Below, in pieces: positions 1 through 64,000 of a stretch of 64,000 nucleotides of DNA. Source of the stretch: Flavobacterium lindanitolerans. GTDB lineage: Bacteria; Bacteroidota; Bacteroidia; Flavobacteriales; Flavobacteriaceae. The notes under the pieces are model-generated. The model was not told the origin of the DNA. It made no database searches and was given only the letters and a program-made list of their open reading frames with translations. Positions within the stretch are counted from its first letter, which is position 1, and each line of letters starts with the position of its first letter. Position numbers and translations under genes: made by a program. The DNA lies in contig NZ_PJND01000008.1 of the NCBI RefSeq assembly GCF_002846575.1, forward strand, positions 496,001 to 560,000, given 5' to 3'.

Positions 1-141
1 TTTCAAAACCCCTGTAGTTGTTTTGGGGTCTGTAACCAGCTTCTCGCTAAGATTCTGCGCGGTTGCACTTTCTACAGCCATGAGACAAACTGCCCCATAG
101 AAACCAGCCGATAAGATGATTTTAAATAATTTGTTTGTCAT
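1..141 (-). CDS. Secreted protein N-terminus, probable M16 zinc peptidase (partial, cut by window edge)
   Basis: Only the first 47 codons are present; the gene continues beyond the left edge. The start is the ATG ending at 141. Residues 1-29 form a signal peptide: a lysine near the start, a hydrophobic stretch, then ATAQ at the likely cleavage site. The mature start contains TDPKTTTGVLK, which resembles the opening of secreted Bacteroidota M16 peptidases (usually followed by NGLTYYI). The zinc-binding HxxEH motif would lie outside the window, so the family call is inference from a short segment. Confidence 0.5.
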   Translation of the reverse strand, partial: MTNKLFKIILSAGFYGAVCLMAVESATAQNLSEKLVTDPKTTTGVLK

Positions 142-446
142 TTTCGGTTATAGTTTTAAGCTTAATAGTTTACCAATAACATACCTCTATGCTATTACAA
201 TTACACATTTGTCATACTTTGTTATTTTTTGTTACAAATTTTATAATGTGTGTTGTGTCAAATTATTTAAAAAATTGTTATGTCTTTGTTTGTGGGGATT
301 TTTGGGAGAAAAAATTCCTTTAGTTAGTCAGAAATTAGCGCGACATTTCTTTCTTAATCAAGAAATTCACCCCTAACAGATTATACTTATGGTTTCCTAA
401 AAACATAAAATTTATATTGCAACAATAATGATATCTTATAAAAATT
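142..446. other. AT-rich non-coding region
   Basis: About 300 bases between the partial secreted-peptidase gene and the structured element at 447-517. It is very AT-rich and must hold the promoter of the leftward gene. I see no clear TTTG/TAnnTTTG pair for that promoter. The open frame crossing it has no family resemblance and covers the start of the leftward gene in antisense, so I do not call it. Confidence 0.4.
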
Positions 447-517
447 GCCCCGCAAGTTCCCCACATTAATTCCTTGGCTTTGGGTCAAGATAGAAATTAA
501 TAAGGTGCCTGCGGGGC
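447..517. ncRNA. Candidate structured RNA or long-loop hairpin
   Basis: The outer arms GCCCCGCA (447-454) and TGCGGGGC (510-517) pair perfectly and can be extended around a bulged A. Inside, ATTAATT pairs with AATTAAT, CAC with GTG, and CTTGG with TCAAG around a small loop, giving a three-stage stem. It lies 40 bp downstream of the leftward gene ending at 557. Read on the minus strand it is followed by AATTTTTAT, so it could be that gene's terminator. The nested pairing is richer than a simple terminator, and Bacteroidota have conserved short RNA motifs such as Flavo-1. Strand and identity are not settled. Confidence 0.35.
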
Positions 518-556
518 GGTAAAAATCAACAGTCAACTCTAATGGGTTGAATACCG

Positions 557-1312
557 TTATCTTTTGTTATAATTGGAATATTCTGAAAGTGTCTGGACCG
601 GTGTTGCCTGTCCTAAGAACTTAGCCATCATATCCAGATTTTCGGTGGTAGTGAAATAACGCTTTGCCTGTTCGTTCCAGCTATATTTTATAGTAAGATC
701 AAACTTTTCAGCATTCAGCATTTTGATTTTCAAAGGTTTTTCGTTGATAGCCTGTACCTGTTCTACTTTTTTGGTTTTAAGATTGATGGTCATATACATA
801 CGGCAGTCTTTCATGAAAGCAGCATCTTTATCAGAAGGATTTGGATTCTGTTTGTAGCTTATAACCAATTGGCCCGGCGTTTCTTTTTCAATTCTGTAGG
901 TCGCATCATCTGTTTGGGCTGCCGGCTGCTCTTTTTTCTGATTCTTACGAAAAGAATTGGTATCAGAACGCGAAGCCGATTTACCGTCTACAGTAAGTAC
1001 TGTCCATTGTTCTTCTTTTGGCAATGACGGGTCAAACTGTGCCCTGATTACTTTTTGGCTGGCTGAAGTTATTGTGGTCTGTTGAAGCTCATAAGCATAA
1101 TTCTTAGGAAGCTGCAGATTTTCCGGATTAAGAACACCTGTATCAATATTATGTTTTGCAAAGGCATCCAACACTGCATTTTTTTGGGCTGAAACACCTA
1201 TTGTCGATAATACCATAAAAAGAGCTAATAGCAATTTCATTCCATTTTGCACTCCCGATTTTGTTTCTTCATGAGCCATTCCTATTCTGCCCATTGCATT
1301 ACTTTTTTTCAT
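557..1312 (-). CDS. Secreted protein of unknown function
   Basis: The open frame gives 251 residues and I recognise no family. A classic signal peptide (MKLLLALFMVLSTIGVSAQ) begins only at residue 25, so translation may really start at 1240, giving 227 residues. Against that, a -7-like TAATTTTG (minus strand, 1342-1349) would place the transcript start near 1335, so both starts are possible. The mature part is charged and Lys/Gln-rich, with no cysteine cluster and no membrane segment after the signal. It is monocistronic, with about 450 bp of repeat-filled intergenic DNA upstream. Secretion is well supported; the function is unknown. Confidence 0.75.
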   Translation of the reverse strand: MKKSNAMGRIGMAHEETKSGVQNGMKLLLALFMVLSTIGVSAQKNAVLDAFAKHNIDTGVLNPENLQLPKNYAYELQQTTITSASQKVIRAQFDPSLPKEEQWTVLTVDGKSASRSDTNSFRKNQKKEQPAAQTDDATYRIEKETPGQLVISYKQNPNPSDKDAAFMKDCRMYMTINLKTKKVEQVQAINEKPLKIKMLNAEKFDLTIKYSWNEQAKRYFTTTENLDMMAKFLGQATPVQTLSEYSNYNKR

Positions 1313-1520
1313 AATTCTTCTGTTTTATTATTTTGATGGGGCAAAATTAGGAGCGGCGTTTGGCCCTTTGGAAGGTTTACTGAGCGAAACGTCCAAATTA
1401 AAAGGTGAAATGTCTGTAGGGTAAAGTGAAATGATTTGAGATTACTATCTGGAAACAGTTGTAATTGTAGTCTGTTAAAAAAGCTGATTTTGACGGCTTA
1501 TTTCAATTATATTTTTTTAG

Positions 1521-1640
1521 CACGCGGATTATCACGGATTAAAATAATTACGTGGATTTAAGAAGTTTTTTAAACTTAGTGTCTCAGAAACTTAGTACCT
1601 CTTTTTTAGCCACAGATTAAATCAATTACACAGATTTACG
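1521..1640. repeat. Intergenic repeat, ACGGATTA/ACAGATTA family
   Basis: Two related segments: a stretch with CACGCGGATTATCACGGATT, and AGCCACAGATTAAATCAATT followed by ACACAGATTTACG. The reverse complement of the second resembles the segment at 22587-22613 (GTGTAATT, then TAATCTGTAGCC). It lies only between genes and encodes nothing visible. Confidence 0.5.
1573..1602 (-). repeat. Intergenic repeat, CTAAGGTACTGAG family
   Basis: Read on the minus strand this is AGAGGTACTAAGTTTCTGAG followed by ACACTAAG. The same wording recurs at 13215-13300, in reverse orientation at 13363-13449, at 22531-22573 and at 38121-38144, always in intergenic DNA next to gene ends. Confidence 0.55.
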
Positions 1641-1660
1641 AGTCTGTATAAAATGAAAGT

Positions 1661-1730
1661 GAACTTTGCGGCTCTGCGCCTTTGCGAGCAACTATTTCAA
1701 GCAAAGACGCAGAGCCCCAAAGCAAAAAAC
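1661..1730. repeat. Intergenic inverted repeat, TTTGCG family
   Basis: Two 22-bp arms (1664-1685 and 1701-1722) are reverse complements with two mismatches, separated by 15 bp. The core is CTTTGCGGCTCTGCGCC and its mirror. A second, more diverged copy lies at 35500-35557. Position just beyond the response-regulator stop suggests a transcript-end element or a REP-like repeat. Confidence 0.6.
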
Positions 1731-1768
1731 ATAAACTTATTGGAATCTATTTTGATGTAATAAAGCTT

Positions 1769-2533
1769 CTAATAATCCAGCCATTCCTTAAACAAAGGTG
1801 CTTTTGTACGGCTTACGATAACTTCTTCCGGAGCGTTTTTGATTTTAAGCTTTAGCTTACCATTAAAATAATTCTGCACCTGTTCAATAGAATTAGCCTG
1901 TACGATATACTGGCGGTTGACCCTGAAAAAATTTCTGGGTTCCAATTCCTGTTCCAAAGCTTCCAAAGTTTGTGGCACTACTACCTTTTCATTAGTAAAA
2001 AGATAGGCATAGCTAATGTTGAGATGCGAATAAAAAAAGGCAATATCTTCCACATTAATTTTTCGGTAGGCATCTCGATACGGTAGCAGGAAACGCGTTC
2101 GGTATTCCTTGGGTTGCATTTTGGCTAGTAGTCCTTCCATAAAATCGTGTGGTATTTGCGGTGTTTGCGTAGTCTGTTCAAACTTAGTTAAGGCGACTTC
2201 TAATTCGTCCTTATCAATCGGTTTTAGCAGATAATCAATGCTATTGTATTTGAAAGCTTTAACAGCATATTCGTCATAAGCGGTCGTAAATATCACGGGA
2301 CATTTAACCTCAACGCGATTAAAAACTTCAAAACTCAACCCATCGGCCAGCTGTACGTCCATCAGGATCAGATCCGGGCATTCGTTTTCAGAAAGCCAGT
2401 CCGCAGCTTTAGCAACACTGCTCATAATGCCTGCAATTTTTACATCAGGTCGGATTTGAGACAATAATCTTAGCAGACGTTCTGAATTTAGCTTCTCGTC
2501 CTCAAGTATCAATATGTTTCGTAATGCGCTCAT
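1769..2533 (-). CDS. LytTR-family response regulator
   Basis: A DNA-binding response regulator of 254 residues. The receiver domain covers about residues 5-125, with acidic residues EDE near the start, the phosphoacceptor D59 in LILMDVQL and the conserved lysine K104 in LLKPID. The C-terminal half (about 150-254) is a LytTR domain, with the FFRVNRQYIV segment typical of the AgrA/LytR/AlgR group. It overlaps the kinase gene upstream by 4 bp, so the two are translationally coupled. The pairing with a LytS-type kinase is standard for this family. Targets cannot be read from the window; LytTR regulators usually bind direct repeats. Confidence 0.93.
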   Translation of the reverse strand: MSALRNILILEDEKLNSERLLRLLSQIRPDVKIAGIMSSVAKAADWLSENECPDLILMDVQLADGLSFEVFNRVEVKCPVIFTTAYDEYAVKAFKYNSIDYLLKPIDKDELEVALTKFEQTTQTPQIPHDFMEGLLAKMQPKEYRTRFLLPYRDAYRKINVEDIAFFYSHLNISYAYLFTNEKVVVPQTLEALEQELEPRNFFRVNRQYIVQANSIEQVQNYFNGKLKLKIKNAPEEVIVSRTKAPLFKEWLDY

Positions 2534-3627
2534 GAGATCAATGGTACTTTAACGGTAAAAGTTTTGCTATCCTGCTCTATGGAAGGTTTTCTGTCGCTTA
2601 ATAAAGCATAACGATCAATGATGTTCTTTAGGCCAATACCCGTAGAATCTGTCTTATTTACCAAAGGCAGCAAATTGTTGGACACGACCAATTCATCATT
2701 ATCATTAGAATAAATAGCTACTATCAACGGATTTTCTTCTTCCGTCCGATTGTATTTCAGGGCATTTTCAATAAATAACTGCAACGTCACGGGCGGAATC
2801 ATCATTTTGAGTTTGGATGCTTCAATATCAATCTTAAAAACACAGCCTTCTCCCATCCTATGCCGTATCAGAAAAAGATAGGCATCCAGAAATTTCAGTT
2901 CTTCAGCTAAAGGAACGAGTTTCTTTTTAGAGTTGACAAGCAGATAACGGTAGACTTTAGTAAAGTTTTCTGTGTATTCATAGCCTAGCTGCTGGTCTTT
3001 TAATATCAGTTCCGAAAGCACGCTTAGGTTATTGAATACAAAATGTGGGTCGAGTTGCATTTTAAGTGCCTGTAATTCGATTTCGGAAGCCAGTTGCTTG
3101 TTTCGGGCGGCATTGATTTCATGCTCTGCAGCTTTTATGGTGGCTTCCTTCCAGTTCCGCAACAGAAAATCGCCGGTATTAAGGGCGCTGACCATCAAAG
3201 CCCATAACATAATTGAAATAATGGTATAGACTCCTTCGCGCAAGCCAATAGGCGAAGGCTGCGGATTAGTAGTGCCTCCAAATATCAGATATACCAATGT
3301 AAGGCAAATAATGAGGAACAAAGCTCCTAAAATCTGGAATATTGCCTGAATTAATAGCCTTTTCAAAGGACGTACCATCCACGGAATTCTCTTATTGAGC
3401 TTACGGTCTATAAAAAGGCTGAACCATACGATAGCCACACAGAATATCAGGTTAACCAACACATCTTCTACCTGCTTGTAGACTGGCATGGCAAAAAAAT
3501 TATGCCAATACGAATAGGGAAAAATAATAAACACGGTTGCATAGGACACAACAAATGTAAAAGTAACCAGCAGCACGTTCTTGATGCTGTTCCTTTTTGT
3601 AAGATTCGTTTTTTCCTGCTGTCCCAT
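2530..3627 (-). CDS. LytS-type sensor histidine kinase
   Basis: A membrane kinase of 365 residues with four predicted membrane helices (about 17-37, 54-74, 90-116 and 133-150), a short coiled linker and a His_kinase domain. The phosphorylated histidine is H195 in LDPHFVFNN. The ATPase part has an N-box (FIENALKYN) and a glycine box (STGIGLKNI). There is no extracellular sensor domain, so the signal is probably sensed in or near the membrane. It is the first gene of a two-gene unit with the LytTR regulator. An inverted repeat (3643-3660) sits 16 bp upstream of the start codon. Confidence 0.92.
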   Translation of the reverse strand: MGQQEKTNLTKRNSIKNVLLVTFTFVVSYATVFIIFPYSYWHNFFAMPVYKQVEDVLVNLIFCVAIVWFSLFIDRKLNKRIPWMVRPLKRLLIQAIFQILGALFLIICLTLVYLIFGGTTNPQPSPIGLREGVYTIISIMLWALMVSALNTGDFLLRNWKEATIKAAEHEINAARNKQLASEIELQALKMQLDPHFVFNNLSVLSELILKDQQLGYEYTENFTKVYRYLLVNSKKKLVPLAEELKFLDAYLFLIRHRMGEGCVFKIDIEASKLKMMIPPVTLQLFIENALKYNRTEEENPLIVAIYSNDNDELVVSNNLLPLVNKTDSTGIGLKNIIDRYALLSDRKPSIEQDSKTFTVKVPLIS

Positions 3628-3642
3628 GTAATTCTTTAGGTT

Positions 3643-3660
3643 TAACCCAATTATGGGTTA
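3643..3660. promoter_or_regulatory. Inverted repeat in the kinase leader
   Basis: TAACCCA-ATTA-TGGGTTA, perfect 7-bp arms around 4 bp, 16-33 bp upstream of the sensor kinase start. It could be an operator or an RNA hairpin covering the translation start region. No second copy was noticed in the window. Confidence 0.4.
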
Positions 3661-3694
3661 TTAGTTGGTTTTTTCCGGTTTTTGTTACAATAAA

Positions 3695-3725
3695 AAAGCA
3701 CGGGCTGAAATCCAATCCGTGCTTT
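3695..3725 (-). terminator. Intrinsic terminator of the Crp/Fnr gene
   Basis: Arms AAAGCACGG and CCGTGCTTT pair perfectly. On the minus strand the stem ends in a run of six T. It lies 30 bp beyond the stop codon of the Crp/Fnr regulator and separates it from the LytS/LytTR unit. Confidence 0.85.
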
Positions 3726-3755
3726 GTATAAGATACTTAGTTGTGAAAACCGTTA

Positions 3756-4436
3756 TTACTCCGCTTCCCTCTTTAAGCCTTTAATATCTTTTAAAAATAT
3801 CTTTTTGCCTTTAAGTTCAATGAGCCCGTTTTTATTAAAATCTGATAGCAAACGGATACAGCTTTCAGTTGCCGTTCCAATCATACTGCCAATTTCTTCA
3901 CGCGTGAGTTGGGTTTTCAGACTTCCGTCTTCGTGCGTACCAAAGGTTTCCTGTAGATGTAAAAGCGTTTCGGCCAGGCGTTCACGAACGGTTTTTTGTG
4001 CCATGTCAACCACATGGTCGTCGGCTTCTTTAAGGTCACCGCAAATGGCACGCATCACATTCATTGAAAATGCATTATTCTTGTTGAATAACGGCATGAT
4101 TTCGCTTTTTGGGATAAAGCATACTTCCATGTCTTCAAGCGCAATGGCGCTCAGGTTGGCAGGCTCATCACTAATCATGGAACGCTGTCCGAGCAATTCT
4201 CCTTTAGAGACTAACTTAATAATCTGGTCCTTGCCGTTAGCGCTTAGTTTGGACAACTTGCAGACTCCGTCCTTAACGCAAAAAATGCCATTCACATTCT
4301 CTCCTTCCTCAAAAACAGGTTCTCCTTTTTTGATGGTATAGGACGACTTGCGGTCCGCTATTTTCAGCAGTTCCTCTTTATTGAGGGCCTTAAGCGAACT
4401 AAACTCTCGAACGATACATTGCTCACACTTACTCAT
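3756..4436 (-). CDS. Crp/Fnr-family transcription regulator
   Basis: 226 residues from the chosen start, MSKCEQC. The longer frame to 4565 would run through the promoter and over the divergent ccoI start, so I reject it. A cyclic-nucleotide-binding-like beta roll covers about residues 20-130 and a winged helix about 150-215. Recognition-helix residues TESCIRLL keep the Glu and Arg that in FNR contact TGAT half-sites. Cysteines C4 and C7 (CxxC), C53 and C59 could hold an Fe-S cluster, but the spacing is not that of E. coli FNR, so oxygen sensing is inference. It is divergent from ccoI, with a matching palindrome between them. It probably governs the cbb3 oxidase and hemN. Confidence 0.9.
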   Translation of the reverse strand: MSKCEQCIVREFSSLKALNKEELLKIADRKSSYTIKKGEPVFEEGENVNGIFCVKDGVCKLSKLSANGKDQIIKLVSKGELLGQRSMISDEPANLSAIALEDMEVCFIPKSEIMPLFNKNNAFSMNVMRAICGDLKEADDHVVDMAQKTVRERLAETLLHLQETFGTHEDGSLKTQLTREEIGSMIGTATESCIRLLSDFNKNGLIELKGKKIFLKDIKGLKREAE

Positions 4437-4476
4437 GGGCGGGATGGGAATTAGTTTTGCAAAGATACGGAAAAGC

Positions 4477-4490
4477 ATGATAATTATCAT
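4477..4490. promoter_or_regulatory. Fnr-type box between the regulator gene and ccoI
   Basis: ATGATAATTATCAT, a perfect palindrome. Rightward, 22 bp separate it from AAACTTTG (4513-4520), a one-mismatch -7 element for ccoI. Leftward, only 9 bp separate it from TATCTTTG (minus strand, 4460-4467), the -7 of the regulator gene, so it overlaps the -33 position there. That geometry suggests activation of ccoI and repression of the regulator's own gene. Confidence 0.75.
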
Positions 4491-4541
4491 AGTTTGTGCT
4501 TCAGGCATTTCCAAACTTTGCACCAGGTAAATGAGCAAATT

Positions 4542-6932
4542 ATGGACACGCACAGTTGTTTTCACTGCGGTCTTGAAGTTATTAAAAAAGAAGAAATCGT
4601 TTTTGACGGAAAATCATTCTGCTGCAAAGGCTGTCAGACGGTTTATGAAATTTTCGCAGACAACGGACTTTCGTCTTACTATGACTTTGGAAAAATGCCG
4701 GGCGCTTCGCCTCAGGCCGTAAATGGAAGATATGATTTTTTAGACAACGAAAAGATAACCTCCAAATTATTGGAATTTCAGGAAGAAGGCACCAGTATTG
4801 TCTCTCTGTATATTCCGCACATCCATTGCAGTTCCTGTATCTGGATTTTGGAAAACCTGCACCGGCTTCATCGTGGTATAGGTTCTTCTCAGGTCAACTT
4901 CTCAGAAAAAAAGGTGCGGATTATTTTCAATCCGCAGGAAACCAATCTCAAAGACATCGTTTTGATGCTCTGCACTATTGGTTATGAGCCTTACATTTCA
5001 TTGGAGAATTATGAAAAAGGCAGGACTGCATCAGACCGCAGCCTTATTTATAAATTGGGAGTAGCTTTTTTCTGTTTCGGAAACATCATGCTGCTTTCCT
5101 TTCCTGAATATTTTGAAACCGAAGAATTCTGGCTCGACCAGTACCGCGGTTTTTTCCGCTGGCTCATTTTCGGACTGTCACTTCCTTCCTTCCTGTATTC
5201 CGCAAGCGGCTATTATGTCTCTGCCTACAAAAGCATCCGAAACGGTATGTTCAATATCGATATCCCGATTGCGTTGGGAATCATCGTCATGTTTGTCCGC
5301 AGTACCGTAGATATTGTTCTGGGTTACGGACAGGGATTTTTTGACAGTCTTACCGCTCTTGTCTTTTTTATGCTGGTTGGCCGACTGTTCCAACAAAAAA
5401 CTTACAGTTTCCTTTCTTTTGAAAGAGATTTCAAGTCGTATTTTCCAATTGCCGTCACACAAATCAAGGCACAGGAAGAAGTTTCTGTTCCTGTCTACGA
5501 TATCCAAAAAGGTGACCGACTGCTTATCCGCAATCAGGAACTGATTCCGGTAGATGGTATACTCATCAGCAACGATTGCCAGATTGATTACAGTTTTGTA
5601 ACCGGAGAAGCTGACCCCATCCATAAAAAATCAGGCGATAAGGTTTTTGCCGGTGGGCGGTTATTGGGACAGGTAATTGAAATGGAAGTCTTAAACTCGG
5701 TTTCCCAAAGCTATCTTACCCAGTTGTGGAGCAATGATATTTTTCAAAAGAAAAACGCTGTACAACGCAGAAGCATTACCGATGCCATTAGCCGTTACTT
5801 TACGCCTGCCCTGTTGCTGATTGCTTTTTTAGGTTTCAGCTATTGGATTTTTAAAGATGCAAATACTGCTTTTAATGTATTTACCGCCGTATTGATTGTG
5901 GCTTGTCCGTGTGCATTGGCATTAACTGCTCCTTTCACGTTGGGCAATGTATTACGGATTATGGGCAGGCAGAAGCTCTATCTTAAAAATGCCGGCGTAA
6001 TTGAACAATTAGCCAAAGCCGACATGATTGTTTTTGACAAAACCGGAACCATTACAACCAGCAAGGCATCTGATATTTCATTTATTGGAAATCCGCTGTC
6101 TGCTATAGAACTGTCATACATCAAAAACCTGCTTCGGGGTTCCAACCATCCGTTAAGCCGCAGGCTGTATGATTTCCTTCCGGTTGCCGAACTGCGTATT
6201 GTGCATGGTTTTGAAGAAATTACCGGAAAAGGTATTGAGGGTATTATTGACGGAAACTGTATTCGGCTTGGAGCGGCTTCCTATGTAGGGTGCGAAAACT
6301 CAAGCAATACACAAACGGCAGTGCATATTGCCATCAACAACGATTACAAAGGAAGTTATGTTTTCGACAACCAGTATCGCAAAGGTCTTCAGCAGCTATT
6401 TCAGAGTCTAAAAAAGAATTATGATATAAAAATCCTTTCGGGAGATAATGACGGCGAACGCAAACAGCTGGAACAGCTACTACCTGAAGGTACAGAATTG
6501 TTATTTAACCAAAAACCGGAACAAAAACTGGAAGCCATCAGGAAATGGCAGGAAAAAGGTCATAATGTAATGATGGTTGGCGACGGATTGAATGATGCCG
6601 GAGCATTGGCACAAAGCAATGTGGGGATTTCTATTTCTGAGAATGTCAATGTATTCTCTCCGGCTTGCGACGGCATACTCGATGCAACGGAGTTTTCGAA
6701 GATTGCTTATTTCCTGAAATTTTCTAAAAAGGCCATTACTACTATCAAGATGAGTTTTACGCTTTCGCTGCTTTATAATGTCGTTGGATTAGGCTTTGCC
6801 GTTAGCGGAAAACTGTCGCCTCTGGTGGCGGCCATTATTATGCCGTTAAGCACCGTAACCATTATCAGCTTTGTTACGCTGGCCAGTAATTATTATGCCC
6901 GAAAATTAAAACCCAAAACCGGCCGGGTATGA
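4542..6932 (+). CDS. ccoI: Heavy-metal P-type ATPase for cbb3 oxidase assembly (CcoI)
   Basis: A copper-exporting-type P1B ATPase of 796 residues that delivers copper for CcoN maturation. The start MDTHSCFHCG is chosen because upstream codons overlap the promoter. There is an N-terminal Cys-rich metal-binding part (C6/C9, CCKGC near 27-31), then HCSSC (C96/C99) in a ferredoxin-like domain. Membrane helices follow, with the transport motif CPC (455-457), phosphorylation site DKTGT (D499) and hinge GDGLND (D681). CcoI proteins of Bacteroidota have this layout. The Fnr-type box of the next gene overlaps its stop codon, so ccoI and ccoS may be separate transcripts that can read through. Confidence 0.93.
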   Translation: MDTHSCFHCGLEVIKKEEIVFDGKSFCCKGCQTVYEIFADNGLSSYYDFGKMPGASPQAVNGRYDFLDNEKITSKLLEFQEEGTSIVSLYIPHIHCSSCIWILENLHRLHRGIGSSQVNFSEKKVRIIFNPQETNLKDIVLMLCTIGYEPYISLENYEKGRTASDRSLIYKLGVAFFCFGNIMLLSFPEYFETEEFWLDQYRGFFRWLIFGLSLPSFLYSASGYYVSAYKSIRNGMFNIDIPIALGIIVMFVRSTVDIVLGYGQGFFDSLTALVFFMLVGRLFQQKTYSFLSFERDFKSYFPIAVTQIKAQEEVSVPVYDIQKGDRLLIRNQELIPVDGILISNDCQIDYSFVTGEADPIHKKSGDKVFAGGRLLGQVIEMEVLNSVSQSYLTQLWSNDIFQKKNAVQRRSITDAISRYFTPALLLIAFLGFSYWIFKDANTAFNVFTAVLIVACPCALALTAPFTLGNVLRIMGRQKLYLKNAGVIEQLAKADMIVFDKTGTITTSKASDISFIGNPLSAIELSYIKNLLRGSNHPLSRRLYDFLPVAELRIVHGFEEITGKGIEGIIDGNCIRLGAASYVGCENSSNTQTAVHIAINNDYKGSYVFDNQYRKGLQQLFQSLKKNYDIKILSGDNDGERKQLEQLLPEGTELLFNQKPEQKLEAIRKWQEKGHNVMMVGDGLNDAGALAQSNVGISISENVNVFSPACDGILDATEFSKIAYFLKFSKKAITTIKMSFTLSLLYNVVGLGFAVSGKLSPLVAAIIMPLSTVTIISFVTLASNYYARKLKPKTGRV

Positions 6933-6942
6933 TAAATATCAT
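6929..6942 (+). promoter_or_regulatory. Fnr-type box of the ccoS-ccoNOQP operon
   Basis: ATGATAAATATCAT, perfect 6-bp arms around AA. It overlaps the last codons of ccoI. Exactly 22 bp downstream lies TAATTTTG (6965-6972), a perfect Bacteroidota -7 element, giving an activator position near -43 and a leader of about 15 nt before ccoS. Confidence 0.8.
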
Positions 6943-6992
6943 GTTTTTCCCGAAGCCGCCAAAGTAATTTTGTTCTTATAAAATCATAAGGT

Positions 6993-7196
6993 ATGAGCGT
7001 CATCTATTTACTAATCTCCATCAGCATTGTCGTGGCTGTTGGCTTCTTTATTGCCTTTGTGAGGGCGGTCAGGGGCGGACAATATGACGATGACTATACT
7101 CCATCGGTTCGGGTACTTTTTGACGATGAAGTTGTTTCCAAAAAACAGGAGCATCCATCCAAAACCCGGAAAAATTGCCCGGAAACCAATCCTTAA
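6993..7196 (+). CDS. ccoS: cbb3-type oxidase assembly protein CcoS
   Basis: 67 residues, a normal length for CcoS. One N-terminal membrane helix (about residues 4-25) is followed by GGQYDDDYTPSVRVLFDDE, the short acidic tail seen in this family after the helix. CcoS is required for cofactor insertion into CcoN. It lies between ccoI and the structural genes, as in most cbb3 clusters, and is the first gene after the Fnr-type promoter. The next start codon is 32 bp downstream. Confidence 0.88.
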   Translation: MSVIYLLISISIVVAVGFFIAFVRAVRGGQYDDDYTPSVRVLFDDEVVSKKQEHPSKTRKNCPETNP

Positions 7197-7228
7197 TATC
7201 TGATAACCCAATAAATCCAAAATCAAGC

Positions 7229-9421
7229 ATGGAAGTACAACAGTTTTACTATGACAACAAAATCGTAAAGAAGTTCCTTTACGCGACCATCATCTGGGGT
7301 GCGGTAGGGATGCTTGTAGGGCTTTTGATAGCCTCAATGTATCTCTTTCCAAACCTGACGGAAAACATTTCATGGCTCAGCTACGGAAGGCTGCGTCCGC
7401 TGCATACCAATGCAGTTATTTTTGCCTTTGTGGGTAATGCTACCTTTGCTGGTATTTATTATTCGATGCAGCGTTTGCTCAAAACCAGAATGTTCAGCGA
7501 TGTGCTGAGCAAGATTAATTTCTGGGCGTGGCAATTTATTATTGTAGCCGCCGCCATCACGCTGCCATTAGGCTATACTTCTTCCAAAGAATATGCTGAA
7601 CTGGAATGGCCTATAGATATTGCCATTGCTGTGGTTTGGGTCGTATTTGGTATCAACATGATTGGAACGATTCTCAGAAGAAGAGAGCGCCATCTCTATG
7701 TGGCTATCTGGTTCTACATCGCTACTTTCGTAACCGTAGCCGTACTGCATATCTTTAACAGCCTTGCGCTTCCGGTTGGAGCGCTAAAAAGCTACTCAGT
7801 ATATGCCGGAGTACAGGATGCTTTGGTGCAATGGTGGTATGGACATAATGCCGTAGCATTTTTCCTTACAACGCCTTTCCTTGGGCTGATGTACTATTTC
7901 GTGCCAAAAGCAGCCAATCGTCCGGTTTATTCCTATAGATTGTCTATCATTCACTTCTGGTCATTGATTTTTATCTATATCTGGGCCGGACCTCACCACC
8001 TGCTCTATTCCTCATTGCCGGACTGGGCACAGAACCTGGGTGTGGTATTCTCCATTATGCTGATTGCTCCATCCTGGGGTGGTATGATTAACGGATTGCT
8101 GACATTACGCGGTGTTTGGGATAAGGTACGAACAGAACCGGTTTTGAAATTCTTTGTCGTAGCCATCACGGGTTATGGTATGGCCACATTTGAAGGACCA
8201 ATGCTATCACTTAAAAACGTAAACGCTATTGCTCACTTTACCGACTGGATTGTAGCCCACGTACACGTAGGTGCTCTGGCCTGGAACGGATTCCTTACCT
8301 TCGGTATGATATACTGGCTGTTGCCACGCATGGCAAAAACGTCATTGTATTCTAAAAAGCTGGCCAACTTCCATTTCTGGATTGGTACTTTAGGTATTAT
8401 CCTGTATACGCTACCAATGTATGTGGCAGGCTTTACACAGGCTTCAATGTGGAAACAATTCAATCCTGACGGTTCTTTAGTATATGGAAACTTCCTTGAA
8501 ACTGTAAAACAGATTATGCCAATGTACTGGATGAGAGCTATTGGAGGTACCCTGTTTATTATTGGACTGTTTGTAATGATTTACAACATCGTAAAAACTG
8601 TAAAACAAGGAAATGCAATCGAAGACGAATTGGCCGAAGCCCCTGCTTTACAGAAAATTACAAACAAAAGGCTGAAAGGCGAAAAATTCCACCCCTGGCT
8701 GGAAAGAAGACCTATACAGTTAACCATCTTGGCAACTATTGCCATCCTGATTGGCGGTATCATACAGATTGTGCCAACTATTATGGTAAAATCAAATATT
8801 CCTACAATTGCAGCGGTTAAACCTTATACGCCACTGGAGCTGGAAGGACGCGACTTGTATATCCGTGAAGGTTGTGTTGGCTGCCATTCGCAAATGATTC
8901 GTCCGTTCCGTTCTGAAGTGGAGCGTTATGGTGAATATTCCAAATCAGGAGAATATGTCTATGACCACCCGTTCCTTTGGGGTTCTAAGAGAACCGGACC
9001 AGACCTGATGCGACTTGGGGGCAAGTATTCAGACAACTGGCACTTTAACCACATGTGGGATCCAAGAAGTACATCGGCCGGATCCATCATGCCATCCTAC
9101 AAATGGCTTTTTGATAACAAACCGATGGATTATTCCGATATCCAGAAAAAAATGGAAGTTATGGTACAACTGGGTGTTCCTTACAGTAAGGAAGAAATTG
9201 CCAACGCACAGGCCGCTATTAAAAAACAGGCACTGGCTATAGAGAAAAACCTGTATAGTGACCCTGACTTCAAGAAAAGCTATGAAGAAAGTCAAAAGGC
9301 CGCCGCTGCCAAAGGTGAAACCTTTGTACCAATGCATCAAAGAGAGATTGTTCCTATGATTGCCTATCTGCAACGACTGGGAACCGATATCAAAGTCAAA
9401 GAAGCAAAAACCAACAACTAA
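7229..9421 (+). CDS. ccoN: cbb3 oxidase subunits I and II, fused CcoN-CcoO
   Basis: 730 residues, a fusion of the catalytic subunit and the monohaem subunit, common in Bacteroidota. The start MEVQQFYYDN is preferred over an upstream ATG that overlaps ccoS. The CcoN part (about 1-480) has some 12 membrane helices and the haem/copper histidines in RPLHTNAV, WWYGHNAV, GPHHLLY and AHVHVGALAW. The CcoO part has one anchor helix near 505-525 and the haem c site CVGCH (549-553), with the distal methionine probably in the following GSIMPSYKW segment. The protein reduces oxygen to water at high affinity and pumps protons in the inner membrane. The ccoQ ATG follows 4 bp after the stop. Confidence 0.95.
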   Translation: MEVQQFYYDNKIVKKFLYATIIWGAVGMLVGLLIASMYLFPNLTENISWLSYGRLRPLHTNAVIFAFVGNATFAGIYYSMQRLLKTRMFSDVLSKINFWAWQFIIVAAAITLPLGYTSSKEYAELEWPIDIAIAVVWVVFGINMIGTILRRRERHLYVAIWFYIATFVTVAVLHIFNSLALPVGALKSYSVYAGVQDALVQWWYGHNAVAFFLTTPFLGLMYYFVPKAANRPVYSYRLSIIHFWSLIFIYIWAGPHHLLYSSLPDWAQNLGVVFSIMLIAPSWGGMINGLLTLRGVWDKVRTEPVLKFFVVAITGYGMATFEGPMLSLKNVNAIAHFTDWIVAHVHVGALAWNGFLTFGMIYWLLPRMAKTSLYSKKLANFHFWIGTLGIILYTLPMYVAGFTQASMWKQFNPDGSLVYGNFLETVKQIMPMYWMRAIGGTLFIIGLFVMIYNIVKTVKQGNAIEDELAEAPALQKITNKRLKGEKFHPWLERRPIQLTILATIAILIGGIIQIVPTIMVKSNIPTIAAVKPYTPLELEGRDLYIREGCVGCHSQMIRPFRSEVERYGEYSKSGEYVYDHPFLWGSKRTGPDLMRLGGKYSDNWHFNHMWDPRSTSAGSIMPSYKWLFDNKPMDYSDIQKKMEVMVQLGVPYSKEEIANAQAAIKKQALAIEKNLYSDPDFKKSYEESQKAAAAKGETFVPMHQREIVPMIAYLQRLGTDIKVKEAKTNN

Positions 9422-9425
9422 TGCC

Positions 9426-9629
9426 ATGCTGAAATTCATCAAACACAATATGGAAACCATCTCAGGAATTGAGATTTATCCTATCATTTCACTACTGATT
9501 TTCTTTTTATTTTTTGTAGCCCTTTATGCATGGACCTACACTTACAAAAAAGAAAAAATCACCGAAATGAGCCATATTCCTTTCGAAAGCGAAAACGAAA
9601 TCGATAACCTCAAAAACGACAAGCCATGA
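9426..9629 (+). CDS. ccoQ: cbb3 oxidase small subunit CcoQ
   Basis: 67 residues. The ATG at 9426 is chosen because the longer frame overlaps ccoNO by 62 bp. One membrane helix (about 17-39, YPIISLLIFFLFFVALYAW) is followed by a charged tail ending in DNLKNDKP. Length, topology and position between ccoO and ccoP identify it as FixQ/CcoQ, which stabilises the complex. It overlaps ccoP by 4 bp, which suggests coupled translation. Confidence 0.85.
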   Translation: MLKFIKHNMETISGIEIYPIISLLIFFLFFVALYAWTYTYKKEKITEMSHIPFESENEIDNLKNDKP

Positions 9630-10558
9630 AAAAAATCTTTCCGGTATACCTGAGGGTACCCATCATCTTCTTTGCCGTATTTCTGGCTATGGAGTATTTT
9701 ATCGACTCTGGCGACAGGCCTGCTTTTCTGAAATATCCAATGATTTCAGTGTTTCTGGTCGTATTCCTGTTCCTGCTTATCGCGATTGAAGTGGTTGTGG
9801 CCGCAGTCGACAATGTGACCTATCATTTGTTGACCGATGAACAGCGAAAACAGTTGGAAGAAGCCAACGAAATTAAGATTACGGACAGCAAACTGTTCCA
9901 AAAAATCAAAAAATGGTTTGTCAAGGAAAGTCCTATCGAACAGGAAGCCGATATCATGTTGAATCATGATTATGACGGAATCAAGGAGTTGGACAACGAC
10001 CTGCCGCCCTGGTGGACCAAGCTGTTTTATGCCTGTATTGTTTTTGCCTTTATCTATCTGGCAAAATACCACATCTTTGGACATGACAACCAGGCTAAGG
10101 AATTTGAAACCGAAATGGCCGAAGCCAAACTAGCCGTTGAAGAATATAAAAAGACAGCCAAAGACCTAATTGACGCCGAAACTGTGACCCTGCTTACAGA
10201 CGCCGGCGATATTGCTGCCGGAAAAACAATATTTGAAACCAATTGCGTGGCCTGTCACAGGCCGGATGCCGGTGGAGCTATTGGCCCTAACCTGACAGAC
10301 GACCATTGGATTTTGGGTGGTGGCATTAAAAATGTCTTCCATACCATCACAGAAGGTGGTCGCGACGGTAAAGGAATGGTGGCCTGGAAAGGTACTTTGA
10401 AACCTTCTGAAATCCAGCAGGTCGCAAGTTATGTACTATCGCTTCAGGGCTCTAACCCTAAAGACCCTAAGCCGGCCGAAGGTGAAATATGGGTAGAAGA
10501 AAATGCACCAAAGGCAGATACTAAAACAGAAGAAGCAAAAACGGTGGCCCAAAACTAA
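9626..10558 (+). CDS. ccoP: cbb3 oxidase cytochrome c subunit CcoP
   Basis: 310 residues. Two N-terminal membrane helices (about 7-26 and 37-62) precede the usual FixP start HDYDGIKELDNDLPPWW (about 112-128), whose own helix follows at about 130-152. Only one haem c motif is present, CVACH at 207-211. Proteobacterial CcoP has two, so this is a monohaem form, as in other Bacteroidota. The C-terminal 30 residues are a low-complexity Lys/Glu/Ala tail. It passes electrons to CcoO. It shares a 4-bp overlap with ccoQ and is followed 26 bp later by ccoG. Confidence 0.93.
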   Translation: MKKIFPVYLRVPIIFFAVFLAMEYFIDSGDRPAFLKYPMISVFLVVFLFLLIAIEVVVAAVDNVTYHLLTDEQRKQLEEANEIKITDSKLFQKIKKWFVKESPIEQEADIMLNHDYDGIKELDNDLPPWWTKLFYACIVFAFIYLAKYHIFGHDNQAKEFETEMAEAKLAVEEYKKTAKDLIDAETVTLLTDAGDIAAGKTIFETNCVACHRPDAGGAIGPNLTDDHWILGGGIKNVFHTITEGGRDGKGMVAWKGTLKPSEIQQVASYVLSLQGSNPKDPKPAEGEIWVEENAPKADTKTEEAKTVAQN

Positions 10559-10584
10559 GGGCTGCCGTCTAAAAAATAAGAATT

Positions 10585-12003
10585 ATGCCAAAAATGCGGG
10601 ATGAATCCTTTCGCGATGCGATTGGAACGGTAGATGACAAAGGAAAAAGAGTATGGGTCTATCCTAAGATACCTACAGGTAAATTGTATGAAAAGCGCAA
10701 GATTGTCAGCTATTTTTTACTGCTGTTCCTGTTTGCCGCACCATTCATCAAAATCAACGGAAACCAGTTCCTGCTCTTTAATGTGACAGAACGCAAGTTC
10801 AACATTTTTGGATTTCCTTTTTGGCCGCAGGATTTCTACCTGTTTGTTATTTCTATGTTGGTAGGAGTCGTGTTTGTGGCATTATTTACAGTGGCTTTCG
10901 GAAGGATTTTCTGTGGCTGGATATGTCCGCAGACCATCTTTATGGAAATGGTCTTTCGCAGGATTGAATTCTGGATTGACGGCGACCGAGGAGCCCAGAT
11001 GCGACTTGACAAGCAAGATTGGGATGCCGAAAAAATTCGCAAAAGGCTGTTGAAATGGATTATCTTTTTTATCATTTCTTTCCTGATTGCCAACGTTTTC
11101 CTGGCCTATCTTATTGGTAGTGACGAACTGATTCGTTTGGTACAAGAACCCCTGGCTAACAACCTCAGTACTTTTATAGCCTTATTAATTTTTACCGGAG
11201 TTTTTTACTTCGTCTATGCCTGGTTTCGCGAACAGGTGTGCATTATTGCCTGTCCTTACGGAAGATTGCAGGGCGTACTGCTGGACAATAAATCAATCAT
11301 TGTGGCTTATGACCATGTTCGTGGCGAAAAGGAAAAAGGCAGGGCAAAAATTGATAAAAGAGAAGACCGTACGCTTAGCGGCAAAGGCGACTGTATTGAC
11401 TGCAGACAGTGTGTCAATGTATGTCCAACCGGTATCGACATCCGTAACGGGACGCAACTGGAATGCATTAACTGTACTGCCTGTATTGATGAATGCGACG
11501 CCATTATGGAAAAGGTTAGTCTGCCAAAAGGATTGATCCGGTATGCTTCAGAAGATGAGATTACAAAACATAAAACGTTTGAATTTACGGCGCGTATGAA
11601 AGGCTATGCTTCTGTATTGCTGATTCTTACCGGTATTTTTATTGGACTATTGTTTTTAAGAAATGATGTAGAAGCGACCATATTGAGATTGCCGGGACAA
11701 TTGTTTGAACACAAGGGCGAAAATATCAGTAACGTATATACATATAAAATTGTCAACAAGACGGTACACAATCTTGACGACATCCATTTTGAACTGCTCA
11801 GCCCTAAAGGAACTATAAAAACAGTTGGAAAAGCATGGTTCAATATTGATAAGGAAGGAATGGCACAAGGAACGCTGTTTGTAGAAATCCACCCGGCTTT
11901 TCTGGAAGGCGACCGTACTTCTATTGAAATAGGTGTTTATCAGGGTGGCAAATTAATTGAAACGGAACGCACCAATTTCCTCGGTCCGAGGAGCTTTAAT
12001 TAA
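10585..12003 (+). CDS. ccoG: Cytochrome c oxidase accessory protein CcoG (FixG/RdxA)
   Basis: 472 residues. Several membrane helices flank a polyferredoxin part. Visible cluster motifs are CGWICPQ (near residue 111), CIIACPYG (near 217) and the paired CIDCRQCVNVCP and CINCTACIDECD sets (about 269-305), enough for two 4Fe-4S clusters. The C-terminal 120 residues form an Ig-like periplasmic domain. CcoG is thought to reduce copper for CcoN assembly. Position between ccoP and ccoH is canonical. Confidence 0.93.
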   Translation: MPKMRDESFRDAIGTVDDKGKRVWVYPKIPTGKLYEKRKIVSYFLLLFLFAAPFIKINGNQFLLFNVTERKFNIFGFPFWPQDFYLFVISMLVGVVFVALFTVAFGRIFCGWICPQTIFMEMVFRRIEFWIDGDRGAQMRLDKQDWDAEKIRKRLLKWIIFFIISFLIANVFLAYLIGSDELIRLVQEPLANNLSTFIALLIFTGVFYFVYAWFREQVCIIACPYGRLQGVLLDNKSIIVAYDHVRGEKEKGRAKIDKREDRTLSGKGDCIDCRQCVNVCPTGIDIRNGTQLECINCTACIDECDAIMEKVSLPKGLIRYASEDEITKHKTFEFTARMKGYASVLLILTGIFIGLLFLRNDVEATILRLPGQLFEHKGENISNVYTYKIVNKTVHNLDDIHFELLSPKGTIKTVGKAWFNIDKEGMAQGTLFVEIHPAFLEGDRTSIEIGVYQGGKLIETERTNFLGPRSFN

Positions 12004-12012
12004 AAAATAATC

Positions 12013-12039
12013 GTGCTGTCTGCTAAAGCATAACAGCAC
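12013..12039 (+). other. Hairpin between ccoG and ccoH
   Basis: GTGCTGT (12013-12019) pairs with ACAGCAC (12033-12039), and inside TGCT pairs with AGCA around AA. It sits in the 51-bp gap between the two genes, without a long T-run. It may be an mRNA processing or partial-attenuation element. Confidence 0.5.
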
Positions 12040-12054
12040 TAAAAATTAGAAATC

Positions 12055-12507
12055 ATGAAAAAAATAAACTGGGGAACCGGAATCTTTATTGCTTTTGCAC
12101 TGTTCATGTCGTTTATCCTCTTTTTTGTCTTTCTGGTACAGTCTGACCACAAATATGATAATGAGCTGGTGATAGAGGATTATTACAAATACGAAACCGG
12201 ACTGCAATCACAGCTTGACAAAGAAAACAATGCAGAACAGCTGCAGGAAAAGGTAACGGTTGAAGTAAACAAAACCGGTATTACGGTGCATTTCCCTCAC
12301 GATTTCGATTATAAAAACATTACAGGAAAAGTGTCCCTTTACAGGCCGTCCAGTCAGAAATTAGACTTTGGGATTCCCATCGCATTGTCTTCTTCAAATT
12401 TGCTCATACCTAAAAGTGATTTGGCTGACGGCCGTTGGGACATTCTTGTTGAATGGAATTACAACGGCACGGGCTATCTCAATAAAGAACAGCTCACCCT
12501 TGAATAA
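12055..12507 (+). CDS. ccoH: FixH/CcoH family assembly protein
   Basis: 150 residues. One N-terminal membrane helix (about 8-30) is followed by a periplasmic domain ending in GRWDILVEWNYNGTGYLNKEQL, which matches the close of FixH proteins. CcoH binds and stabilises the cbb3 subunits during assembly. It follows ccoG after a small hairpin and precedes the TauE/SafE gene by 6 bp. Confidence 0.85.
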   Translation: MKKINWGTGIFIAFALFMSFILFFVFLVQSDHKYDNELVIEDYYKYETGLQSQLDKENNAEQLQEKVTVEVNKTGITVHFPHDFDYKNITGKVSLYRPSSQKLDFGIPIALSSSNLLIPKSDLADGRWDILVEWNYNGTGYLNKEQLTLE

Positions 12508-12513
12508 ACCAAA

Positions 12514-13215
12514 ATGTTATATTCTGCTTTTTTCTTCGGTTTGATTTCCAGCTTCCACTGTGTAGGGATGTGCGGACCAATTGCCATGATGCTGCCGCTC
12601 GACCGTAGCAGCCAGGCTAAAAAGACAGCCCAACTCCTGCTCTATCATTTGGGAAGATTAACGGCTTATAGCACTTTGGGACTAATTTTTGGATTGCTTG
12701 GAAAAGGTTTTTATCTGGCCGGGATGCAACAGCAGCTTTCAATAATGGTTGGTGTTTTTATGATATTGATTGCTATTGTTCCTGAAAAGGTTTTTATGAA
12801 ATATAACTTTTCACGGCCAGTTTATACTATTATTTCCAAAGTAAAATCCGGATTGGGGAAACAGTTCAGGAAAAAAAACAACAGCGCCTTGTTTCTTATT
12901 GGCCTGTTAAACGGGTTTCTGCCTTGCGGATTAGTTTATGCCGCTTTGTTTGGCGCACTTGCCATGCAAAACGCCCCTTTAGGAATCGCGTATATGGCGC
13001 TCTACGGACTGGGCACCATTCCTATGCTAAGCGCTGCGGCCTATGCAGGGAGTTTTTTAAGCAACGGTTTCAGAAGTAAATTGCAAAAAGTAATTCCTGT
13101 AGTTACCGTCATTATAGGAACACTCTTTATTCTGAGAGGAATGGGATTGGATGTTATATATGTTTCTCCCGGTGATATGAGTTTGTTTGTGAAGAGCGGG
13201 GCAGATTGTCGCTAA
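12514..13215 (+). CDS. TauE/SafE-like (DsbD-related) membrane protein
   Basis: 233 residues with about six membrane helices. The conserved HCVGMCGPIAMMLPL (near 14-28) and FLPCGLVYAALFGAL (near 137-151) segments belong to the family often named sulfite exporter TauE/SafE or cytochrome biogenesis protein. Such genes are common at the end of cbb3 operons in Bacteroidota and epsilon-proteobacteria. The paired cysteines and the context favour a role in copper handling or thiol reduction for oxidase maturation over sulfite export, but that is inference. It is the last gene of the operon. Confidence 0.85.
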   Translation: MLYSAFFFGLISSFHCVGMCGPIAMMLPLDRSSQAKKTAQLLLYHLGRLTAYSTLGLIFGLLGKGFYLAGMQQQLSIMVGVFMILIAIVPEKVFMKYNFSRPVYTIISKVKSGLGKQFRKKNNSALFLIGLLNGFLPCGLVYAALFGALAMQNAPLGIAYMALYGLGTIPMLSAAAYAGSFLSNGFRSKLQKVIPVVTVIIGTLFILRGMGLDVIYVSPGDMSLFVKSGADCR

Positions 13216-13300
13216 AGGCACTAAGTTGCTGAGGTTCTGAGGCGCTGAGGTTTTTAAAAAAGGTGCTAAGATACTGAGGTTCTAAGACGCTGAGGTTTGG
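13215..13300 (+). repeat. Intergenic repeat array, CTAAGGTACTGAG family
   Basis: Five or six tandem degenerate units such as CTAAGTTGCTGAGGTTCTGA and GGTGCTAAGATACTGAGG directly after the TauE/SafE stop. It forms an inverted pair with 13363-13449. Confidence 0.6.
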
Positions 13301-13362
13301 TTCAGTTTTCGGAAAAGGTATTTCTTTATAAATAATTCTGTTTATTTTTTATCTCTCAACAA

Positions 13363-13449
13363 AAAACTTAGAACCTTTTTACCTTATTCCCTCTTAACCT
13401 CAATATCTTTCAACCTTAGAGCCTTAGTACCTCAAAACCTTAGTAACTT
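13363..13449 (-). repeat. Intergenic repeat array, CTAAGGTACTGAG family (inverted copy)
   Basis: Reads on the minus strand as units such as CTAAGGTTTTGAGGTACTAA. It lies directly before the hemN stop. With 13215-13300 it makes mirror-image arrays between two convergent genes. Confidence 0.6.
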
Positions 13450-13451
13450 CT

Positions 13452-14819
13452 CTACACAATTAATGAAAATAACTGTGTTTCCGGTATTCTGCGTTTTAAA
13501 CGAAGGTCAAACGCCATACAGACATTGCGTAAAAAAGGTTTTCCGGCTTCTGTAATGGTAAGCTTATTATTTTCAATATGCAGCAGGCCGTCATTTTCCA
13601 TTTCTGATAATTCGGAGAGTACGGCAGGAAGTTCCGGGAAACAGGCATCTGCATGGTTCCATTCGGTTTCAAAGCGGCACATGAGGTTGAGTATGTGCTG
13701 TCTGATAATCAAATCTTCCATGGTAAGGATGTGGCCCCGGTTTACGGGTATCTGGTTCCATTCCAGCAATTGGTAATAGTCATCCAAATCTTTTACGTTT
13801 TGTGCAAAACCATACCAGCTATCGCTTATAGACGAAACGCCCAATCCTATCATAAGTTGTGTTTTGGAGTGGCTGTAACCCATAAAATTACGATGCAGTT
13901 TTCCTTCTTCAGTAGCTTTATAAAGCGAATCGGTTTCCAGTGCAAAATGGTCCATGCCAATTTCATGGTAGCCGTTGGAATGCAGTAATGCCTTGCCTAT
14001 TTCATATAGTTTGCGCTTCTCCTCATCTTTAGGAATATCTTCGTCCTTATAGCCACGCTGTCCGTTACCTTTAATCCACGGTGTATGGGCATAACTGTAA
14101 AATGCCAAACGGTCCGGCCTTAGAGAACGGGTCTTCTCGATAGTATCGACCACATCTTCAATCGTCTGAAACGGCAAACCGAAAACCAAATCATGTCCAA
14201 CAGACGTATAGCCAATTTCTTTAGCCCATAATGTTGTTTTTGCCACATTGGAAAAAGGCTGGATGCGGTGAATGGCTTTCTGTACGGTTTCTGAATAATC
14301 CTGTACGCCAAAACTCACCCTGCGAAAGCCGAGGTCGTATAGTTTTTGCAGGTGTTCTTTTGTTGTATTGTTGGGATGCCCTTCAAAACTAAACTCAAAA
14401 TCTTTAGCCTTAGTCCCGGTTTTCAATATGCCGTTAATCAGGTCTTCCAGATGTTTTACGGCAAAAAAAGTAGGTGTTCCGCCGCCCAAATGAATTTCCT
14501 TAATGACAGGCTTTTCATCCATTGCATGGCAATACAGCTGCCATTCCTTTAAAACGGCTTTCAGATAAGGCTGTTCTACGTTATGGTTTTTGGTAATGCG
14601 TTTGGTACAGCCACAAAATGTGCAAAGGCTTTCGCAAAACGGCAGGTGAATATAGATGCTGATTCCTTCGGCAGCATTGCTTTCGCGGAATGATTTTTTA
14701 AAAGATTGCATCCAGGCTTCATAACTGAAATCACCACTCTCCCAATACGGAACGGTTGGATAGCTCGTATATCTTGGACCGGGAACGTTATATTTTTGAA
14801 TAAAGGAATTGCTTGGCAT
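13452..14819 (-). CDS. hemN: Oxygen-independent coproporphyrinogen III oxidase (HemN)
   Basis: 455 residues, the usual length. A radical-SAM enzyme that converts coproporphyrinogen III to protoporphyrinogen IX without oxygen. The cluster ligands are in FCESLCTFCGC (C62, C66, C69; C71 is the extra HemN cysteine), followed by EIHLGGGTPTF. The N-terminal YNVPGPRYTSYPTVPYW is typical of true HemN, as opposed to HemW. The C-terminal HemN domain has the MCRFE segment. An Fnr-type box lies 54 bp upstream of the start, which fits low-oxygen control together with the cbb3 cluster that converges on it. Confidence 0.95.
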   Translation of the reverse strand: MPSNSFIQKYNVPGPRYTSYPTVPYWESGDFSYEAWMQSFKKSFRESNAAEGISIYIHLPFCESLCTFCGCTKRITKNHNVEQPYLKAVLKEWQLYCHAMDEKPVIKEIHLGGGTPTFFAVKHLEDLINGILKTGTKAKDFEFSFEGHPNNTTKEHLQKLYDLGFRRVSFGVQDYSETVQKAIHRIQPFSNVAKTTLWAKEIGYTSVGHDLVFGLPFQTIEDVVDTIEKTRSLRPDRLAFYSYAHTPWIKGNGQRGYKDEDIPKDEEKRKLYEIGKALLHSNGYHEIGMDHFALETDSLYKATEEGKLHRNFMGYSHSKTQLMIGLGVSSISDSWYGFAQNVKDLDDYYQLLEWNQIPVNRGHILTMEDLIIRQHILNLMCRFETEWNHADACFPELPAVLSELSEMENDGLLHIENNKLTITEAGKPFLRNVCMAFDLRLKRRIPETQLFSLIV

Positions 14820-14836
14820 AATCGGTAATTTTATGC

Positions 14837-14880
14837 CAAAGCTACTCCTGTTGCTGTTTTTAAAAAATGATAATTGTCAT
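14837..14880 (-). promoter_or_regulatory. hemN promoter with Fnr-type box
   Basis: On the minus strand, ATGACAATTATCAT (14867-14880, one deviation from the palindrome) is followed after exactly 22 bp by TAGCTTTG (14837-14844), a perfect TAnnTTTG -7 element. This is the same spacing as at ccoI and ccoS. Confidence 0.78.
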
Positions 14881-14919
14881 GTCTGTTTATTTTAACAACA
14901 TGACTTTGAACAGGATATC

Positions 14920-15816
14920 TTAATTCACGAAATTCTTGCGGTATTCGTTGGGACTCATGCCTACTTCTTTTTTGAAAAGCCTTGAAAAATAAGGTGGATT
15001 GTCAAAACCTAAAGCATAGGCTGTTTCAGAAACCGAATTTTCAGAACCCTGCAATAAATTTTTAGCTTCAGAAATCAGGAAGATGTGAATCAATTCAATT
15101 GCCGTTTTTCCGGTTTCCTGTTTCAAAACATCACTCAGGTATCGCGGTGAAAGGTTGAATAAGTCAGCCAGTGACTTGACTGTTGGGAGTCCTTTTTCCT
15201 GCAACTTTCCTTTTTCAAGATACGATGCCAGCAGGTCGTTAAACTTAGAAACTGTTTTTCCCGACAATTCTGTCCTGTTAATAAACTGCCGCTTATAGAA
15301 ACGCTGCGAATATTTCAGTATGGAATCGATATGGGCAATGATAATTTCCCGACTGTATTCGTCCTGATTATTATAATATTCCCCTTCAATTTTACTATGC
15401 AGGTCCCAGATAATCTGTTCTTCACGTGCGGAAAGATGGAGCGCCTCATTGGCTTCGTAATCAAAATATCCGTATTTTTTTATCTCAGAATGTAGATGGT
15501 AGCCATTTAGGAAATCTTCATGAATCCAGATGATAAATCCTTTTTCTTCGAGTTCCACATTATTGATTTCTATGACCTGTCTTGGCTTCATGAACATCAT
15601 CGAACCGTTATCATGGTCATATTTTGTTCGCCCATAAAGTACATAACCCGATTTGATTTTTTTAAAAGCAATCATGTAAAAATCGGTAGTAAATTCGCTC
15701 TGCCCGATAGAACATTCGGATAGCTTTTCGCACATTACCATGCTAATCAAAGGATTTTCCGGTGGCGGATAGCCAATGGAACGGTGCAGTTCGCTAATGG
15801 TTTTGAAATGTCTCAT
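14920..15816 (-). CDS. AraC-family transcription regulator
   Basis: 298 residues. The N-terminal ~190 residues form a cupin-like effector region with no specific match I can name. The C-terminal ~100 residues carry two helix-turn-helix motifs. LADLFNLSPRYLSDVLKQETG is the first, and YALGFDNPPYFSRLFKKEVGMSPNEYRK is the second, the typical AraC signature. It lies 78 bp from the SDR gene in the same orientation. With the second AraC gene beyond the aldehyde dehydrogenase it brackets the SDR/ALDH pair, so one of the two probably binds the direct repeats between them. Confidence 0.9.
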   Translation of the reverse strand: MRHFKTISELHRSIGYPPPENPLISMVMCEKLSECSIGQSEFTTDFYMIAFKKIKSGYVLYGRTKYDHDNGSMMFMKPRQVIEINNVELEEKGFIIWIHEDFLNGYHLHSEIKKYGYFDYEANEALHLSAREEQIIWDLHSKIEGEYYNNQDEYSREIIIAHIDSILKYSQRFYKRQFINRTELSGKTVSKFNDLLASYLEKGKLQEKGLPTVKSLADLFNLSPRYLSDVLKQETGKTAIELIHIFLISEAKNLLQGSENSVSETAYALGFDNPPYFSRLFKKEVGMSPNEYRKNFVN

Positions 15817-15894
15817 AAAAAAGTAGAAGAACTACGCTTTTAAAGGCGCAGTTCTTTTTAAAATTAGGTACGTAAATATACTAAAAAAAGCAAA

Positions 15895-16716
15895 TTAATT
15901 TCCGTGGGCTTTTGCAGATACTTCTTTCCATTCTTCCCATTCTGAAAGACGTTGTGCATATACTTCTTTTACCCATGGCAGGGCCACTTTCCCCAGGAAA
16001 AGACGCAATGGCGGATTGGCGGCATCAACCAATTTCAAGATGGCTTCAGCTGTTGCTTCCGGTTTACCAAAAGAATCCGTATCAGCCATTCCGGCCTGGA
16101 AGGCAGCTCTTACATTGTCATAGGCTTTGATAGTTTCTGACTGTATAGCAGAAGACCCGGCCCAATCTGTAGCGAAACCGTTAGGTTCAACCAGAGTTAC
16201 GTTGATACCAAATTCCTTGACTTCAGTAGCCAGTGTTTCGCTTATGGCTTCAACTGCAAATTTAGAGGCGTTATATATTCCTAAAGTTGGCAAAGTAGCC
16301 ACACCTAATACACTCGACAATTGGATAATATGTCCGTGGCCCTGCGCTCTCAAAATTGGTAACGCTGCCTGGGTTATCCACAACAGTCCGAATACGTTGG
16401 TTTCAATCTGGTCTCTGGCTTCTTTTTCTGAAGTTTCTTCTATCGTTCCAAACAGTCCATAACCTGCATTGTTGATAATAACATCCAGTTTTCCGAAATG
16501 TTCTTTGGCCTGATTGACAGCGGCAAAACTTTGCTCACGGCTGGTCACATCCAGTTGTATTGGCAATATTGCATCGCCATATTGTGCTTTTAATTCTTTA
16601 AGCGAATCCAGATTTCTTGCTGTTGCAGCAACTTTATCGCCACGTTTAAGAAAGGCTTCTGCCCATATTTTTCCAAATCCTCTGGAAGCTCCTGTAATAA
16701 ATATGATTTTTGACAT
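15895..16716 (-). CDS. Short-chain dehydrogenase/reductase
   Basis: 273 residues, classical SDR. The NAD(P)-binding motif TGASRGFG is at 8-15, NNAG at 82-85 and the catalytic residues are S134/S135, Y148 and K152 (YNASK). An arginine after the glycine motif suggests NADP preference. The substrate is not evident. It is divergent from an aldehyde dehydrogenase, and the leaders of both genes begin with TTTGTCCTGT, which suggests common control of an alcohol/aldehyde conversion. A TAACTTTG -7 element precedes TCCTGT on the minus strand. Confidence 0.92.
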   Translation of the reverse strand: MSKIIFITGASRGFGKIWAEAFLKRGDKVAATARNLDSLKELKAQYGDAILPIQLDVTSREQSFAAVNQAKEHFGKLDVIINNAGYGLFGTIEETSEKEARDQIETNVFGLLWITQAALPILRAQGHGHIIQLSSVLGVATLPTLGIYNASKFAVEAISETLATEVKEFGINVTLVEPNGFATDWAGSSAIQSETIKAYDNVRAAFQAGMADTDSFGKPEATAEAILKLVDAANPPLRLFLGKVALPWVKEVYAQRLSEWEEWKEVSAKAHGN

Positions 16717-16810
16717 CAGTAAATGTGTTTAGATTAATAACAGGACAAAGTTAGGCTGGTGACGCACCGGAGAACTTATACAAAAAGCGGTAAAACATAT
16801 ACATTTTGTT

Positions 16811-16851
16811 TTGAGCCATACAGCAAAGCAACTTTGAGCTTTACAGCAAAG
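16811..16851. promoter_or_regulatory. Direct repeats between SDR and aldehyde dehydrogenase genes
   Basis: TTGAGCCATACAGCAAAG (16811-16828) and TTGAGCTTTACAGCAAAG (16834-16851) match at 16 of 18 positions and are 23 bp apart. Two same-direction half-sites about two helical turns apart are the usual AraC-family arrangement, and AraC genes lie on both sides. Confidence 0.7.
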
Positions 16852-16911
16852 TCAGCCCGCTGTTTGTATACGAATTTTGTCCTGTAACAATTAATCAAAT
16901 TAGTATAGCAT

Positions 16912-18327
16912 ATGAAAACGATTGACAAAATCTACATCAACGGCGAATTTGTAAAGCCAAAAGGAAATCAGATATTTGACCTTATCAGTCCAACAACCAA
17001 TCAGCTAATCGGACAGGTTACTTTGGGAAATAAGCAAGATGCACAAGATGCCATTGCAGCAGCAAAAGAAGCATTCAGGACTTTCTCTCAAACAACTAAA
17101 GCAGAACGTATCGAATATCTGAAACGTTTGCATGAGGTAGTTTCCAGAAGAAAAGACGAGCTTATTGAGGTAATGGTTGAAGAATATGGAGGAACGCTCC
17201 AATTCTCAAGAATGAGCATGGAATTTGCACTGAGTTCTTTTACTTCTGCTATTGCAACTCTGGAAAAATTCGACTTCACTAAAAAAATGGGCTTTTCTGA
17301 AGTACAACTGGTTCCGCTTGGCGTAGTGGGCATTATCATTCCGTGGAACGCCAGCAACGGTTTTATTGCCGGAAAACTAGCCACAGCAGTAGCTGCCGGA
17401 TGTACGGTGGTTATTAAGCCAAGTGAAATGAGTGCCTTACAGACACAGATTATGACAGAATGCCTGCATGAAGCAGGATTACCAGCCGGTGTATTCAATA
17501 TCGTAAACGGATTGGGCAATGTGGTGGGCGCCGAAATCAGCAGCCATCCTGATGTAGCCAAAATTTCGTTTACCGGTTCCAGCAACGTAGGAAAAATTAT
17601 TGCACGTGAAGCCTCGGCTACTCTTAAGCGTTACACTTTGGAGCTAGGAGGCAAATCGCCTAATATTCTTTTAGATGATGCCGACTTTACCAAAGCGATT
17701 CCAATGGCTATTGCTGCGGCCTTTATGAACAACGGACAAGCCTGTGTGGCAGGAACCCGACTTTTGGTGCCGGAAAACCGATTGGAAGAAGCGAAAGAAT
17801 TAATACAAAGGCTGCTTCCCCAATTTCCTGTTGGTAATCCCAAAGAAGAAACAACGGCTGTTGGCCCTATGGTTAGCAAAAAGCAATACGAACGCGTGCA
17901 GAATTATATCCAATTGGGTCTTGATGAAGGCGCTACACTACTTGCAGGCGGACTTGGCTATCCGGAAGGATTGGAAAACGGAAATTTCGTAAAACCTACC
18001 GTTTTTTATAATGTAGATAACAAGATGCGCATTGCACAGGAAGAAATTTTTGGTCCGGTATTGTCCATTATTACCTATAAAGATGAAGCCGAAGCGGTTA
18101 CTATTGCCAATGATACTATTTACGGATTACAAGCTTATGTAAGTTCTGCCGATACCGAAAGAGCCCGACGTGTTGCTTACCAGATTAATGCAGGGCGTGT
18201 ATTGGTTAACGAATTAAATCATGACCCGGAAGCACCTTTTGGCGGATTTAAACAGTCCGGAATAGGAAGAGAATTTGGGGTTTATGGTTTGGAAGCCTAT
18301 TTGGAACCAAAAGCATTAATTGGGTAA
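16912..18327 (+). CDS. NAD(P)-dependent aldehyde dehydrogenase
   Basis: 471 residues, normal for the superfamily. It oxidises an aldehyde to the acid. Visible features are the PWNASNGF and KPSEMSA cofactor-binding segments, FTGSSNVGK, the general-base Glu (E244 in LELGGKSP), the nucleophile C278 in NGQACVAGTR and EEIFGPV near residue 380. The PWN motif and PFGGFKQSGIGRE place it in the general ALDH group; the substrate cannot be told. The divergent SDR could supply the aldehyde. The AraC gene downstream starts 73 bp after the stop. Confidence 0.95.
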   Translation: MKTIDKIYINGEFVKPKGNQIFDLISPTTNQLIGQVTLGNKQDAQDAIAAAKEAFRTFSQTTKAERIEYLKRLHEVVSRRKDELIEVMVEEYGGTLQFSRMSMEFALSSFTSAIATLEKFDFTKKMGFSEVQLVPLGVVGIIIPWNASNGFIAGKLATAVAAGCTVVIKPSEMSALQTQIMTECLHEAGLPAGVFNIVNGLGNVVGAEISSHPDVAKISFTGSSNVGKIIAREASATLKRYTLELGGKSPNILLDDADFTKAIPMAIAAAFMNNGQACVAGTRLLVPENRLEEAKELIQRLLPQFPVGNPKEETTAVGPMVSKKQYERVQNYIQLGLDEGATLLAGGLGYPEGLENGNFVKPTVFYNVDNKMRIAQEEIFGPVLSIITYKDEAEAVTIANDTIYGLQAYVSSADTERARRVAYQINAGRVLVNELNHDPEAPFGGFKQSGIGREFGVYGLEAYLEPKALIG

Positions 18328-18400
18328 TACTGCCAGCCTTGCTTCAGGAATACGGCTAAAGCGGCTGTATTCCTGAAACTATTTTTTTAACTTTACGCTC

Positions 18401-19204
18401 ATGACAGCAATCAGAGAAGACCTTCCGCAAGTATTATATTCCTGCTATCACCAACGCAGCAGAGAAGGCGAACATTTTATTCCGGAACATGTTTTTAGTT
18501 ATCAGATATCGGGAACAATGTCGGCATGGGATGCAAACAATGCTTATGAAAGCAAAGAGGGCGATTTCCGTCTTAGCATCCGAAACCGCCTGGCCAAGTT
18601 TGCCAAACAGCCGCCCGAAAACGGAGAATTTAAACTTCTTTCCCTATTCTTAGACCAGGACACGCTACGGGAAGTGAGCCGGGAAATTAATTATACCGCC
18701 ACAAAAACGGCTATGGAAAAAGCGGTTCTTCCTATTGCTTCCAATCCACTTTATGTAAGTTTTATGGAATCCCTGCTCGCCTATCTTCAATTACCGCAGG
18801 AAAACAATACCGAACTCTTAAAGCTCAAAACTAAAGAAGCCATTTATCTGCTGATTAAAATCAATCCGGAACTCAAAGACATTTTATTTGATTTTAACGA
18901 ACCCGGCAAGATAGACCTTGAGGCTTTTATGAACAGGAATTTTCATTTCAACGTACAACTCAAACGTTTTGCCTATCTCACAGGACGAAGCCTGGCTACG
19001 TTTAAACGCGATTTCCAGAAAATATTTCAGGACACGCCAAGTCATTGGCTGCAACAACGCCGATTACAGGAGGCTTATTACCTGATTACAAAAAAGGCCA
19101 AAACACCATCAGAGGTCTATATTGATGTAGGTTTTGAAGATCTGTCGCATTTTTCATTTGCATTTAAGAAAAAGTATGGGGTATCGCCTTCAAAAGCAGG
19201 ATAA
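18401..19204 (+). CDS. AraC-family transcription regulator
   Basis: 267 residues. The N-terminal half resembles ExsA-like sensor regions (FIPEHVFSYQISG at the start). The C-terminal HTH pair is LKRFAYLTGRSLATFKRDFQKIF and VGFEDLSHFSFAFKKKYGVSPSKAG. It follows the aldehyde dehydrogenase in the same direction and may be co-transcribed with it, which makes it the stronger candidate of the two flanking AraC proteins for controlling the SDR/ALDH promoters. Confidence 0.9.
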   Translation: MTAIREDLPQVLYSCYHQRSREGEHFIPEHVFSYQISGTMSAWDANNAYESKEGDFRLSIRNRLAKFAKQPPENGEFKLLSLFLDQDTLREVSREINYTATKTAMEKAVLPIASNPLYVSFMESLLAYLQLPQENNTELLKLKTKEAIYLLIKINPELKDILFDFNEPGKIDLEAFMNRNFHFNVQLKRFAYLTGRSLATFKRDFQKIFQDTPSHWLQQRRLQEAYYLITKKAKTPSEVYIDVGFEDLSHFSFAFKKKYGVSPSKAG

Positions 19205-19520
19205 TTCACATCTGCAATAATTTGGGCTATTTTTGAACCTTTACCCAGTCCTTCTTACGGAAATCCGTAATTCCAGAGCAATCCTGTTTTGATACAGGCC
19301 TTTTCCGCCTATTTTTCTGTGAACCATTAGAAAACAAGGATTTATATCTTAAAAGATTAAAAAAATTTAAACATAAAATAAACTTCATAACCTTAAAGTC
19401 ACGCTTTCTTAAAACAGCATCTCCATAAGTAAAAGTTCGTTAACGAAAAGGTAATCTAAAGCTCAAGAGCCTTGGGACTCAATCCTATAACTTTGGCTCT
19501 CAAACTTTTAACTTTTATTG
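19205..19520. other. Intergenic region upstream of the first T9SS cargo gene
   Basis: 316 bases without a gene. It holds the TTACGG dyad at 19255-19270, a short hairpin CCTGT-TTTGAT-ACAGG around 19284-19299 that may end the AraC transcript, and a -7-like TAACTTTG at 19488-19495 some 26 bp before the cargo start codon. An AGAGCC/GGCTCT pair surrounds that -7 element. I see no matching -33 TTTG. Confidence 0.45.
19255..19270. promoter_or_regulatory. TTACGG-type dyad
   Basis: TTACGGAAATCCGTAA, perfect 7-bp arms around AA, preceded by CTTC. It closely resembles the dyad at 57174-57189 (also preceded by CTTC) and that at 57086-57100. It lies 51 bp after the AraC gene and 250 bp before the T9SS cargo gene. 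Confidence 0.55.
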
Positions 19521-22271
19521 ATGAAAACAATTCTACGAACAAATTACATCAAGTCACTGGGACTAGCAGTACTTGGGTTATTTTTCGGCACTGCATGGGG
19601 GCAGGCCACTTTGCCAGTAAACAGGACTTCCTGGGGAACTGAACCACAAGGATGGACAAACAACGGATGCGCACACAGAACTACAAGTTCTGCCTGTTCT
19701 AACAACAGTGCAACGACTTTTGACGGAACAGGTGACAACAGGATACTTTTTATTAATGCTGCACCACAGACCTTATCGATGACCTTAAAAAATCAAGGAA
19801 TGTCCGGGCAATCCTATCTGCTCGTTGAACAATCTGCAGATGGTAGTGATTATACGGAATTAGGAAGGTATGGTACGGCTACCGGCGCAACATCAATTAC
19901 CAATGCACAGTGTTCTGATATTGATTTGCCTTTGCTTTCTTCTACACGTTACATCCGATGGACTTATACTAAAGCCAGCGGTAACTGTGATATGGACGAT
20001 GTTATTGTTACAGCCGCACCGGTTGTTCCTGCATTTACCGTTAGCTCTACATCTATAACCAGCTTTGGCAATGTCAATGTAGGTTCTTCTTCCAACAGTT
20101 CTTCGGTTACAGTTTCAGGAACTAATCTTACCGGTAATATTACAGCCACGGCTCCTGTAAATTTCCAGGTAAGTACAAATAATTCAACATGGTCAGGTTC
20201 GGTAAGCTTTACTCCTACATCCGGCACCGTAAGCAGCAGACCGCTTTACGTACGTTTCTCACCTCAGAGTACCGGACTTAAATCCGGTTCTGTTACAGTA
20301 AGTACTTCAGGAGCATCTAACCAAAATATCTCCGTTTCCGGTACAGGAGTTATTACTTCTACTACATGGAACGGTTCCGCATGGAGCAACGGAAATCCGA
20401 CTGCTGCTCTTGATGCCGTTATCAGTGGAAATTATGATACGACCGCTGCTGCACCACAAGGCCCAATTACAGCGAAAAACCTTAGCATTACTTCTGGTAC
20501 AGTAATCGTTGGTGCTAACGGATTGGAAGTAAAAGAAACATTGTCTAAAACCGGCGGAACCATCGATGCTACTGCAGGTGACATTACTTTCTCCGGTACT
20601 ACAGCACAAACACTTCCGGCTAATTTTTTTACAAACAATACGGTACAGAAATTAATCCTTAATAATGCTGCCGGACTAACCTTAGCCGGTACGACTAACC
20701 TGACGGGAGTTCTTGACGTAGTGTCAGGTAATTTGGCCGCTAATGGCAACCTGATATTAAAATCAACCGCTTCAGGTTCTGCCAGAATCGCTGCCGTAAC
20801 CGGTTCTATTACCGGAGAAGTTACCGTTGAACGCTATATCCCACAAGGAAAACGTGCTTTCCGATTTTTAACTCCGGGAGTTACCACAACTAATTTTATC
20901 AGCAATAACTGGCAAACCGGAACCCATATTACCGGTTCTGATTCAGGCGCGAACGGATTTGACACTACATTGACAGGAAATCCATCGATGTATGTTTATA
21001 ACAACAATACTGCTTCCGGCAGCGGATGGAGCGCAATCGCAAATACTGACGCTACCAATTTAGTGGCAGGAAACGGCTATAGAATCCTGATTCGCGGTGA
21101 CAGGAATGCAGACTTAGGGCAATCTTCTGCCGCCAATATGAATGCGGCCGTAACCTTAACTGCAAAAGGAACCCTGAAAACAGGCCAGGTTGTTTTTGAT
21201 GCTGCGACTACTCCGGCCATCAATGCAACCCAAAACGCTACAACTAACGGTTACAGCCTGATTGGAAATCCATATGTGAGTCCTGTAGACTGGCATTCTG
21301 TAACCAAATCAGGTGTAGAAGATGTGTATTATGCATGGGACCCAAATATGGGTACTGCGGCACAAAGAGGGCGTTATGTAGCCTACAGCCAGACTGTTGG
21401 GAGCAATAACTTACCAGAATCAGCAGTCAATCAATACATCCAGCCAGGACAGGCATTTTTTGTAAAAAATACAGTTTTAGGCACAGCCGGTTCTGTTACT
21501 TTTAATGAAAACAACAAGGCTTCACAGTTTGCCAACGTTTTCAGAACAAACTCTACAGAAGAAAAATCTGTATTCCGTATTGCGGTGTATGATGCTAATG
21601 AAACCGAAGCTGGTTACCCTATTGACGGTACAATTGCCGTATTTGGAAGCAATTATGATACTGCTATAGGATTAGGCGATGTTGAAAAACTTTACGGTTC
21701 GGGCGAGCATTTGGCATTTGGAAGAAACAGCAAAATATTAGCTATCGATGCACTGGCTCCTGTTATAGCTAATGATGAATTGCAGGTAAAGACACTTCAA
21801 TTTACAGCTGGTAAAACCTATACTTTCAAAATCAATGCTGCTAACTTCCCTGAAGACATGCAGGCCTATCTTATTGACCAACACGCTGGAACTGAAACAC
21901 AATTGAGTCTTTCCGGAGCTACAACGGTAAATTTTGCAACAACAGTTCAAGCAGGCTCTTATGGAAGTGACCGTTTCCGCGTCGTATTCCGTTCTACAAC
22001 TTTAGGAAATGGACAATGGAACAGCAATACTGTAAAAGTTTATCCAAATCCAATCCAGAACAACCAGTTCAATATCGCGTTGCCAAATAATGTTGCCGGA
22101 AAAGTAGCAATCACGTTATATAACCTTGTTGGACAGGAAATCTACAAGACCAACGTAGAAAGTTCAAACATCATAACAGTAAACCCATCATTGCAATTAA
22201 GCAAAGGAATCTATATCCTACAGGTATCTAACGGTACAGCTTCAGTAAAACAAAAAATTGCAGTAAAATAA
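19521..22271 (+). CDS. T9SS type A cargo protein with choice-of-anchor-D-like domain
   Basis: 916 residues, secreted across both membranes. The signal peptide ends near GTAWGQ (about residue 29). The segment at about 170-275 (SSTSITSFGNVNVGSSSNSS to GASNQNISVSGTG) is a choice-of-anchor-D/HYDIN-like Ig fold, found again in the next large gene. The middle carries Flavobacterium-type text such as GYSLIGNPYVSPVDW. The last ~75 residues (VKVYPNPIQNNQFNIAL to the terminal KQKIAVK) form a type A sorting domain, recognised by the T9SS and usually removed or linked to A-LPS. No enzyme motif is seen, so a surface or adhesive role is inferred. Confidence 0.9.
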   Translation: MKTILRTNYIKSLGLAVLGLFFGTAWGQATLPVNRTSWGTEPQGWTNNGCAHRTTSSACSNNSATTFDGTGDNRILFINAAPQTLSMTLKNQGMSGQSYLLVEQSADGSDYTELGRYGTATGATSITNAQCSDIDLPLLSSTRYIRWTYTKASGNCDMDDVIVTAAPVVPAFTVSSTSITSFGNVNVGSSSNSSSVTVSGTNLTGNITATAPVNFQVSTNNSTWSGSVSFTPTSGTVSSRPLYVRFSPQSTGLKSGSVTVSTSGASNQNISVSGTGVITSTTWNGSAWSNGNPTAALDAVISGNYDTTAAAPQGPITAKNLSITSGTVIVGANGLEVKETLSKTGGTIDATAGDITFSGTTAQTLPANFFTNNTVQKLILNNAAGLTLAGTTNLTGVLDVVSGNLAANGNLILKSTASGSARIAAVTGSITGEVTVERYIPQGKRAFRFLTPGVTTTNFISNNWQTGTHITGSDSGANGFDTTLTGNPSMYVYNNNTASGSGWSAIANTDATNLVAGNGYRILIRGDRNADLGQSSAANMNAAVTLTAKGTLKTGQVVFDAATTPAINATQNATTNGYSLIGNPYVSPVDWHSVTKSGVEDVYYAWDPNMGTAAQRGRYVAYSQTVGSNNLPESAVNQYIQPGQAFFVKNTVLGTAGSVTFNENNKASQFANVFRTNSTEEKSVFRIAVYDANETEAGYPIDGTIAVFGSNYDTAIGLGDVEKLYGSGEHLAFGRNSKILAIDALAPVIANDELQVKTLQFTAGKTYTFKINAANFPEDMQAYLIDQHAGTETQLSLSGATTVNFATTVQAGSYGSDRFRVVFRSTTLGNGQWNSNTVKVYPNPIQNNQFNIALPNNVAGKVAITLYNLVGQEIYKTNVESSNIITVNPSLQLSKGIYILQVSNGTASVKQKIAVK

Positions 22272-22283
22272 ATCCCTATCAAA

Positions 22284-22478
22284 ATGAAAAACTTCAAAAT
22301 ATTACTATTAGTTCTGATGCTGACTACGGGAGTTCAAAACATGAATGCCCAGGAAGATTTTGACGATGATACGCAAGATGTCCCTCAGGCACCAATCAAT
22401 GATTATATTATTCCGATGCTTTTGGCCGGTGTTTATTTAGGCTACCGATTGCTAAAAAGCAGGACTAAGGAAGCATAA
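22284..22478 (+). CDS. Small exported or membrane protein
   Basis: 64 residues, starting 12 bp after the T9SS cargo gene and ending before a strong terminator, so it belongs to that transcript. A signal peptide (MKNFKILLLVLMLTTGVQNMNAQ) is followed by an acidic stretch EDFDDDTQDVP and a hydrophobic segment, IIPMLLAGVYLGYRLLK. I know no function. The close coupling with a T9SS protein suggests an accessory role, which is inference. Confidence 0.75.
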   Translation: MKNFKILLLVLMLTTGVQNMNAQEDFDDDTQDVPQAPINDYIIPMLLAGVYLGYRLLKSRTKEA

Positions 22479-22490
22479 TTTCTTTAAATA

Positions 22491-22520
22491 AAAACGGCTG
22501 TAGAGATTACAGCCGTTTTT
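22491..22520 (+). terminator. Intrinsic terminator
   Basis: AAAACGGCTGTA pairs perfectly with TACAGCCGTTTT around GAGAT and ends in a T-run. It closes the cargo/small-protein unit. Confidence 0.92.
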
Positions 22521-22530
22521 TATTTAAAAG

Positions 22531-22573
22531 TGGCTAAGGTTCTGAGGTGCTAAGGTACTAAGGTACTAAGGTT
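22531..22573 (+). repeat. Intergenic repeat, CTAAGGTACTGAG family
   Basis: Four degenerate tandem units, e.g. CTAAGGTTCTGAGGTGCTAA and GGTACTAAGGTACTAAGG, directly after the terminator. Confidence 0.6.
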
Positions 22574-22586
22574 AATAAACTTCTAA

Positions 22587-22613
22587 ATTCGTGTAATTCT
22601 TCTAATCTGTAGC
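22587..22613 (+). repeat. Intergenic repeat, ACAGATTA family
   Basis: ATTCGTGTAATTCTTCTAAT followed by CTGTAGC is the reverse-oriented relative of the segment near 1608-1637. The remainder of 22614-22817 is AT-rich with short CAAAAAT repeats and must contain the promoter of the next large gene. Confidence 0.45.
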
Positions 22614-22817
22614 CAAAATCAAAAATCAAAAATCTCAAATCCAAGATCCTCAGGCTACTGATAGCCAATTAAATTTTAATTGATATAGATAACACAATCA
22701 TAATTTTGATTTTACAGTAATAAAACACCTACGTAAAGTGCAACGGGAATATATTGACAATCTTTGTATGTATCTGTAAATGAACCAACAAAACAGATTC
22801 CTCAAAATTACAGCCCT

Positions 22818-25800
22818 ATGAATACAGCTTTACACAAAAGATTCATTGTCCCTTTTCTTTTTATTATTTTCCTGCTCTATCCCGTTTCAGATTATGCCGA
22901 GATTCTTGGCTGGGATGCTAACAATAACGGTGGTGGATTTGGCGTCAGCCCCTGGACACCTTCTACACGAAATGCCAATTTGCAAACTTCAGGACTTGTC
23001 AGAGGTTCAGGTATTTCAACCAGTGGTAGTGCAGCAGGTGGATGCTGGGGAGGTTCCGGAGGATGGTCAACATCCCAATCCGATTCTAACAGCTTTTATT
23101 TTACTTTTCAGGCAGCTGCCGGATATAAAGTCAGCCTGAGCTCTATTTCTACCGCAACCCGAAGGTCCAATTCGGGGCCATCAGGATGTATAGTTTATTA
23201 TTCTGTTGGCGGCGGTCCTTTTACCAGTGTAGCCACCTGGTCCACCTCATCTACAAGCGGTACGACAGGAACGCCTAATTCAGTTTCCTTATCGGGAATC
23301 AGCGCTTTGCAAAATATTGCCGCAGGAGTTGTCGTTAAATTCCGGATAATCCCTCAAGGCTCAACAGGAAACTATTACCTGACAGGCGGAACCAACTCTT
23401 TAAAAATAGACGGCAGTGTTACTGCCGCTGTCAATCCTTTAATTACTCCTTCTACTACTTCACTGGCTTCTTTTGGCGATGTTATGGTAGGAAACAGCTC
23501 ATCTGCAACCAGCTTTACATTTAACGGTGCCGGACTTACGGAAGATGTAAGTATTCTGGCTCCGGCAGGATTTGAAATCAGCACAGATGGCATTAACTGG
23601 TATCCCGGTACAGACATCAGTCCGGTTGGCGGCACATTAAATAACGTACAGATTTGGGTACGTTTCAGTCCCACAACTGTAGGAACGGCCTCCGGAAATA
23701 TTATACTCTCATCAACAGGAGCAACCAACAAAACGGTTGCGGTTACCGGAAATGGCATCCCGGCTGTAAGTTCTATTGTAGTTGATGATGAACCTTACGG
23801 CCCTTACTGTAATGGAACCGATACTACTTTTGATTTGGATTTTACACCGGCCGGAAGTTTCAACAGTACTAATTTTTATGCGCAGCTCTCTAATACTGAC
23901 GGTACCTTTCCAACAACACCAACCAATATTGTCGGAGTATCTGCCACCAGTCCAATCACCGTGATAATTCCTGCCGATACGCCTCCAGGCTCAAATTATA
24001 GAGTAAGAGTTTATAATGACGACCCGCTGACTTTCAGTAATAATGATAACGGACATAATATTACAATTACAGGAGCAGCAACGCTTTCCGGAGTTACGCA
24101 ATCCAACATTTTGTGCGACGGAGGTGCGACTACAATCAACCTAAGCGGCCTGATCCCTGAATCAACCTCTTCTATCAGCTACGCAATTAATAATGGCACT
24201 GCGCAAAACATTGCAGGTATTATTGCAGACATTAGCGGTAATGCCAGCTTCACCATAAGTCTTCCTTACAGCAATAACGGACATTCTTTAGTTATAGGAA
24301 CTATCGAAAGAACTGATATTTCGTCCTGTCCGAATGCGCTTACTGCAAACAATTCTGTTGTATTGGCTGTAAATCCTTCCCCAACAGTAACTGCTGTAAG
24401 CACTACTCCCTTATGTGCAACCAATGGCAATGCTGTTATCAGCCTGACCGGATTGATTGCCAACAGTACTTCAGAGATTACTTATACGATTGCGGGAGGT
24501 ACAGCCGTAACAGTTTCGGGAATTACTGCTAATGCTTCCGGAGAAGCTGGTTTTGAAGTAGCCGTTTCGACTGTAGAAAATGGCCGGACATTAGACATAA
24601 CTTCGATTAAACGAACAGATGTAACTCCAGATTGCGAAAGTGTGATTAGCGACATAAGCACCATTTTGGTTATCAACTCCAGACCAACAGCAGCAATAAG
24701 TGGTGACCAGTCCGTTTGCCAGGGTTCGGCTTCTTCTGAACTTAACATTGCTTTGACGGGAACAGCCCCATGGAATCTAACCTATACCGATGGAACTTCA
24801 ACTTTTCCAATTACCAATATCCAAACATCGCCTTATACTTTTACGGTTACTGCTAATGAGACAAAAACCTATACGGTAACTGCCGTAGAAGACGCCAATT
24901 GTATTGCACAATCTGCTGACATAAGCGGAAGCGCTACCATTACTGTCATAGAAGCAGGCAATGGAGGAACTATAACCGGAAATTCAACTGTATGCTTCGG
25001 AACCAACAACGGAACACTTACTTTGGAAAATCATGTAGGAACTATTATAAAATGGCAATCTTCTACCGTTGCAGACTTTAGCGGTACTGTTACCGATATT
25101 GAAAATACGGCCGCAACTCTTAACTATACAAATCTTTCAGAAACCGCATATTACCGTGCTGTTGTGCAAAACGCTCCGTGTACGGAAATTTATTCCACTA
25201 TTGCGACAATTACGGTTAACCAAACCGAAGCTCCAACCACTGCTCCACAAACTTTTTGCAATGCCGCAACTGTTGCCGACTTACAGCCAAACACTGCCGG
25301 AATCCAATGGTATGATGCTCCAAACGGAGGAACTGCTCTTTCGTTGACACAACCACTGACCAATGGTGATTACTATGCTACTATGACAGTTGACGGATGC
25401 GAAAGTACCCGTACGCTAACATCTGTTACAATAAATACGGTTACGCCACCGACCACAACAGCACAGACTTTCTGTAATACCGCAACTGTTGCCGACTTAC
25501 AGCCAAATACTGTTGGAATCCAATGGTATGATGCACCAAACGGAGGAACTGCTCTTTCGTTGACACAGCCACTGACCAATGCCGATTATTACGCTACCAT
25601 GACAGTTGACGGATGCGAAAGTGCCCGTACGCTAACATCTGTTACGATAAATATGGTTGCGGCACCAAACGGTTCTGAAAACCAGAATTTCACAGAAGGT
25701 GAAACATTGGCGGATCTTGAAGTTACCGGAACAAATCTGGAATGGTATGCTACAGAAACGGCAGCCGAAGCCGGAACACCTGTACTGGATTCCAATGAAC

Positions 25801-26138
25801 CTCTTGTTGACGGTACGACTTACTATGCCGTACAAACAGTTGGCGAATGTAGCAGCAGTCCATTGGCGGTAACCGTTTCAATAGTATTGGGCAATCCTGA
25901 ATTTGACTTAACAACGCTCAAGGCCTATCCGAATCCGGTAACTGATTTATTAAACGTTTCCTATTCCGAAAACATTCTTGCTGTTGAAATTTTTAATCTG
26001 ATTGGACAAAAAATAATGGATAAGACCGTAAACAATACACTGGTAACCATCAACTTATCAGATATCGAAACCGGAACCTATCTCGTCAGAGTTAGCTCTG
26101 GAAAAGCACAGAAAACTTTCCGAATCTTAAAAAAATAA
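22818..26138 (+). CDS. Large T9SS type A cargo protein with Ig-like repeats
   Basis: 1106 residues from MNTALHKRF, the Met that gives a proper signal peptide (cleaved after about residue 27). Residues ~215-320 repeat the choice-of-anchor-D-like fold of the previous cargo. Several Ig-like blocks follow. Two 72-residue units near 810-955 are almost identical, each with TVADLQPNT, GIQWYDAPNGGTALSLTQPL and a DGCES cysteine. Their DNA copies are 216 bp apart. The C-terminal ~75 residues (LKAYPNPVTDLLNVSY to KTFRILKK) are a type A sorting domain. No catalytic motif is seen. Probably a surface adhesin or matrix protein. Confidence 0.9.
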   Translation: MNTALHKRFIVPFLFIIFLLYPVSDYAEILGWDANNNGGGFGVSPWTPSTRNANLQTSGLVRGSGISTSGSAAGGCWGGSGGWSTSQSDSNSFYFTFQAAAGYKVSLSSISTATRRSNSGPSGCIVYYSVGGGPFTSVATWSTSSTSGTTGTPNSVSLSGISALQNIAAGVVVKFRIIPQGSTGNYYLTGGTNSLKIDGSVTAAVNPLITPSTTSLASFGDVMVGNSSSATSFTFNGAGLTEDVSILAPAGFEISTDGINWYPGTDISPVGGTLNNVQIWVRFSPTTVGTASGNIILSSTGATNKTVAVTGNGIPAVSSIVVDDEPYGPYCNGTDTTFDLDFTPAGSFNSTNFYAQLSNTDGTFPTTPTNIVGVSATSPITVIIPADTPPGSNYRVRVYNDDPLTFSNNDNGHNITITGAATLSGVTQSNILCDGGATTINLSGLIPESTSSISYAINNGTAQNIAGIIADISGNASFTISLPYSNNGHSLVIGTIERTDISSCPNALTANNSVVLAVNPSPTVTAVSTTPLCATNGNAVISLTGLIANSTSEITYTIAGGTAVTVSGITANASGEAGFEVAVSTVENGRTLDITSIKRTDVTPDCESVISDISTILVINSRPTAAISGDQSVCQGSASSELNIALTGTAPWNLTYTDGTSTFPITNIQTSPYTFTVTANETKTYTVTAVEDANCIAQSADISGSATITVIEAGNGGTITGNSTVCFGTNNGTLTLENHVGTIIKWQSSTVADFSGTVTDIENTAATLNYTNLSETAYYRAVVQNAPCTEIYSTIATITVNQTEAPTTAPQTFCNAATVADLQPNTAGIQWYDAPNGGTALSLTQPLTNGDYYATMTVDGCESTRTLTSVTINTVTPPTTTAQTFCNTATVADLQPNTVGIQWYDAPNGGTALSLTQPLTNADYYATMTVDGCESARTLTSVTINMVAAPNGSENQNFTEGETLADLEVTGTNLEWYATETAAEAGTPVLDSNEPLVDGTTYYAVQTVGECSSSPLAVTVSIVLGNPEFDLTTLKAYPNPVTDLLNVSYSENILAVEIFNLIGQKIMDKTVNNTLVTINLSDIETGTYLVRVSSGKAQKTFRILKK
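25228..25660 (+). repeat. Tandem pair of 216-bp coding repeats
   Basis: Two in-frame units with long identical runs, for example the segments starting at 25266 and 25482. They encode 72-residue Ig-like modules. Confidence 0.8.
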
Positions 26139-26154
26139 GAGAAAACAATTTCTT

Positions 26155-26185
26155 AAAAAAGCCTGCCGCAACAGCAGGCTTTTTT
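26155..26185 (+). terminator. Intrinsic terminator
   Basis: AAAAAAGCCTGC pairs with GCAGGCTTTTTT around a 7-base loop, 16 bp after the type A cargo gene. The A-run and T-run make it usable in both directions. Confidence 0.92.
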
Positions 26186-26311
26186 ATGCCGGTAACATTG
26201 AAGAAACGAAAACGTAACACCGGCCGGCACCAACATAACATTTTGATAAATCAAACAACGGCTTCAGTTAATCTGTCATTCCTAGATTGCGCCGGTTTTA
26301 AACTGACTCAA

Positions 26312-29137
26312 ATGAAATTACAAAAGCTCAAACATTTCCTTATTATTGCTGTTCTGGCTCTTTTCTCTTATCAAGACGCTTTCTCCCAATGTTTCCAAAT
26401 CGAAAGTATACTGGTTGACGCTTGTGGCGTACAGGAAGGATTGAATGAAATGGTACGATTTAAAGTAGGCAATACTGCTATAAATACAAGTAATATGAGC
26501 GTGTCATGGCCAAACAATCCATGGCAGGGACTTATACGAAACTCTGTCACCGCTGCAAAAGTAGCTACTCTTAATGCTGATATTCTGGATGCCGGCGGAT
26601 GTGGCCAGTTAATCGAGCCTACAGGAGGTGTTCTTCCGGCCAATGCCAGTGTAATTTTGGTCACCAGCCATAATTTTGATACCGACCTGAATTCATTTGG
26701 AGCTTTAACTGATAACGTTTATATCATTTTTCAAAATAACCCGACTACAGTGTCAGGGCATTTTGCCAACTCAGGAACCGGAATCAGAACATTGACTATT
26801 TCTTTTGGTTCCTGCTCTGATACCGTTTCCTATGACCGTGCCCTGCTAATTGACACCAATGGTGCTACTGTTCCTGCAGATGGCGCAATAGTGCAATACA
26901 CTCCGGCAGGAACTGCAACCTATATCAACAATGGCTGTTCTGCTCCTGTTCCTCCATTTACTGTTGATGCCGGACCTGCTACTATGTCGGCTTGTGCCGG
27001 AACTACAATTTCTTTGAACGGAATTGCGCAGGGATATCAATCAGTAAGATGGTCGGCTGTAAGCGGTACGTTTTCAACGGCAACCAATCTGTCAACCACC
27101 TATACTTCAAGCGCTTCACAGGCAGGAACCGTTGTTGTTATTACCCTAACTGCTACCAACAGTTGTGGCCTGGAGATAAGAGACACTATTAATCTTACCT
27201 TAACTAACAGTACTACGCCTAACTTCCCTACTACACTTTCCTTGTGCACAGGAAGTACGGCTCCGGTATTGAACACTACTTCCCCGAACGGAATTTCCGG
27301 AACATGGAATCCGGCTGTTGTGAGCAATACGGCAAGCGGAAATTATGTATTCACTCCTAATGCAGGACAATGTGCCTCAAATATAACTTTGAGCGTAACC
27401 GTATCTAACAGCATCACGCCTAATTTCCCAGCTGCAATTTCAATATGTACCGGAAGTACGGCTCCGGTATTAAACACTACTTCACCAAACGGAATTTCCG
27501 GAACATGGAATCCGGCTGTTGTGAGCAATACGGCAAGCGGAAATTATGTATTTACACCCAATGCCGGGCAATGTGCCACAAATATGACTTTAAATGTAAC
27601 GGTTTCTAATAGTATCACGCCAAACTTCCCTACCACACTTTCAATCTGTACCGGAAGCACAGCACCGGTTTTAAATGCTACTTCACCCAACGGAATCACA
27701 GGAACGTGGAATCCGGCGGTTGTGAGCAATACGGCAAGCGGAAGCTATGTATTTACACCCAATGCAGGGCAATGTGCCACAAATATGACTTTGAACGTAA
27801 CTGTAACCAACGGAATCACGCCAAACTTCCCTACCACACTTTCAATCTGTACCGGAAGCACAGCACCGGTTTTAAATGCTACTTCACCCAACGGAATCAC
27901 AGGAACGTGGAATCCGGCGGTTGTGAGCAATACGGCAAGCGGAAGTTATGTATTTACGCCCAATGCAGGGCAATGTGTCACAAATATGACTTTGAACGTA
28001 ACTGTAACCAACGGAATCACGCCAAACTTTCCTAACACACTTTCAATCTGTACCGGAAGCACAGCACCGGTTTTAAATGCTACTTCACCCAACGGAATCA
28101 CAGGAACATGGAATCCGGCGGTTGTGAGCAATACGGCAAGCGGAAGCTATGTATTTACACCCAATGCAGGGCAATGTTCCACAAATATGACTTTGAACGT
28201 GACTGTAACTAACGGAATCACGCCAAACTTTCCTACCGCACTTTCAATCTGTACCGGAAGTACGGCTCCGCTATTGAACGCTACTTCACCCAACGGAATT
28301 ACAGGAACGTGGAATCCGGCGGTTGTGAGCAATACGGCAAGCGGAAGCTATGTCTTTACACCAAATGCCGGGCAATGTGGAACAAGTACGACTTTAAATG
28401 TAACCGTTACGAATAGCATTATCCCGGATTTTGCAACAGAATTGGCATTATGCAACGGAGATGGCGCGCCAGCATTGGCTACTACCTCACCAAATGGAAT
28501 CACAGGAACCTGGAATCCGGCCATTATAAACAATACCACAAGCGGAAGTTATGTATTTACTCCAAATGCCGGACAATGTGCTTCAAACGTGACATTAAAC
28601 GTAACAGTAGGACAACTTGATTTTAAAGTAGATAACGGATGCGAAGGCGGAAACTATAGGCTGACCGTTGTTCCAATTTCTGATTTTGATAGTAATGATG
28701 TTGATTACGAATGGAAAAATAATCAGGGCGTCAGAGTAGGAACCGATTCCAGCCTGAACGTAACCGAACTGCTGAACTCTACTCCTGTTGAAGAAGAATT
28801 CCCTATAACTTATACAGTACAGGTGACCACTGCACAAGGATGTACCTTAACCAGAGAAGAAACCGTATACGGTATTTTCTGCAGCATACCAAAAGGAATA
28901 TCTCCTAACAACGACAATAAAAATGATGAATTTGACCTTAGCGGATTAGGTGTAAAAGAACTGACCATTTTCAACCGATATGGTGTTAAAGTATACGGAT
29001 ACAAAAATTATACAAACCAATGGAAAGGACAATCTGATGATGGAAAAGAACTTCCGGATGCAACCTACTATTATGCCATTTCCAAAAGCGACGGACAAAC
29101 AGTAACCGGATGGGTTTACCTCAACAGACAACGATAA
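26312..29137 (+). CDS. T9SS type B (CHU_C) repeat protein
   Basis: 941 residues. The start is MKLQKLKHF; a longer frame would run back into the terminator of the previous gene. Signal peptide to about residue 26 (DAFSQ). An N-terminal domain of ~220 residues resembles a lamin-tail-like fold (ESILVDACGVQEGLNEMVRF). Seven 67-residue repeats (302 to ~767) follow, each with the core TSPNGITGTWNP and YVFTPNAGQC and two conserved cysteines. The C-terminal ~90 residues (GISPNNDNKNDEFDL, LTIFNRYGVKVY) are the gliding-motility-associated CHU_C sorting domain. Proteins with this end usually need a SprF-like partner for export. Likely a surface adhesin. Confidence 0.92.
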   Translation: MKLQKLKHFLIIAVLALFSYQDAFSQCFQIESILVDACGVQEGLNEMVRFKVGNTAINTSNMSVSWPNNPWQGLIRNSVTAAKVATLNADILDAGGCGQLIEPTGGVLPANASVILVTSHNFDTDLNSFGALTDNVYIIFQNNPTTVSGHFANSGTGIRTLTISFGSCSDTVSYDRALLIDTNGATVPADGAIVQYTPAGTATYINNGCSAPVPPFTVDAGPATMSACAGTTISLNGIAQGYQSVRWSAVSGTFSTATNLSTTYTSSASQAGTVVVITLTATNSCGLEIRDTINLTLTNSTTPNFPTTLSLCTGSTAPVLNTTSPNGISGTWNPAVVSNTASGNYVFTPNAGQCASNITLSVTVSNSITPNFPAAISICTGSTAPVLNTTSPNGISGTWNPAVVSNTASGNYVFTPNAGQCATNMTLNVTVSNSITPNFPTTLSICTGSTAPVLNATSPNGITGTWNPAVVSNTASGSYVFTPNAGQCATNMTLNVTVTNGITPNFPTTLSICTGSTAPVLNATSPNGITGTWNPAVVSNTASGSYVFTPNAGQCVTNMTLNVTVTNGITPNFPNTLSICTGSTAPVLNATSPNGITGTWNPAVVSNTASGSYVFTPNAGQCSTNMTLNVTVTNGITPNFPTALSICTGSTAPLLNATSPNGITGTWNPAVVSNTASGSYVFTPNAGQCGTSTTLNVTVTNSIIPDFATELALCNGDGAPALATTSPNGITGTWNPAIINNTTSGSYVFTPNAGQCASNVTLNVTVGQLDFKVDNGCEGGNYRLTVVPISDFDSNDVDYEWKNNQGVRVGTDSSLNVTELLNSTPVEEEFPITYTVQVTTAQGCTLTREETVYGIFCSIPKGISPNNDNKNDEFDLSGLGVKELTIFNRYGVKVYGYKNYTNQWKGQSDDGKELPDATYYYAISKSDGQTVTGWVYLNRQR
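27215..28610 (+). repeat. Seven tandem 201-bp coding repeats
   Basis: Period exactly 201 bp, in frame. Units 3 to 6 are nearly identical DNA, and the first and last are more diverged. The same 67-residue module occurs 14 times in the next gene. Confidence 0.93.
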
Positions 29138-29248
29138 AAACATTTAAGTAACTGTTTATTAAATATTTAATAAAGAAAAACCAATCCTTCCAAAGTAGAA
29201 TAAACATTACTTTTCGTAGGTTTTGAAATAATGCTAATCTCCCATACT

Positions 29249-32200
29249 ATGTCAAGAAACCTTAGCAATCCTGTCAAAAAAAATACGCTTTTATTTGTGG
29301 TCTTATTTTTTTTGGTAACCCTATCCGATGCTACGGCACAGATTTATTATCATAATTTTGGTACAACGACTATTTCGGCACATCCTTATGCGGTAGCACC
29401 AACTACTTTAAATACAAATCTGTCCGGCTCATTATGGAGCAACAGCCTTAATACATGGACAAGTACAGCCGGAGCTACAGGAGAAGCTTTACGTCTTACT
29501 ACATCTGCAAATGCTACGATTACCCTGACATTTAACGTTGCTGCGAATTTTCAGGTAAATGTTACTTCATTTGATTTTTGGAGGCAGCGAAGTAATTTCG
29601 GGCCTCAAAACTGGTCGATGTCCATCAATGGTATCAATGTTGGTAGCGGTACGGTTGATGCTACCGGAGGCGCTATTGGAACCACCAACGTTGCGAATAC
29701 TGTTTCCGGACTTACGGGAACTGTTACTGTTGTGATTTCACTTACCGGATCTACCGGAAACGGTACATTCCGTCTGGATGATTTTACATTAAACGGAAGC
29801 GTGACTTCCAATTGTGCCGCACCAACAGTTACTTCGTTTACGCCTGCTTCAGGACCACAAAATACATTAGTTACTATAAACGGTAATGGCTTTACGAATG
29901 GCAGCGGAACTTCTTCCGTAAAATTCAACGGTATTCCGGCAACCAGTTTTACTGTTGTTTCCAATACGGTTATCAAAGCCTATGTACCGGCCGGAAATGC
30001 TTCAGGGCTAATCAGTATTACTACCAACGGATGCGAGGGTTTTTCCACAGCTAATTTTACCAAAATTTCAACAACAAGTGTCGGAAATTATTCGAGCGAC
30101 ATTTATATTTCTGAACTTTATGATGCTCAGGCCGGTGATGGCGGTGTTATAGAATTATATAACGGAACCAATGCTACTGTTGACCTGACAGGATATACGA
30201 TACGAAGATATGGTGATATTGGCGGTTCTACTTTTTATACCATTGTATTGAGCGGTTCCATCCCACCGGGAGGAATTTTTTTAATCGGAATTGGAACAGG
30301 CACTATTCCCTGCGGCATTACTTCAAGCCAGACCTACCCAACCGGATTTAATGCCAATGATGAGTTCCAACTGCTTAAAAACGGAACTATTATCGACAAT
30401 GTACATGCACCAAACAACGTAGGATATTCCGTTATCCGAAATCCCAACGCGGTGGCTCCAAAAGCTGTTTTTAACAGCAGTGACTGGAATACCCAAACCT
30501 CTGAAAGTTGTGCCAACATAGGAATTCATAATGTAACCAATACTGTTCCGCCAACCTTATCCAATCCAACGAGCAGGATAGTTTGTGAAAACAATACGGT
30601 TACTTATACCGCATCTCTTGCCAACAGTACCGGTTTTACCTTCCAATGGAAAAGGCTTGACGCAAGCGGAAACTGGGTCAATGTTACCAACGGAGCGCCT
30701 TTTACGGGAGCAAATACCAATACGCTTACTATCAATCCGGCACCTTTGACGCTTGATGACAGCCAATATTATTGTCAGGTCACTTCTACACAGCATACTT
30801 TAGTGAGCAACGCTGCTCAATTGGAAGTAAACCCGGCAACAATTCCTGATTTTCCAACATCGCTTAACTACTGTGCAGGTGCCAGTATACCTGCATTGAA
30901 TAATACTTCCCCTAACGGAGTTACCGGAACCTGGAATCCTCCAACCATCAGCAATACCGCAAACGGAAGTTATGTATTTACACCAACAGCAGGACTGTGT
31001 TCTCCTGGCGTTACCTTAAATGTTGCTATTTCCAACAGCATTACGCCTGATTTTGCAACCACATTAAGCCTATGTTCAGGAGATACCGCTCCTACCCTGA
31101 ATGCCACATCGCCTAACGGAATTACGGGTACGTGGAATCCGGCAACCATAAACAATACAACTAACGGAAGTTATGTATTTACACCAGATGCCGGACAATG
31201 TGCCACGCCAACTACATTAAACGTAACCATCAATAACAACATCACACCGGATTTCCCTACAACACTGACTTTCTGCAACGGAGATACGGTTCCTACGTTA
31301 AATACGACTTCGCCAAACGGAATCACGGGTACATGGAATCCTCCAACAATCAGCAATACCACAAGCGGAAGCTATCTCTTTACACCAAATACCGGACAAT
31401 GTGCCACGACAACTACATTAAACGTAACCATTAATAACAACATCACACCGGATTTCCCTACCACACTGGCTTTCTGTAACGGAGCTACTATTCCTGCCTT
31501 ACAGGCCATTTCGCCTAACGGAATTACCGGAACATGGAATCCTGCAGCAATCAGTAATACAGCAAGTGGAAGCTATGTATTTACACCGGATGCCGGACAA
31601 TGTGCCACTACAGCTACCCTGAATGTAACTATTGATACTAATATTACTCCGGATTTCCCTACCACACTGACTTTCTGCAACGGAGATACGGTACCTGCCT
31701 TACAGCCAACTTCGCCAAATGGAATCACCGGAACATGGAATCCTGCAGCAATCAGTAATACCGCAAGCGGAAGCTATGTATTTACACCAAATGCCGGGCA
31801 ATGTGCTACGACAACCACATTAAATGTCACTATCAATAACAATATTACGCCGGATTTCCCTACTTCGTTAGCATTCTGTAACGGCGATACAGTTCCTGCA
31901 CTTCAGGCTACTTCTCCAAACGGAATCACAGGAACATGGAATCCTGCAGCAATCAGCAATACCGCAAGCGGAAACTATGTGTTTACGCCAAATGCCGGAC
32001 AATGTGCTACAACAACCACATTAAATGTCACTATCAACAATAACATCACACCGGATTTTGTTTCTTCTTTGATTATTTGTACAGGAAGCACTGCTCCTTT
32101 GCTGAATACAACTTCACCCAATGGAATCACGGGTACATGGAGTCCTGCCACAGTAAGCAATACAACAAACGGAAGTTATGTATTTACACCAGATGCCGGA

Positions 32201-34612
32201 CAATGCGCCACGACAGCAATACTAAACGTAACAGTTACCAATAACATCACACCTGATTTTGCAACAGCCCTTTCATTCTGTTATGGTGACGGAATACCTT
32301 TACTAAATACGACTTCTCCAAACGGAATTACGGGATTCTGGAATCCTCCAACAATCAGCAATACCAGCAGCGGAACTTATATATTTACACCGGATGCCGG
32401 ACAATGTGCTACTACGGCTACACTGAATGTGACCATCAATAACAATATTACTCCGGACTTCCCTACCACACTGACTTTCTGCAACGGAGATGCGATTCCT
32501 GCCTTACAGCCAACTTCGCCAAATGGAATCACCGGAACATGGAATCCTGCAGCAATCAGCAATACCGCAAGCGGAAGCTATCTATTTACACCTAATGCCG
32601 GACAATGTGCTACTACGGCTACACTGAATGTAACTATCAATAACGCTATCACACCAGATTTCTCTACGACACTGACTTTCTGTAACGGAGATGCAGTTCC
32701 TGCCTTACAGCCAACATCACCCAACGGAATTAACGGAACATGGAGCCCTGCTTCAATAAGCAATACAACAAACGGAAATTATGTCTTCACACCTAATGCC
32801 GGACAATGTGCTACAACAGCCACTCTGAATGTGACCATCAACAACAATATCGTACCCGATTTCCCTACTTCATTGGCATTCTGTAACGGGGATACGGTTC
32901 CTGCCTTGCAGGCAACTTCTCCTAACGGAATCACCGGCACATGGAGCCCGACAACAATCAACAATACCGTAGGCGGAAACTATGTGTTTACGCCAAATGC
33001 CGGACAATGTGCCACGCCAACTACATTAAACGTAACCATCAATAACAACATCACACCGGATTTCCCTACAACACTGACTTTCTGCAACGGAGATACGGTT
33101 CCTACGTTAAATACGACTTCGCCAAACGGAATCACGGGTACATGGAATCCGCCAACAATCAGCAATACCACAAGCGGAAGCTATCTCTTTACACCAAATA
33201 CCGGACAATGTGCCACTAATATGACTTTGAGAGTGACTATCACACCTCAAACAGTACCAAATTTCCAAACAATAATGACAATCTGTAACGGAAGTACGGT
33301 TCCTGTCCTGAATACGACTTCTCCAAACGGAATCACCGGAACCTGGAATCCTCCAACCATCAGCAATACTGCAAGCGGAAGCTATATATTTACGCCAAAT
33401 GCGGGACAATGTGCAACAACAGCTACTTTAGCCGTAACAGTCAGCAATAGTATTTTACCGGATTTTCCAACCACATTGGCATTCTGTAGCGGCGATACGG
33501 TACCTGTGCTACAAACAACATCGCCTAACGGAATATCAGGTACATGGAATCCTCCGGCAATAAACAATACTACCAGTGGAAATTATGTGTTTACACCAAA
33601 TGCCGGGCAATGTGCAACGGGCACGACCCTTGCGGTTACTATTAACAGCCTTGCTCTTCCTGCCATTGGCGGTCCTAATGCAGTTTGCCTGTCAAACACG
33701 ATACAGCTAACCCATCCTACTCCTGGCGGAATCTGGACAAGTGGGAATACGAATATAGCAACGATTGATGCAGCCGGAAATGTTACCGGAGTTAATGCAG
33801 GCACAGTAATAATCACCTATACTGTAAACAATGGCAGCTGTACGTCATCGGTCAGAACAACTGTAACGGTAGCCGCACCACCAAAACCAATACTTAAGGA
33901 AGGTTATATCTGTCTTGACAATCAAACAGGCAACTATATTTCTACGGTTAATCTGCATTGCCAGGTTCCTAATGCTAACCATAGTTTTGTCTGGACCCGA
34001 AACAACACCGTCCTGCCTACCACTACCAATATGCATATTGCCACCGAGCCCGGAACCTATGAAGTAATAGTGACTAATCTGACTTCAGGATGTACGGCAA
34101 CGGCAACAACAACTGTAGGCACATCATCTATTGCCATTGCAGAAGCTACAGTGGGAAGAGATTTTAATAAAAACCAGATTATTACGGTTAACGTTACGGG
34201 CGGTTCAGGACAATATGAGTTCCAACTGAACGGCGGTGCGCCGCAAACCAGCAATCAGTTTACGAATATTTATGAAGGTGAATATGAAATTATGGTAAGA
34301 GACACGCAGGGATGCGGTTTGATTACGCTTACTGTATACGCTTTGAATTATCCTTATTACTTTACGCCGAATGCAGATGGTTATAATGACACCTGGAACA
34401 TTGACGGGCTTTCCAACCAACCGGAGGCTACAATTTATATTTTTGACCGCTACGGAAAACTAATCAAGCAGATTTTTCCTTCGTCTGCCGGATGGGATGG
34501 TACCTATAACGGACATCCGCTGCCTGCAACAGATTACTGGTTTAAATTGCTTTATAAGAGCCGTGATGGAGTGAACAAAGAATTTAAGGCCCATTTTGCC
34601 CTGAAAAGATAA
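29249..34612 (+). CDS. Giant T9SS type B (CHU_C) repeat protein
   Basis: 1787 residues. The ATG at 29249 (MSRNLSNPV) is preferred to 29231, because a -7-like TAGGTTTTG ends only 5 bp before 29231. The signal peptide ends near DATAQ. An IPT/TIG-like Ig domain (TVTSFTPASGPQNTLVTING) and a lamin-tail-like domain (ISELYDAQAGDGGVIELYN) precede an Ig block. Fourteen 67-residue repeats with two cysteines each follow (about 530-1470), then Ig-like domains. The C-terminal CHU_C domain is YYFTPNADGYNDTWNIDG to HFALKR. It is a close relative of the preceding gene, and together they look like paired adhesins of a gliding or attaching surface. Confidence 0.92.
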   Translation: MSRNLSNPVKKNTLLFVVLFFLVTLSDATAQIYYHNFGTTTISAHPYAVAPTTLNTNLSGSLWSNSLNTWTSTAGATGEALRLTTSANATITLTFNVAANFQVNVTSFDFWRQRSNFGPQNWSMSINGINVGSGTVDATGGAIGTTNVANTVSGLTGTVTVVISLTGSTGNGTFRLDDFTLNGSVTSNCAAPTVTSFTPASGPQNTLVTINGNGFTNGSGTSSVKFNGIPATSFTVVSNTVIKAYVPAGNASGLISITTNGCEGFSTANFTKISTTSVGNYSSDIYISELYDAQAGDGGVIELYNGTNATVDLTGYTIRRYGDIGGSTFYTIVLSGSIPPGGIFLIGIGTGTIPCGITSSQTYPTGFNANDEFQLLKNGTIIDNVHAPNNVGYSVIRNPNAVAPKAVFNSSDWNTQTSESCANIGIHNVTNTVPPTLSNPTSRIVCENNTVTYTASLANSTGFTFQWKRLDASGNWVNVTNGAPFTGANTNTLTINPAPLTLDDSQYYCQVTSTQHTLVSNAAQLEVNPATIPDFPTSLNYCAGASIPALNNTSPNGVTGTWNPPTISNTANGSYVFTPTAGLCSPGVTLNVAISNSITPDFATTLSLCSGDTAPTLNATSPNGITGTWNPATINNTTNGSYVFTPDAGQCATPTTLNVTINNNITPDFPTTLTFCNGDTVPTLNTTSPNGITGTWNPPTISNTTSGSYLFTPNTGQCATTTTLNVTINNNITPDFPTTLAFCNGATIPALQAISPNGITGTWNPAAISNTASGSYVFTPDAGQCATTATLNVTIDTNITPDFPTTLTFCNGDTVPALQPTSPNGITGTWNPAAISNTASGSYVFTPNAGQCATTTTLNVTINNNITPDFPTSLAFCNGDTVPALQATSPNGITGTWNPAAISNTASGNYVFTPNAGQCATTTTLNVTINNNITPDFVSSLIICTGSTAPLLNTTSPNGITGTWSPATVSNTTNGSYVFTPDAGQCATTAILNVTVTNNITPDFATALSFCYGDGIPLLNTTSPNGITGFWNPPTISNTSSGTYIFTPDAGQCATTATLNVTINNNITPDFPTTLTFCNGDAIPALQPTSPNGITGTWNPAAISNTASGSYLFTPNAGQCATTATLNVTINNAITPDFSTTLTFCNGDAVPALQPTSPNGINGTWSPASISNTTNGNYVFTPNAGQCATTATLNVTINNNIVPDFPTSLAFCNGDTVPALQATSPNGITGTWSPTTINNTVGGNYVFTPNAGQCATPTTLNVTINNNITPDFPTTLTFCNGDTVPTLNTTSPNGITGTWNPPTISNTTSGSYLFTPNTGQCATNMTLRVTITPQTVPNFQTIMTICNGSTVPVLNTTSPNGITGTWNPPTISNTASGSYIFTPNAGQCATTATLAVTVSNSILPDFPTTLAFCSGDTVPVLQTTSPNGISGTWNPPAINNTTSGNYVFTPNAGQCATGTTLAVTINSLALPAIGGPNAVCLSNTIQLTHPTPGGIWTSGNTNIATIDAAGNVTGVNAGTVIITYTVNNGSCTSSVRTTVTVAAPPKPILKEGYICLDNQTGNYISTVNLHCQVPNANHSFVWTRNNTVLPTTTNMHIATEPGTYEVIVTNLTSGCTATATTTVGTSSIAIAEATVGRDFNKNQIITVNVTGGSGQYEFQLNGGAPQTSNQFTNIYEGEYEIMVRDTQGCGLITLTVYALNYPYYFTPNADGYNDTWNIDGLSNQPEATIYIFDRYGKLIKQIFPSSAGWDGTYNGHPLPATDYWFKLLYKSRDGVNKEFKAHFALKR
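30838..33650 (+). repeat. Fourteen tandem 201-bp coding repeats
   Basis: Period 201 bp, except slightly longer joins at the ends. The segment 31201-31409 recurs at 33010-33218 with one visible mismatch, exactly nine units (1809 bp) away, while neighbouring units differ more. Confidence 0.93.
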
Positions 34613-34644
34613 TTTCCAATATTTCGTTACTTAAATACCACAGC

Positions 34645-34860
34645 ATGAATTTCATCAAACCAAAAAGATACGAAGATGTCGTATATAATATGGACCAGGT
34701 GTACAAAATCGAAAAGCTAATTGACGAATATGAGTTTCATTTTAACAATGGAAGAGTGATTAACGTAAAAGCGTCACTTGTAAGCAACAAGATTAAAAAG
34801 CTGTTCGACACCAAGTATAAAAAGAAAAATCTTACAGAATCTAAAAATACTTCCAAATAA
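34645..34860 (+). CDS. Small cytoplasmic protein of unknown function
   Basis: 71 residues, 32 bp after the giant type B gene and on the same strand, so probably co-transcribed. No signal peptide or membrane helix. It is rich in Lys and Asn, with DVVYNMDQVYKIEKLIDEYEFHFNNGRVINVKAS. I recognise no family. The length, direction and spacing support a real gene. Confidence 0.65.
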   Translation: MNFIKPKRYEDVVYNMDQVYKIEKLIDEYEFHFNNGRVINVKASLVSNKIKKLFDTKYKKKNLTESKNTSK

Positions 34861-34924
34861 TTCTTGCAAATTGATGAAATCAGTCTAAATAAGGCTTTTT
34901 TGTGACCGATTTTAAGTCCTTTAA

Positions 34925-34956
34925 TTTGAAAAAGAGTAAATTTTAAAGTAAGTTTG
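34925..34956 (+). promoter_or_regulatory. Bacteroidota-type promoter
   Basis: TTTG (34925-34928), a 20-bp spacer, then TAAGTTTG (34949-34956), matching the -33/-7 consensus TTTG-N19/20-TAnnTTTG. It predicts a start near 34963 and a leader of about 55 nt for the 132-residue gene. Confidence 0.7.
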
Positions 34957-35017
34957 TAGAACCCTAATCTATTACTTAAAATTACAAAAAATCCCTTATA
35001 CCACGAGGGTGAACGTT

Positions 35018-35416
35018 ATGGAATACAACAAGACTCATGCTCTGGACAATGGCGTTTCAGTAGTACAAAGCATTATGCGCAAATTTAAGGTATACGCCGA
35101 CCGATATTATAAGTACTCTTTTCCGGAAGAACCTTTTTTTAAAGAGATTGCTGAGAAATGCATCAGCGATGCTTTCGGAGCCAATCATAAAGAATCTTTC
35201 ACCAAAGCAAAAATCAGGGAACTTTGGGGCTATGTCAAAAAGCAGGCCCTTAACTATATCCTCAACGTTGAAGCTGAGCTCGATAAGGAGTTTCCTAATC
35301 ACGGACAACTTAGTTTTTATGCATTTAAGCTGAATTGCAAGACAGAGAATCTAAAAGAGAAAGTAACGGCTTTTAAGTCACAGTTTACAGATGCTGAAGA
35401 TTTTATATCCAGATAA
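35018..35416 (+). CDS. Hypothetical cytoplasmic protein
   Basis: 132 residues from MEYNKTHALDNG; a GTG nine bases earlier is possible. Mostly helical and charged, with many Lys/Glu/Phe and no signal or membrane segment. I know no family. It has its own good promoter and ends before a clear terminator, so it is a complete single-gene unit between the T9SS cargo genes and oxyR. Confidence 0.72.
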   Translation: MEYNKTHALDNGVSVVQSIMRKFKVYADRYYKYSFPEEPFFKEIAEKCISDAFGANHKESFTKAKIRELWGYVKKQALNYILNVEAELDKEFPNHGQLSFYAFKLNCKTENLKEKVTAFKSQFTDAEDFISR

Positions 35417-35440
35417 TACACCTGGATTTATTGATACAAG

Positions 35441-35462
35441 GCTCCCATTGGGAGCTTTTTTA
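35441..35462 (+). terminator. Intrinsic terminator
   Basis: GCTCCC-ATT-GGGAGC followed by a T-run, 24 bp after the hypothetical gene. Confidence 0.88.
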
Positions 35463-35490
35463 TTTTATGTTATTCTCTTTTTACTTTAAT

Positions 35491-35557
35491 AACTTTAGGC
35501 TTTGCGACTCTGTGCCTTTGCATGAAAAATAATTGCTCACAAAGACGCAAAGACGCG
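35491..35557. repeat. Intergenic inverted repeat, TTTGCG family
   Basis: CTTTGCGACTCTGTGCCTTT (from 35500) and the mirror AAAGACGCAAAGACGCG (from 35541). It is a diverged second copy of 1661-1730, again touching the end of a gene (the oxyR stop at 35560). Confidence 0.55.
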
Positions 35558-35559
35558 AT

Positions 35560-36531
35560 TTACATAAATCCTTTGATCGCATTAATAAAATAAGGCGAAT
35601 CGTTCCATTGAATTTTACGGTAATTGAAATCCTTCCTAAGCGTCTCCGGCAGGCAATCCCAAATGGCACGGCTCATTTTTTCCAATAACAGCTTTTTGGA
35701 AAATGTATCTGAAACCACCAGACTGATTTCCCGAATGGGTTTGGGTTCCTTAAATGGCTTAAACAAATGCTTTTCATTTTCATTGAGTATGGAAAGTTCC
35801 GGAAGGATTGCAAAACCGAGTTGGGCCCGTACCAGATTTTTCAACGTTTCTATAGAGCTGATGTCATAAGAGAACTGCTCACTTATTTTGCGGTCTTCCT
35901 TAATGTCACATATATCGAGAAGTTGCGCATTGTAACAGTATTCATTTTGCAACAGCAAAAGTTCCGGTTTGTCACTGGCCTGGAGTTCATAAAAGTCTTT
36001 AGCCGCAAACGGATGGCTCTCGTTAAGATAGGCCACAAAAGGCTCGTTAAAAACATGGTGTTCTTTCAGGTTCGGGTTTCCGGTTGGAGTAGCCATAAGC
36101 GCCACATCTAATGCTCCAGTTTCAATATCGTGCATTAGCTGACCCGTAGAAGCTTCACGAATAACAAAATGCATTTTAGGCGCAGCTTCTTTCATTGCCT
36201 TTATGAATAAGGGAATCAGATAAGGCGACAAGGTAGAAATAACACCCAGCTTTAGTTCTCCTTCCAGGTCATTTTTTTCATTAATAACAAAATCTCGAAT
36301 TTCATTGACTTCGCGGAGTATCTTTTTTGCTCTTGCAATAATCTGTGTTCCGAGTTTTGTGGGTGTCAAAGGTACTTTTGTACGGTCGAATATTTTTATT
36401 CCTATTTCTTCTTCCAGATTTTTCAGCTGAATTGTAAGTCCGGGCTGGGTAACATTACAAACTTCTGCAGCCCTTGCAAAATGGCGTTCTTCGTCTAATG
36501 CTACGATGTATTTTAATTGCTGTATAGTCAT
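35560..36531 (-). CDS. oxyR: OxyR, LysR-type peroxide sensor
   Basis: 323 residues. The N-terminal winged helix (1-60, MTIQQLKYIVALDEERHFARAA) is followed by a LysR effector domain. Cysteines fall at C199 and C208 (EYCYNAQLLDIC), the same positions and spacing as the redox pair of E. coli OxyR, so disulfide sensing of hydrogen peroxide is well supported. Divergent transcription from a gene pair containing an OsmC-type peroxidase strengthens the call. The 112-bp gap to the esterase gene presumably contains its operator. Confidence 0.9.
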   Translation of the reverse strand: MTIQQLKYIVALDEERHFARAAEVCNVTQPGLTIQLKNLEEEIGIKIFDRTKVPLTPTKLGTQIIARAKKILREVNEIRDFVINEKNDLEGELKLGVISTLSPYLIPLFIKAMKEAAPKMHFVIREASTGQLMHDIETGALDVALMATPTGNPNLKEHHVFNEPFVAYLNESHPFAAKDFYELQASDKPELLLLQNEYCYNAQLLDICDIKEDRKISEQFSYDISSIETLKNLVRAQLGFAILPELSILNENEKHLFKPFKEPKPIREISLVVSDTFSKKLLLEKMSRAIWDCLPETLRKDFNYRKIQWNDSPYFINAIKGFM

Positions 36532-36570
36532 ACATTATAATTTTATTTTATAAAGGTAAAAAATTATCAA

Positions 36571-36602
36571 TTTGATTTATAATTAAACCCGCTATAAATT
36601 TG
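36571..36602 (+). promoter_or_regulatory. Promoter of the esterase-OsmC unit
   Basis: TTTG (36571-36574), a 20-bp spacer and TAAATTTG (36595-36602), a perfect Bacteroidota promoter. The AT-rich dyad-like stretch over the -33 region (AATTATCAATTTGATTTATA) may be an OxyR site. Start codon 42 bp downstream. Confidence 0.72.
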
Positions 36603-36643
36603 TCCCATCAAATCAAAACAATTATAACTTAATAATTTACATC

Positions 36644-37672
36644 ATGAAAAAATTAGCAATAGCAGCCGTTGCGGTATTAAATGCAACACTAGCAGTAAGT
36701 CAAATCGATCCATCATTAGCAGGTAGCTACAGTATCGAAAAAAACACTCGTGAATTCCTAAAAGCCGTTCACGGAAATTCAGGCCCACAGCTTTATGAAC
36801 TTTCTATCGAAGATGCCCGAAAAGTATTAATCAATGCACAGACAGGAGATTACAAAAAATTACCTGCCGATATTGAAAACAAAACCATTACACAGGATGG
36901 AAAAACCGTTTCCATCCAAATTGTAAAACCAAAAGGTCCCAAAGAAAAACTTCCGGTACTGATGTATTTCCACGGTGGAGGATGGGTTTTAGGAAATGCT
37001 TTTACACATGACCGACTGATAAGAGAATTAGCGGTTGGAGCCAACATAGCTGTTGTTTTTGTAAACTACACTCCTGCTCCTGAAGCCCGATTCCCGGTTG
37101 CAAATGAAGAAGCCTATGCTGCCACCAAATGGATTAAAGAAAACGGAGCTTCTATCGGACTAAATCCAACAAAACTGGCTGTGGGCGGTGATAGTGTTGG
37201 TGGTAATATGGCAATTGCTGTAACGTTGATGGCCAAAGAAAGAAAAGGCCCTAAAATTGATTTCCAATTGCTTTTTTATCCGGTAACCGATGCCGATTTC
37301 AGCACGGCTTCCTATCAGCAATTTGCCAACGGACATTTTTTAACACTTAATGCAATGGTATGGTTCTGGAATATTTATGCACCGGAAAAAGCGACAAGAA
37401 ACCAGATTACAGCTTCTCCTTTGCGAGCCGATATTGAAGAATTAAAAGGTTTGCCTGAAACTTTGGTTATTACTGCAGAAAACGACGTGCTGCGCGATGA
37501 AGGCGAAGCTTATGCCAAAAAACTAAATGCAGCAGGTGTGAAAGTTACAGCTACACGATACATCGGGACAATTCACGACTTCGTTATGCTCAATCCAATT
37601 ACAGAAACTCCGGCTCCAAGAGCAGCCATCAAACAGGCTGTAGATGCCTTAAAAGAAAAACTAAGCAAATAA
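36644..37672 (+). CDS. Exported alpha/beta hydrolase (HSL-type esterase)
   Basis: 342 residues. A signal-peptide-like N-terminus (MKKLAIAAVAVLNATLAVSQ) points to export. The oxyanion-hole motif HGGGW is at 110-114 and the nucleophile elbow GGDSVGG has S184. The aspartate lies in TAENDVLRDEG and the histidine in GTIHDFVML. These mark the hormone-sensitive-lipase family of carboxylesterases. The substrate is unknown. It is co-directional with an OsmC protein 36 bp downstream and divergent from oxyR, so it may be part of the oxidative-stress response. Confidence 0.92.
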   Translation: MKKLAIAAVAVLNATLAVSQIDPSLAGSYSIEKNTREFLKAVHGNSGPQLYELSIEDARKVLINAQTGDYKKLPADIENKTITQDGKTVSIQIVKPKGPKEKLPVLMYFHGGGWVLGNAFTHDRLIRELAVGANIAVVFVNYTPAPEARFPVANEEAYAATKWIKENGASIGLNPTKLAVGGDSVGGNMAIAVTLMAKERKGPKIDFQLLFYPVTDADFSTASYQQFANGHFLTLNAMVWFWNIYAPEKATRNQITASPLRADIEELKGLPETLVITAENDVLRDEGEAYAKKLNAAGVKVTATRYIGTIHDFVMLNPITETPAPRAAIKQAVDALKEKLSK

Positions 37673-37708
37673 TTACAAAAAACAAATAACAATTAAAATT
37701 TAGAAATC

Positions 37709-38128
37709 ATGAAATTTACAAGAAAAGCAAACGCAAACTGGCAAGGTACTGGAATGGAAGGAAAAGGAACCATCAGTACTCAAAGCACTACTCTAAACAA
37801 CACCCAATTATCTTTTAAGACACGCTTTGCAGAAGGCGTAGGAACAAACCCGGAAGAATTAATAGCTGCAGCTCATTCAGGATGTTTTACGATGCAGTTG
37901 AGCTTTTTGTTAAGCGAATTGAATTATGTACCTACCGACCTGAATACTGAAGCTGTGTTAACTTTTGAAGACGGAACGATTACTAAAATCCATTTGGAAT
38001 TGAATGGTGTTGTTCCCGGAATTTCGGAAGAAGAGTTTCAAAATATAGCTTTAAAAGCGAAACAGATTTGTCCGGTTTCTAAAGTTTTGAATGCTGAAAT
38101 TACTTTGGGAGTTTCTTTAAGTCGCTAA
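37709..38128 (+). CDS. OsmC-family peroxidase
   Basis: 139 residues, the standard size. The two reactive cysteines are in AAAHSGCFTMQLS and KQICPVSKVLNAEI, and EGVGTNPEELIAAAH is the OsmC signature. The family detoxifies organic hydroperoxides and works as a dimer. It is closer to the OsmC than the Ohr branch by the start MKFTRKANANWQGTG. Its place in a unit divergent from oxyR fits peroxide control. Confidence 0.92.
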   Translation: MKFTRKANANWQGTGMEGKGTISTQSTTLNNTQLSFKTRFAEGVGTNPEELIAAAHSGCFTMQLSFLLSELNYVPTDLNTEAVLTFEDGTITKIHLELNGVVPGISEEEFQNIALKAKQICPVSKVLNAEITLGVSLSR

Positions 38129-38144
38129 GGTACTGAGGTACTCG
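38121..38144 (+). repeat. Intergenic repeat, CTAAGGTACTGAG family (single unit)
   Basis: GTCGCTAAGGTACTGAGGTA, overlapping the last codons and stop of the OsmC gene. Confidence 0.45.
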
Positions 38145-38160
38145 GGAATAATTCTGAATA

Positions 38161-38192
38161 AAAAAACCGTGCTTTTGCAAGCACGGTTTTTA
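38161..38192. terminator. Bidirectional terminator
   Basis: AAAACCGTGCTT pairs with AAGCACGGTTTT around TTGC, with A- and T-runs on both sides, between the convergent OsmC and OmpA-family genes. Confidence 0.92.
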
Positions 38193-38212
38193 ACCTTAAA
38201 ACTATCTAAACA

Positions 38213-40144
38213 TTACATGGCTGTGATGATAAATTCGCTTCTTCTGTTCTGCTGGTGTTCCTGTTCTGTACATTCAACACCATCTGCACATTTATTAACT
38301 AACTGGGTTTCGCCATAGCCTCTACCCGTGATTCTTTCTTTGGCAACTCCATCCTGAACCATCCAGTCGATGGTAGATTTTGCCCTGCGGTCAGAAAGTT
38401 TCTGGTTGTATTTATGAGTCTGGCGGCTGTCCGTATGCGAACGGACATCAACTTTCATATTCGGATACTGTTTCATCACGTCAACAATTTTAGCCAAATC
38501 AATAGCTGCATCCGGACGGATATTCCACTTATCAAGGTCAAAGTAAATAATCTTGATGCCGAATGTTTTGGCCAAATCGGTTCCAACCGTAATCTGCTTC
38601 ACCGGTTTATCCAATTCGATAGAAAGGTCTGTTTCTCCGGATTCTTTCGGGATAATGGCTTTTAGTTCGTTTGGCGTATAATCTTTGCTTTCTGCTTTTA
38701 CATAATACACATTCCCGCATTCTACATCAAAGCTGTATTTTCCTTCGTGGTCGGCATAGATGGTTTTGATAACCTTAAATGAAGCATCAGCCAACGTTAC
38801 CCTTGCATTGGCAATAGGAAGTCCGGTTTCTTTATCCGTAATCGTTCCTGCCAGTAATTGCTCGCATTTCATTTGTCTTGTTTCCTGGAATTTGTAGATG
38901 TCATCATATCCTTTACCTCCATCCCTGTTCGAAGAGAAAAATCCGAATCGGGTTTTGGTATCAATCATGAAAGCAAAATCATCTTTTGGCCCGTTAACGG
39001 GAGCTCCAACGTTTTTGATTTCACCATAACTTCCGTCTTTATTAATCTGGGTTACAAAAACATCCAAACCTCCTAATCCAAGTTGTCCGTCTGAAGCGAA
39101 ATACAATTCATTTTCATCTGTAACATATGGAAAAGTTTCACGGCCTTCTGTATTGACTTGTTTCCCTAAGTTTTCCGGAGTTCCAAAACTACCATCAGCG
39201 TTAATTGCCACTTTAAACAAATCCGACTGACCTAAAGTTCCCGGCATGTCTGATGCAAAGTATAAGGTCTTTTCGTCCGGACTCAAAGCAGGGTGTGCCG
39301 TACTGTAATTGTCGCTTGTAAAAGGCAATTCCGTTATGTTTACCCATTTGCCATTTTCAAGAGTACCTTTGTAGATTTTCAATAACGTCGCTTTGTCGCT
39401 GTTCTTTCCTCTTTTCCCTTTGTTATAGTTATTTCTGGTGAAGTAGACTGTTTTTCCATCTTTGGTAAAAACAGGCGTGGCTTCATTGAATTTGCTGTTC
39501 AGGGAAGTGTTGAATTGTTCCGGCTCCAACATAGAACCATCCGAACTGATTTCAGAGGCATACAATTTCGTAAACGATTGGTTGGTCCACTGGTGCTTTC
39601 TGTTGAAAAGACCTCCGGTATCTCTGGCAGAAGTAAAAACAAGTTTATTGCCAAAAAAAGCGGTTCCGTAATCAGAATATTCTGAGTTGATATTGATATT
39701 TTCAACCTTGTATCGCCCAGAATTGGCTTTTATTTCCTCCAGATAATCTTTATGTTTGGTGTACAGCTGCGCTCTTAAATCGGCCGCATTCTTTTGGTTA
39801 AACTGCGCCAGCATTTGATTCGCCTTTTCATAATCGCCAACCGATTTAAGGGTTTGCGAATAACGGTAATAGTATTCCGCATCAACCGGCTGGTTCATTG
39901 CAAAAAGTTCCTCATACCATTTGTTGGCTTTGTCTAATTCTGCATTGAAATAGTAAGCATTTCCCAGCTTTTGGAAGAGATCAACAGATTTGTATCCTTT
40001 CTCTGCTACCCTTTCATACGTCTTGATTGCATCGACATAGGCATATTTCTCATACTGCTTGTCGGCAGCTGCAAGTTTGGCTTCCTGTGCCTGGGCAGTC
40101 AGTAAAGAAAAGACTGCCAGGGCTGTATATAATTGTTTTTTCAT
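38213..40144 (-). CDS. OmpA-family protein with TPR, beta-propeller and CNA-B/carboxypeptidase-like domains
   Basis: 643 residues. Signal peptide to about residue 19 (LLTAQAQ), TPR-like helices (20-130), a PD40/WD40-type propeller (~160-410, with repeated DGKTVYFTRN and DEKTLYFASD), a carboxypeptidase-regulatory-like beta domain (~430-500) and an OmpA peptidoglycan-binding domain (~525-643, VRSHTDSRQTHKYNQKLSDRR). This is the order seen in the T9SS component PorE and its many paralogues. As the last gene of an adhesin-SprF-OmpA unit, it probably anchors the SprF/adhesin assembly to peptidoglycan. It starts 11 bp after the SprF-like gene. Confidence 0.9.
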   Translation of the reverse strand: MKKQLYTALAVFSLLTAQAQEAKLAAADKQYEKYAYVDAIKTYERVAEKGYKSVDLFQKLGNAYYFNAELDKANKWYEELFAMNQPVDAEYYYRYSQTLKSVGDYEKANQMLAQFNQKNAADLRAQLYTKHKDYLEEIKANSGRYKVENININSEYSDYGTAFFGNKLVFTSARDTGGLFNRKHQWTNQSFTKLYASEISSDGSMLEPEQFNTSLNSKFNEATPVFTKDGKTVYFTRNNYNKGKRGKNSDKATLLKIYKGTLENGKWVNITELPFTSDNYSTAHPALSPDEKTLYFASDMPGTLGQSDLFKVAINADGSFGTPENLGKQVNTEGRETFPYVTDENELYFASDGQLGLGGLDVFVTQINKDGSYGEIKNVGAPVNGPKDDFAFMIDTKTRFGFFSSNRDGGKGYDDIYKFQETRQMKCEQLLAGTITDKETGLPIANARVTLADASFKVIKTIYADHEGKYSFDVECGNVYYVKAESKDYTPNELKAIIPKESGETDLSIELDKPVKQITVGTDLAKTFGIKIIYFDLDKWNIRPDAAIDLAKIVDVMKQYPNMKVDVRSHTDSRQTHKYNQKLSDRRAKSTIDWMVQDGVAKERITGRGYGETQLVNKCADGVECTEQEHQQNRRSEFIITAM

Positions 40145-40155
40145 AGTTGCTGCTT

Positions 40156-41067
40156 TTAGAAGAATCTTGGAGAGGTTACTTTGTTGAATCTGTTGAATAA
40201 TTCGAAACGAAGGAAAACCTCATGCGAACCTGAATTGTAGTTGGCAAGCTTTGTCGTTTCTAAATCATATCCGTAGCCTACAAATAGTCCTTCTGTGATT
40301 TGGAATCCTGCCATAGCACTCACGGCTGCATCCCATCTCCAGGCTACTCCAAGCGTCAGCTTATCATTGAAAAGAAAGTTTCCTGAGACGTCAGCCTGAA
40401 GCGGCGCTCCATTTACAGCTTTCATCAAAAAGGCCGGCTTGAATTTGATGCTTGGACTCAAATCGAAAACATAACCTCCAATCAGATAAAAATTCATCCT
40501 TTCCTGATTTACAGATACTGAATTGTCATCGTATCTGTGGGTTTCAAAAAAGTTTGGTACCGAAAGTCCCAAATACATCTTATCGGAATGAAAATAAGCT
40601 CCTGCCCCAATGTTTGGCGTGAAGTTATTATTCAGATTCATTAATCGCGGATCTCCCTGATCTGCCGGATTCAGCTTATTAACATCCAAATTGAACATAT
40701 TTGCTGTAGCCTTAATTCCAAAAGACAGCTTAAATGTTTCTGAAGTCTTAACAGTATAGGAAATATCTGCAGAGATTGCATTTTCATCTGTAGGTCCTAT
40801 CCTGTCGTTTACAAATGATAATCCCATTCCTATATTAGTGCCGTTAATTGGCGTGTTGATAGAAACGGTATTGGTCACCGGTGCTCCGTCCAAACCAACC
40901 CATTGCGTTCTGTGAAGTCCGAAAACGCTTAGTACGCCTCGCGAACCTGCATAAGCAGGGTTGATATTGATGGTATTGTACATATACTGCGTGTATTGCG
41001 CATCTTGTTGTGCAAATGCGCTTGCACCTACAAGAATCCAGACGAAAAATATGATTATTTTTTTCAT
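40156..41067 (-). CDS. PorP/SprF-family outer-membrane protein
   Basis: 303 residues. Signal peptide to about residue 19 (VGASAFAQ), followed by the hallmark start QDAQYTQYMYNTININPAYAGSRG, then a beta-barrel pattern. In F. johnsoniae SprF is needed to export and attach the motility adhesin SprB, and SprF-like proteins generally accompany type B cargo. Here it lies 51 bp downstream of a giant CHU_C adhesin, so it is very likely that protein's dedicated partner. Whether it also serves the two type B proteins at 26-34 kb is open. Confidence 0.93.
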   Translation of the reverse strand: MKKIIIFFVWILVGASAFAQQDAQYTQYMYNTININPAYAGSRGVLSVFGLHRTQWVGLDGAPVTNTVSINTPINGTNIGMGLSFVNDRIGPTDENAISADISYTVKTSETFKLSFGIKATANMFNLDVNKLNPADQGDPRLMNLNNNFTPNIGAGAYFHSDKMYLGLSVPNFFETHRYDDNSVSVNQERMNFYLIGGYVFDLSPSIKFKPAFLMKAVNGAPLQADVSGNFLFNDKLTLGVAWRWDAAVSAMAGFQITEGLFVGYGYDLETTKLANYNSGSHEVFLRFELFNRFNKVTSPRFF

Positions 41068-41082
41068 TGTTTAATTTGTTTA

Positions 41083-41110
41083 TCCTGGGAACCCATTCCG
41101 ATTCCCAGGA
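41083..41110 (-). other. Hairpin between adhesin and SprF-like genes
   Basis: TCCTGGGAA and TTCCCAGGA, perfect 9-bp arms around 10 bases, in the 51-bp gap. No T-run follows on the minus strand, so it looks like an mRNA stability or processing site rather than a full terminator. Confidence 0.6.
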
Positions 41111-41118
41111 ATTTAACT

Positions 41119-44100
41119 TTATCTGCTTAAGTATAAATAGCCGCTCTTTTCTCTTACAGTACCATCTTGTTTTTTGTATTTCAAGATGTAGAAATAAGTA
41201 CCATCAGGTAATCCTTCTGATTTGTTTACTGTAACCCTTCCTTCAGAATATCCTCTAAAGGCTTTGTCATTGTTGTTATAGCCACTTGTTTCGTAAACTA
41301 CAACACCCCAGCGGTTGAAAATTTCTACTTTGTTGTCTGGATAGCATCCTAATCCTCCTATGTATAAAAATTCGTTGCTGCCATCATTATTTGGAGTAAC
41401 TACATTGAATACATTGATGGTACATCCGTCAATTTCAACAATCGTTGGATTGTTTCCTGCATTATCTGTATGGTCAGAAGCATCTGTAACTTCTACATCC
41501 AGCGGACTGTTTCCTGTAACGAATGCCTGGTTCGACACACTTCCTGCATTGATATCGGCTTGTGTAATGGTATAGATAGCCGTAAATGTAGTGCTGTCAC
41601 TTTCTCCAACAGCAAGAGTTATAGGACCTCCACTTACAACAACTCCCGGTAGCGGATCTGTAACAGTCACATCGCTCAGGCTTACGTTTCCTGTATTGGT
41701 TACCGTAAAGTTATAAGTGATGGTTTCTCCTACTTCTGCGATTCCATTGTTATTGCTATCGTTGAAAGTTGCTGTCTTAATCAGCGCAATCGCCGGATTT
41801 TGCTCAATAATCGTAACTGTACAATCCGGACAGGTTGGTTCGTATAACGGATCGTTCGGGTCTAACGGAGATGGGTCCTGCGACTCCACATCAATTGGGT
41901 TTCCAGACGGATCTGTACCTTCTGCCAACGCCAGGTTATAAACTGCTCCTAATTCAATATCAGCTTGGGATATGGTGTAAGTTGCCGTGAACGTTGTTGA
42001 ATCAGTAGCTTGTGGTGCTAAAGAAGCAATAGGTCCGCCTGAAACTGCAACTATAGGGTCGGTCACAGAAATATTCGTAACAGTTACGTTTCCTGTATTT
42101 CTAACCGTAAAGCTATATTGGATAACATCTCCGGCATTTACGATTCCGTCATTGTTCGCATCCTGATAAACTCCTTCTTTGAATAATTCAAACTTAGGAT
42201 TTTGAGGTAGTACAGTTACAGTTGGATCGTCATTTCCTGGCAATGTAGGGTCATTACTATCTGAGTCATCTGTAATTGGTGTTCCTACTACCGGAGTAGC
42301 AGTTACTAATGCCTGGTTGTTTACAACTCCTGCGTCAATATCAGCTTGTGTAAACGTATAGACTGCAGTAAATGTAGTCGAATCAGTAGCACCTGCAGCT
42401 AAAGTTGCAAGAGGTCCGCCATTTACAGTCACCAAAGGATCGGATACCGTAATGTTTGTCAATTCCATTGTTCCGGTATTGATTACCGTGAAATTATAAG
42501 TAATGGTTTCCCCTACCTGTGCAAATCCGTCACCGTTTGCATCATTGAAGGTTCCTTGCTTGATAATTTCAACACCTGGCACCTGAACCAAAATTGTTAC
42601 TATAGCCGTATCACAGTTGGTTGGGTTCAATATTTCACAAATGCTGTATTCTAACGTATATGTTCCTGCTGGTGTTCCAGGCGCAACAGTTATTGTTCCG
42701 TCAGGATTTAATGTCAGAGGAGCATCTGCATTTACAGTTGTTAGAGTTACTTCTGATGGAATAACCGCTACACCATTCAGCGTATCGTTAGTAAATACGT
42801 TTCCGGCATTTACCATTCCTTCAGTTCCGTTTACAATCGTACCGGTCAAGTCATCATTTACCGCATCGATTGGAGCAGGATTAACAACTATTGTCACTGT
42901 AGCTGATTCACAATTTGTAGGATTTAATATCTCACATAACTGGTATATAATAGTATACGTTCCCGCAGGTGTCTGTGGGTCTACGCTCACTGTTCCAGTT
43001 GCCGGATCCAATTCCACACCCGGGTTAGTCGATGGAGTCGTTACCGTGATGGTTACCTGTGATGGGATTACCGGAACACCGTTTAGGGTATCATTATCCA
43101 ATACGTTCACTACGTCAGGATTACCTTCATATCCGTTAACCGGAGTTGGATTATCATTTACCGCATCGATTGGTGCCTCTTCCACTACTACCGTTACGGT
43201 TGCAGAATCACAGTTGGTCGGGTTCAAAATCTCACACAATTGGTATACGATGGTGTAGGTTCCCGCAGGAGTCTGTGGGTCTACGCTTACCGTTCCCGTT
43301 GCAGGATCCAGTTCCACGCCAGGGTTAGCCGATGGGGTCGTTACCGTAATCGTTACCTGTGACGGGATAACCGGAACACCGTTTAGGGTATCGTTATCCA
43401 GTACGTTTACTACATCGGTATTGCCCTCGTATCCGTTAACCGGAGCCGGGTTGTCGTTCACCGCATCGATTGGTGCTTCTTCTACTACTATAGTTACGGT
43501 TGCAGAATCGCAATTCGTCGGGTTCAAAATCTCACACAATTGGTATACGATGGTGTAGGTTCCAGCAGGAGTCTGTGGGTCTACGCTTACCGTTCCTGTT
43601 GCAGGATCCAATTCAACGCCAGGGTTAGCCGATGGGGTCGTTACCGTGATGGTTACCTGAGATGGGATTACCGGAACACCGTTTAGGGTATCGTTATCCA
43701 ATACGTTTACTACGTCTGTGTTTCCTTCATACCCGTTAACCGGAGCCGGGTTATCGTTAACCGCATCGATTGGTGCCTCTTCCACTACTACCGTTACGGT
43801 TGCAGAATCGCAGTTCGTCGGGTTCAAAATCTCGCACAGTTGGTATACGATGGTATAGGTTCCCGCAGGAGTCTGTGGGTCTACGCTTACCGTTCCTGTT
43901 GCAGGATCCAATTCAACGCCAGGGTTGGCCGATGGAGTCGTTACCGTGATGGTTACCTGAGATGGGATTACCGGAACACCGTTTAATGTGTCGTTATCCA
44001 ATACGTTTACTACGTCTGTGTTTCCTTCGTATCCGTTAACCGGAGCCGGGTTATCGTTAACCGCATCGATTGGTGCCTCTTCCACTACTACCGTTACGGT

Positions 44101-47100
44101 TGCAGAATCGCAGTTGGTCGGGTTCAAAATCTCGCATAATTGGTATACGATAGTATAGGTTCCCGCAGGAGTCTGTGGGTCTACGCTTACCGTTCCTGTT
44201 GCAGGATTCAATTCCACGCCAGGGTTGGCCGATGGGGTTGTTACCGTGATGGTTACCTGTGACGGGATTACCGGAACACCGTTTAATGTGTCGTTATCCA
44301 ATACGTTCACCACGTCCGTATTTCCTTCGTATCCGTTAACCGGAGCCGGGTTATCGTTAACCGCATCGATTGGTGCCTCTTCCACTACTACCGTTACGGT
44401 TGCAGAATCACAGTTGGTCGGGTTCAAAATCTCGCATAATTGGTATACGATAGTATAGGTTCCCGCAGGAGTCTGTGGGTCTACGCTTACCGTTCCCGTT
44501 GCAGGATCCAATTCCACGCCCGGATTAGCCGATGGGGTTGTTACCGTGATGGTTACCTGAGATGGGATTACCGGAACACCGTTTAATGTGTCGTTATCCA
44601 ATACGTTCACCACGTCCGTATTTCCTTCGTATCCGTTAACCGGAGCCGGGTTATCATTAACCGCATCGATTGGTGCCTCTTCCACTACTACCGTTACGGT
44701 TGCAGAATCACAGTTGGTCGGGTTTAGTATCTCGCACAGTTGGTATACGATAGTGTAGGTTCCCGCAGGTGTCTGTGGGTCTACGCTCACCGTTCCCGTT
44801 GCAGGATCCAGTTCCACGCCCGGATTAGTCGATGGGGTTGTTACCGTAATTACAACTTCTGATGGTACTACCGGAACACCGTTTAGGGTATCGTTATCCA
44901 GTACGTTTACTACATCTGGATTTCCTTCGTATCCGTTAACCGGTGTTGGAGTATCGTTATTGGCTACGATAGGTGCTGCGGCTACTACAACTGTTACGGT
45001 TGCAGTATCGCAGTTGGTTGGGTTTAATATTTCGCAAATTGTATAATCAAAAGTATAGTTTCCTGCCGGTGTGTCCGCTAAAACATCAACTGCTCCTGTA
45101 GTGGTATTGAATGTTATTCCTGCCGGTACACTTCCCGGTACAACACTAACTGTTACTTCACCTGGAATTACTGCTACTCCATTTAAAGTATCGTTTGCTA
45201 AAACATTTGGAATTGCATTTCCTCCTACATAACCATTTACCGGAGTGGCGTTTGTATCATTAACCGCTACAATTGGCGCAGCAGTTACGACAATAGTTAC
45301 TGTAGCTGAATCGCAATTTGTTGGGTTTAATATTTCACATAGCTGGTACACTATCGTGTAGGTTCCCGCAGGAGTTTCCGGATCTACGCTTACCGTTCCT
45401 GTTGCCGGGTCAAGCTCTACGCCTGGGTTTGTTGACGGAGTAGTTACCGTAATTACAACTTCTGATGGTACTACCGGAACACCATTTAAAGTATCATTAG
45501 TCAAAACATTTACTACATCAGTATCTCCTTCATATCCGTTAACCGGAGTTGGATTATCATTATTCGCTACGATTGGTGCCGCCGCTACGTTTACAGTGAC
45601 CTGTGCAGTGTCGCAGTTCGTAGGGTTTAGCACCTCACAGATAGTATAATCGAAAGTATACGTTCCTGCAGGAGTTCCCGCATTTACGCTTACTGCTCCC
45701 GTAGATGTGTTGAACGACAATCCTGCCGGAACAGCTCCAGGAGCAACCGAAACGGTTACCGAGCCTGCCGTGATGGCTGCACCATTCAGGGTATCGTTTG
45801 CCAATACGTTTGGTATAGCCGTACCTCCTGCCATACCGTTAACCGGAGTCGCAGTAGTATCGTTATTCGCTACGATTGGCGCTGCCGCTACGTTTACAGT
45901 GACTTGTGCAGTGTCACAGTTCGCAGGGTTTAATACCTCGCAGATGGTATAGTCGAAAGTATACGTTCCTGCAGGAGTTCCCGCATTTACGCTTACCGCT
46001 CCCGTAGAAGTGTTGAATGACAGTCCTGCCGGAACAGCTCCCGGTGCGGTTGTAATCGTTACTGTACCTGCCGTAATTGGCGAGCCATTCAACGTGTCGT
46101 TTGCCAATACGTTTGGTATAGCCGTACCTCCTGCCATACCGTTAACCGGAGTCGCAGTAGTGTCGTTATTCGCTACGATTGGAGCCGCCGCTACGTTTAC
46201 AGTGACTTGTGCAGTGTCACAGTTCGCAGGGTTTAGCACCTCGCAGATGGTATAGTCGAAAGTATACGTTCCTACAGGAGTTCCCGCATTTACGCTTACC
46301 GCTCCGGTTGAAGTATTGAAAGACAGTCCTGTCGGAACAGCTCCGGGAGCAGTAGAAATTGTTACTGTACCTGCCGTGATTGGCGAACCGTTCAACGTGT
46401 CGTTTGATACTACGTTAGCAATAGCCGTACCGCCCGCAATACCGTTAACCGGAGTCGCAGTATTGTCGTTATTCGCTACGATTGGAGCCGCCGCTACGTT
46501 TACAGTGACTTGTGCAGTGTCACAGTTCGCAGGGTTTAGCACCTCGCAGATGGTATAGTCGAAAGTATACGTTCCTGCAGGAGTTCCCGCATTTACGCTT
46601 ACCGCTCCCGTAGAAGTATTGAAAGACAGTCCTGCCGGAACAGCTCCCGGTGCGGTTGTAATCGTTACCGTACCTGCTGTGATGGCTGCGCCGTTCAGTG
46701 TGTCATTTGTTAATACGTTTGGTATAGCCGTACCGCCCGCGATACCGTTAACCGGAGTCGCAGTAGTGTCGTTATTCGCTACGATTGGAGCCGCCGCTAC
46801 GTTTACAGTGACTTGTGCAGTGTCACAGTTCGTAGGGTTTAGCACCTCGCAGATGGTATAGTCGAAAGTATACGTTCCTGCAGGAGTTCCCGCATTTACG
46901 CTTACCGCTCCGGTTGAAGTATTGAACGACAATCCTGCCGGAACAGCTCCGGGAGCAGTAGAAATTGTTACTGTACCAGCCGTGATTGGCGAACCGTTCA
47001 ACGTGTCGTTTGATACTACGTTGGCAATAGCCTGGCCACCTGCCAAACCATTTACAGGAGTTGCAGTAGCATCGTTATTGGCTACGATAACATTCACAGG

Positions 47101-49959
47101 AGTTGTTGTTGTTGAATCTGTGTTATCTGTTGTATCAGGGTCATTTTCATCGCCATCAACAGTAGCAGTATTCGTATGGTTTCCGGTAGCATTGACAGTA
47201 GCGGTAATTACTAAAGTCTGGATTGCTCCATTAGCTAAGTTCCCTACTGTCCATAGTCCTGTTGCGGAAGCATAGGATTGTCCTGCTGTATGTGAAACAT
47301 ACGTATATCCTGAAGGAAGCTGGTCTGTTACCAATACATTGGTTGCATTACCCGGTCCGTTATTGGTTACAACCAAAGTAAATTCTACCTGTGAGCCAAC
47401 ATTTGGCGTTGCATTGTTTACAGTCTTGGCAATTTCCAAATTCGCATCTGCATCCGGAGCAACCGTTACGTCATCTGTATTATCACCCGGAACCGGATCA
47501 TTTTCTGTACCTGTTACGGTAGCTACGTTTGTATAGTTTCCTGTAGCATTTACCGTTGCAGTAACAGTCATTGTTCGTGTAACTCCGTTAGCTATGTTTC
47601 CTATTGTCCAGATTCCCGTACCACTGTTGTAAGTACCGGCAGTAACAGTTGAAGAAACATAAGTAAAACCTGTTGGCAACTGGTCTGTAACTACTACTCC
47701 TGTAGCAGCATTTGGCCCGTTGTTCGTCACAGCAATTGTAAAAGTTACCGATTGCCCGATTGTAGGCACTGTAACATTTGCCGTTTTCACAATTGTAAGG
47801 TCGGCTATAGCGGCAACATTCAGGTTGTTGTATTTAATATTATTACAGTTTTCAACTGCTGTTCCGTTTCTACATTCCAAATGTGGGTCGGTTGGTGGTG
47901 TTGTGCCAGGATGAGTGGCATCAATATCTGTTACGTCAGCCGGGCGTATAATTGAAGCTTCCACATTTAAAGGTTGTCCTGCTAAAGATGAACCTACAGT
48001 TCCTGTAATCGTAAATACGATTTCTGAACCGTTTGTCATATTCAGGTCAGCTATATAGTTGCCCGAAACTGGGTCTACAGCTCCGCTCACTACTACAACA
48101 GTTCCCTGGCTATTTACATAAGTAACTCCCGTTATTGTAAATCCGGCCGGAACAACAAAGGCAAAGCCTGAACCTGTCACGTCGCTTGGCCCATTATTTT
48201 TTACTACTACATTATAGTTGACTTGTTGTCCAACAGCTACAGTGGTAGTTGAAGGCGTAACGCTTACTACTTCCAAATCAGCCGCTGCAACAATAATATC
48301 GAGTGTTTTTATAATTACTTCTCCGGGAACAAAACTCCAGGTATCTAATGATTTTTCGTTACCAAAACTTGAACCTCCATCTCCATTATTTCCTGTTCCA
48401 GAACTACCCATCGTGTATCTTCCCCATTTATGTCCGTTGCTGTTACTTGAAATACCAGCTATTCCGGAAGCAGTAGGGTTTGATTGTGTATTTGCGTTTC
48501 CGCCCTGAACATTTGAATCATCCCAATATACCAAATCTCTATTTGGTGTATAAAGGTTATAACTGCTGTTCAGTTGCTCAATAATAATACCTCCCGGATT
48601 AATTTCCATATCTATAAAAGGGAAATGGACTTCGGCACCAAACAGCTGTACTCTGATTTCTCCAATATTGGTATTGGCCGGCAGCGTATTCCCTGCCCCG
48701 TCACGTCCGTCCCAAAAAACAGTATTGGTCCCCATATTACAGTTTCCTGTTATGGTTCTGGTTGGGAAAGCTCCCAGTATTTCAATTCTGTATGTTCCTG
48801 AAAGGTTAGAATCGAAACCAATATAAGCTCCCTTATTACCGGAACGGTTTGGAGTTCCCTCTGCACCTGTATAAGTGATGTTTGTAGCCGTAGGCGTAAT
48901 CACAGTGTTTTTTAACCAGGTTGTTACGCTCAAAGAAGTACTTACTGCCTGAGTTGCACTTGAAGGCAAATCGGCAGCAGGCGTTGTATAAAATATTTTA
49001 TGCGTAACGTTATTAGCATCGTCCTGACTTCTAGGGTCATGAACTCTAAAATCAGCACTTGAAGGGCTTGAAAGGTTCAAACTCTTATAGGAAGGGTTTC
49101 CTGTAGCATCCAAAAAACCTTTATTATTTACAAAAAAAGTAAACCCAACTCCATTCGAGCCGTTATTGGTTACTCTATAGGCAATTCCGTCACGTGTTAA
49201 AACAGTAAATTTACCATAAAAGGCCTTATTTGCCTGAAATGAAGTTCCCTGTATGTGCAGGTTAAACACATTTGAATACACACGTCCGGAAATCCAATTG
49301 GAATTAGCTGCATTTCTTACGGAAATATCCCAGGCAGCTATCAATTCTGTATTGTTTCCTTGCGTCCAGTTAGCATCAGCAGCAACATCCACAACACTTG
49401 GTGTAGAGCTGCTGGTTTCAGAACCCGAAGGTAAAAATTCTACTTTCCAGATTCCCGCCTGTCCGGCACCAACTGTGACCGAATAAGGTGTGTATCGGTC
49501 ACCTCCGGCTCCTTGTCCTGGATATTGCGGTCCGGCTAATTCACCGGCACGGTTAGGAATTTGACCTGTTGTATTCGCAGCAGATAAGAATTGAGTCCCG
49601 TCTGGTGCTATCAACCTGATACGTCCATTACCAATGTTTTGGGCGCTAGATCCTGTCGCAATAGTTTCTCCCACCTGGGCATAGACATAATGCGTTCCTA
49701 AAGTTTTAAAAGGCCAGGAATTGATGGTGGTTCCTCCGGCCGTATAGCTATTACTATACAGGAAAGCACGGTTACCCACTACTCCGGATGGATAAAGGTC
49801 CTTACTTCCATCTGCATAAGCTGCATTCCAGAAGCTGGCCATCGTCAGAAGGAAAACAAGCATTAAGATATTTTTTACTCTTAATGCAGCATTCCCAAAC
49901 ATGACATTTACCTGTCGATAGGGCAAGAATCTGCCTTGACAACTGTAGTTTTTGTTCAT
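41119..49959 (-). CDS. Giant T9SS type B adhesin with DUF11 and Ig-like repeats (SprB-like role)
   Basis: 2946 residues. Start MNKNYSCQG is chosen since it precedes a long signal peptide (cleaved near AAYADG, ~50) and upstream codons lie in the promoter region. Domains: unique N-terminal region to ~550; three DUF11 modules (~555-955, e.g. FTIAVTNNGPNAATGVVVTD); 15 Ig-like units of 100-101 residues (~957-2450), each with VNDTLNG-like and ILNPTNCD motifs; three related modules (NTGNVTVTNISVTDP type, ~2460-2830); a CHU_C sorting domain (VVTPNNDGSNEFLYIGGLGC, VEIFNRWGVVVYE). It heads a unit with SprF-like and OmpA proteins. Size, repeats and context suggest a mobile or fixed surface adhesin; it is not shown to be SprB itself. 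Confidence 0.93.
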   Translation of the reverse strand: MNKNYSCQGRFLPYRQVNVMFGNAALRVKNILMLVFLLTMASFWNAAYADGSKDLYPSGVVGNRAFLYSNSYTAGGTTINSWPFKTLGTHYVYAQVGETIATGSSAQNIGNGRIRLIAPDGTQFLSAANTTGQIPNRAGELAGPQYPGQGAGGDRYTPYSVTVGAGQAGIWKVEFLPSGSETSSSTPSVVDVAADANWTQGNNTELIAAWDISVRNAANSNWISGRVYSNVFNLHIQGTSFQANKAFYGKFTVLTRDGIAYRVTNNGSNGVGFTFFVNNKGFLDATGNPSYKSLNLSSPSSADFRVHDPRSQDDANNVTHKIFYTTPAADLPSSATQAVSTSLSVTTWLKNTVITPTATNITYTGAEGTPNRSGNKGAYIGFDSNLSGTYRIEILGAFPTRTITGNCNMGTNTVFWDGRDGAGNTLPANTNIGEIRVQLFGAEVHFPFIDMEINPGGIIIEQLNSSYNLYTPNRDLVYWDDSNVQGGNANTQSNPTASGIAGISSNSNGHKWGRYTMGSSGTGNNGDGGSSFGNEKSLDTWSFVPGEVIIKTLDIIVAAADLEVVSVTPSTTTVAVGQQVNYNVVVKNNGPSDVTGSGFAFVVPAGFTITGVTYVNSQGTVVVVSGAVDPVSGNYIADLNMTNGSEIVFTITGTVGSSLAGQPLNVEASIIRPADVTDIDATHPGTTPPTDPHLECRNGTAVENCNNIKYNNLNVAAIADLTIVKTANVTVPTIGQSVTFTIAVTNNGPNAATGVVVTDQLPTGFTYVSSTVTAGTYNSGTGIWTIGNIANGVTRTMTVTATVNATGNYTNVATVTGTENDPVPGDNTDDVTVAPDADANLEIAKTVNNATPNVGSQVEFTLVVTNNGPGNATNVLVTDQLPSGYTYVSHTAGQSYASATGLWTVGNLANGAIQTLVITATVNATGNHTNTATVDGDENDPDTTDNTDSTTTTPVNVIVANNDATATPVNGLAGGQAIANVVSNDTLNGSPITAGTVTISTAPGAVPAGLSFNTSTGAVSVNAGTPAGTYTFDYTICEVLNPTNCDTAQVTVNVAAAPIVANNDTTATPVNGIAGGTAIPNVLTNDTLNGAAITAGTVTITTAPGAVPAGLSFNTSTGAVSVNAGTPAGTYTFDYTICEVLNPANCDTAQVTVNVAAAPIVANNDNTATPVNGIAGGTAIANVVSNDTLNGSPITAGTVTISTAPGAVPTGLSFNTSTGAVSVNAGTPVGTYTFDYTICEVLNPANCDTAQVTVNVAAAPIVANNDTTATPVNGMAGGTAIPNVLANDTLNGSPITAGTVTITTAPGAVPAGLSFNTSTGAVSVNAGTPAGTYTFDYTICEVLNPANCDTAQVTVNVAAAPIVANNDTTATPVNGMAGGTAIPNVLANDTLNGAAITAGSVTVSVAPGAVPAGLSFNTSTGAVSVNAGTPAGTYTFDYTICEVLNPTNCDTAQVTVNVAAAPIVANNDNPTPVNGYEGDTDVVNVLTNDTLNGVPVVPSEVVITVTTPSTNPGVELDPATGTVSVDPETPAGTYTIVYQLCEILNPTNCDSATVTIVVTAAPIVAVNDTNATPVNGYVGGNAIPNVLANDTLNGVAVIPGEVTVSVVPGSVPAGITFNTTTGAVDVLADTPAGNYTFDYTICEILNPTNCDTATVTVVVAAAPIVANNDTPTPVNGYEGNPDVVNVLDNDTLNGVPVVPSEVVITVTTPSTNPGVELDPATGTVSVDPQTPAGTYTIVYQLCEILNPTNCDSATVTVVVEEAPIDAVNDNPAPVNGYEGNTDVVNVLDNDTLNGVPVIPSQVTITVTTPSANPGVELDPATGTVSVDPQTPAGTYTIVYQLCEILNPTNCDSATVTVVVEEAPIDAVNDNPAPVNGYEGNTDVVNVLDNDTLNGVPVIPSQVTITVTTPSANPGVELNPATGTVSVDPQTPAGTYTIVYQLCEILNPTNCDSATVTVVVEEAPIDAVNDNPAPVNGYEGNTDVVNVLDNDTLNGVPVIPSQVTITVTTPSANPGVELDPATGTVSVDPQTPAGTYTIVYQLCEILNPTNCDSATVTVVVEEAPIDAVNDNPAPVNGYEGNTDVVNVLDNDTLNGVPVIPSQVTITVTTPSANPGVELDPATGTVSVDPQTPAGTYTIVYQLCEILNPTNCDSATVTIVVEEAPIDAVNDNPAPVNGYEGNTDVVNVLDNDTLNGVPVIPSQVTITVTTPSANPGVELDPATGTVSVDPQTPAGTYTIVYQLCEILNPTNCDSATVTVVVEEAPIDAVNDNPTPVNGYEGNPDVVNVLDNDTLNGVPVIPSQVTITVTTPSTNPGVELDPATGTVSVDPQTPAGTYTIIYQLCEILNPTNCESATVTIVVNPAPIDAVNDDLTGTIVNGTEGMVNAGNVFTNDTLNGVAVIPSEVTLTTVNADAPLTLNPDGTITVAPGTPAGTYTLEYSICEILNPTNCDTAIVTILVQVPGVEIIKQGTFNDANGDGFAQVGETITYNFTVINTGTMELTNITVSDPLVTVNGGPLATLAAGATDSTTFTAVYTFTQADIDAGVVNNQALVTATPVVGTPITDDSDSNDPTLPGNDDPTVTVLPQNPKFELFKEGVYQDANNDGIVNAGDVIQYSFTVRNTGNVTVTNISVTDPIVAVSGGPIASLAPQATDSTTFTATYTISQADIELGAVYNLALAEGTDPSGNPIDVESQDPSPLDPNDPLYEPTCPDCTVTIIEQNPAIALIKTATFNDSNNNGIAEVGETITYNFTVTNTGNVSLSDVTVTDPLPGVVVSGGPITLAVGESDSTTFTAIYTITQADINAGSVSNQAFVTGNSPLDVEVTDASDHTDNAGNNPTIVEIDGCTINVFNVVTPNNDGSNEFLYIGGLGCYPDNKVEIFNRWGVVVYETSGYNNNDKAFRGYSEGRVTVNKSEGLPDGTYFYILKYKKQDGTVREKSGYLYLSR
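42600..47090 (-). repeat. Fifteen tandem 300/303-bp coding repeats, two interleaved subtypes
   Basis: Subtype A (303 bp, TAPGAVPAGLSFNTSTGAVS) occurs six times and subtype B (300 bp, PGVELDPATGTVSVDPQTPA) nine times, in the order A5-B-A-B8. The B units between about 43140 and 44940 are nearly identical, period exactly 300 bp. Confidence 0.92.
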
Positions 49960-50176
49960 CTTTATGGTTTTAATTGTTTTAATTGAAAATCGGGGAAAAC
50001 AGTTTTTTGGTGGTGGCAAACGGTTTATTAAGAGCGATTTAAAGAATAAAGTTTTTACACATACGCAGATTGGTTTGATTAATAAATGGTTAGACACAAC
50101 TATCTGGCTGACGGACAACCCGATTGTGCAAATTTCTTTACTATACTGCGTAGGCCGTGTAGACAATGCATACAGC

Positions 50177-50200
50177 ATTTGTAGAATAAATTCTACAAAT
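50177..50200. promoter_or_regulatory. TTGTAGAAT dyad upstream of the giant adhesin operon
   Basis: TTTGTAGAAT-AA-ATTCTACAAA, with one more matching base pair on each side, so 11-bp arms. It lies between the channel gene's stop and the adhesin start, 218 bp before the latter. A -7-like GAAATTTG (minus strand) follows near 50129-50136. Confidence 0.75.
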
Positions 50201-50226
50201 TTGGCTTATGATTTCAGGTTGCGGAT

Positions 50227-50958
50227 TTAGTTAATTGGCCTGATGAAGGTGATGTAGTAGATAATTCCTGCCAGACCGGCTCCGGCAAAAGGTGACAACC
50301 ATAAAGACAACGCTTCTATTGCCTCATGATTTCCATAGATTAGCAATTCTGCAGCAGTAACGGCCGGATTTAGCGGATAATTGGTAATAGACATATTGAC
50401 AAAATTGGCCATAAAAACAGTTATTGCCATAATAGAAGCCACATACAACTTACTCTTTTTCAAATAGGTCAAACCCAAAAAAAGCAATAAAATAATAAAC
50501 ATCAGTACGCTTTGGCATACTGTCGATAACATTAATCCTTCCTCGTATCCCAACACTGTCGGCTTAATGAACATCCCGGAAATTGTTCCGCCTTTTTGCG
50601 AAAACAGATAAAACCCCAGAAAGGTTGCCAGAATCCCTCCTGCTACATGCATACAGGTATAAGCAATAAGTCGGTTAAAACCTATTCTGTTGGCAATAAA
50701 AAAACCAACCGAAATAGCAGGATTATAATGGGACCCTGATATAGGATAGAAAAAGAAAGTAGCCAAAAAAGTAAGGATACCTATAGAGAGGCATAGTAGC
50801 AGCTGATTGAAAAAATTATCTTGAAAAAATGGAATAAGCATTCCCGCTACAACAAAAAAAGTCAATAAAAATGTCCCTGCAAATTCTGCAAGAATGCTCA
50901 CTAATTGCACTTTAGCGAACATCTTTTTATGCCCGGAGGCAAATGTTGGTAAACTCAT
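50227..50958 (-). CDS. Aquaporin/MIP-family channel, atypical
   Basis: 243 residues with six membrane helices. Two NPA boxes are present: SGSHYNPAISVG (N79) and NYPLNPAVTAAE (N197). In water and glycerol channels the second box is followed by Arg, part of the selectivity filter; here it is Val (V200). The pore is therefore not a standard water or glycerol filter and the substrate is uncertain. The protein sits between the adhesin operon and a divergent sensor kinase, with TTGTAGAAT dyads on both sides. Membership of the family is confident; function is not. Confidence 0.82.
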   Translation of the reverse strand: MSLPTFASGHKKMFAKVQLVSILAEFAGTFLLTFFVVAGMLIPFFQDNFFNQLLLCLSIGILTFLATFFFYPISGSHYNPAISVGFFIANRIGFNRLIAYTCMHVAGGILATFLGFYLFSQKGGTISGMFIKPTVLGYEEGLMLSTVCQSVLMFIILLLFLGLTYLKKSKLYVASIMAITVFMANFVNMSITNYPLNPAVTAAELLIYGNHEAIEALSLWLSPFAGAGLAGIIYYITFIRPIN

Positions 50959-51100
50959 AAAAATTTAGTGGAATAATAGCAAGGGAAAGAAATCTTTCCC
51001 TTGCATCAAGTAATCAAAACCTATAAAAATTAATCGGGTTAAATCATTTACTAAATTCCATATTGACATTGGAAAAAATTGTGGCTCATATAAATACTTA

Positions 51101-51120
51101 TTGTAGAATTAATTCTACAA
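51101..51120. promoter_or_regulatory. TTGTAGAAT dyad between channel and sensor kinase
   Basis: TTGTAGAATTAATTCTACAA, a perfect 20-bp palindrome, 100 bp before the kinase start codon and 143 bp before the channel gene. A -7-like GAACTTTG (51144-51151) follows on the kinase side. It matches the dyad at 50177-50200 in both arms. Confidence 0.75.
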
Positions 51121-51219
51121 CACCATTCGGCATTTTTCATGCTGAACTTTGTAATATTGAGCAATGGATTTCCCTTATCAGATAGCGCTGATTAAGCCAC
51201 TGATTTCCATCTGCTAAAA

Positions 51220-54219
51220 ATGCCATTTTCTAAACCACTATACCTGTTGTTTGCTGTGTTTTTCAGCATCTCTACCCTTTTTTCACAACAAGAAAACCGG
51301 GAGTATGACATCATATGGCATTCTGCAGATGATAACAGCCTTCCACAAAACAGTGTCAAGTCAATCATTCAGGACAAATACGGTTTTTTATGGCTTTCAA
51401 CAGAAAACGGATTGGTGCGCTATGACGGCAGTAAGTTCAAAGTTTTCAATATTGAAAATCTAAAAGGACTGGGAACGAACAGGATAAGCTATTTCAGAGG
51501 GACAGTTTCTACCGACAGTATTTATGCGTTGAGCGACTTTACAGATCTGATACTTATAAAAAACAACAGACCTTCAATCATCCCAAAACATAAAATCCCC
51601 GAATCTTTTCGCCTGACCAACCATCTTCACAAAGGCAAAAGAGTTTATGCTCATAAGATTTACAAAACAGACAATAGCTATTTCAGCCTGGAAAACGGGA
51701 AACTGGCAGCCTACACCAAAAACAATCAGAAACTTTGGGAAATAGAGTATGAGTATGACCCGGACAATACGGAATTCTTCTTAGTCAACAACGCTCTTTA
51801 TTCTCATAAAAACGGAAAGTTTGTACGGTTCGAAAACGGGAAAGCCTACCTCGCCACTATTGAAGGATTACCAACTACGGGATTTACAGTATTTCCAAAT
51901 ACGGTGGCACAACAAACCTTCATTACTTTTAACAATACGGTATATCTGCTGGAAAAGAACCAGGATAAATTAATCCTGAAAGTCCTGCTAAAGGATTTTA
52001 ATATTTCTAAAAACAATATTATTTCGTATTACTATGATGTCCCGAATGACATCTTGTATTTGGGAAGCAGTACCGACGGACTGCTGATTGTCAAGAAAAA
52101 GAAATTCAACAGCATTATTGGCAATAATAAAAACGGAGTATATTATGCCCAGATTCCTCATGGAAATGATAGTTTTCTCTCTACAACCGGAGAAATATTC
52201 AGCTCTTCCGGCGTGCAGAAACAACGTTTCTTCACCAAGGAGAATGACAATTACATCCTCCTCAAAGACCGTAACGGCGGCCTCTGGACCAAACAGGACA
52301 ACAGAATTTACCGACTTAATAAAAGTACCAACTTTACGACTTTCGACACCTGGTTTTTTGAAGACCGGGTCATTCTGCTTTTTGAAACACTAAAAGGAGA
52401 AATTCTGGCCGGAACAGCTACGAATGGTGCTCCCGCCGGAAAGCTTTTCAGACTGGAAGATACCGGACTATCAAAACCGAGTTTTAAACTTTATATGGTG
52501 GTTCCTTTTCATCCTACTTATATGCTTCAAATTGAAGATAACATCTTGTGGACAGGTTCGCATTTGGGCTTCCATAAAATTTATTTCCGGGAAAAAAAGG
52601 TTGAAAATATCAAGAAAATCTCCAATACTTATGTAAGGAGCATCTATATTGAAAACCCAAACGAAATATGGGTAACTACCTATGAAAAAGGTTTTTTTCT
52701 TTACAATCCGTACACCAAAAAAACAACCCATTTTCCTATTGACAAAAACAGGTATCTGCTTTCATCTCATTGCATTATTGAAGACCAGAATGGTTATTTA
52801 TGGATTTCCACAAACAAAGGGCTTTTTCAGGCTTCAAAGAAAAACCTGTTAAATTATTCTAAGGGAAAAACAGATAATGTTTACTATCAGTATTATGACA
52901 AATCAGACGGATTTTACACCAATGAATTCAACGGAGGCTGCCAGCCTTGCGGTCTGAAATTAGGAAACAATGCCCTTTCATTTCCATCAATGAGGGGCAA
53001 CATATTATTCTTTCCTGAAAAAATAAAACTGCTTCTCCCCGATAATGAAATCTATTTTCAGGAAGCCGAAGTTGACAACCGGACACAGGAAATCAGCAAT
53101 GACACCTTGCTTTTGAAAAATAATTTTGGAAGGGTAAGGCTATTTATCAACAGTCCGTATTACGGAAACCCAAATAACCTGAATATTGAAATCCGCTTAC
53201 AGGGACCTATTTCTCAAAAATGGACTTCTTTGAAAGGCGATGAGATTTCTTATACTTCACTCCCACACGGAACTTATTATCTTACAGCTCGAAAACTCAC
53301 CGGTTTTGACTCTAATTATAAATACAAAACGCTCACCATAATTATCCCGCCGGCTTTCTACCAAACTATCTGGTTCAATATCCTGATGGTTTTATGCGGT
53401 TTGACGCTTATTTTTTATACCATTAAAATGAGAATCCGCTACATCAGGAGAAAAAATGTTCTTTTGGAAAAAAAGATTGCGGAACAGACTTTCCAATTAC
53501 GCAATACCATCAGTACGTTAAGAAACACTAAAGAAAAACTAAGTGAGGAAATTATCAACCATAAGAAATTAATCCGGACGATTACGCACGACATCAAGAG
53601 TCCGCTCCGCTTTTTGGCATTAACCGGCAAGCATGCCTATCAGAACAGTAACAATATAAAAGTAGTTGAAGAAGATTTAAAGTCTATTTATACTTCTTCT
53701 TTCCAGCTTTATCATTTTGTTGACAATCTTTTGGAATACACCAAAGTGAGCAAACAGGAAAACTCTTCCGAACCTTACAGTCTTTATACTCTTGCGGAAG
53801 AAAAAACAACCATCTTTTTAAATATAGCTTCTTCTCAAAAAACAGAGATAATCAATAAAATTGACACTACTCTCGTACTATCAACCAACAAACTGCTGTT
53901 GTCAATTATTATCCATAACCTGCTCGACAATGCCATTAAAAATACCTTTAACGGCAGGATTGTGCTTACTTCCGGTAAAAGAGATGAAAATATTTTTATC
54001 CGGATAAAAGATACGGGAAAAGGGATGTCGCCCGAACTTGTAGATTTTTACAATACCTCTAAAAACAGCAAAACACAGGAAGGTGTCCGAAAAATAGGTA
54101 TGGGATTACCAATGGTGGCCGAGCTCTTAATTATCTTAAACGGCAGTATGCATATTGAAAGTACAGTCCAACTAGGAACTGAAATAACCATCTGGCTGCA
54201 GGAAGAAAAAAGCAGCTAG
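51220..54219 (+). CDS. Propeller-type sensor histidine kinase
   Basis: 999 residues. A signal peptide is followed by a large periplasmic sensor made of Reg_prop-like repeats (e.g. GFLWLSTENGLVRYDG, NGYLWISTNKGLF) and a Y_Y_Y-like beta domain before one membrane helix (~713-735) and a coiled coil. The kinase core has the H-box THDIKSP (H790), N-box HNLLDNAIKN, and glycine boxes KDTGKGM and IGMGLPM. Unlike the hybrid two-component proteins of polysaccharide loci, it has no receiver or AraC domain of its own. The partner is probably the convergent NarL-type regulator, with which it shares its last bases. The signal is unknown. Confidence 0.9.
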   Translation: MPFSKPLYLLFAVFFSISTLFSQQENREYDIIWHSADDNSLPQNSVKSIIQDKYGFLWLSTENGLVRYDGSKFKVFNIENLKGLGTNRISYFRGTVSTDSIYALSDFTDLILIKNNRPSIIPKHKIPESFRLTNHLHKGKRVYAHKIYKTDNSYFSLENGKLAAYTKNNQKLWEIEYEYDPDNTEFFLVNNALYSHKNGKFVRFENGKAYLATIEGLPTTGFTVFPNTVAQQTFITFNNTVYLLEKNQDKLILKVLLKDFNISKNNIISYYYDVPNDILYLGSSTDGLLIVKKKKFNSIIGNNKNGVYYAQIPHGNDSFLSTTGEIFSSSGVQKQRFFTKENDNYILLKDRNGGLWTKQDNRIYRLNKSTNFTTFDTWFFEDRVILLFETLKGEILAGTATNGAPAGKLFRLEDTGLSKPSFKLYMVVPFHPTYMLQIEDNILWTGSHLGFHKIYFREKKVENIKKISNTYVRSIYIENPNEIWVTTYEKGFFLYNPYTKKTTHFPIDKNRYLLSSHCIIEDQNGYLWISTNKGLFQASKKNLLNYSKGKTDNVYYQYYDKSDGFYTNEFNGGCQPCGLKLGNNALSFPSMRGNILFFPEKIKLLLPDNEIYFQEAEVDNRTQEISNDTLLLKNNFGRVRLFINSPYYGNPNNLNIEIRLQGPISQKWTSLKGDEISYTSLPHGTYYLTARKLTGFDSNYKYKTLTIIIPPAFYQTIWFNILMVLCGLTLIFYTIKMRIRYIRRKNVLLEKKIAEQTFQLRNTISTLRNTKEKLSEEIINHKKLIRTITHDIKSPLRFLALTGKHAYQNSNNIKVVEEDLKSIYTSSFQLYHFVDNLLEYTKVSKQENSSEPYSLYTLAEEKTTIFLNIASSQKTEIINKIDTTLVLSTNKLLLSIIIHNLLDNAIKNTFNGRIVLTSGKRDENIFIRIKDTGKGMSPELVDFYNTSKNSKTQEGVRKIGMGLPMVAELLIILNGSMHIESTVQLGTEITIWLQEEKSS

Positions 54220-54854
54220 TTTTCGTAAATCTTAAGGATTTCTACCAGACTGACTACATTGTTAATTCTTAACTTTTCAAAAATCCTGTTTTTGTAAGTA
54301 CTAACTGTAGTCATTTGAATATTCAACTGGTTGGCTATTTCCAGATTGCCTTCTCCCCTGGCCAAAAGTCCGGCTACTTCAATTTCACGGTCAGAAAGGC
54401 TTTCCAACGGATTGATAGGAGTTTTATGCAATACATTTTCCAGAATTTTCTCTTTGACAGTGGCGCTGATGTATTTTCCGGTTTCCATAACCGATTGTAC
54501 TGCATTGATAATCTCGCTTTCGGAACTGTGTTTGTTCAGGAAACCATTGGCACCGGCATGGATATACCGAAGGGCATATTGCTCTTCATCATAGGCAGAA
54601 AACATCAAAACTTTCAGGTCCGGATAGGACAGCCTGATTTTTTCAATCATTTTGGTACTGTTGCCTCCCGGAAGATTGATATCTAAAAATAATAAATCGG
54701 GAACACTGGTTTTTAGCAGGTTCAATACAGACGTAAAACTTTCGGCGTGCTCAACCGTAATTCCATTGAATGATTCTTTCAAAATCAATGAAATTCCGTG
54801 ACGGACTACACTGTGGTCGTCAGCCAGTAGTATTTTTTTCAACTCTGTTGCCAT
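54216..54854 (-). CDS. NarL/LuxR-family response regulator
   Basis: 212 residues. The receiver domain (1-125) has ADDHS near the start and the phosphoacceptor Asp in LLFLDINLPGG; the LuxR-type HTH (~150-205) reads LSDREIEVAGLLARGEGNLEIANQLNIQMTTVS in its conserved parts. NarL-type proteins bind short inverted repeats, so the TTGTAGAAT dyads beside the kinase are possible targets. It converges on the kinase gene and both TAG stops are formed by one CTAG. It has its own promoter, which would allow separate dosing of kinase and regulator. Confidence 0.93.
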   Translation of the reverse strand: MATELKKILLADDHSVVRHGISLILKESFNGITVEHAESFTSVLNLLKTSVPDLLFLDINLPGGNSTKMIEKIRLSYPDLKVLMFSAYDEEQYALRYIHAGANGFLNKHSSESEIINAVQSVMETGKYISATVKEKILENVLHKTPINPLESLSDREIEVAGLLARGEGNLEIANQLNIQMTTVSTYKNRIFEKLRINNVVSLVEILKIYEN

Positions 54855-54874
54855 TTAGGGGTATATTTGCAAAT

Positions 54875-54905
54875 CAAAAATACGATTATTTCATTGATTG
54901 ACAAA
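54875..54905 (-). promoter_or_regulatory. Promoter of the NarL-type regulator
   Basis: On the minus strand, TTTG (54902-54905), a 19-bp spacer and TATTTTTG (54875-54882). It predicts a start near 54868 and a leader of about 14 nt. Confidence 0.72.
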
Positions 54906-55038
54906 TCTTACAACATAACTTATCAAAATTTTCCTAAATAAAATGGATTTGTAAAAAAGTGTATTTTTTATAAAAACTCTCGCCAACCTGAAGTATCTTG
55001 CAACAAAATAAATAGCGCATCCCACCCAATCCCATCCG

Positions 55039-55911
55039 ATGAACACACACACTGAAACGGCAATTAAAACCACTTATTTCAGCATCTTAGGAAATACTGC
55101 ATTGGCTTTTATAAAAGGAGCAGCAGGATATTTTGGTAATTCGTATGCATTAATTGCCGATGCTATTGAATCTACTACAGACATTTTTTCATCGGCCTTG
55201 GTTTTATTCGGATTAAAATATTCCAGCCGTCCGGCCGATGAGAACCACCCTTACGGACATGGAAGGGCGGAACCGCTGATTACGTTTCTTGTTGTGGGGT
55301 TCCTCATAACTTCTGCTACTATCATAGCTTATGAAAGCATACTGAATATCGGGACACCGCATGCACTTCCAAAACCTTACACCCTGATTGTCCTTGGAGC
55401 TATTATTATATGGAAAGAAATTTCCTTTCGCCTTGTCATGAAAAAAAGCAAGGAAACCAACAGCTCATCCCTAAAAGCAGATGCCTGGCATCACAGGAGC
55501 GATGCCATTACTTCTGTAGCTGCCTTTATCGGTATTTCAATTGCTTTATTTTTTGGAAAGGGTTATGAATCTGCTGATGACTGGGCTGCTCTTCTGGCTT
55601 CAGGATTCATACTTTACAACAGCTACCTGATTTTCAGACCCGCTCTCGGTGAAATTATGGATGAACACCTGTATGATGACCTGGTAGAAGAAATCAGAAA
55701 AGTTTCTTTGACATCAGCAGGAATTATCGGAACTGAAAAATGCTATGTCCGAAAAGCAGGAATGAAATACCATGTTGACCTTCATGCCATTGTTGATGCT
55801 AATATAACGGTTAAGGAAGGCCACGATCTGGCACATCAGTTAATTGATACCTTACACAGGGAAATTCCTCAATTAGGGCACATCCTGATTCATATCGAAC
55901 CTAACAGTTAA
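55039..55911 (+). CDS. Cation diffusion facilitator family transporter
   Basis: 290 residues with about five or six membrane helices in the first 200 and a cytoplasmic domain at the end. Metal-site motifs are ADAIESTTD in helix 2, HPYGHGRAEPL in the loop, and ADAWHHRSDA in helix 5. The family exports divalent metals such as zinc, iron, cobalt or manganese against protons. The helix 2 site (Ala-Asp-Ala) and helix 5 HHRSD resemble the zinc/iron group, but the metal cannot be fixed from sequence alone. Single gene. Confidence 0.92.
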   Translation: MNTHTETAIKTTYFSILGNTALAFIKGAAGYFGNSYALIADAIESTTDIFSSALVLFGLKYSSRPADENHPYGHGRAEPLITFLVVGFLITSATIIAYESILNIGTPHALPKPYTLIVLGAIIIWKEISFRLVMKKSKETNSSSLKADAWHHRSDAITSVAAFIGISIALFFGKGYESADDWAALLASGFILYNSYLIFRPALGEIMDEHLYDDLVEEIRKVSLTSAGIIGTEKCYVRKAGMKYHVDLHAIVDANITVKEGHDLAHQLIDTLHREIPQLGHILIHIEPNS

Positions 55912-55942
55912 TTAAGATTTCCGTTTATTTCATCCATAAAAA

Positions 55943-55967
55943 AACTCCCGGGTTGAGTCCGAGAGTT
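55943..55967. terminator. Possible bidirectional terminator
   Basis: AACTCCCGG pairs with CCGAGAGTT with one mismatch around 7 bases. It has an A-run on one side and a weaker T-run (ATAGCTTTTT) on the other, between convergent genes. Confidence 0.6.
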
Positions 55968-55990
55968 ATAGCTTTTTATTGATGGTAAAG

Positions 55991-56557
55991 TTAAATACTG
56001 TTTTCCAGTTCCAATTCGTCCATACTAAAGATCAATGCTTTTACCTGTAACAGAAAATCTTCAATTTCGATTTCCCCTGACCTGACCTGGCAAAACAATG
56101 CCGCATATTCATCATGCAATTCGTTTCTTCTATCATCGCTTAGGTTTTCATATTGCTCCTGGTTGGCTCCCAAAATAATAAAATCAACAGTAAAAGGCAC
56201 ATCAAAATTATTGTCTGTATCTGTCAGCTTGTGTGTAATACTGGAAAATTGCTCCAGCTTTTGCTGTGCTAAATAATACCTTTCCAACTGCTGGTCACTA
56301 AAACGTTTGGAATTCAGAATACAGTCAATAATTTCATAAAAAATCTCTGTTTCAATATGAAGTTCGGATTTTAAGTCTCTGTACATCTTATTAATCCATG
56401 TAATGGAATTAACCACATTGAGTACTTCAACTGCGTAGCCAAATTTTTCTATATCACTAAAATATTGAAAATGTTTTGTATCCAAAATCATAAAAGGGCT
56501 GTGTTCTTCAAGGCTAAAGTCCTTCCTTTCTTTTAGGTCTTCTTTTTTGATTATCAT
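55991..56557 (-). CDS. Hypothetical cytoplasmic protein
   Basis: 188 residues, acidic and mostly helical, without signal or membrane segment. Nothing in it matches a family I know; the C-terminus is rich in Glu (SGEIEIEDFLLQVKALIFSMDELELEN). It lies 18 bp downstream of a lipoprotein gene on the same strand, so the two are probably co-transcribed. Confidence 0.72.
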   Translation of the reverse strand: MIIKKEDLKERKDFSLEEHSPFMILDTKHFQYFSDIEKFGYAVEVLNVVNSITWINKMYRDLKSELHIETEIFYEIIDCILNSKRFSDQQLERYYLAQQKLEQFSSITHKLTDTDNNFDVPFTVDFIILGANQEQYENLSDDRRNELHDEYAALFCQVRSGEIEIEDFLLQVKALIFSMDELELENSI

Positions 56558-56575
56558 ATTTTTCTTTTTAAACTA

Positions 56576-56992
56576 TTATTCTTCAATTGTGAGTTCCCAT
56601 ATATTTCCTTGTTCGTCTTTCGCTTTTAGCTTTCCGTCACCCATCCATTCCACATCAATCTCAATCTCTCTGCCCGTTTCATCTTCAATAATACCTTTGC
56701 CGTATTGTTCTCCTTTTTCAACATCTGCATAACCCGTTAATTCGTTCCCTTCTTTATCAAAGCCAATAACATCATAATGGGATTCAAAACTTTCAATCTG
56801 TGTTGTATGAAAATCCTGATGCTGTGAGATTAATCGGCAGATTACGGAATCCTTAGGAATATATTGGAAATCTTTTATATGAGAGACATCAAGATTACTG
56901 TAGGTCACAATCTCCTTATCTTCTTCACAACCAGAAAAAGCAAAAAACAATAACACTATGCATGCAAGAGCAGATTGGGGAATCTTAGCCAT
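56576..56992 (-). CDS. Small lipoprotein of unknown function
   Basis: 138 residues from MAKIPQSALAC; an ATG 11 codons upstream is possible but adds nothing signal-like. The lipobox FAFSGC (Cys near residue 22) marks lipid attachment, and the following acidic EEDKE is typical of Bacteroidota surface lipoproteins. The C-terminal half has alternating charged beta-like segments (EIEIDVEWMGDGKLKAKDEQ). Function unknown. First gene of a pair with the hypothetical gene downstream. Confidence 0.78.
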   Translation of the reverse strand: MAKIPQSALACIVLLFFAFSGCEEDKEIVTYSNLDVSHIKDFQYIPKDSVICRLISQHQDFHTTQIESFESHYDVIGFDKEGNELTGYADVEKGEQYGKGIIEDETGREIEIDVEWMGDGKLKAKDEQGNIWELTIEE

Positions 56993-57085
56993 AAATAAAT
57001 AGGTCATTAAATTATTTCCGGGCACGGCAATTATTCTCTTGCTTTAAAAACCTCTTTCCGTTCTTAGTGGTAGTGAGAAATAAGG

Positions 57086-57100
57086 TACGGAGCTTCCGTA
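57086..57100. promoter_or_regulatory. TTACGG-type dyad, copy upstream of the PhyH gene
   Basis: TACGGA-GCT-TCCGTA, 6-bp arms, 88 bp from the better copy at 57174-57189. Its spacer is one base longer than in the copy at 19255. Confidence 0.45.
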
Positions 57101-57168
57101 AGCTCTATTTAAACAGATTACTGGAAATATCGCCGGCTCATTTTCAAATATAATGAGTGCAAAAAACG

Positions 57169-57194
57169 CTTCCTTACGGTTTTCCGTAACGAAG
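57169..57194. promoter_or_regulatory. Extended TTACGG dyad upstream of the PhyH gene
   Basis: CTTC-N-TTACGG, TTTT, CCGTAA-N-GAAG: a 26-bp dyad with ten paired positions per arm. A TATTTTTG -7 element follows at 57236-57243, with TTTG at 57215-57218 (17-bp spacer). The dyad centre would be near -68, a usual activator position. Confidence 0.6.
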
Positions 57195-57267
57195 GTTAAT
57201 TTTTTGTTTTTTTATTTGGGTATACGATTATTCTTTATTTTTGAAAAACAACCTTAATCTCAAAACC

Positions 57268-58179
57268 ATGCCCTGGACTTATCTTGAAAAACTTTGGAAA
57301 CGGACAATGGAGTCCCATACCGGCAGAACTACCGATACCGGTTCCTGGGATAAGGAGATTGAAGTATTGTACCGATTGGGAATCAGTATGGAAGACACGC
57401 TGCAATTCCTCTATTTTGAAAAGCCCGATTTTGGAAGTTTTAAGTCCTGGATAAAGGCCAACAGAAAAGATTCTGTGATTTCGGTAGAATTTGAAGAAGT
57501 GCTCTCTAAACAAGACCTTGAATTCTGGGACAAAAATGGATATGTCATTCTAAAAGAAGTTATTTCAAAAGAAGAATGTAAAGCGACAGAAAATGCCATC
57601 TGGGAATTTCTTGGAATGAATCCCGAAAAAAAGGACACCTGGTATGAGAGGCATGCGGAACAAAAAGGACTGATGGTTAACTTCTCAAACCATCAAACCC
57701 TAAACAGAAACCGGCTTTCTGAACGGATTTACAAGGCCTATGTACAGCTTTATAAAACTGATAAGATTTATCCCACTATAGACAAAGTGAGTTTTAATCC
57801 TCCGGAAACCGAAAACTTTAAATTTATGGGCAGTCCGCTACACTGGGACGTGAGCCTGAAAACACCTATTCCTTATGGATTGCAGGGATTGCTTTACTTA
57901 ACTGATTGTGGTCCGGATGATGGCGCGTTTCATTGTGTTCCGGGTTTTCATAAAGAAATCAATTCCTGGTTGGAAAAACTGCAGCCTGACGAAAATCCAA
58001 GAGAAAAGGCGCCCGAAGCCTTAACAGCAATGCCAGTTACAGGCAATGCTGGCGATTTTATTATCTGGCAAAATACATTACCCCATTGCGCTACTGCCAA
58101 TCGGGGCAAAACACCAAGAATGGTGCAATATCTTACCTATTTCCCGAATGATTATCAATCTGCTTCGGAATGGATTTAA
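57268..58179 (+). CDS. Phytanoyl-CoA dioxygenase (PhyH) family protein
   Basis: 303 residues from MPWTYLEKLW; upstream codons lie in the -7 element. The iron-binding facial triad is visible as H192-x-D194 (PLHWDVSL) and H273 (LPHCATANRG). The 2-oxoglutarate-binding Arg lies in RGKTPRMVQYL. The sequence GAFHCVPGFHKEINSWL is typical of PhyH proteins. The enzyme probably hydroxylates a small molecule using Fe(II) and 2-oxoglutarate. The substrate is unknown, and no pathway genes flank it. It is preceded by two TTACGG-type dyads, so it is likely under specific control. Confidence 0.9.
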   Translation: MPWTYLEKLWKRTMESHTGRTTDTGSWDKEIEVLYRLGISMEDTLQFLYFEKPDFGSFKSWIKANRKDSVISVEFEEVLSKQDLEFWDKNGYVILKEVISKEECKATENAIWEFLGMNPEKKDTWYERHAEQKGLMVNFSNHQTLNRNRLSERIYKAYVQLYKTDKIYPTIDKVSFNPPETENFKFMGSPLHWDVSLKTPIPYGLQGLLYLTDCGPDDGAFHCVPGFHKEINSWLEKLQPDENPREKAPEALTAMPVTGNAGDFIIWQNTLPHCATANRGKTPRMVQYLTYFPNDYQSASEWI

Positions 58180-58183
58180 GGCA

Positions 58184-58693
58184 TTAGGATTTGTTGATAA
58201 TGCTCCATCTCGGAATCCTGGCATTTTCACCTTCCTTAAGTATGAAGCGATAGCCATGATTGGCATCAACTATTTCGCGTGTGGTCGGGTCAGTAATCGT
58301 ATATTCGATATGAGCCTTTTGCTTGAAATATTTTTTCCATGCCGGAAATATGTCGAGATATTTTCCTCTGATGGATTGAAATTTGAGGGTTTTTGAAACT
58401 TCCTTATTCTCCAGTTTGAAATCGACATACAGGCATTCATCCCACTCGCTTTTGCTTTCAAGGTCTGCATCAGAAAGAGCAGCCGGAGCATAAATAATCG
58501 TATAGGTAGAATCAGATGCCTGCTCCATAACCTTGTAAAAACGATACGAAAGTGTAGTCAGCGAAGCAATTTTATCAGAAGCCTGTCGGGCATTTCCTTT
58601 ATCTGTTTTTGAAATAGAACTGATAAAAGCCACATCCTGCGCCAAGCTGATGGTACACACAAAAAATACGGCAGATGACAGAATTATTTTCAT
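58184..58693 (-). CDS. Secreted protein of unknown function
   Basis: 169 residues with a clear signal peptide (MKIILSSAVFFVCTISLAQ). The mature part is mixed alpha/beta with no cysteine pair and no motif I recognise; it contains DFKLENKEVSKTLKFQSIRGKY and ends GRIPRWS-like. It converges on the PhyH gene with 4 bp between stops and no room for a terminator. Confidence 0.75.
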   Translation of the reverse strand: MKIILSSAVFFVCTISLAQDVAFISSISKTDKGNARQASDKIASLTTLSYRFYKVMEQASDSTYTIIYAPAALSDADLESKSEWDECLYVDFKLENKEVSKTLKFQSIRGKYLDIFPAWKKYFKQKAHIEYTITDPTTREIVDANHGYRFILKEGENARIPRWSIINKS

Positions 58694-58810
58694 AACGTTG
58701 CTGTTGAATAGTACAAAGATATTGCAAAAAGAACATCACTTTTTCACATCCGCAACTTATTTTGAACAAAAATTATTTTTTCTTACGGGTTTAAAAAACT
58801 TTCTTTTTTG

Positions 58811-59254
58811 TCAGACATGATAGAAAAAATTTTTCCTGTCCATGCCGGAGCCAAAGTATTGCCAGTTGATATTGAGGACGTTTTTTATGGTCTTTTTCAA
58901 TATTGAAAAATCATTGGGCTTTGTGATATAAATATTAGCTCCGTTGACAAACGTTTCTTCAATATCTTTTTCTAAAGAAGACGTTGAATAAATCGCTATC
59001 GATATGTCCATAAACCGTGGATTCGACCTTATCTGCTTCAGACTTTCCGTTCCGGAAATAAGAGGCATATTCAAATCGAGAAATATAATTTGTGGAAGGG
59101 AAATATCTTCTCTATTAAGATACTCCATCAATTCCAGGGCATTCTTAAACATTAGCAAATCAATAGAATCATCGATTCCCTTTATTACTTCTTCAAACAA
59201 TTCACGGTCATCCTGGTCGTCATCAACCAGGAAAACATACATAGATGTACCCAT
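58811..59254 (-). CDS. Single-domain response regulator
   Basis: 147 residues (143 if it starts at the Met at 59242). A receiver domain only: VDDDQDDRELF at the start, phosphoacceptor Asp in IIFLDLNMPLISG, and conserved Ser/Thr (YSTSS) and Lys (YITKPND). This resembles the RcpA-like receivers that relay phosphate or bind a partner kinase. No output domain and no kinase gene next to it, so its partner is elsewhere. Confidence 0.9.
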   Translation of the reverse strand: MGTSMYVFLVDDDQDDRELFEEVIKGIDDSIDLLMFKNALELMEYLNREDISLPQIIFLDLNMPLISGTESLKQIRSNPRFMDISIAIYSTSSLEKDIEETFVNGANIYITKPNDFSILKKTIKNVLNINWQYFGSGMDRKNFFYHV

Positions 59255-59371
59255 ATTAAATAATTAGGTATTAGATTAGACATAATGGCTTAACATGCAG
59301 GATGTGGCTAAAATTTTGTTCTCCCCAATGCAATCTTAAAAAAGATGCACCCTAAGAACCGGGCATGCGCA

Positions 59372-59818
59372 TTATTCCGCTTTCTTATTACCTAAAATTA
59401 ACATGTAAATATCATGTTTTAAAAAGAGTGTAAGGAAGTCTTTTCCTGAATTCCATGTCATGAAAATTTTCGATTTTTCATCCTTAACAGAGCTATGCAA
59501 TTCTTCATAACTGTGTTCAGAATCCAGGTCAGGATGGAAAGATGACAGATTACTTATTGTTTCTTCAAATTTGAGATTATTTTCTGCAAGTAATCGCCTT
59601 ACTTCTTTGAAGGCTGTAGTAAATCCATCAATATTTCTTTCGAAATTAATGATATAAATATTTTCTTCTTCGGGATGATTGTACCATTTATAGTACATCA
59701 TATCCTTTTCGCTTAGTGGAGCGGGATATATGGAAATAGGTGATTTACCAAAAGTCTGTGACAAGCCTTTGGCGCAGATGAGCAACAATAAGAAACAAAC
59801 TAATTTCACAACTCCCAT
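59372..59818 (-). CDS. Small secreted protein of unknown function
   Basis: 148 residues. The signal peptide MGVVKLVCFLLLLICAKGLSQ is followed by an acidic mature part with HPEEENIYIINFERN and FHPDLDSEHSYEEL. I recognise no family. A 117-bp gap separates it from the receiver gene downstream, so linkage is uncertain. Confidence 0.7.
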   Translation of the reverse strand: MGVVKLVCFLLLLICAKGLSQTFGKSPISIYPAPLSEKDMMYYKWYNHPEEENIYIINFERNIDGFTTAFKEVRRLLAENNLKFEETISNLSSFHPDLDSEHSYEELHSSVKDEKSKIFMTWNSGKDFLTLFLKHDIYMLILGNKKAE

Positions 59819-59926
59819 AGATATGAGACAAAATTATTTATATTATTTCTGAAAATGTTACACAATTATAAGGTGGATTTATCTTATTCCACAGAATTAT
59901 GATAAAACGCGATATTTTTCAAGTGC

Positions 59927-59976
59927 GCCATAAAAAGGATTCTCTATAAAATTAAGGAAAGAATCCTTTTTATGGC
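59927..59976. terminator. Long perfect hairpin after the S24-like repressor gene
   Basis: 17-bp perfect arms (59927-59943 and 59960-59976, core CCATAAAAAGGATTCT) around 16 bases, 8 bp beyond the repressor stop. The A/T run is inside the stem, so it is an unusual terminator or a stable 3' end. Confidence 0.6.
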
Positions 59977-59983
59977 ATAGTTA

Positions 59984-60697
59984 TTACTTGACTTTCGCAT
60001 CGTCAAGAAACTTATTAATCTTTTTGATGCTTTCGTTTATAAATTTGAATCGGTTGGCATTATTTATGTCGTACGACAAGACACCACGCACAACCCATGC
60101 TTCTGAAATTTCAGAAACGTTCAATTTAGAACTGGAATAAAAATCATTTTCATTGCTCAATACAAAAATGTTATCATCATAGGTACTTTTTGCCACCCGA
60201 TTGATGAACAGGCCTTTTTCATGGCTTACAAAAACAATGATAGAATCATTTTCAATCCGGTCAATGTCAATTTTTTCGCAAACCACAAATGAATTCTCAT
60301 CTATTACAGGAAACATGTTATTGCTAACCACCTGAAATACTCTGGATTCATCTGCACTAATAAAAGGAAAACTGTACTTTGGAAGAATATCAAGTAAACT
60401 GGCATTGTCATTTCCTTTGGCATATTGAAACTGAACTTCTCTTGAAATCAACGGAGTGTGGTTGGTATAGGCTCCTGCTTTTTTCTTATTTAAGAATATT
60501 TCATTCAAATCAAGCTCATAAAGCTCGCAAATTGTGATTATAGAATCAAAATCTACACTATCTCTTTTTTTCCAAGTAGAAATCGTATTTGGCTTAATGT
60601 TCAAAAATTCAGACAATTCAATATCTGTCTTGATTTTCAGCGCTTTCTTCAATCTACTAATAACGCTAATCGCGTTTTGTGATTTATTTTCTTGCAT
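59984..60697 (-). CDS. CI/LexA-like repressor with degenerate S24 domain
   Basis: 237 residues from MQENKSQNAI; a longer frame adds 30 residues with no homology. The N-terminal helix-turn-helix (about 10-70, ELSEFLNIKPNTISTWKKRD) belongs to the CI-repressor type. The C-terminal half resembles the S24 peptidase fold (VVSNNMFPVIDENSFVV, GLFINRVAK). The catalytic serine of GxSM is N127 and the catalytic lysine position is N166. Self-cleavage like LexA or CI is therefore unlikely. It could be a stable repressor or a ligand-sensing one. There are no phage genes nearby. It is divergent from the giant secreted protein at the right edge. Confidence 0.85.
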   Translation of the reverse strand: MQENKSQNAISVISRLKKALKIKTDIELSEFLNIKPNTISTWKKRDSVDFDSIITICELYELDLNEIFLNKKKAGAYTNHTPLISREVQFQYAKGNDNASLLDILPKYSFPFISADESRVFQVVSNNMFPVIDENSFVVCEKIDIDRIENDSIIVFVSHEKGLFINRVAKSTYDDNIFVLSNENDFYSSSKLNVSEISEAWVVRGVLSYDINNANRFKFINESIKKINKFLDDAKVK

Positions 60698-61109
60698 ATT
60701 CGCAAAATGTGTTGTAACTTTATCCGAGGATAAAATTAAATTCATGAAATCCGTTAAAAAATCCACTTTAGGAAATTGTCTGCACAACCAATTTCAAAAA
60801 GCATTTTTTTAAAAAATATTCACAAGTACGTGGTATTTTTTAAACACCAAGCATAAAGTCATATCACAGAATGAATCTATGAGGGCGGGTTCTGGAAATT
60901 TGGGTTTTTTGCGAATTATTACGGATTTAAAATCAATAACAATTCGAAACAAATATATACTTTTTCTAAAAATACCACTAAAAACATAGTATAAATTATT
61001 CATAATTACCCAATTACAATACATATGTAAGAAAAAGGCTTAAAAAACTATTAATTTCCCGTTAAAATAAAGGTTCCCAAATCTATCTATTAACTAAACG
61101 CAGTTGCTT
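60698..61109. other. Divergent AT-rich promoter region
   Basis: 412 bases between the repressor and the right-edge gene. TTTTGCGAAT occurs on the minus strand at 60699-60708 and on the plus strand near 60910-60919, facing away from each other about 200 bp apart. I see no clear TTTG/TAnnTTTG promoter and no RNA gene. A 71-codon minus-strand frame here has no coding character. Confidence 0.4.
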
Positions 61110-64000
61110 ATGAAAATTAATTTTACTTTTCAAAGGGCGTATTATTTCCTATACTCCCCAATCTTAATCTTATTGCTTTTTTACCATAATCCTCTCAGTG
61201 CGCAATCCACAAGAGTTTATGCTACCGTAATTTCGGGCGAAAGCAATACCGACCTTTCTGCCAATGCCGTCGACGGTAACCTTGCTACTAAAGCAAACGT
61301 ACGGGCAAGTTCAGGACTAGCTTTAGGTATCGGCGCTTATTCAGGTTATATCGAACTCGAATATCCAACGCCATTACCGGCCAATACTACTTCGTATATT
61401 AAGATTCAGACAGATGAAAATCTCCTTCCTGCTTTATTGGGAGGAAGTCTTGGAGGCTTGCTTTCGAATGTATTAGGAGCCGTGCTTATTGGAAATCAGG
61501 AATTTACCGTTCAGGCAAAAGACGGAAATAACGTCCTTTTGCAGGGCGATAGCCAGGACATAGGCGAATTCGCAACAGAAAGGCTTCGAATTGTAACCGA
61601 TGAAACAGGCGATTATTTTGTTGCCATAACTCCTGCCCAATCCTATAACAGAATCCGTTTGAGAAACAGGATAGGAAGTCTTTTGGGATTATTCAACACA
61701 AAACAACTGGGTGTCTTTGATGCTTTTTATATTTCAGACCCGGATGATTGTGGCTATGCTTCCTATACTTCTTATAGTGGACAGGGCATCAGTCTGGATC
61801 TTTTGAATCTTGGCGGTGCCGGAGTAACCAACCCAAAAAATGTATTGGATTCTGACCCTAACAGTTTTTCCCGATTGAGTTTGGGCGTTTTAGGCGTGGC
61901 AGCATCAATAGAACAAACCGTTTATTTTGACGGCCTCTCACAAACCACAGACGAGTTCGACATCAGGTTAAAAGTCGACCCGTCTTTATTAGCTTTAGGT
62001 GTCGCGAACAATATCCAGATTATTGCGTATAATGGCCCTGCAATTGTAGATTCCAGGTCTCTGAGTTCTTTATTAAATCTGGATTTACTGACATTGCTGC
62101 AAGGAAATCAAGTCGCTACTATCCCTTTTGCCCCAAATGCACCAGCCGATAGAATTACAGTCCGCTATACTTCCCTGCTCAATTTGCAGCTGACACAGCG
62201 CCTTGACCTTTATGATATTGTTCGCGTTCCTAAAATGCCTACCATAACAGACCCGGCTACTTTAAATGCTGTAGTATGTTCAGGAAGCACCGCTTCACTG
62301 ATTGCGAATACCGCTGCCGGTAATGAAATCCGATGGTACAATACTCCAACAGGTGGCCCTGTTTTAGCAACTGTTGCATCCGGTGCGCCATTTCAAACAG
62401 CACAATTAAGTGCCAATACTATTTTTTATGTAGCTGCCGCAAAAATAGGTTGTACAGAAGAATCGCGAAGAGTAGCTGTTCCTGTAAAGGTTATCAGCCT
62501 GCCAACTGCTGCCGATATCAACATACAGAGTACACTTACCGCCTGCCAGGGAAATATTGTCCTTACTCCGACTACAACAATTGGAGGCGCGCTAATCCGA
62601 TATTATACTGACCAGAACAAAACACAGGAAATCACTACCGGATTTGCCGGACATGCCGGAGCAACCTATGTCAAAAATCCGGCTACAGGAGCGCTTACTA
62701 TTACAGGATTAAGTGAAGCCAACTCACCCTACTCCTATTTTATATCTCTTACTTCTGAAGGTATTTGCGAAAATGCCGTTAATAATCTGAAGGAAGTTAC
62801 GGTAAACGTTTCCAGTATTCTTAACCTGCAAATACAATCTGCAATATCAGGATGCGGCTCTGTTAACCTTGCCGATGCCATCCTAAACCTCAACCCTACC
62901 ACTACCTATGTTTTCTTTGATGCTTCCAACAATCCTATTACGGCAGAAGCAGCATCAAATATTACCACAAGCGGAACCTATTCCATACAGGCACAGGGAG
63001 CCAATAACACCTGCTCGTCAGATATACTTCCTGTAGCAGTAACTGTAAATCCGCAACCCAACCTGTCTATTACCAATACGGCTTTGGTTACTCAAATAGG
63101 CAACACCGTTACTTTAGATGCCGTTTCTACAGGAACTATTACCTGGTATGCTCCTAACGGAACGGCCCTACCATCAAACGTTGCCGGTCCTTTCGCAGCA
63201 GCAGGCACCTATACTTTTACGGCTATTGCAACTAACGGAACCTGCTCTGTAAGCGGTTCAGTTACCATAACGGTATTAGACCCTAACGAATGTCCTCCGC
63301 TGTCAGAAAGAAAGTACGCCAACTCACAACGTTGGAATACGATATTAACAGGAGGCGTAGTTAATGCAGGAAGCGCTGTTGACGGTAATATCCAGACTTT
63401 CTCGACTATTACCACCGGAATTGGATTGTTGGGCATAGGAACAACTTCTCAGATTTTGGAATGGAGCGAAACTATTGCTGCGGGAACTCCTGTCACTTTA
63501 AAATTGGGGTCTGAATACAGCGGAGTTACTTTAGCAGGCGGCTTTTCGGTTGTTGGAACAAAAAGAAACGGTTCCGGGACACCTGTAGATGTAGGAACGC
63601 TTCAACCGGTTTCAGGGTCATTATTAAACCTGCTGTCCGGACAAAACAACTTTGAATATACTTTCGTTCCGGCAAACAATGCTGGTCCGCAAGCCTATGA
63701 CGGTGTCCGTATTGAAATCACCTCACTGCTTAGTGTGGCCCAAAGCGCAAAAGTTTATGAAGCTTATTATAAAACCCCGGCAACTCAAATTGCCTGCCAA
63801 TCCGGCGATGCTGAAGACGTGTTATACGGAGCAATTGACCTGGGAGTTGGAGCCGCTACTTCTTTAGTAGGTGTAACTACCCCACGCAATGCCATTGACA
63901 ATAGCGAAACTTCCTTTGCCACTATGATTAGCAGTGTAGGGGTTTTGGCTGCTGCAGAACTCACCACCGTTTTCCGCACTCCTTCTGTAGTGGGTGATAC
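61110..64000 (+). CDS. Giant secreted protein with Ig-like and recurrent discoidin-like modules (partial)
   Basis: Open from the ATG at 61110 to the window end without a stop: 963 complete codons, 3' part missing. Signal peptide to about residue 32 (NPLSAQ). A module beginning with (N/S)A(V/I)D(G/N) and a following Ser/Thr recurs near residues 52, 243 (NVLDSDPNSFS), 754 (SAVDGNIQTFS) and 926 (NAIDNSETSFA). It resembles the start of F5/8-type or similar carbohydrate-binding repeats. Between them are Ig-like blocks with paired cysteines (VCSGSTASLIANTAAGNEIRW, TACQGNIVLTP). A T9SS sorting domain is expected beyond the edge but not seen. Confidence 0.88.
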   Translation, partial: MKINFTFQRAYYFLYSPILILLLFYHNPLSAQSTRVYATVISGESNTDLSANAVDGNLATKANVRASSGLALGIGAYSGYIELEYPTPLPANTTSYIKIQTDENLLPALLGGSLGGLLSNVLGAVLIGNQEFTVQAKDGNNVLLQGDSQDIGEFATERLRIVTDETGDYFVAITPAQSYNRIRLRNRIGSLLGLFNTKQLGVFDAFYISDPDDCGYASYTSYSGQGISLDLLNLGGAGVTNPKNVLDSDPNSFSRLSLGVLGVAASIEQTVYFDGLSQTTDEFDIRLKVDPSLLALGVANNIQIIAYNGPAIVDSRSLSSLLNLDLLTLLQGNQVATIPFAPNAPADRITVRYTSLLNLQLTQRLDLYDIVRVPKMPTITDPATLNAVVCSGSTASLIANTAAGNEIRWYNTPTGGPVLATVASGAPFQTAQLSANTIFYVAAAKIGCTEESRRVAVPVKVISLPTAADINIQSTLTACQGNIVLTPTTTIGGALIRYYTDQNKTQEITTGFAGHAGATYVKNPATGALTITGLSEANSPYSYFISLTSEGICENAVNNLKEVTVNVSSILNLQIQSAISGCGSVNLADAILNLNPTTTYVFFDASNNPITAEAASNITTSGTYSIQAQGANNTCSSDILPVAVTVNPQPNLSITNTALVTQIGNTVTLDAVSTGTITWYAPNGTALPSNVAGPFAAAGTYTFTAIATNGTCSVSGSVTITVLDPNECPPLSERKYANSQRWNTILTGGVVNAGSAVDGNIQTFSTITTGIGLLGIGTTSQILEWSETIAAGTPVTLKLGSEYSGVTLAGGFSVVGTKRNGSGTPVDVGTLQPVSGSLLNLLSGQNNFEYTFVPANNAGPQAYDGVRIEITSLLSVAQSAKVYEAYYKTPATQIACQSGDAEDVLYGAIDLGVGAATSLVGVTTPRNAIDNSETSFATMISSVGVLAAAELTTVFRTPSVVGD

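What the first reader, a model, noticed from the sequence alone, without database searches (positions are those of the whole stretch)
50177..51120. A shared TTGTAGAAT-N2-ATTCTACAA dyad links a giant adhesin, a channel and a sensor kinase
Two near-perfect palindromes with the same 9-bp arms flank the channel gene: one in front of the adhesin-SprF-OmpA unit, the other between the channel and the kinase. Long identical arms at two promoters 0.9 kb apart are unlikely by chance. The locus also encodes a NarL-type regulator, a family that binds such inverted repeats. This may be an undescribed system in which a propeller kinase senses an outside cue and sets adhesin display.
Basis: partly seen in the sequence, partly recalled or inferred. 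Interest (0 to 1): 0.75.

Follow-up and report, generated by a model that had tools for sequence, protein, structure and literature searches.

The report
Regulator sites before giant adhesin genes
Two identical DNA palindromes in this Flavobacterium genome look like docking sites for a neighbouring response regulator that controls a giant surface adhesin and a water-channel gene, and the same kind of site recurs beside this regulator in many related bacteria.

Summary
The two dyads exist and are the only good copies in the 3.7 Mb genome. The conserved unit is TGTAGAA-N4-TTCTACA. Of 80 loci of NarL-type regulator relatives, 62 carry it within 5 kb of the regulator gene; the farther 653 kb carry none. 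The regulator is the only protein family found in all 81 neighbourhoods compared. Together they give each dyad a direction. Dyad 1 faces the adhesin-SprF-OmpA unit. Dyad 2 fits the aquaporin side better than the kinase side. The composite is in 60 of 398 congeneric genomes (reversed control 0), and 58 of the 60 have the regulator. Several distal composites precede other giant adhesins. Near the regulator the targets are mixed: 8 of 66 face an adhesin-like gene and 19 a kinase operon. Most likely this is a BvgA/EvgA-like two-component activator whose targets here are an adhesin operon and an aquaporin. Binding, phosphotransfer and cue are untested. No earlier description turned up in the listed search results.

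The parts
50179..50198 (-). Dyad 1: primary operator of the adhesin promoter
   Evidence: 0 mismatches; composite matrix 41.2 bits adhesin-ward
50158..50164 (-). Third half-site (GTCTACA), 22 bp downstream of the right arm of dyad 1
50129..50136 (-). -7 box GAAATTTG of the adhesin promoter (predicted start of transcription about 50124)
   Evidence: position 62-69 from dyad start, as in 50 of 66 oriented sites with one mismatch or fewer
51101..51120 (-). Dyad 2: operator in the divergent aquaporin/kinase intergenic region, oriented to the aquaporin
   Evidence: 0 mismatches; matrix 35.4 bits aquaporin-ward, 15.1 kinase-ward
51080..51086 (-). Degenerate third half-site AGCCACA on the aquaporin side; GCCACA kept in 3 species
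51051..51058 (-). Degenerate -7 box GAATTTAG on the aquaporin side; kept in 3 species
51144..51151 (+). Candidate -7 box GAACTTTG of the kinase's own promoter; dyad 2 would then lie at about -55 to -36
   Evidence: inference from position and similarity in relatives
41119..49959 (-). Giant repetitive adhesin (2946 aa; DUF11/DUF7507 repeats, CHU_C type IX signal)
40156..41067 (-). PorP/SprF-family protein
38213..40144 (-). OmpA/PorE-like outer-membrane protein with PD40 repeats
   Evidence: below NCBI's PorE and CHU_0125 cut-offs
50227..50958 (-). Aquaporin/MIP channel
   Evidence: over the Pfam cut-off, below NCBI's MIP and AqpZ cut-offs
51220..54219 (+). Sensor kinase: Reg_prop propeller, weak Y_Y_Y, hydrophobic stretch (by eye), HATPase
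54216..54854 (-). NarL-type response regulator (receiver + GerE/LuxR HTH), proposed binder of the dyads

Best explanation
The dyads are operators of the NarL-type response regulator at 54216-54854. When phosphorylated, most likely by the convergent propeller kinase, the regulator binds TGTAGAA-N4-TTCTACA as a head-to-head dimer. Another dimer or monomer binds the third half-site 22 bp (two helical turns) nearer the promoter, next to the -33 region. This recruits sigma-A RNA polymerase to a TAnnTTTG-type -7 box. Dyad 1 switches on the adhesin-SprF-OmpA unit. Dyad 2 switches on the aquaporin and may also modulate the kinase. Shown by computation: the operator unit, its fixed spacing to the -7 box, its tie to the regulator, its position before the adhesin gene here and before giant surface-protein genes in relatives, and its absence elsewhere in this genome. 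Inferred: binding, activation rather than repression, phosphotransfer, and the outside cue.
For: Around 80 regulator relatives, 92 dyads with up to 2 mismatches lie within 5 kb of the regulator in 62 loci, and 0 in the remaining 653 kb. Two hundred shuffled half-sites give a mean of 0.94 and a maximum of 7; of spacers 0-8 only 4 works. Four of those 80 loci had helped to choose the query; without them it is 58 of 76. The regulator is the only family in all 81 neighbourhoods; the two kinase families are in 40 and 24. In 7 dyad-bearing loci no other palindrome was shared by more than one. Third half-site at offset 22: 67 hits against a mean of 1.94 per offset. -7 box at position 62: 50 of 66 oriented sites, other offsets mean 0.89; among 45 sites without a one-sided third half-site, 18 at position 62 and 12 at 61 against a mean of 1.6. 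The composite with up to 2 mismatches is in 60 of 398 genomes, control 0; 58 of the 60 have the regulator. In this genome the half-site/-7 pattern has one perfect match, at the adhesin. Distal composites precede adhesin or adhesin-SprF genes in L192, L195, L198 and L204; 7 of 23 distal sites have a first gene of at least 1000 aa against 13 of 426 background ORFs. EvgA is the closest solved relative, sharing the TVSTYK-R---EKL helix; BvgA dimers are 22 bp apart with the proximal one at -35.
Against: Of 136 regulator-bearing genomes, 78 have no composite with up to 2 mismatches. A regulator clade of 7 loci (L121, L123, L126, L128, L130, L134, L136) keeps the same recognition helix but has no good dyad. 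In three adhesin loci with a dyad (L074, L080, L110) the composite matrix score is at noise level. Of 66 oriented sites (window included), only 8 face an adhesin-like gene; 19 face a kinase(-regulator) operon, 10 another gene of 500 aa or more (five of them with PAS-kinase length and cluster), 26 a shorter gene, 3 none. Two genomes, G096 and G300, have a composite but no regulator found; one search scored only 7 candidates per genome. The aquaporin-side third half-site and -7 box are each 2 mismatches off consensus, and without the dyad such weak matches are noise: 11 in the genome against 21 in the reversed control. No expression or binding data exist here.
Confidence: 0.82

Rival explanations
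1. The dyads are operators of the same regulator, but it represses the adhesin and aquaporin, with the third half-site blocking RNA polymerase.
For: The third half-site (about -40 to -34) touches the -33 region, and a bound protein there can also block polymerase (geometry; -7 box position from the paper passage). For the kinase's own promoter the dyad would lie at about -55 to -36.
Against: The geometry matches activation by BvgA. The -7 boxes of the window promoters depart from consensus (GAAATTTG, GAATTTAG), which suggests weak promoters that need help.
Confidence: 0.12
2. Another DNA-binding protein, not the NarL-type regulator, binds the dyads, and the regulator is only a neighbour.
For: Binding was not measured; linkage alone does not prove contact. 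Two genomes have a composite without a regulator found, and one regulator clade lacks good dyads.
Against: No other family was shared by all the loci within 6 kb. 58 of 60 composite-bearing genomes have the regulator although only 136 of 398 do.
Confidence: 0.05
3. The dyads are transcription terminators or a hairpin repeat.
For: Dyad 1 lies about 28 bp past the aquaporin stop. Genome G013 has 16 scattered dyads with up to 1 mismatch, and none of the 14 in L039-L048 has both the third half-site and the -7 box.
Against: In most propeller-kinase loci the dyad lies between two divergent gene starts, with no gene end nearby. Fixed third half-site and -7 box. No run of T follows either dyad. Only two copies in this genome. 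The terminator scan lists neither dyad, but its rule of three G-C pairs could not have listed these stems.
Confidence: 0.02

Closest known systems
BvgA-BvgS of Bordetella acting on the fhaB promoter (PMC7250471, passages seen)
   Same: NarL-type regulator (recalled) acting through inverted half-sites; dimers 22 bp apart; proximal site abuts the -35 region; fhaB encodes a large surface adhesin (recalled)
   Different: Half-site sequence differs (BvgA primary site TAAGAAATTTCCTA in the passage); BvgS is a Venus-flytrap sensor (abstract start of PMC5829827), here a propeller kinase or a two-helix kinase; the secretion route here is type IX; binding is not shown here
EvgA-EvgS of E. coli
   Same: Closest solved relatives of the regulator are EvgA (5f64, 8zwn, E about 1e-19) with the same TVSTYK-R---EKL helix
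   Different: Far below NCBI's EvgA cut-off (93.8 of 251 bits), so not an EvgA orthologue by that test. EvgA's own box was recalled only; my searches for it returned nothing useful
Propeller sensors of hybrid two-component systems (4a2l, 3v9f, 3ott; Bacteroides recalled)
   Same: The kinase's sensor half is related by sequence
   Different: Here the kinase is encoded apart from its presumed regulator, which is NarL-type
PorXY-SigP control of type IX secretion (PMC4800418, PMC5005315: search listing and abstract starts only)
   Same: Two-component control linked to type IX secretion
   Different: Described as acting on secretion-component genes through an ECF sigma factor; here a different regulator type sits before a cargo adhesin gene with a sigma-A type -7 box
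Two-promoter control of remFG-sprCDBF in F. psychrophilum (PMC9723704, passages seen)
   Same: Transcriptional control of a SprB-SprF adhesin operon in Flavobacterium
   Different: There sigma-54 and an alternative-sigma motif; the held main text has no occurrence of 'palindrom' or 'response regulator'

Membership tests
NarL/FixJ-type response regulator | Receiver domain followed by GerE/LuxR helix-turn-helix | tested here: met
   Pfam Response_reg 3.8e-24 and GerE 5.7e-16
NarL/FixJ-type response regulator | Conserved acidic pocket and phospho-acceptor Asp | tested here: met
   D12 and D13 invariant in 7 aligned sequences; the Asp in FLDINLP is present in P0001 but is Glu in L052
NarL/FixJ-type response regulator | Binds inverted half-sites at its targets | not testable with these tools
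   Linkage only
EvgA (NCBIfam NF007419) | Score over the curated cut-off | tested here: not met
   93.8 bits against 251
BvgA-like operator array | Half-sites phased by 22 bp, proximal one next to the -35/-33 region | tested here: met
   67 hits at offset 22, mean 1.94 per offset; -7 box at fixed 62-69; met at sequence level only
Propeller sensor kinase (HTCS-type sensor) | Reg_prop and Y_Y_Y domains with kinase ATPase | tested here: met
   Reg_prop 4.7e-13, HATPase 1.1e-15; Y_Y_Y at 21.2 bits is below its 26.6 cut-off; PDB relatives 4a2l, 3v9f
Propeller sensor kinase (HTCS-type sensor) | HisKA phospho-acceptor domain | tested here: inconclusive
   Pfam HisKA not reported; a THDIKSPL H-box is visible and aligned with HisKA kinases
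Type IX secreted adhesin with SprF partner | CHU_C signal and downstream PorP/SprF | tested here: met
   CHU_C 2.1e-24; PorP_SprF 8.2e-94
Cognate kinase-regulator pair | Phosphotransfer from this kinase to this regulator | not testable with these tools
   Neighbours in the window and 23 relatives; no assay

The most novel reading that the evidence does not exclude
Flavobacteriaceae share one regulator-operator code that is reused for display of giant surface proteins. The regulator and its 70-bp composite promoter are kept, while sensors (propeller kinase, two-helix kinase, none) and targets (DUF11/CHU_C adhesins, collagen-like proteins, channels, further kinases) are exchanged. The geometry is that of BvgA at fhaB, in a distant regulator acting with a flavobacterial sigma-A promoter. 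New genes are recruited by acquiring the promoter, as the aquaporin seems to have been here.
Probability: 0.5. Interest if true: 0.72.

Novelty: new member of a known kind. Interest (0 to 1): 0.62.

Why it matters
In the papers seen here, the described controls of type IX secretion and of SprB-type adhesins act on the secretion machine or through sigma factors. A 70-bp promoter signature with no reversed-control match in 398 genomes lets one predict, from sequence alone, which genes this regulator family controls, and gives a direct two-site test of the regulator. It also offers a second, distant case of a BvgA-type array in front of a large adhesin.

Tried and rejected
Terminator or dispersed repeat: rejected on copy number, divergent gene starts and fixed promoter spacing; the terminator scan is uninformative for these stems. 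A genome-wide regulon read from dyads alone: rejected. Genome G013 has 16 dyads with up to 1 mismatch; of 14 in L039-L048 none has both the third half-site and the -7 box, though two have a near -7 box; those of L049-L051 have neither at the expected place. G013 has one distal composite, on C4, with no gene facing it in the ORF list. L056 first looked incomplete, but its half-site and -7 box are both present one base farther and face a NarL-type regulator gene. Kinase as the common factor: rejected. Loss of the dyad in L058: first read as a loss near the kinase; the matrix then found a 42.2-bit composite about 8.3 kb away, next to adhesin and OmpA remnants; not pursued further. Coordinated change of recognition helix and operator in the dyad-less clade: looked for, not found; the helix is the same. 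Odd Pfam matches in repetitive proteins (for example cuticle protein or LAMTOR5 in L131) are taken as low-complexity noise. EvgA box from print: not found. A fold prediction was not run because it would not bear on DNA binding.

Full report
Observation. The two palindromes are at 50179-50198 and 51101-51120, both without mismatch. Shuffled windows give 0.07 matches with up to 3 mismatches on average. In the 3.72 Mb genome the only other matches have 3 mismatches, five places, close to the reversed control of three. The adhesin start is better placed at 49959, which leaves a signal peptide-like stretch near the N-terminus (by eye); dyad 1 is then about 220 bp upstream of it.

Surroundings. Minus strand: aquaporin 50227-50958 and, downstream of dyad 1, a 2946-aa adhesin with DUF11/DUF7507 repeats and a CHU_C type IX signal, a PorP/SprF protein and an OmpA/PorE-like protein. 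Plus strand: a 999-aa propeller kinase. Convergent with it: a 212-aa NarL-type regulator whose nearest solved relatives are EvgA. The genome's other GerE-domain genes (13 more matches) have no dyad nearby: the best match within about 1.5 kb of each has 4 or more mismatches.

The dyad follows the regulator. Twenty regions were fetched from congeneric genomes because they held dyads, 11 of them from one genome, G013. Six held a regulator with 47-95% identity beside the dyad: L037, L038, L052-L055. Dyads with up to 2 mismatches: 92 within 5 kb of the regulator in 62 of 80 loci, none farther out. Two hundred shuffled half-sites of the same composition gave at most 7; other spacers from 0 to 8 gave at most 4. 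Among ORFs of 90 aa or more within 6 kb of the regulator in 81 neighbourhoods including the window, only the regulator family is in all; 40 have a 580-aa two-helix kinase and 24 the propeller kinase. Five loci of one regulator clade (L062-L065, L069) keep the dyad with neither kinase and face a gene family whose member in L062 is Ppx/GppA-like. Seven loci of another clade have no good dyad although the recognition helix is the same.

A composite promoter. A third half-site TTCTACA lies 22 bp beyond the right arm: 67 hits at offset 22 among 110 sites read in both directions, against a mean of 1.94 per offset. With 66 sites oriented by it, a TAnnTTTG box appears at position 62-69: 50 of 66 with up to one mismatch, 2 and 1 at neighbouring offsets. 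In 45 sites without a one-sided third half-site the same box peaks at 62 (18) and 61 (12), mean 1.6. TAnnTTTG is the flavobacterial sigma-A -7 box at -12 to -5 (PMC9723704, passages). This puts the dyad at about -74 to -55 and the third half-site at about -40 to -34. BvgA forms head-to-head dimers every 22 bp with the proximal one abutting -35 (PMC7250471, passages): the same geometry.

Direction in the window. Scored with a matrix that leaves out the window's own sites (its relative L057 stayed in), dyad 1 reaches 41.2 bits towards the adhesin; dyad 2 reaches 35.4 bits towards the aquaporin and 15.1 towards the kinase. The best score in 60 shuffled loci was 7.4. Without the dyad, the half-site/-7 pattern has one perfect match in the genome, at the adhesin. 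The aquaporin side is one of eight 3-mismatch matches and would not stand alone: 11 matches in all against 21 in the reversed control. The aquaporin-side elements GCCACA and GAATTTAG are kept in three species: the window, L037/L057 (F. microcysteis) and L202, which all have the gene order SprF or adhesin, adhesin, aquaporin, kinase, regulator. In 22 of 24 propeller-kinase loci taken up, a dyad lies within 300 bp of the kinase start. On its other side lies a DUF11/CHU_C-type gene, by Pfam or likeness to the window adhesin, in 9; another long ORF in 5; an AraC-type gene before a collagen-like or low-complexity gene in 4; SprF-OmpA without a dyad in 1; none of these in 5 (my sorting). In three of the nine adhesin loci (L074, L080, L110) the exact composite is not recognisable by the matrix. 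The window's two dyads therefore look like the ancestral divergent site plus a second one that came with the aquaporin (inference).

Targets beside the regulator. Of the 66 oriented sites, 8 face an adhesin-like gene (window included), 19 a kinase or kinase-regulator operon, 10 another gene of 500 aa or more, 26 a shorter gene and 3 no gene of 100 aa or more within 1.2 kb. The regulator thus often acts on its own operon, and adhesins are one class of target.

Genome-scale test. Among 150 congeneric genomes, 47 have a regulator relative at E 1e-40 or better. Dyads with up to 1 mismatch: 31 of 47 of these have one (78 sites, 16 of them in G013; control 20), against 27 of 103 of the rest (31 sites, control 29), Fisher p 5e-6. 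The composite with up to 3 mismatches is in 22 of these 150, control 0. With up to 2 mismatches it is in 60 of 398 genomes with no reversed-control match; 58 of the 60 are among the 136 regulator-bearing genomes, Fisher p 4e-29. The 78 regulator-bearing genomes without it, and the two exceptions G096 and G300, count against a strict rule; one search scored only 7 candidates per genome, up to 20.

Distal targets. Composite sites found by DNA alone, away from the regulator gene, precede a 2381-aa CHU_C adhesin with SprF and OmpA (L198), a 1720-aa DUF7507 protein cut by the contig end (L195), an 813-aa ORF followed by a 917-aa CHU_C ORF and SprF (L192) and a 3332-aa adhesin relative about 55 kb from its regulator (L204). 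L203, beside a regulator and a two-helix kinase, drives adhesin-SprF-OmpA too. Of 23 distal sites, 7 have a first gene of 1000 aa or more, against 13 of 426 background ORFs, p 4e-6. The others precede shorter or unrelated genes, or none.

Mechanism. Most likely an activator array of the NarL-type regulator on the adhesin and aquaporin promoters. Phosphorylation by the propeller kinase is inferred from gene neighbourhood. The cue is unknown. Repression with the same sites cannot be excluded.

Novelty. Response regulators with such arrays are a known kind. This regulator, its operator and its link to type IX adhesins did not appear in the listed results of six searches of the open-access library (the lists were cut at 20 of 26, 12 of 2745, 12 of 12, 10 of 72, 10 of 23 and 40 of 127). 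The half-site string with 'Flavobacteri' gave papers that, by title and abstract start, are on detection, hosts or other subjects. Subscription papers are mostly not held.

Noticed in passing
window 50979-51004: Perfect 12-bp hairpin GCAAGGGAAAGA/TCTTTCCCTTGC directly before the aquaporin start, also in L057 and begun in the stretch of L202 seen; possibly a 5' leader element or attenuator.
   Followed up: no
G013 (L039-L048): One genome has 16 dyads with up to 1 mismatch scattered over its contigs; of 14 examined none has both the third half-site and the -7 box, so they seem to be a different element with the same arms.
   Followed up: partly
L052:5459-6085 / L106: Regulator relative with Glu instead of the phospho-acceptor Asp (ILEINIS for FLDINLP), possibly always on; the dyad beside it faces a 1265-aa Calx-beta protein.
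   Followed up: no
L058:18100-20460: Remnants of an adhesin N-terminus and an OmpA C-terminus near a well-kept composite promoter about 8 kb from the regulator: a rearranged or decaying adhesin operon.
   Followed up: partly
G040, G068, G069, G141: Two regulator relatives encoded back to back in the same genome.
   Followed up: no
L077, L078, L097 downstream of the regulator: The second composite promoter leads to a PAS-HATPase kinase (L078, L097; same cluster in L077), followed in L077 by a DUF1508 protein, suggesting a chained signalling circuit in the two-helix-kinase lineage.
   Followed up: no
L092, L117, L073: Composite or dyad sites next to collagen-like proteins (Pfam Collagen in L117 and L073, collagen-flanked surface repeat in L092 and L117) as alternative surface targets.
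   Followed up: partly
L056:4062-4700 and dyad at 5030: A one-base-shifted composite faces a NarL-type regulator gene, so the spacing can vary by one base.
   Followed up: partly
G096 (L200), G300 (L222): Composite promoters in genomes where no close regulator relative was found.
   Followed up: partly
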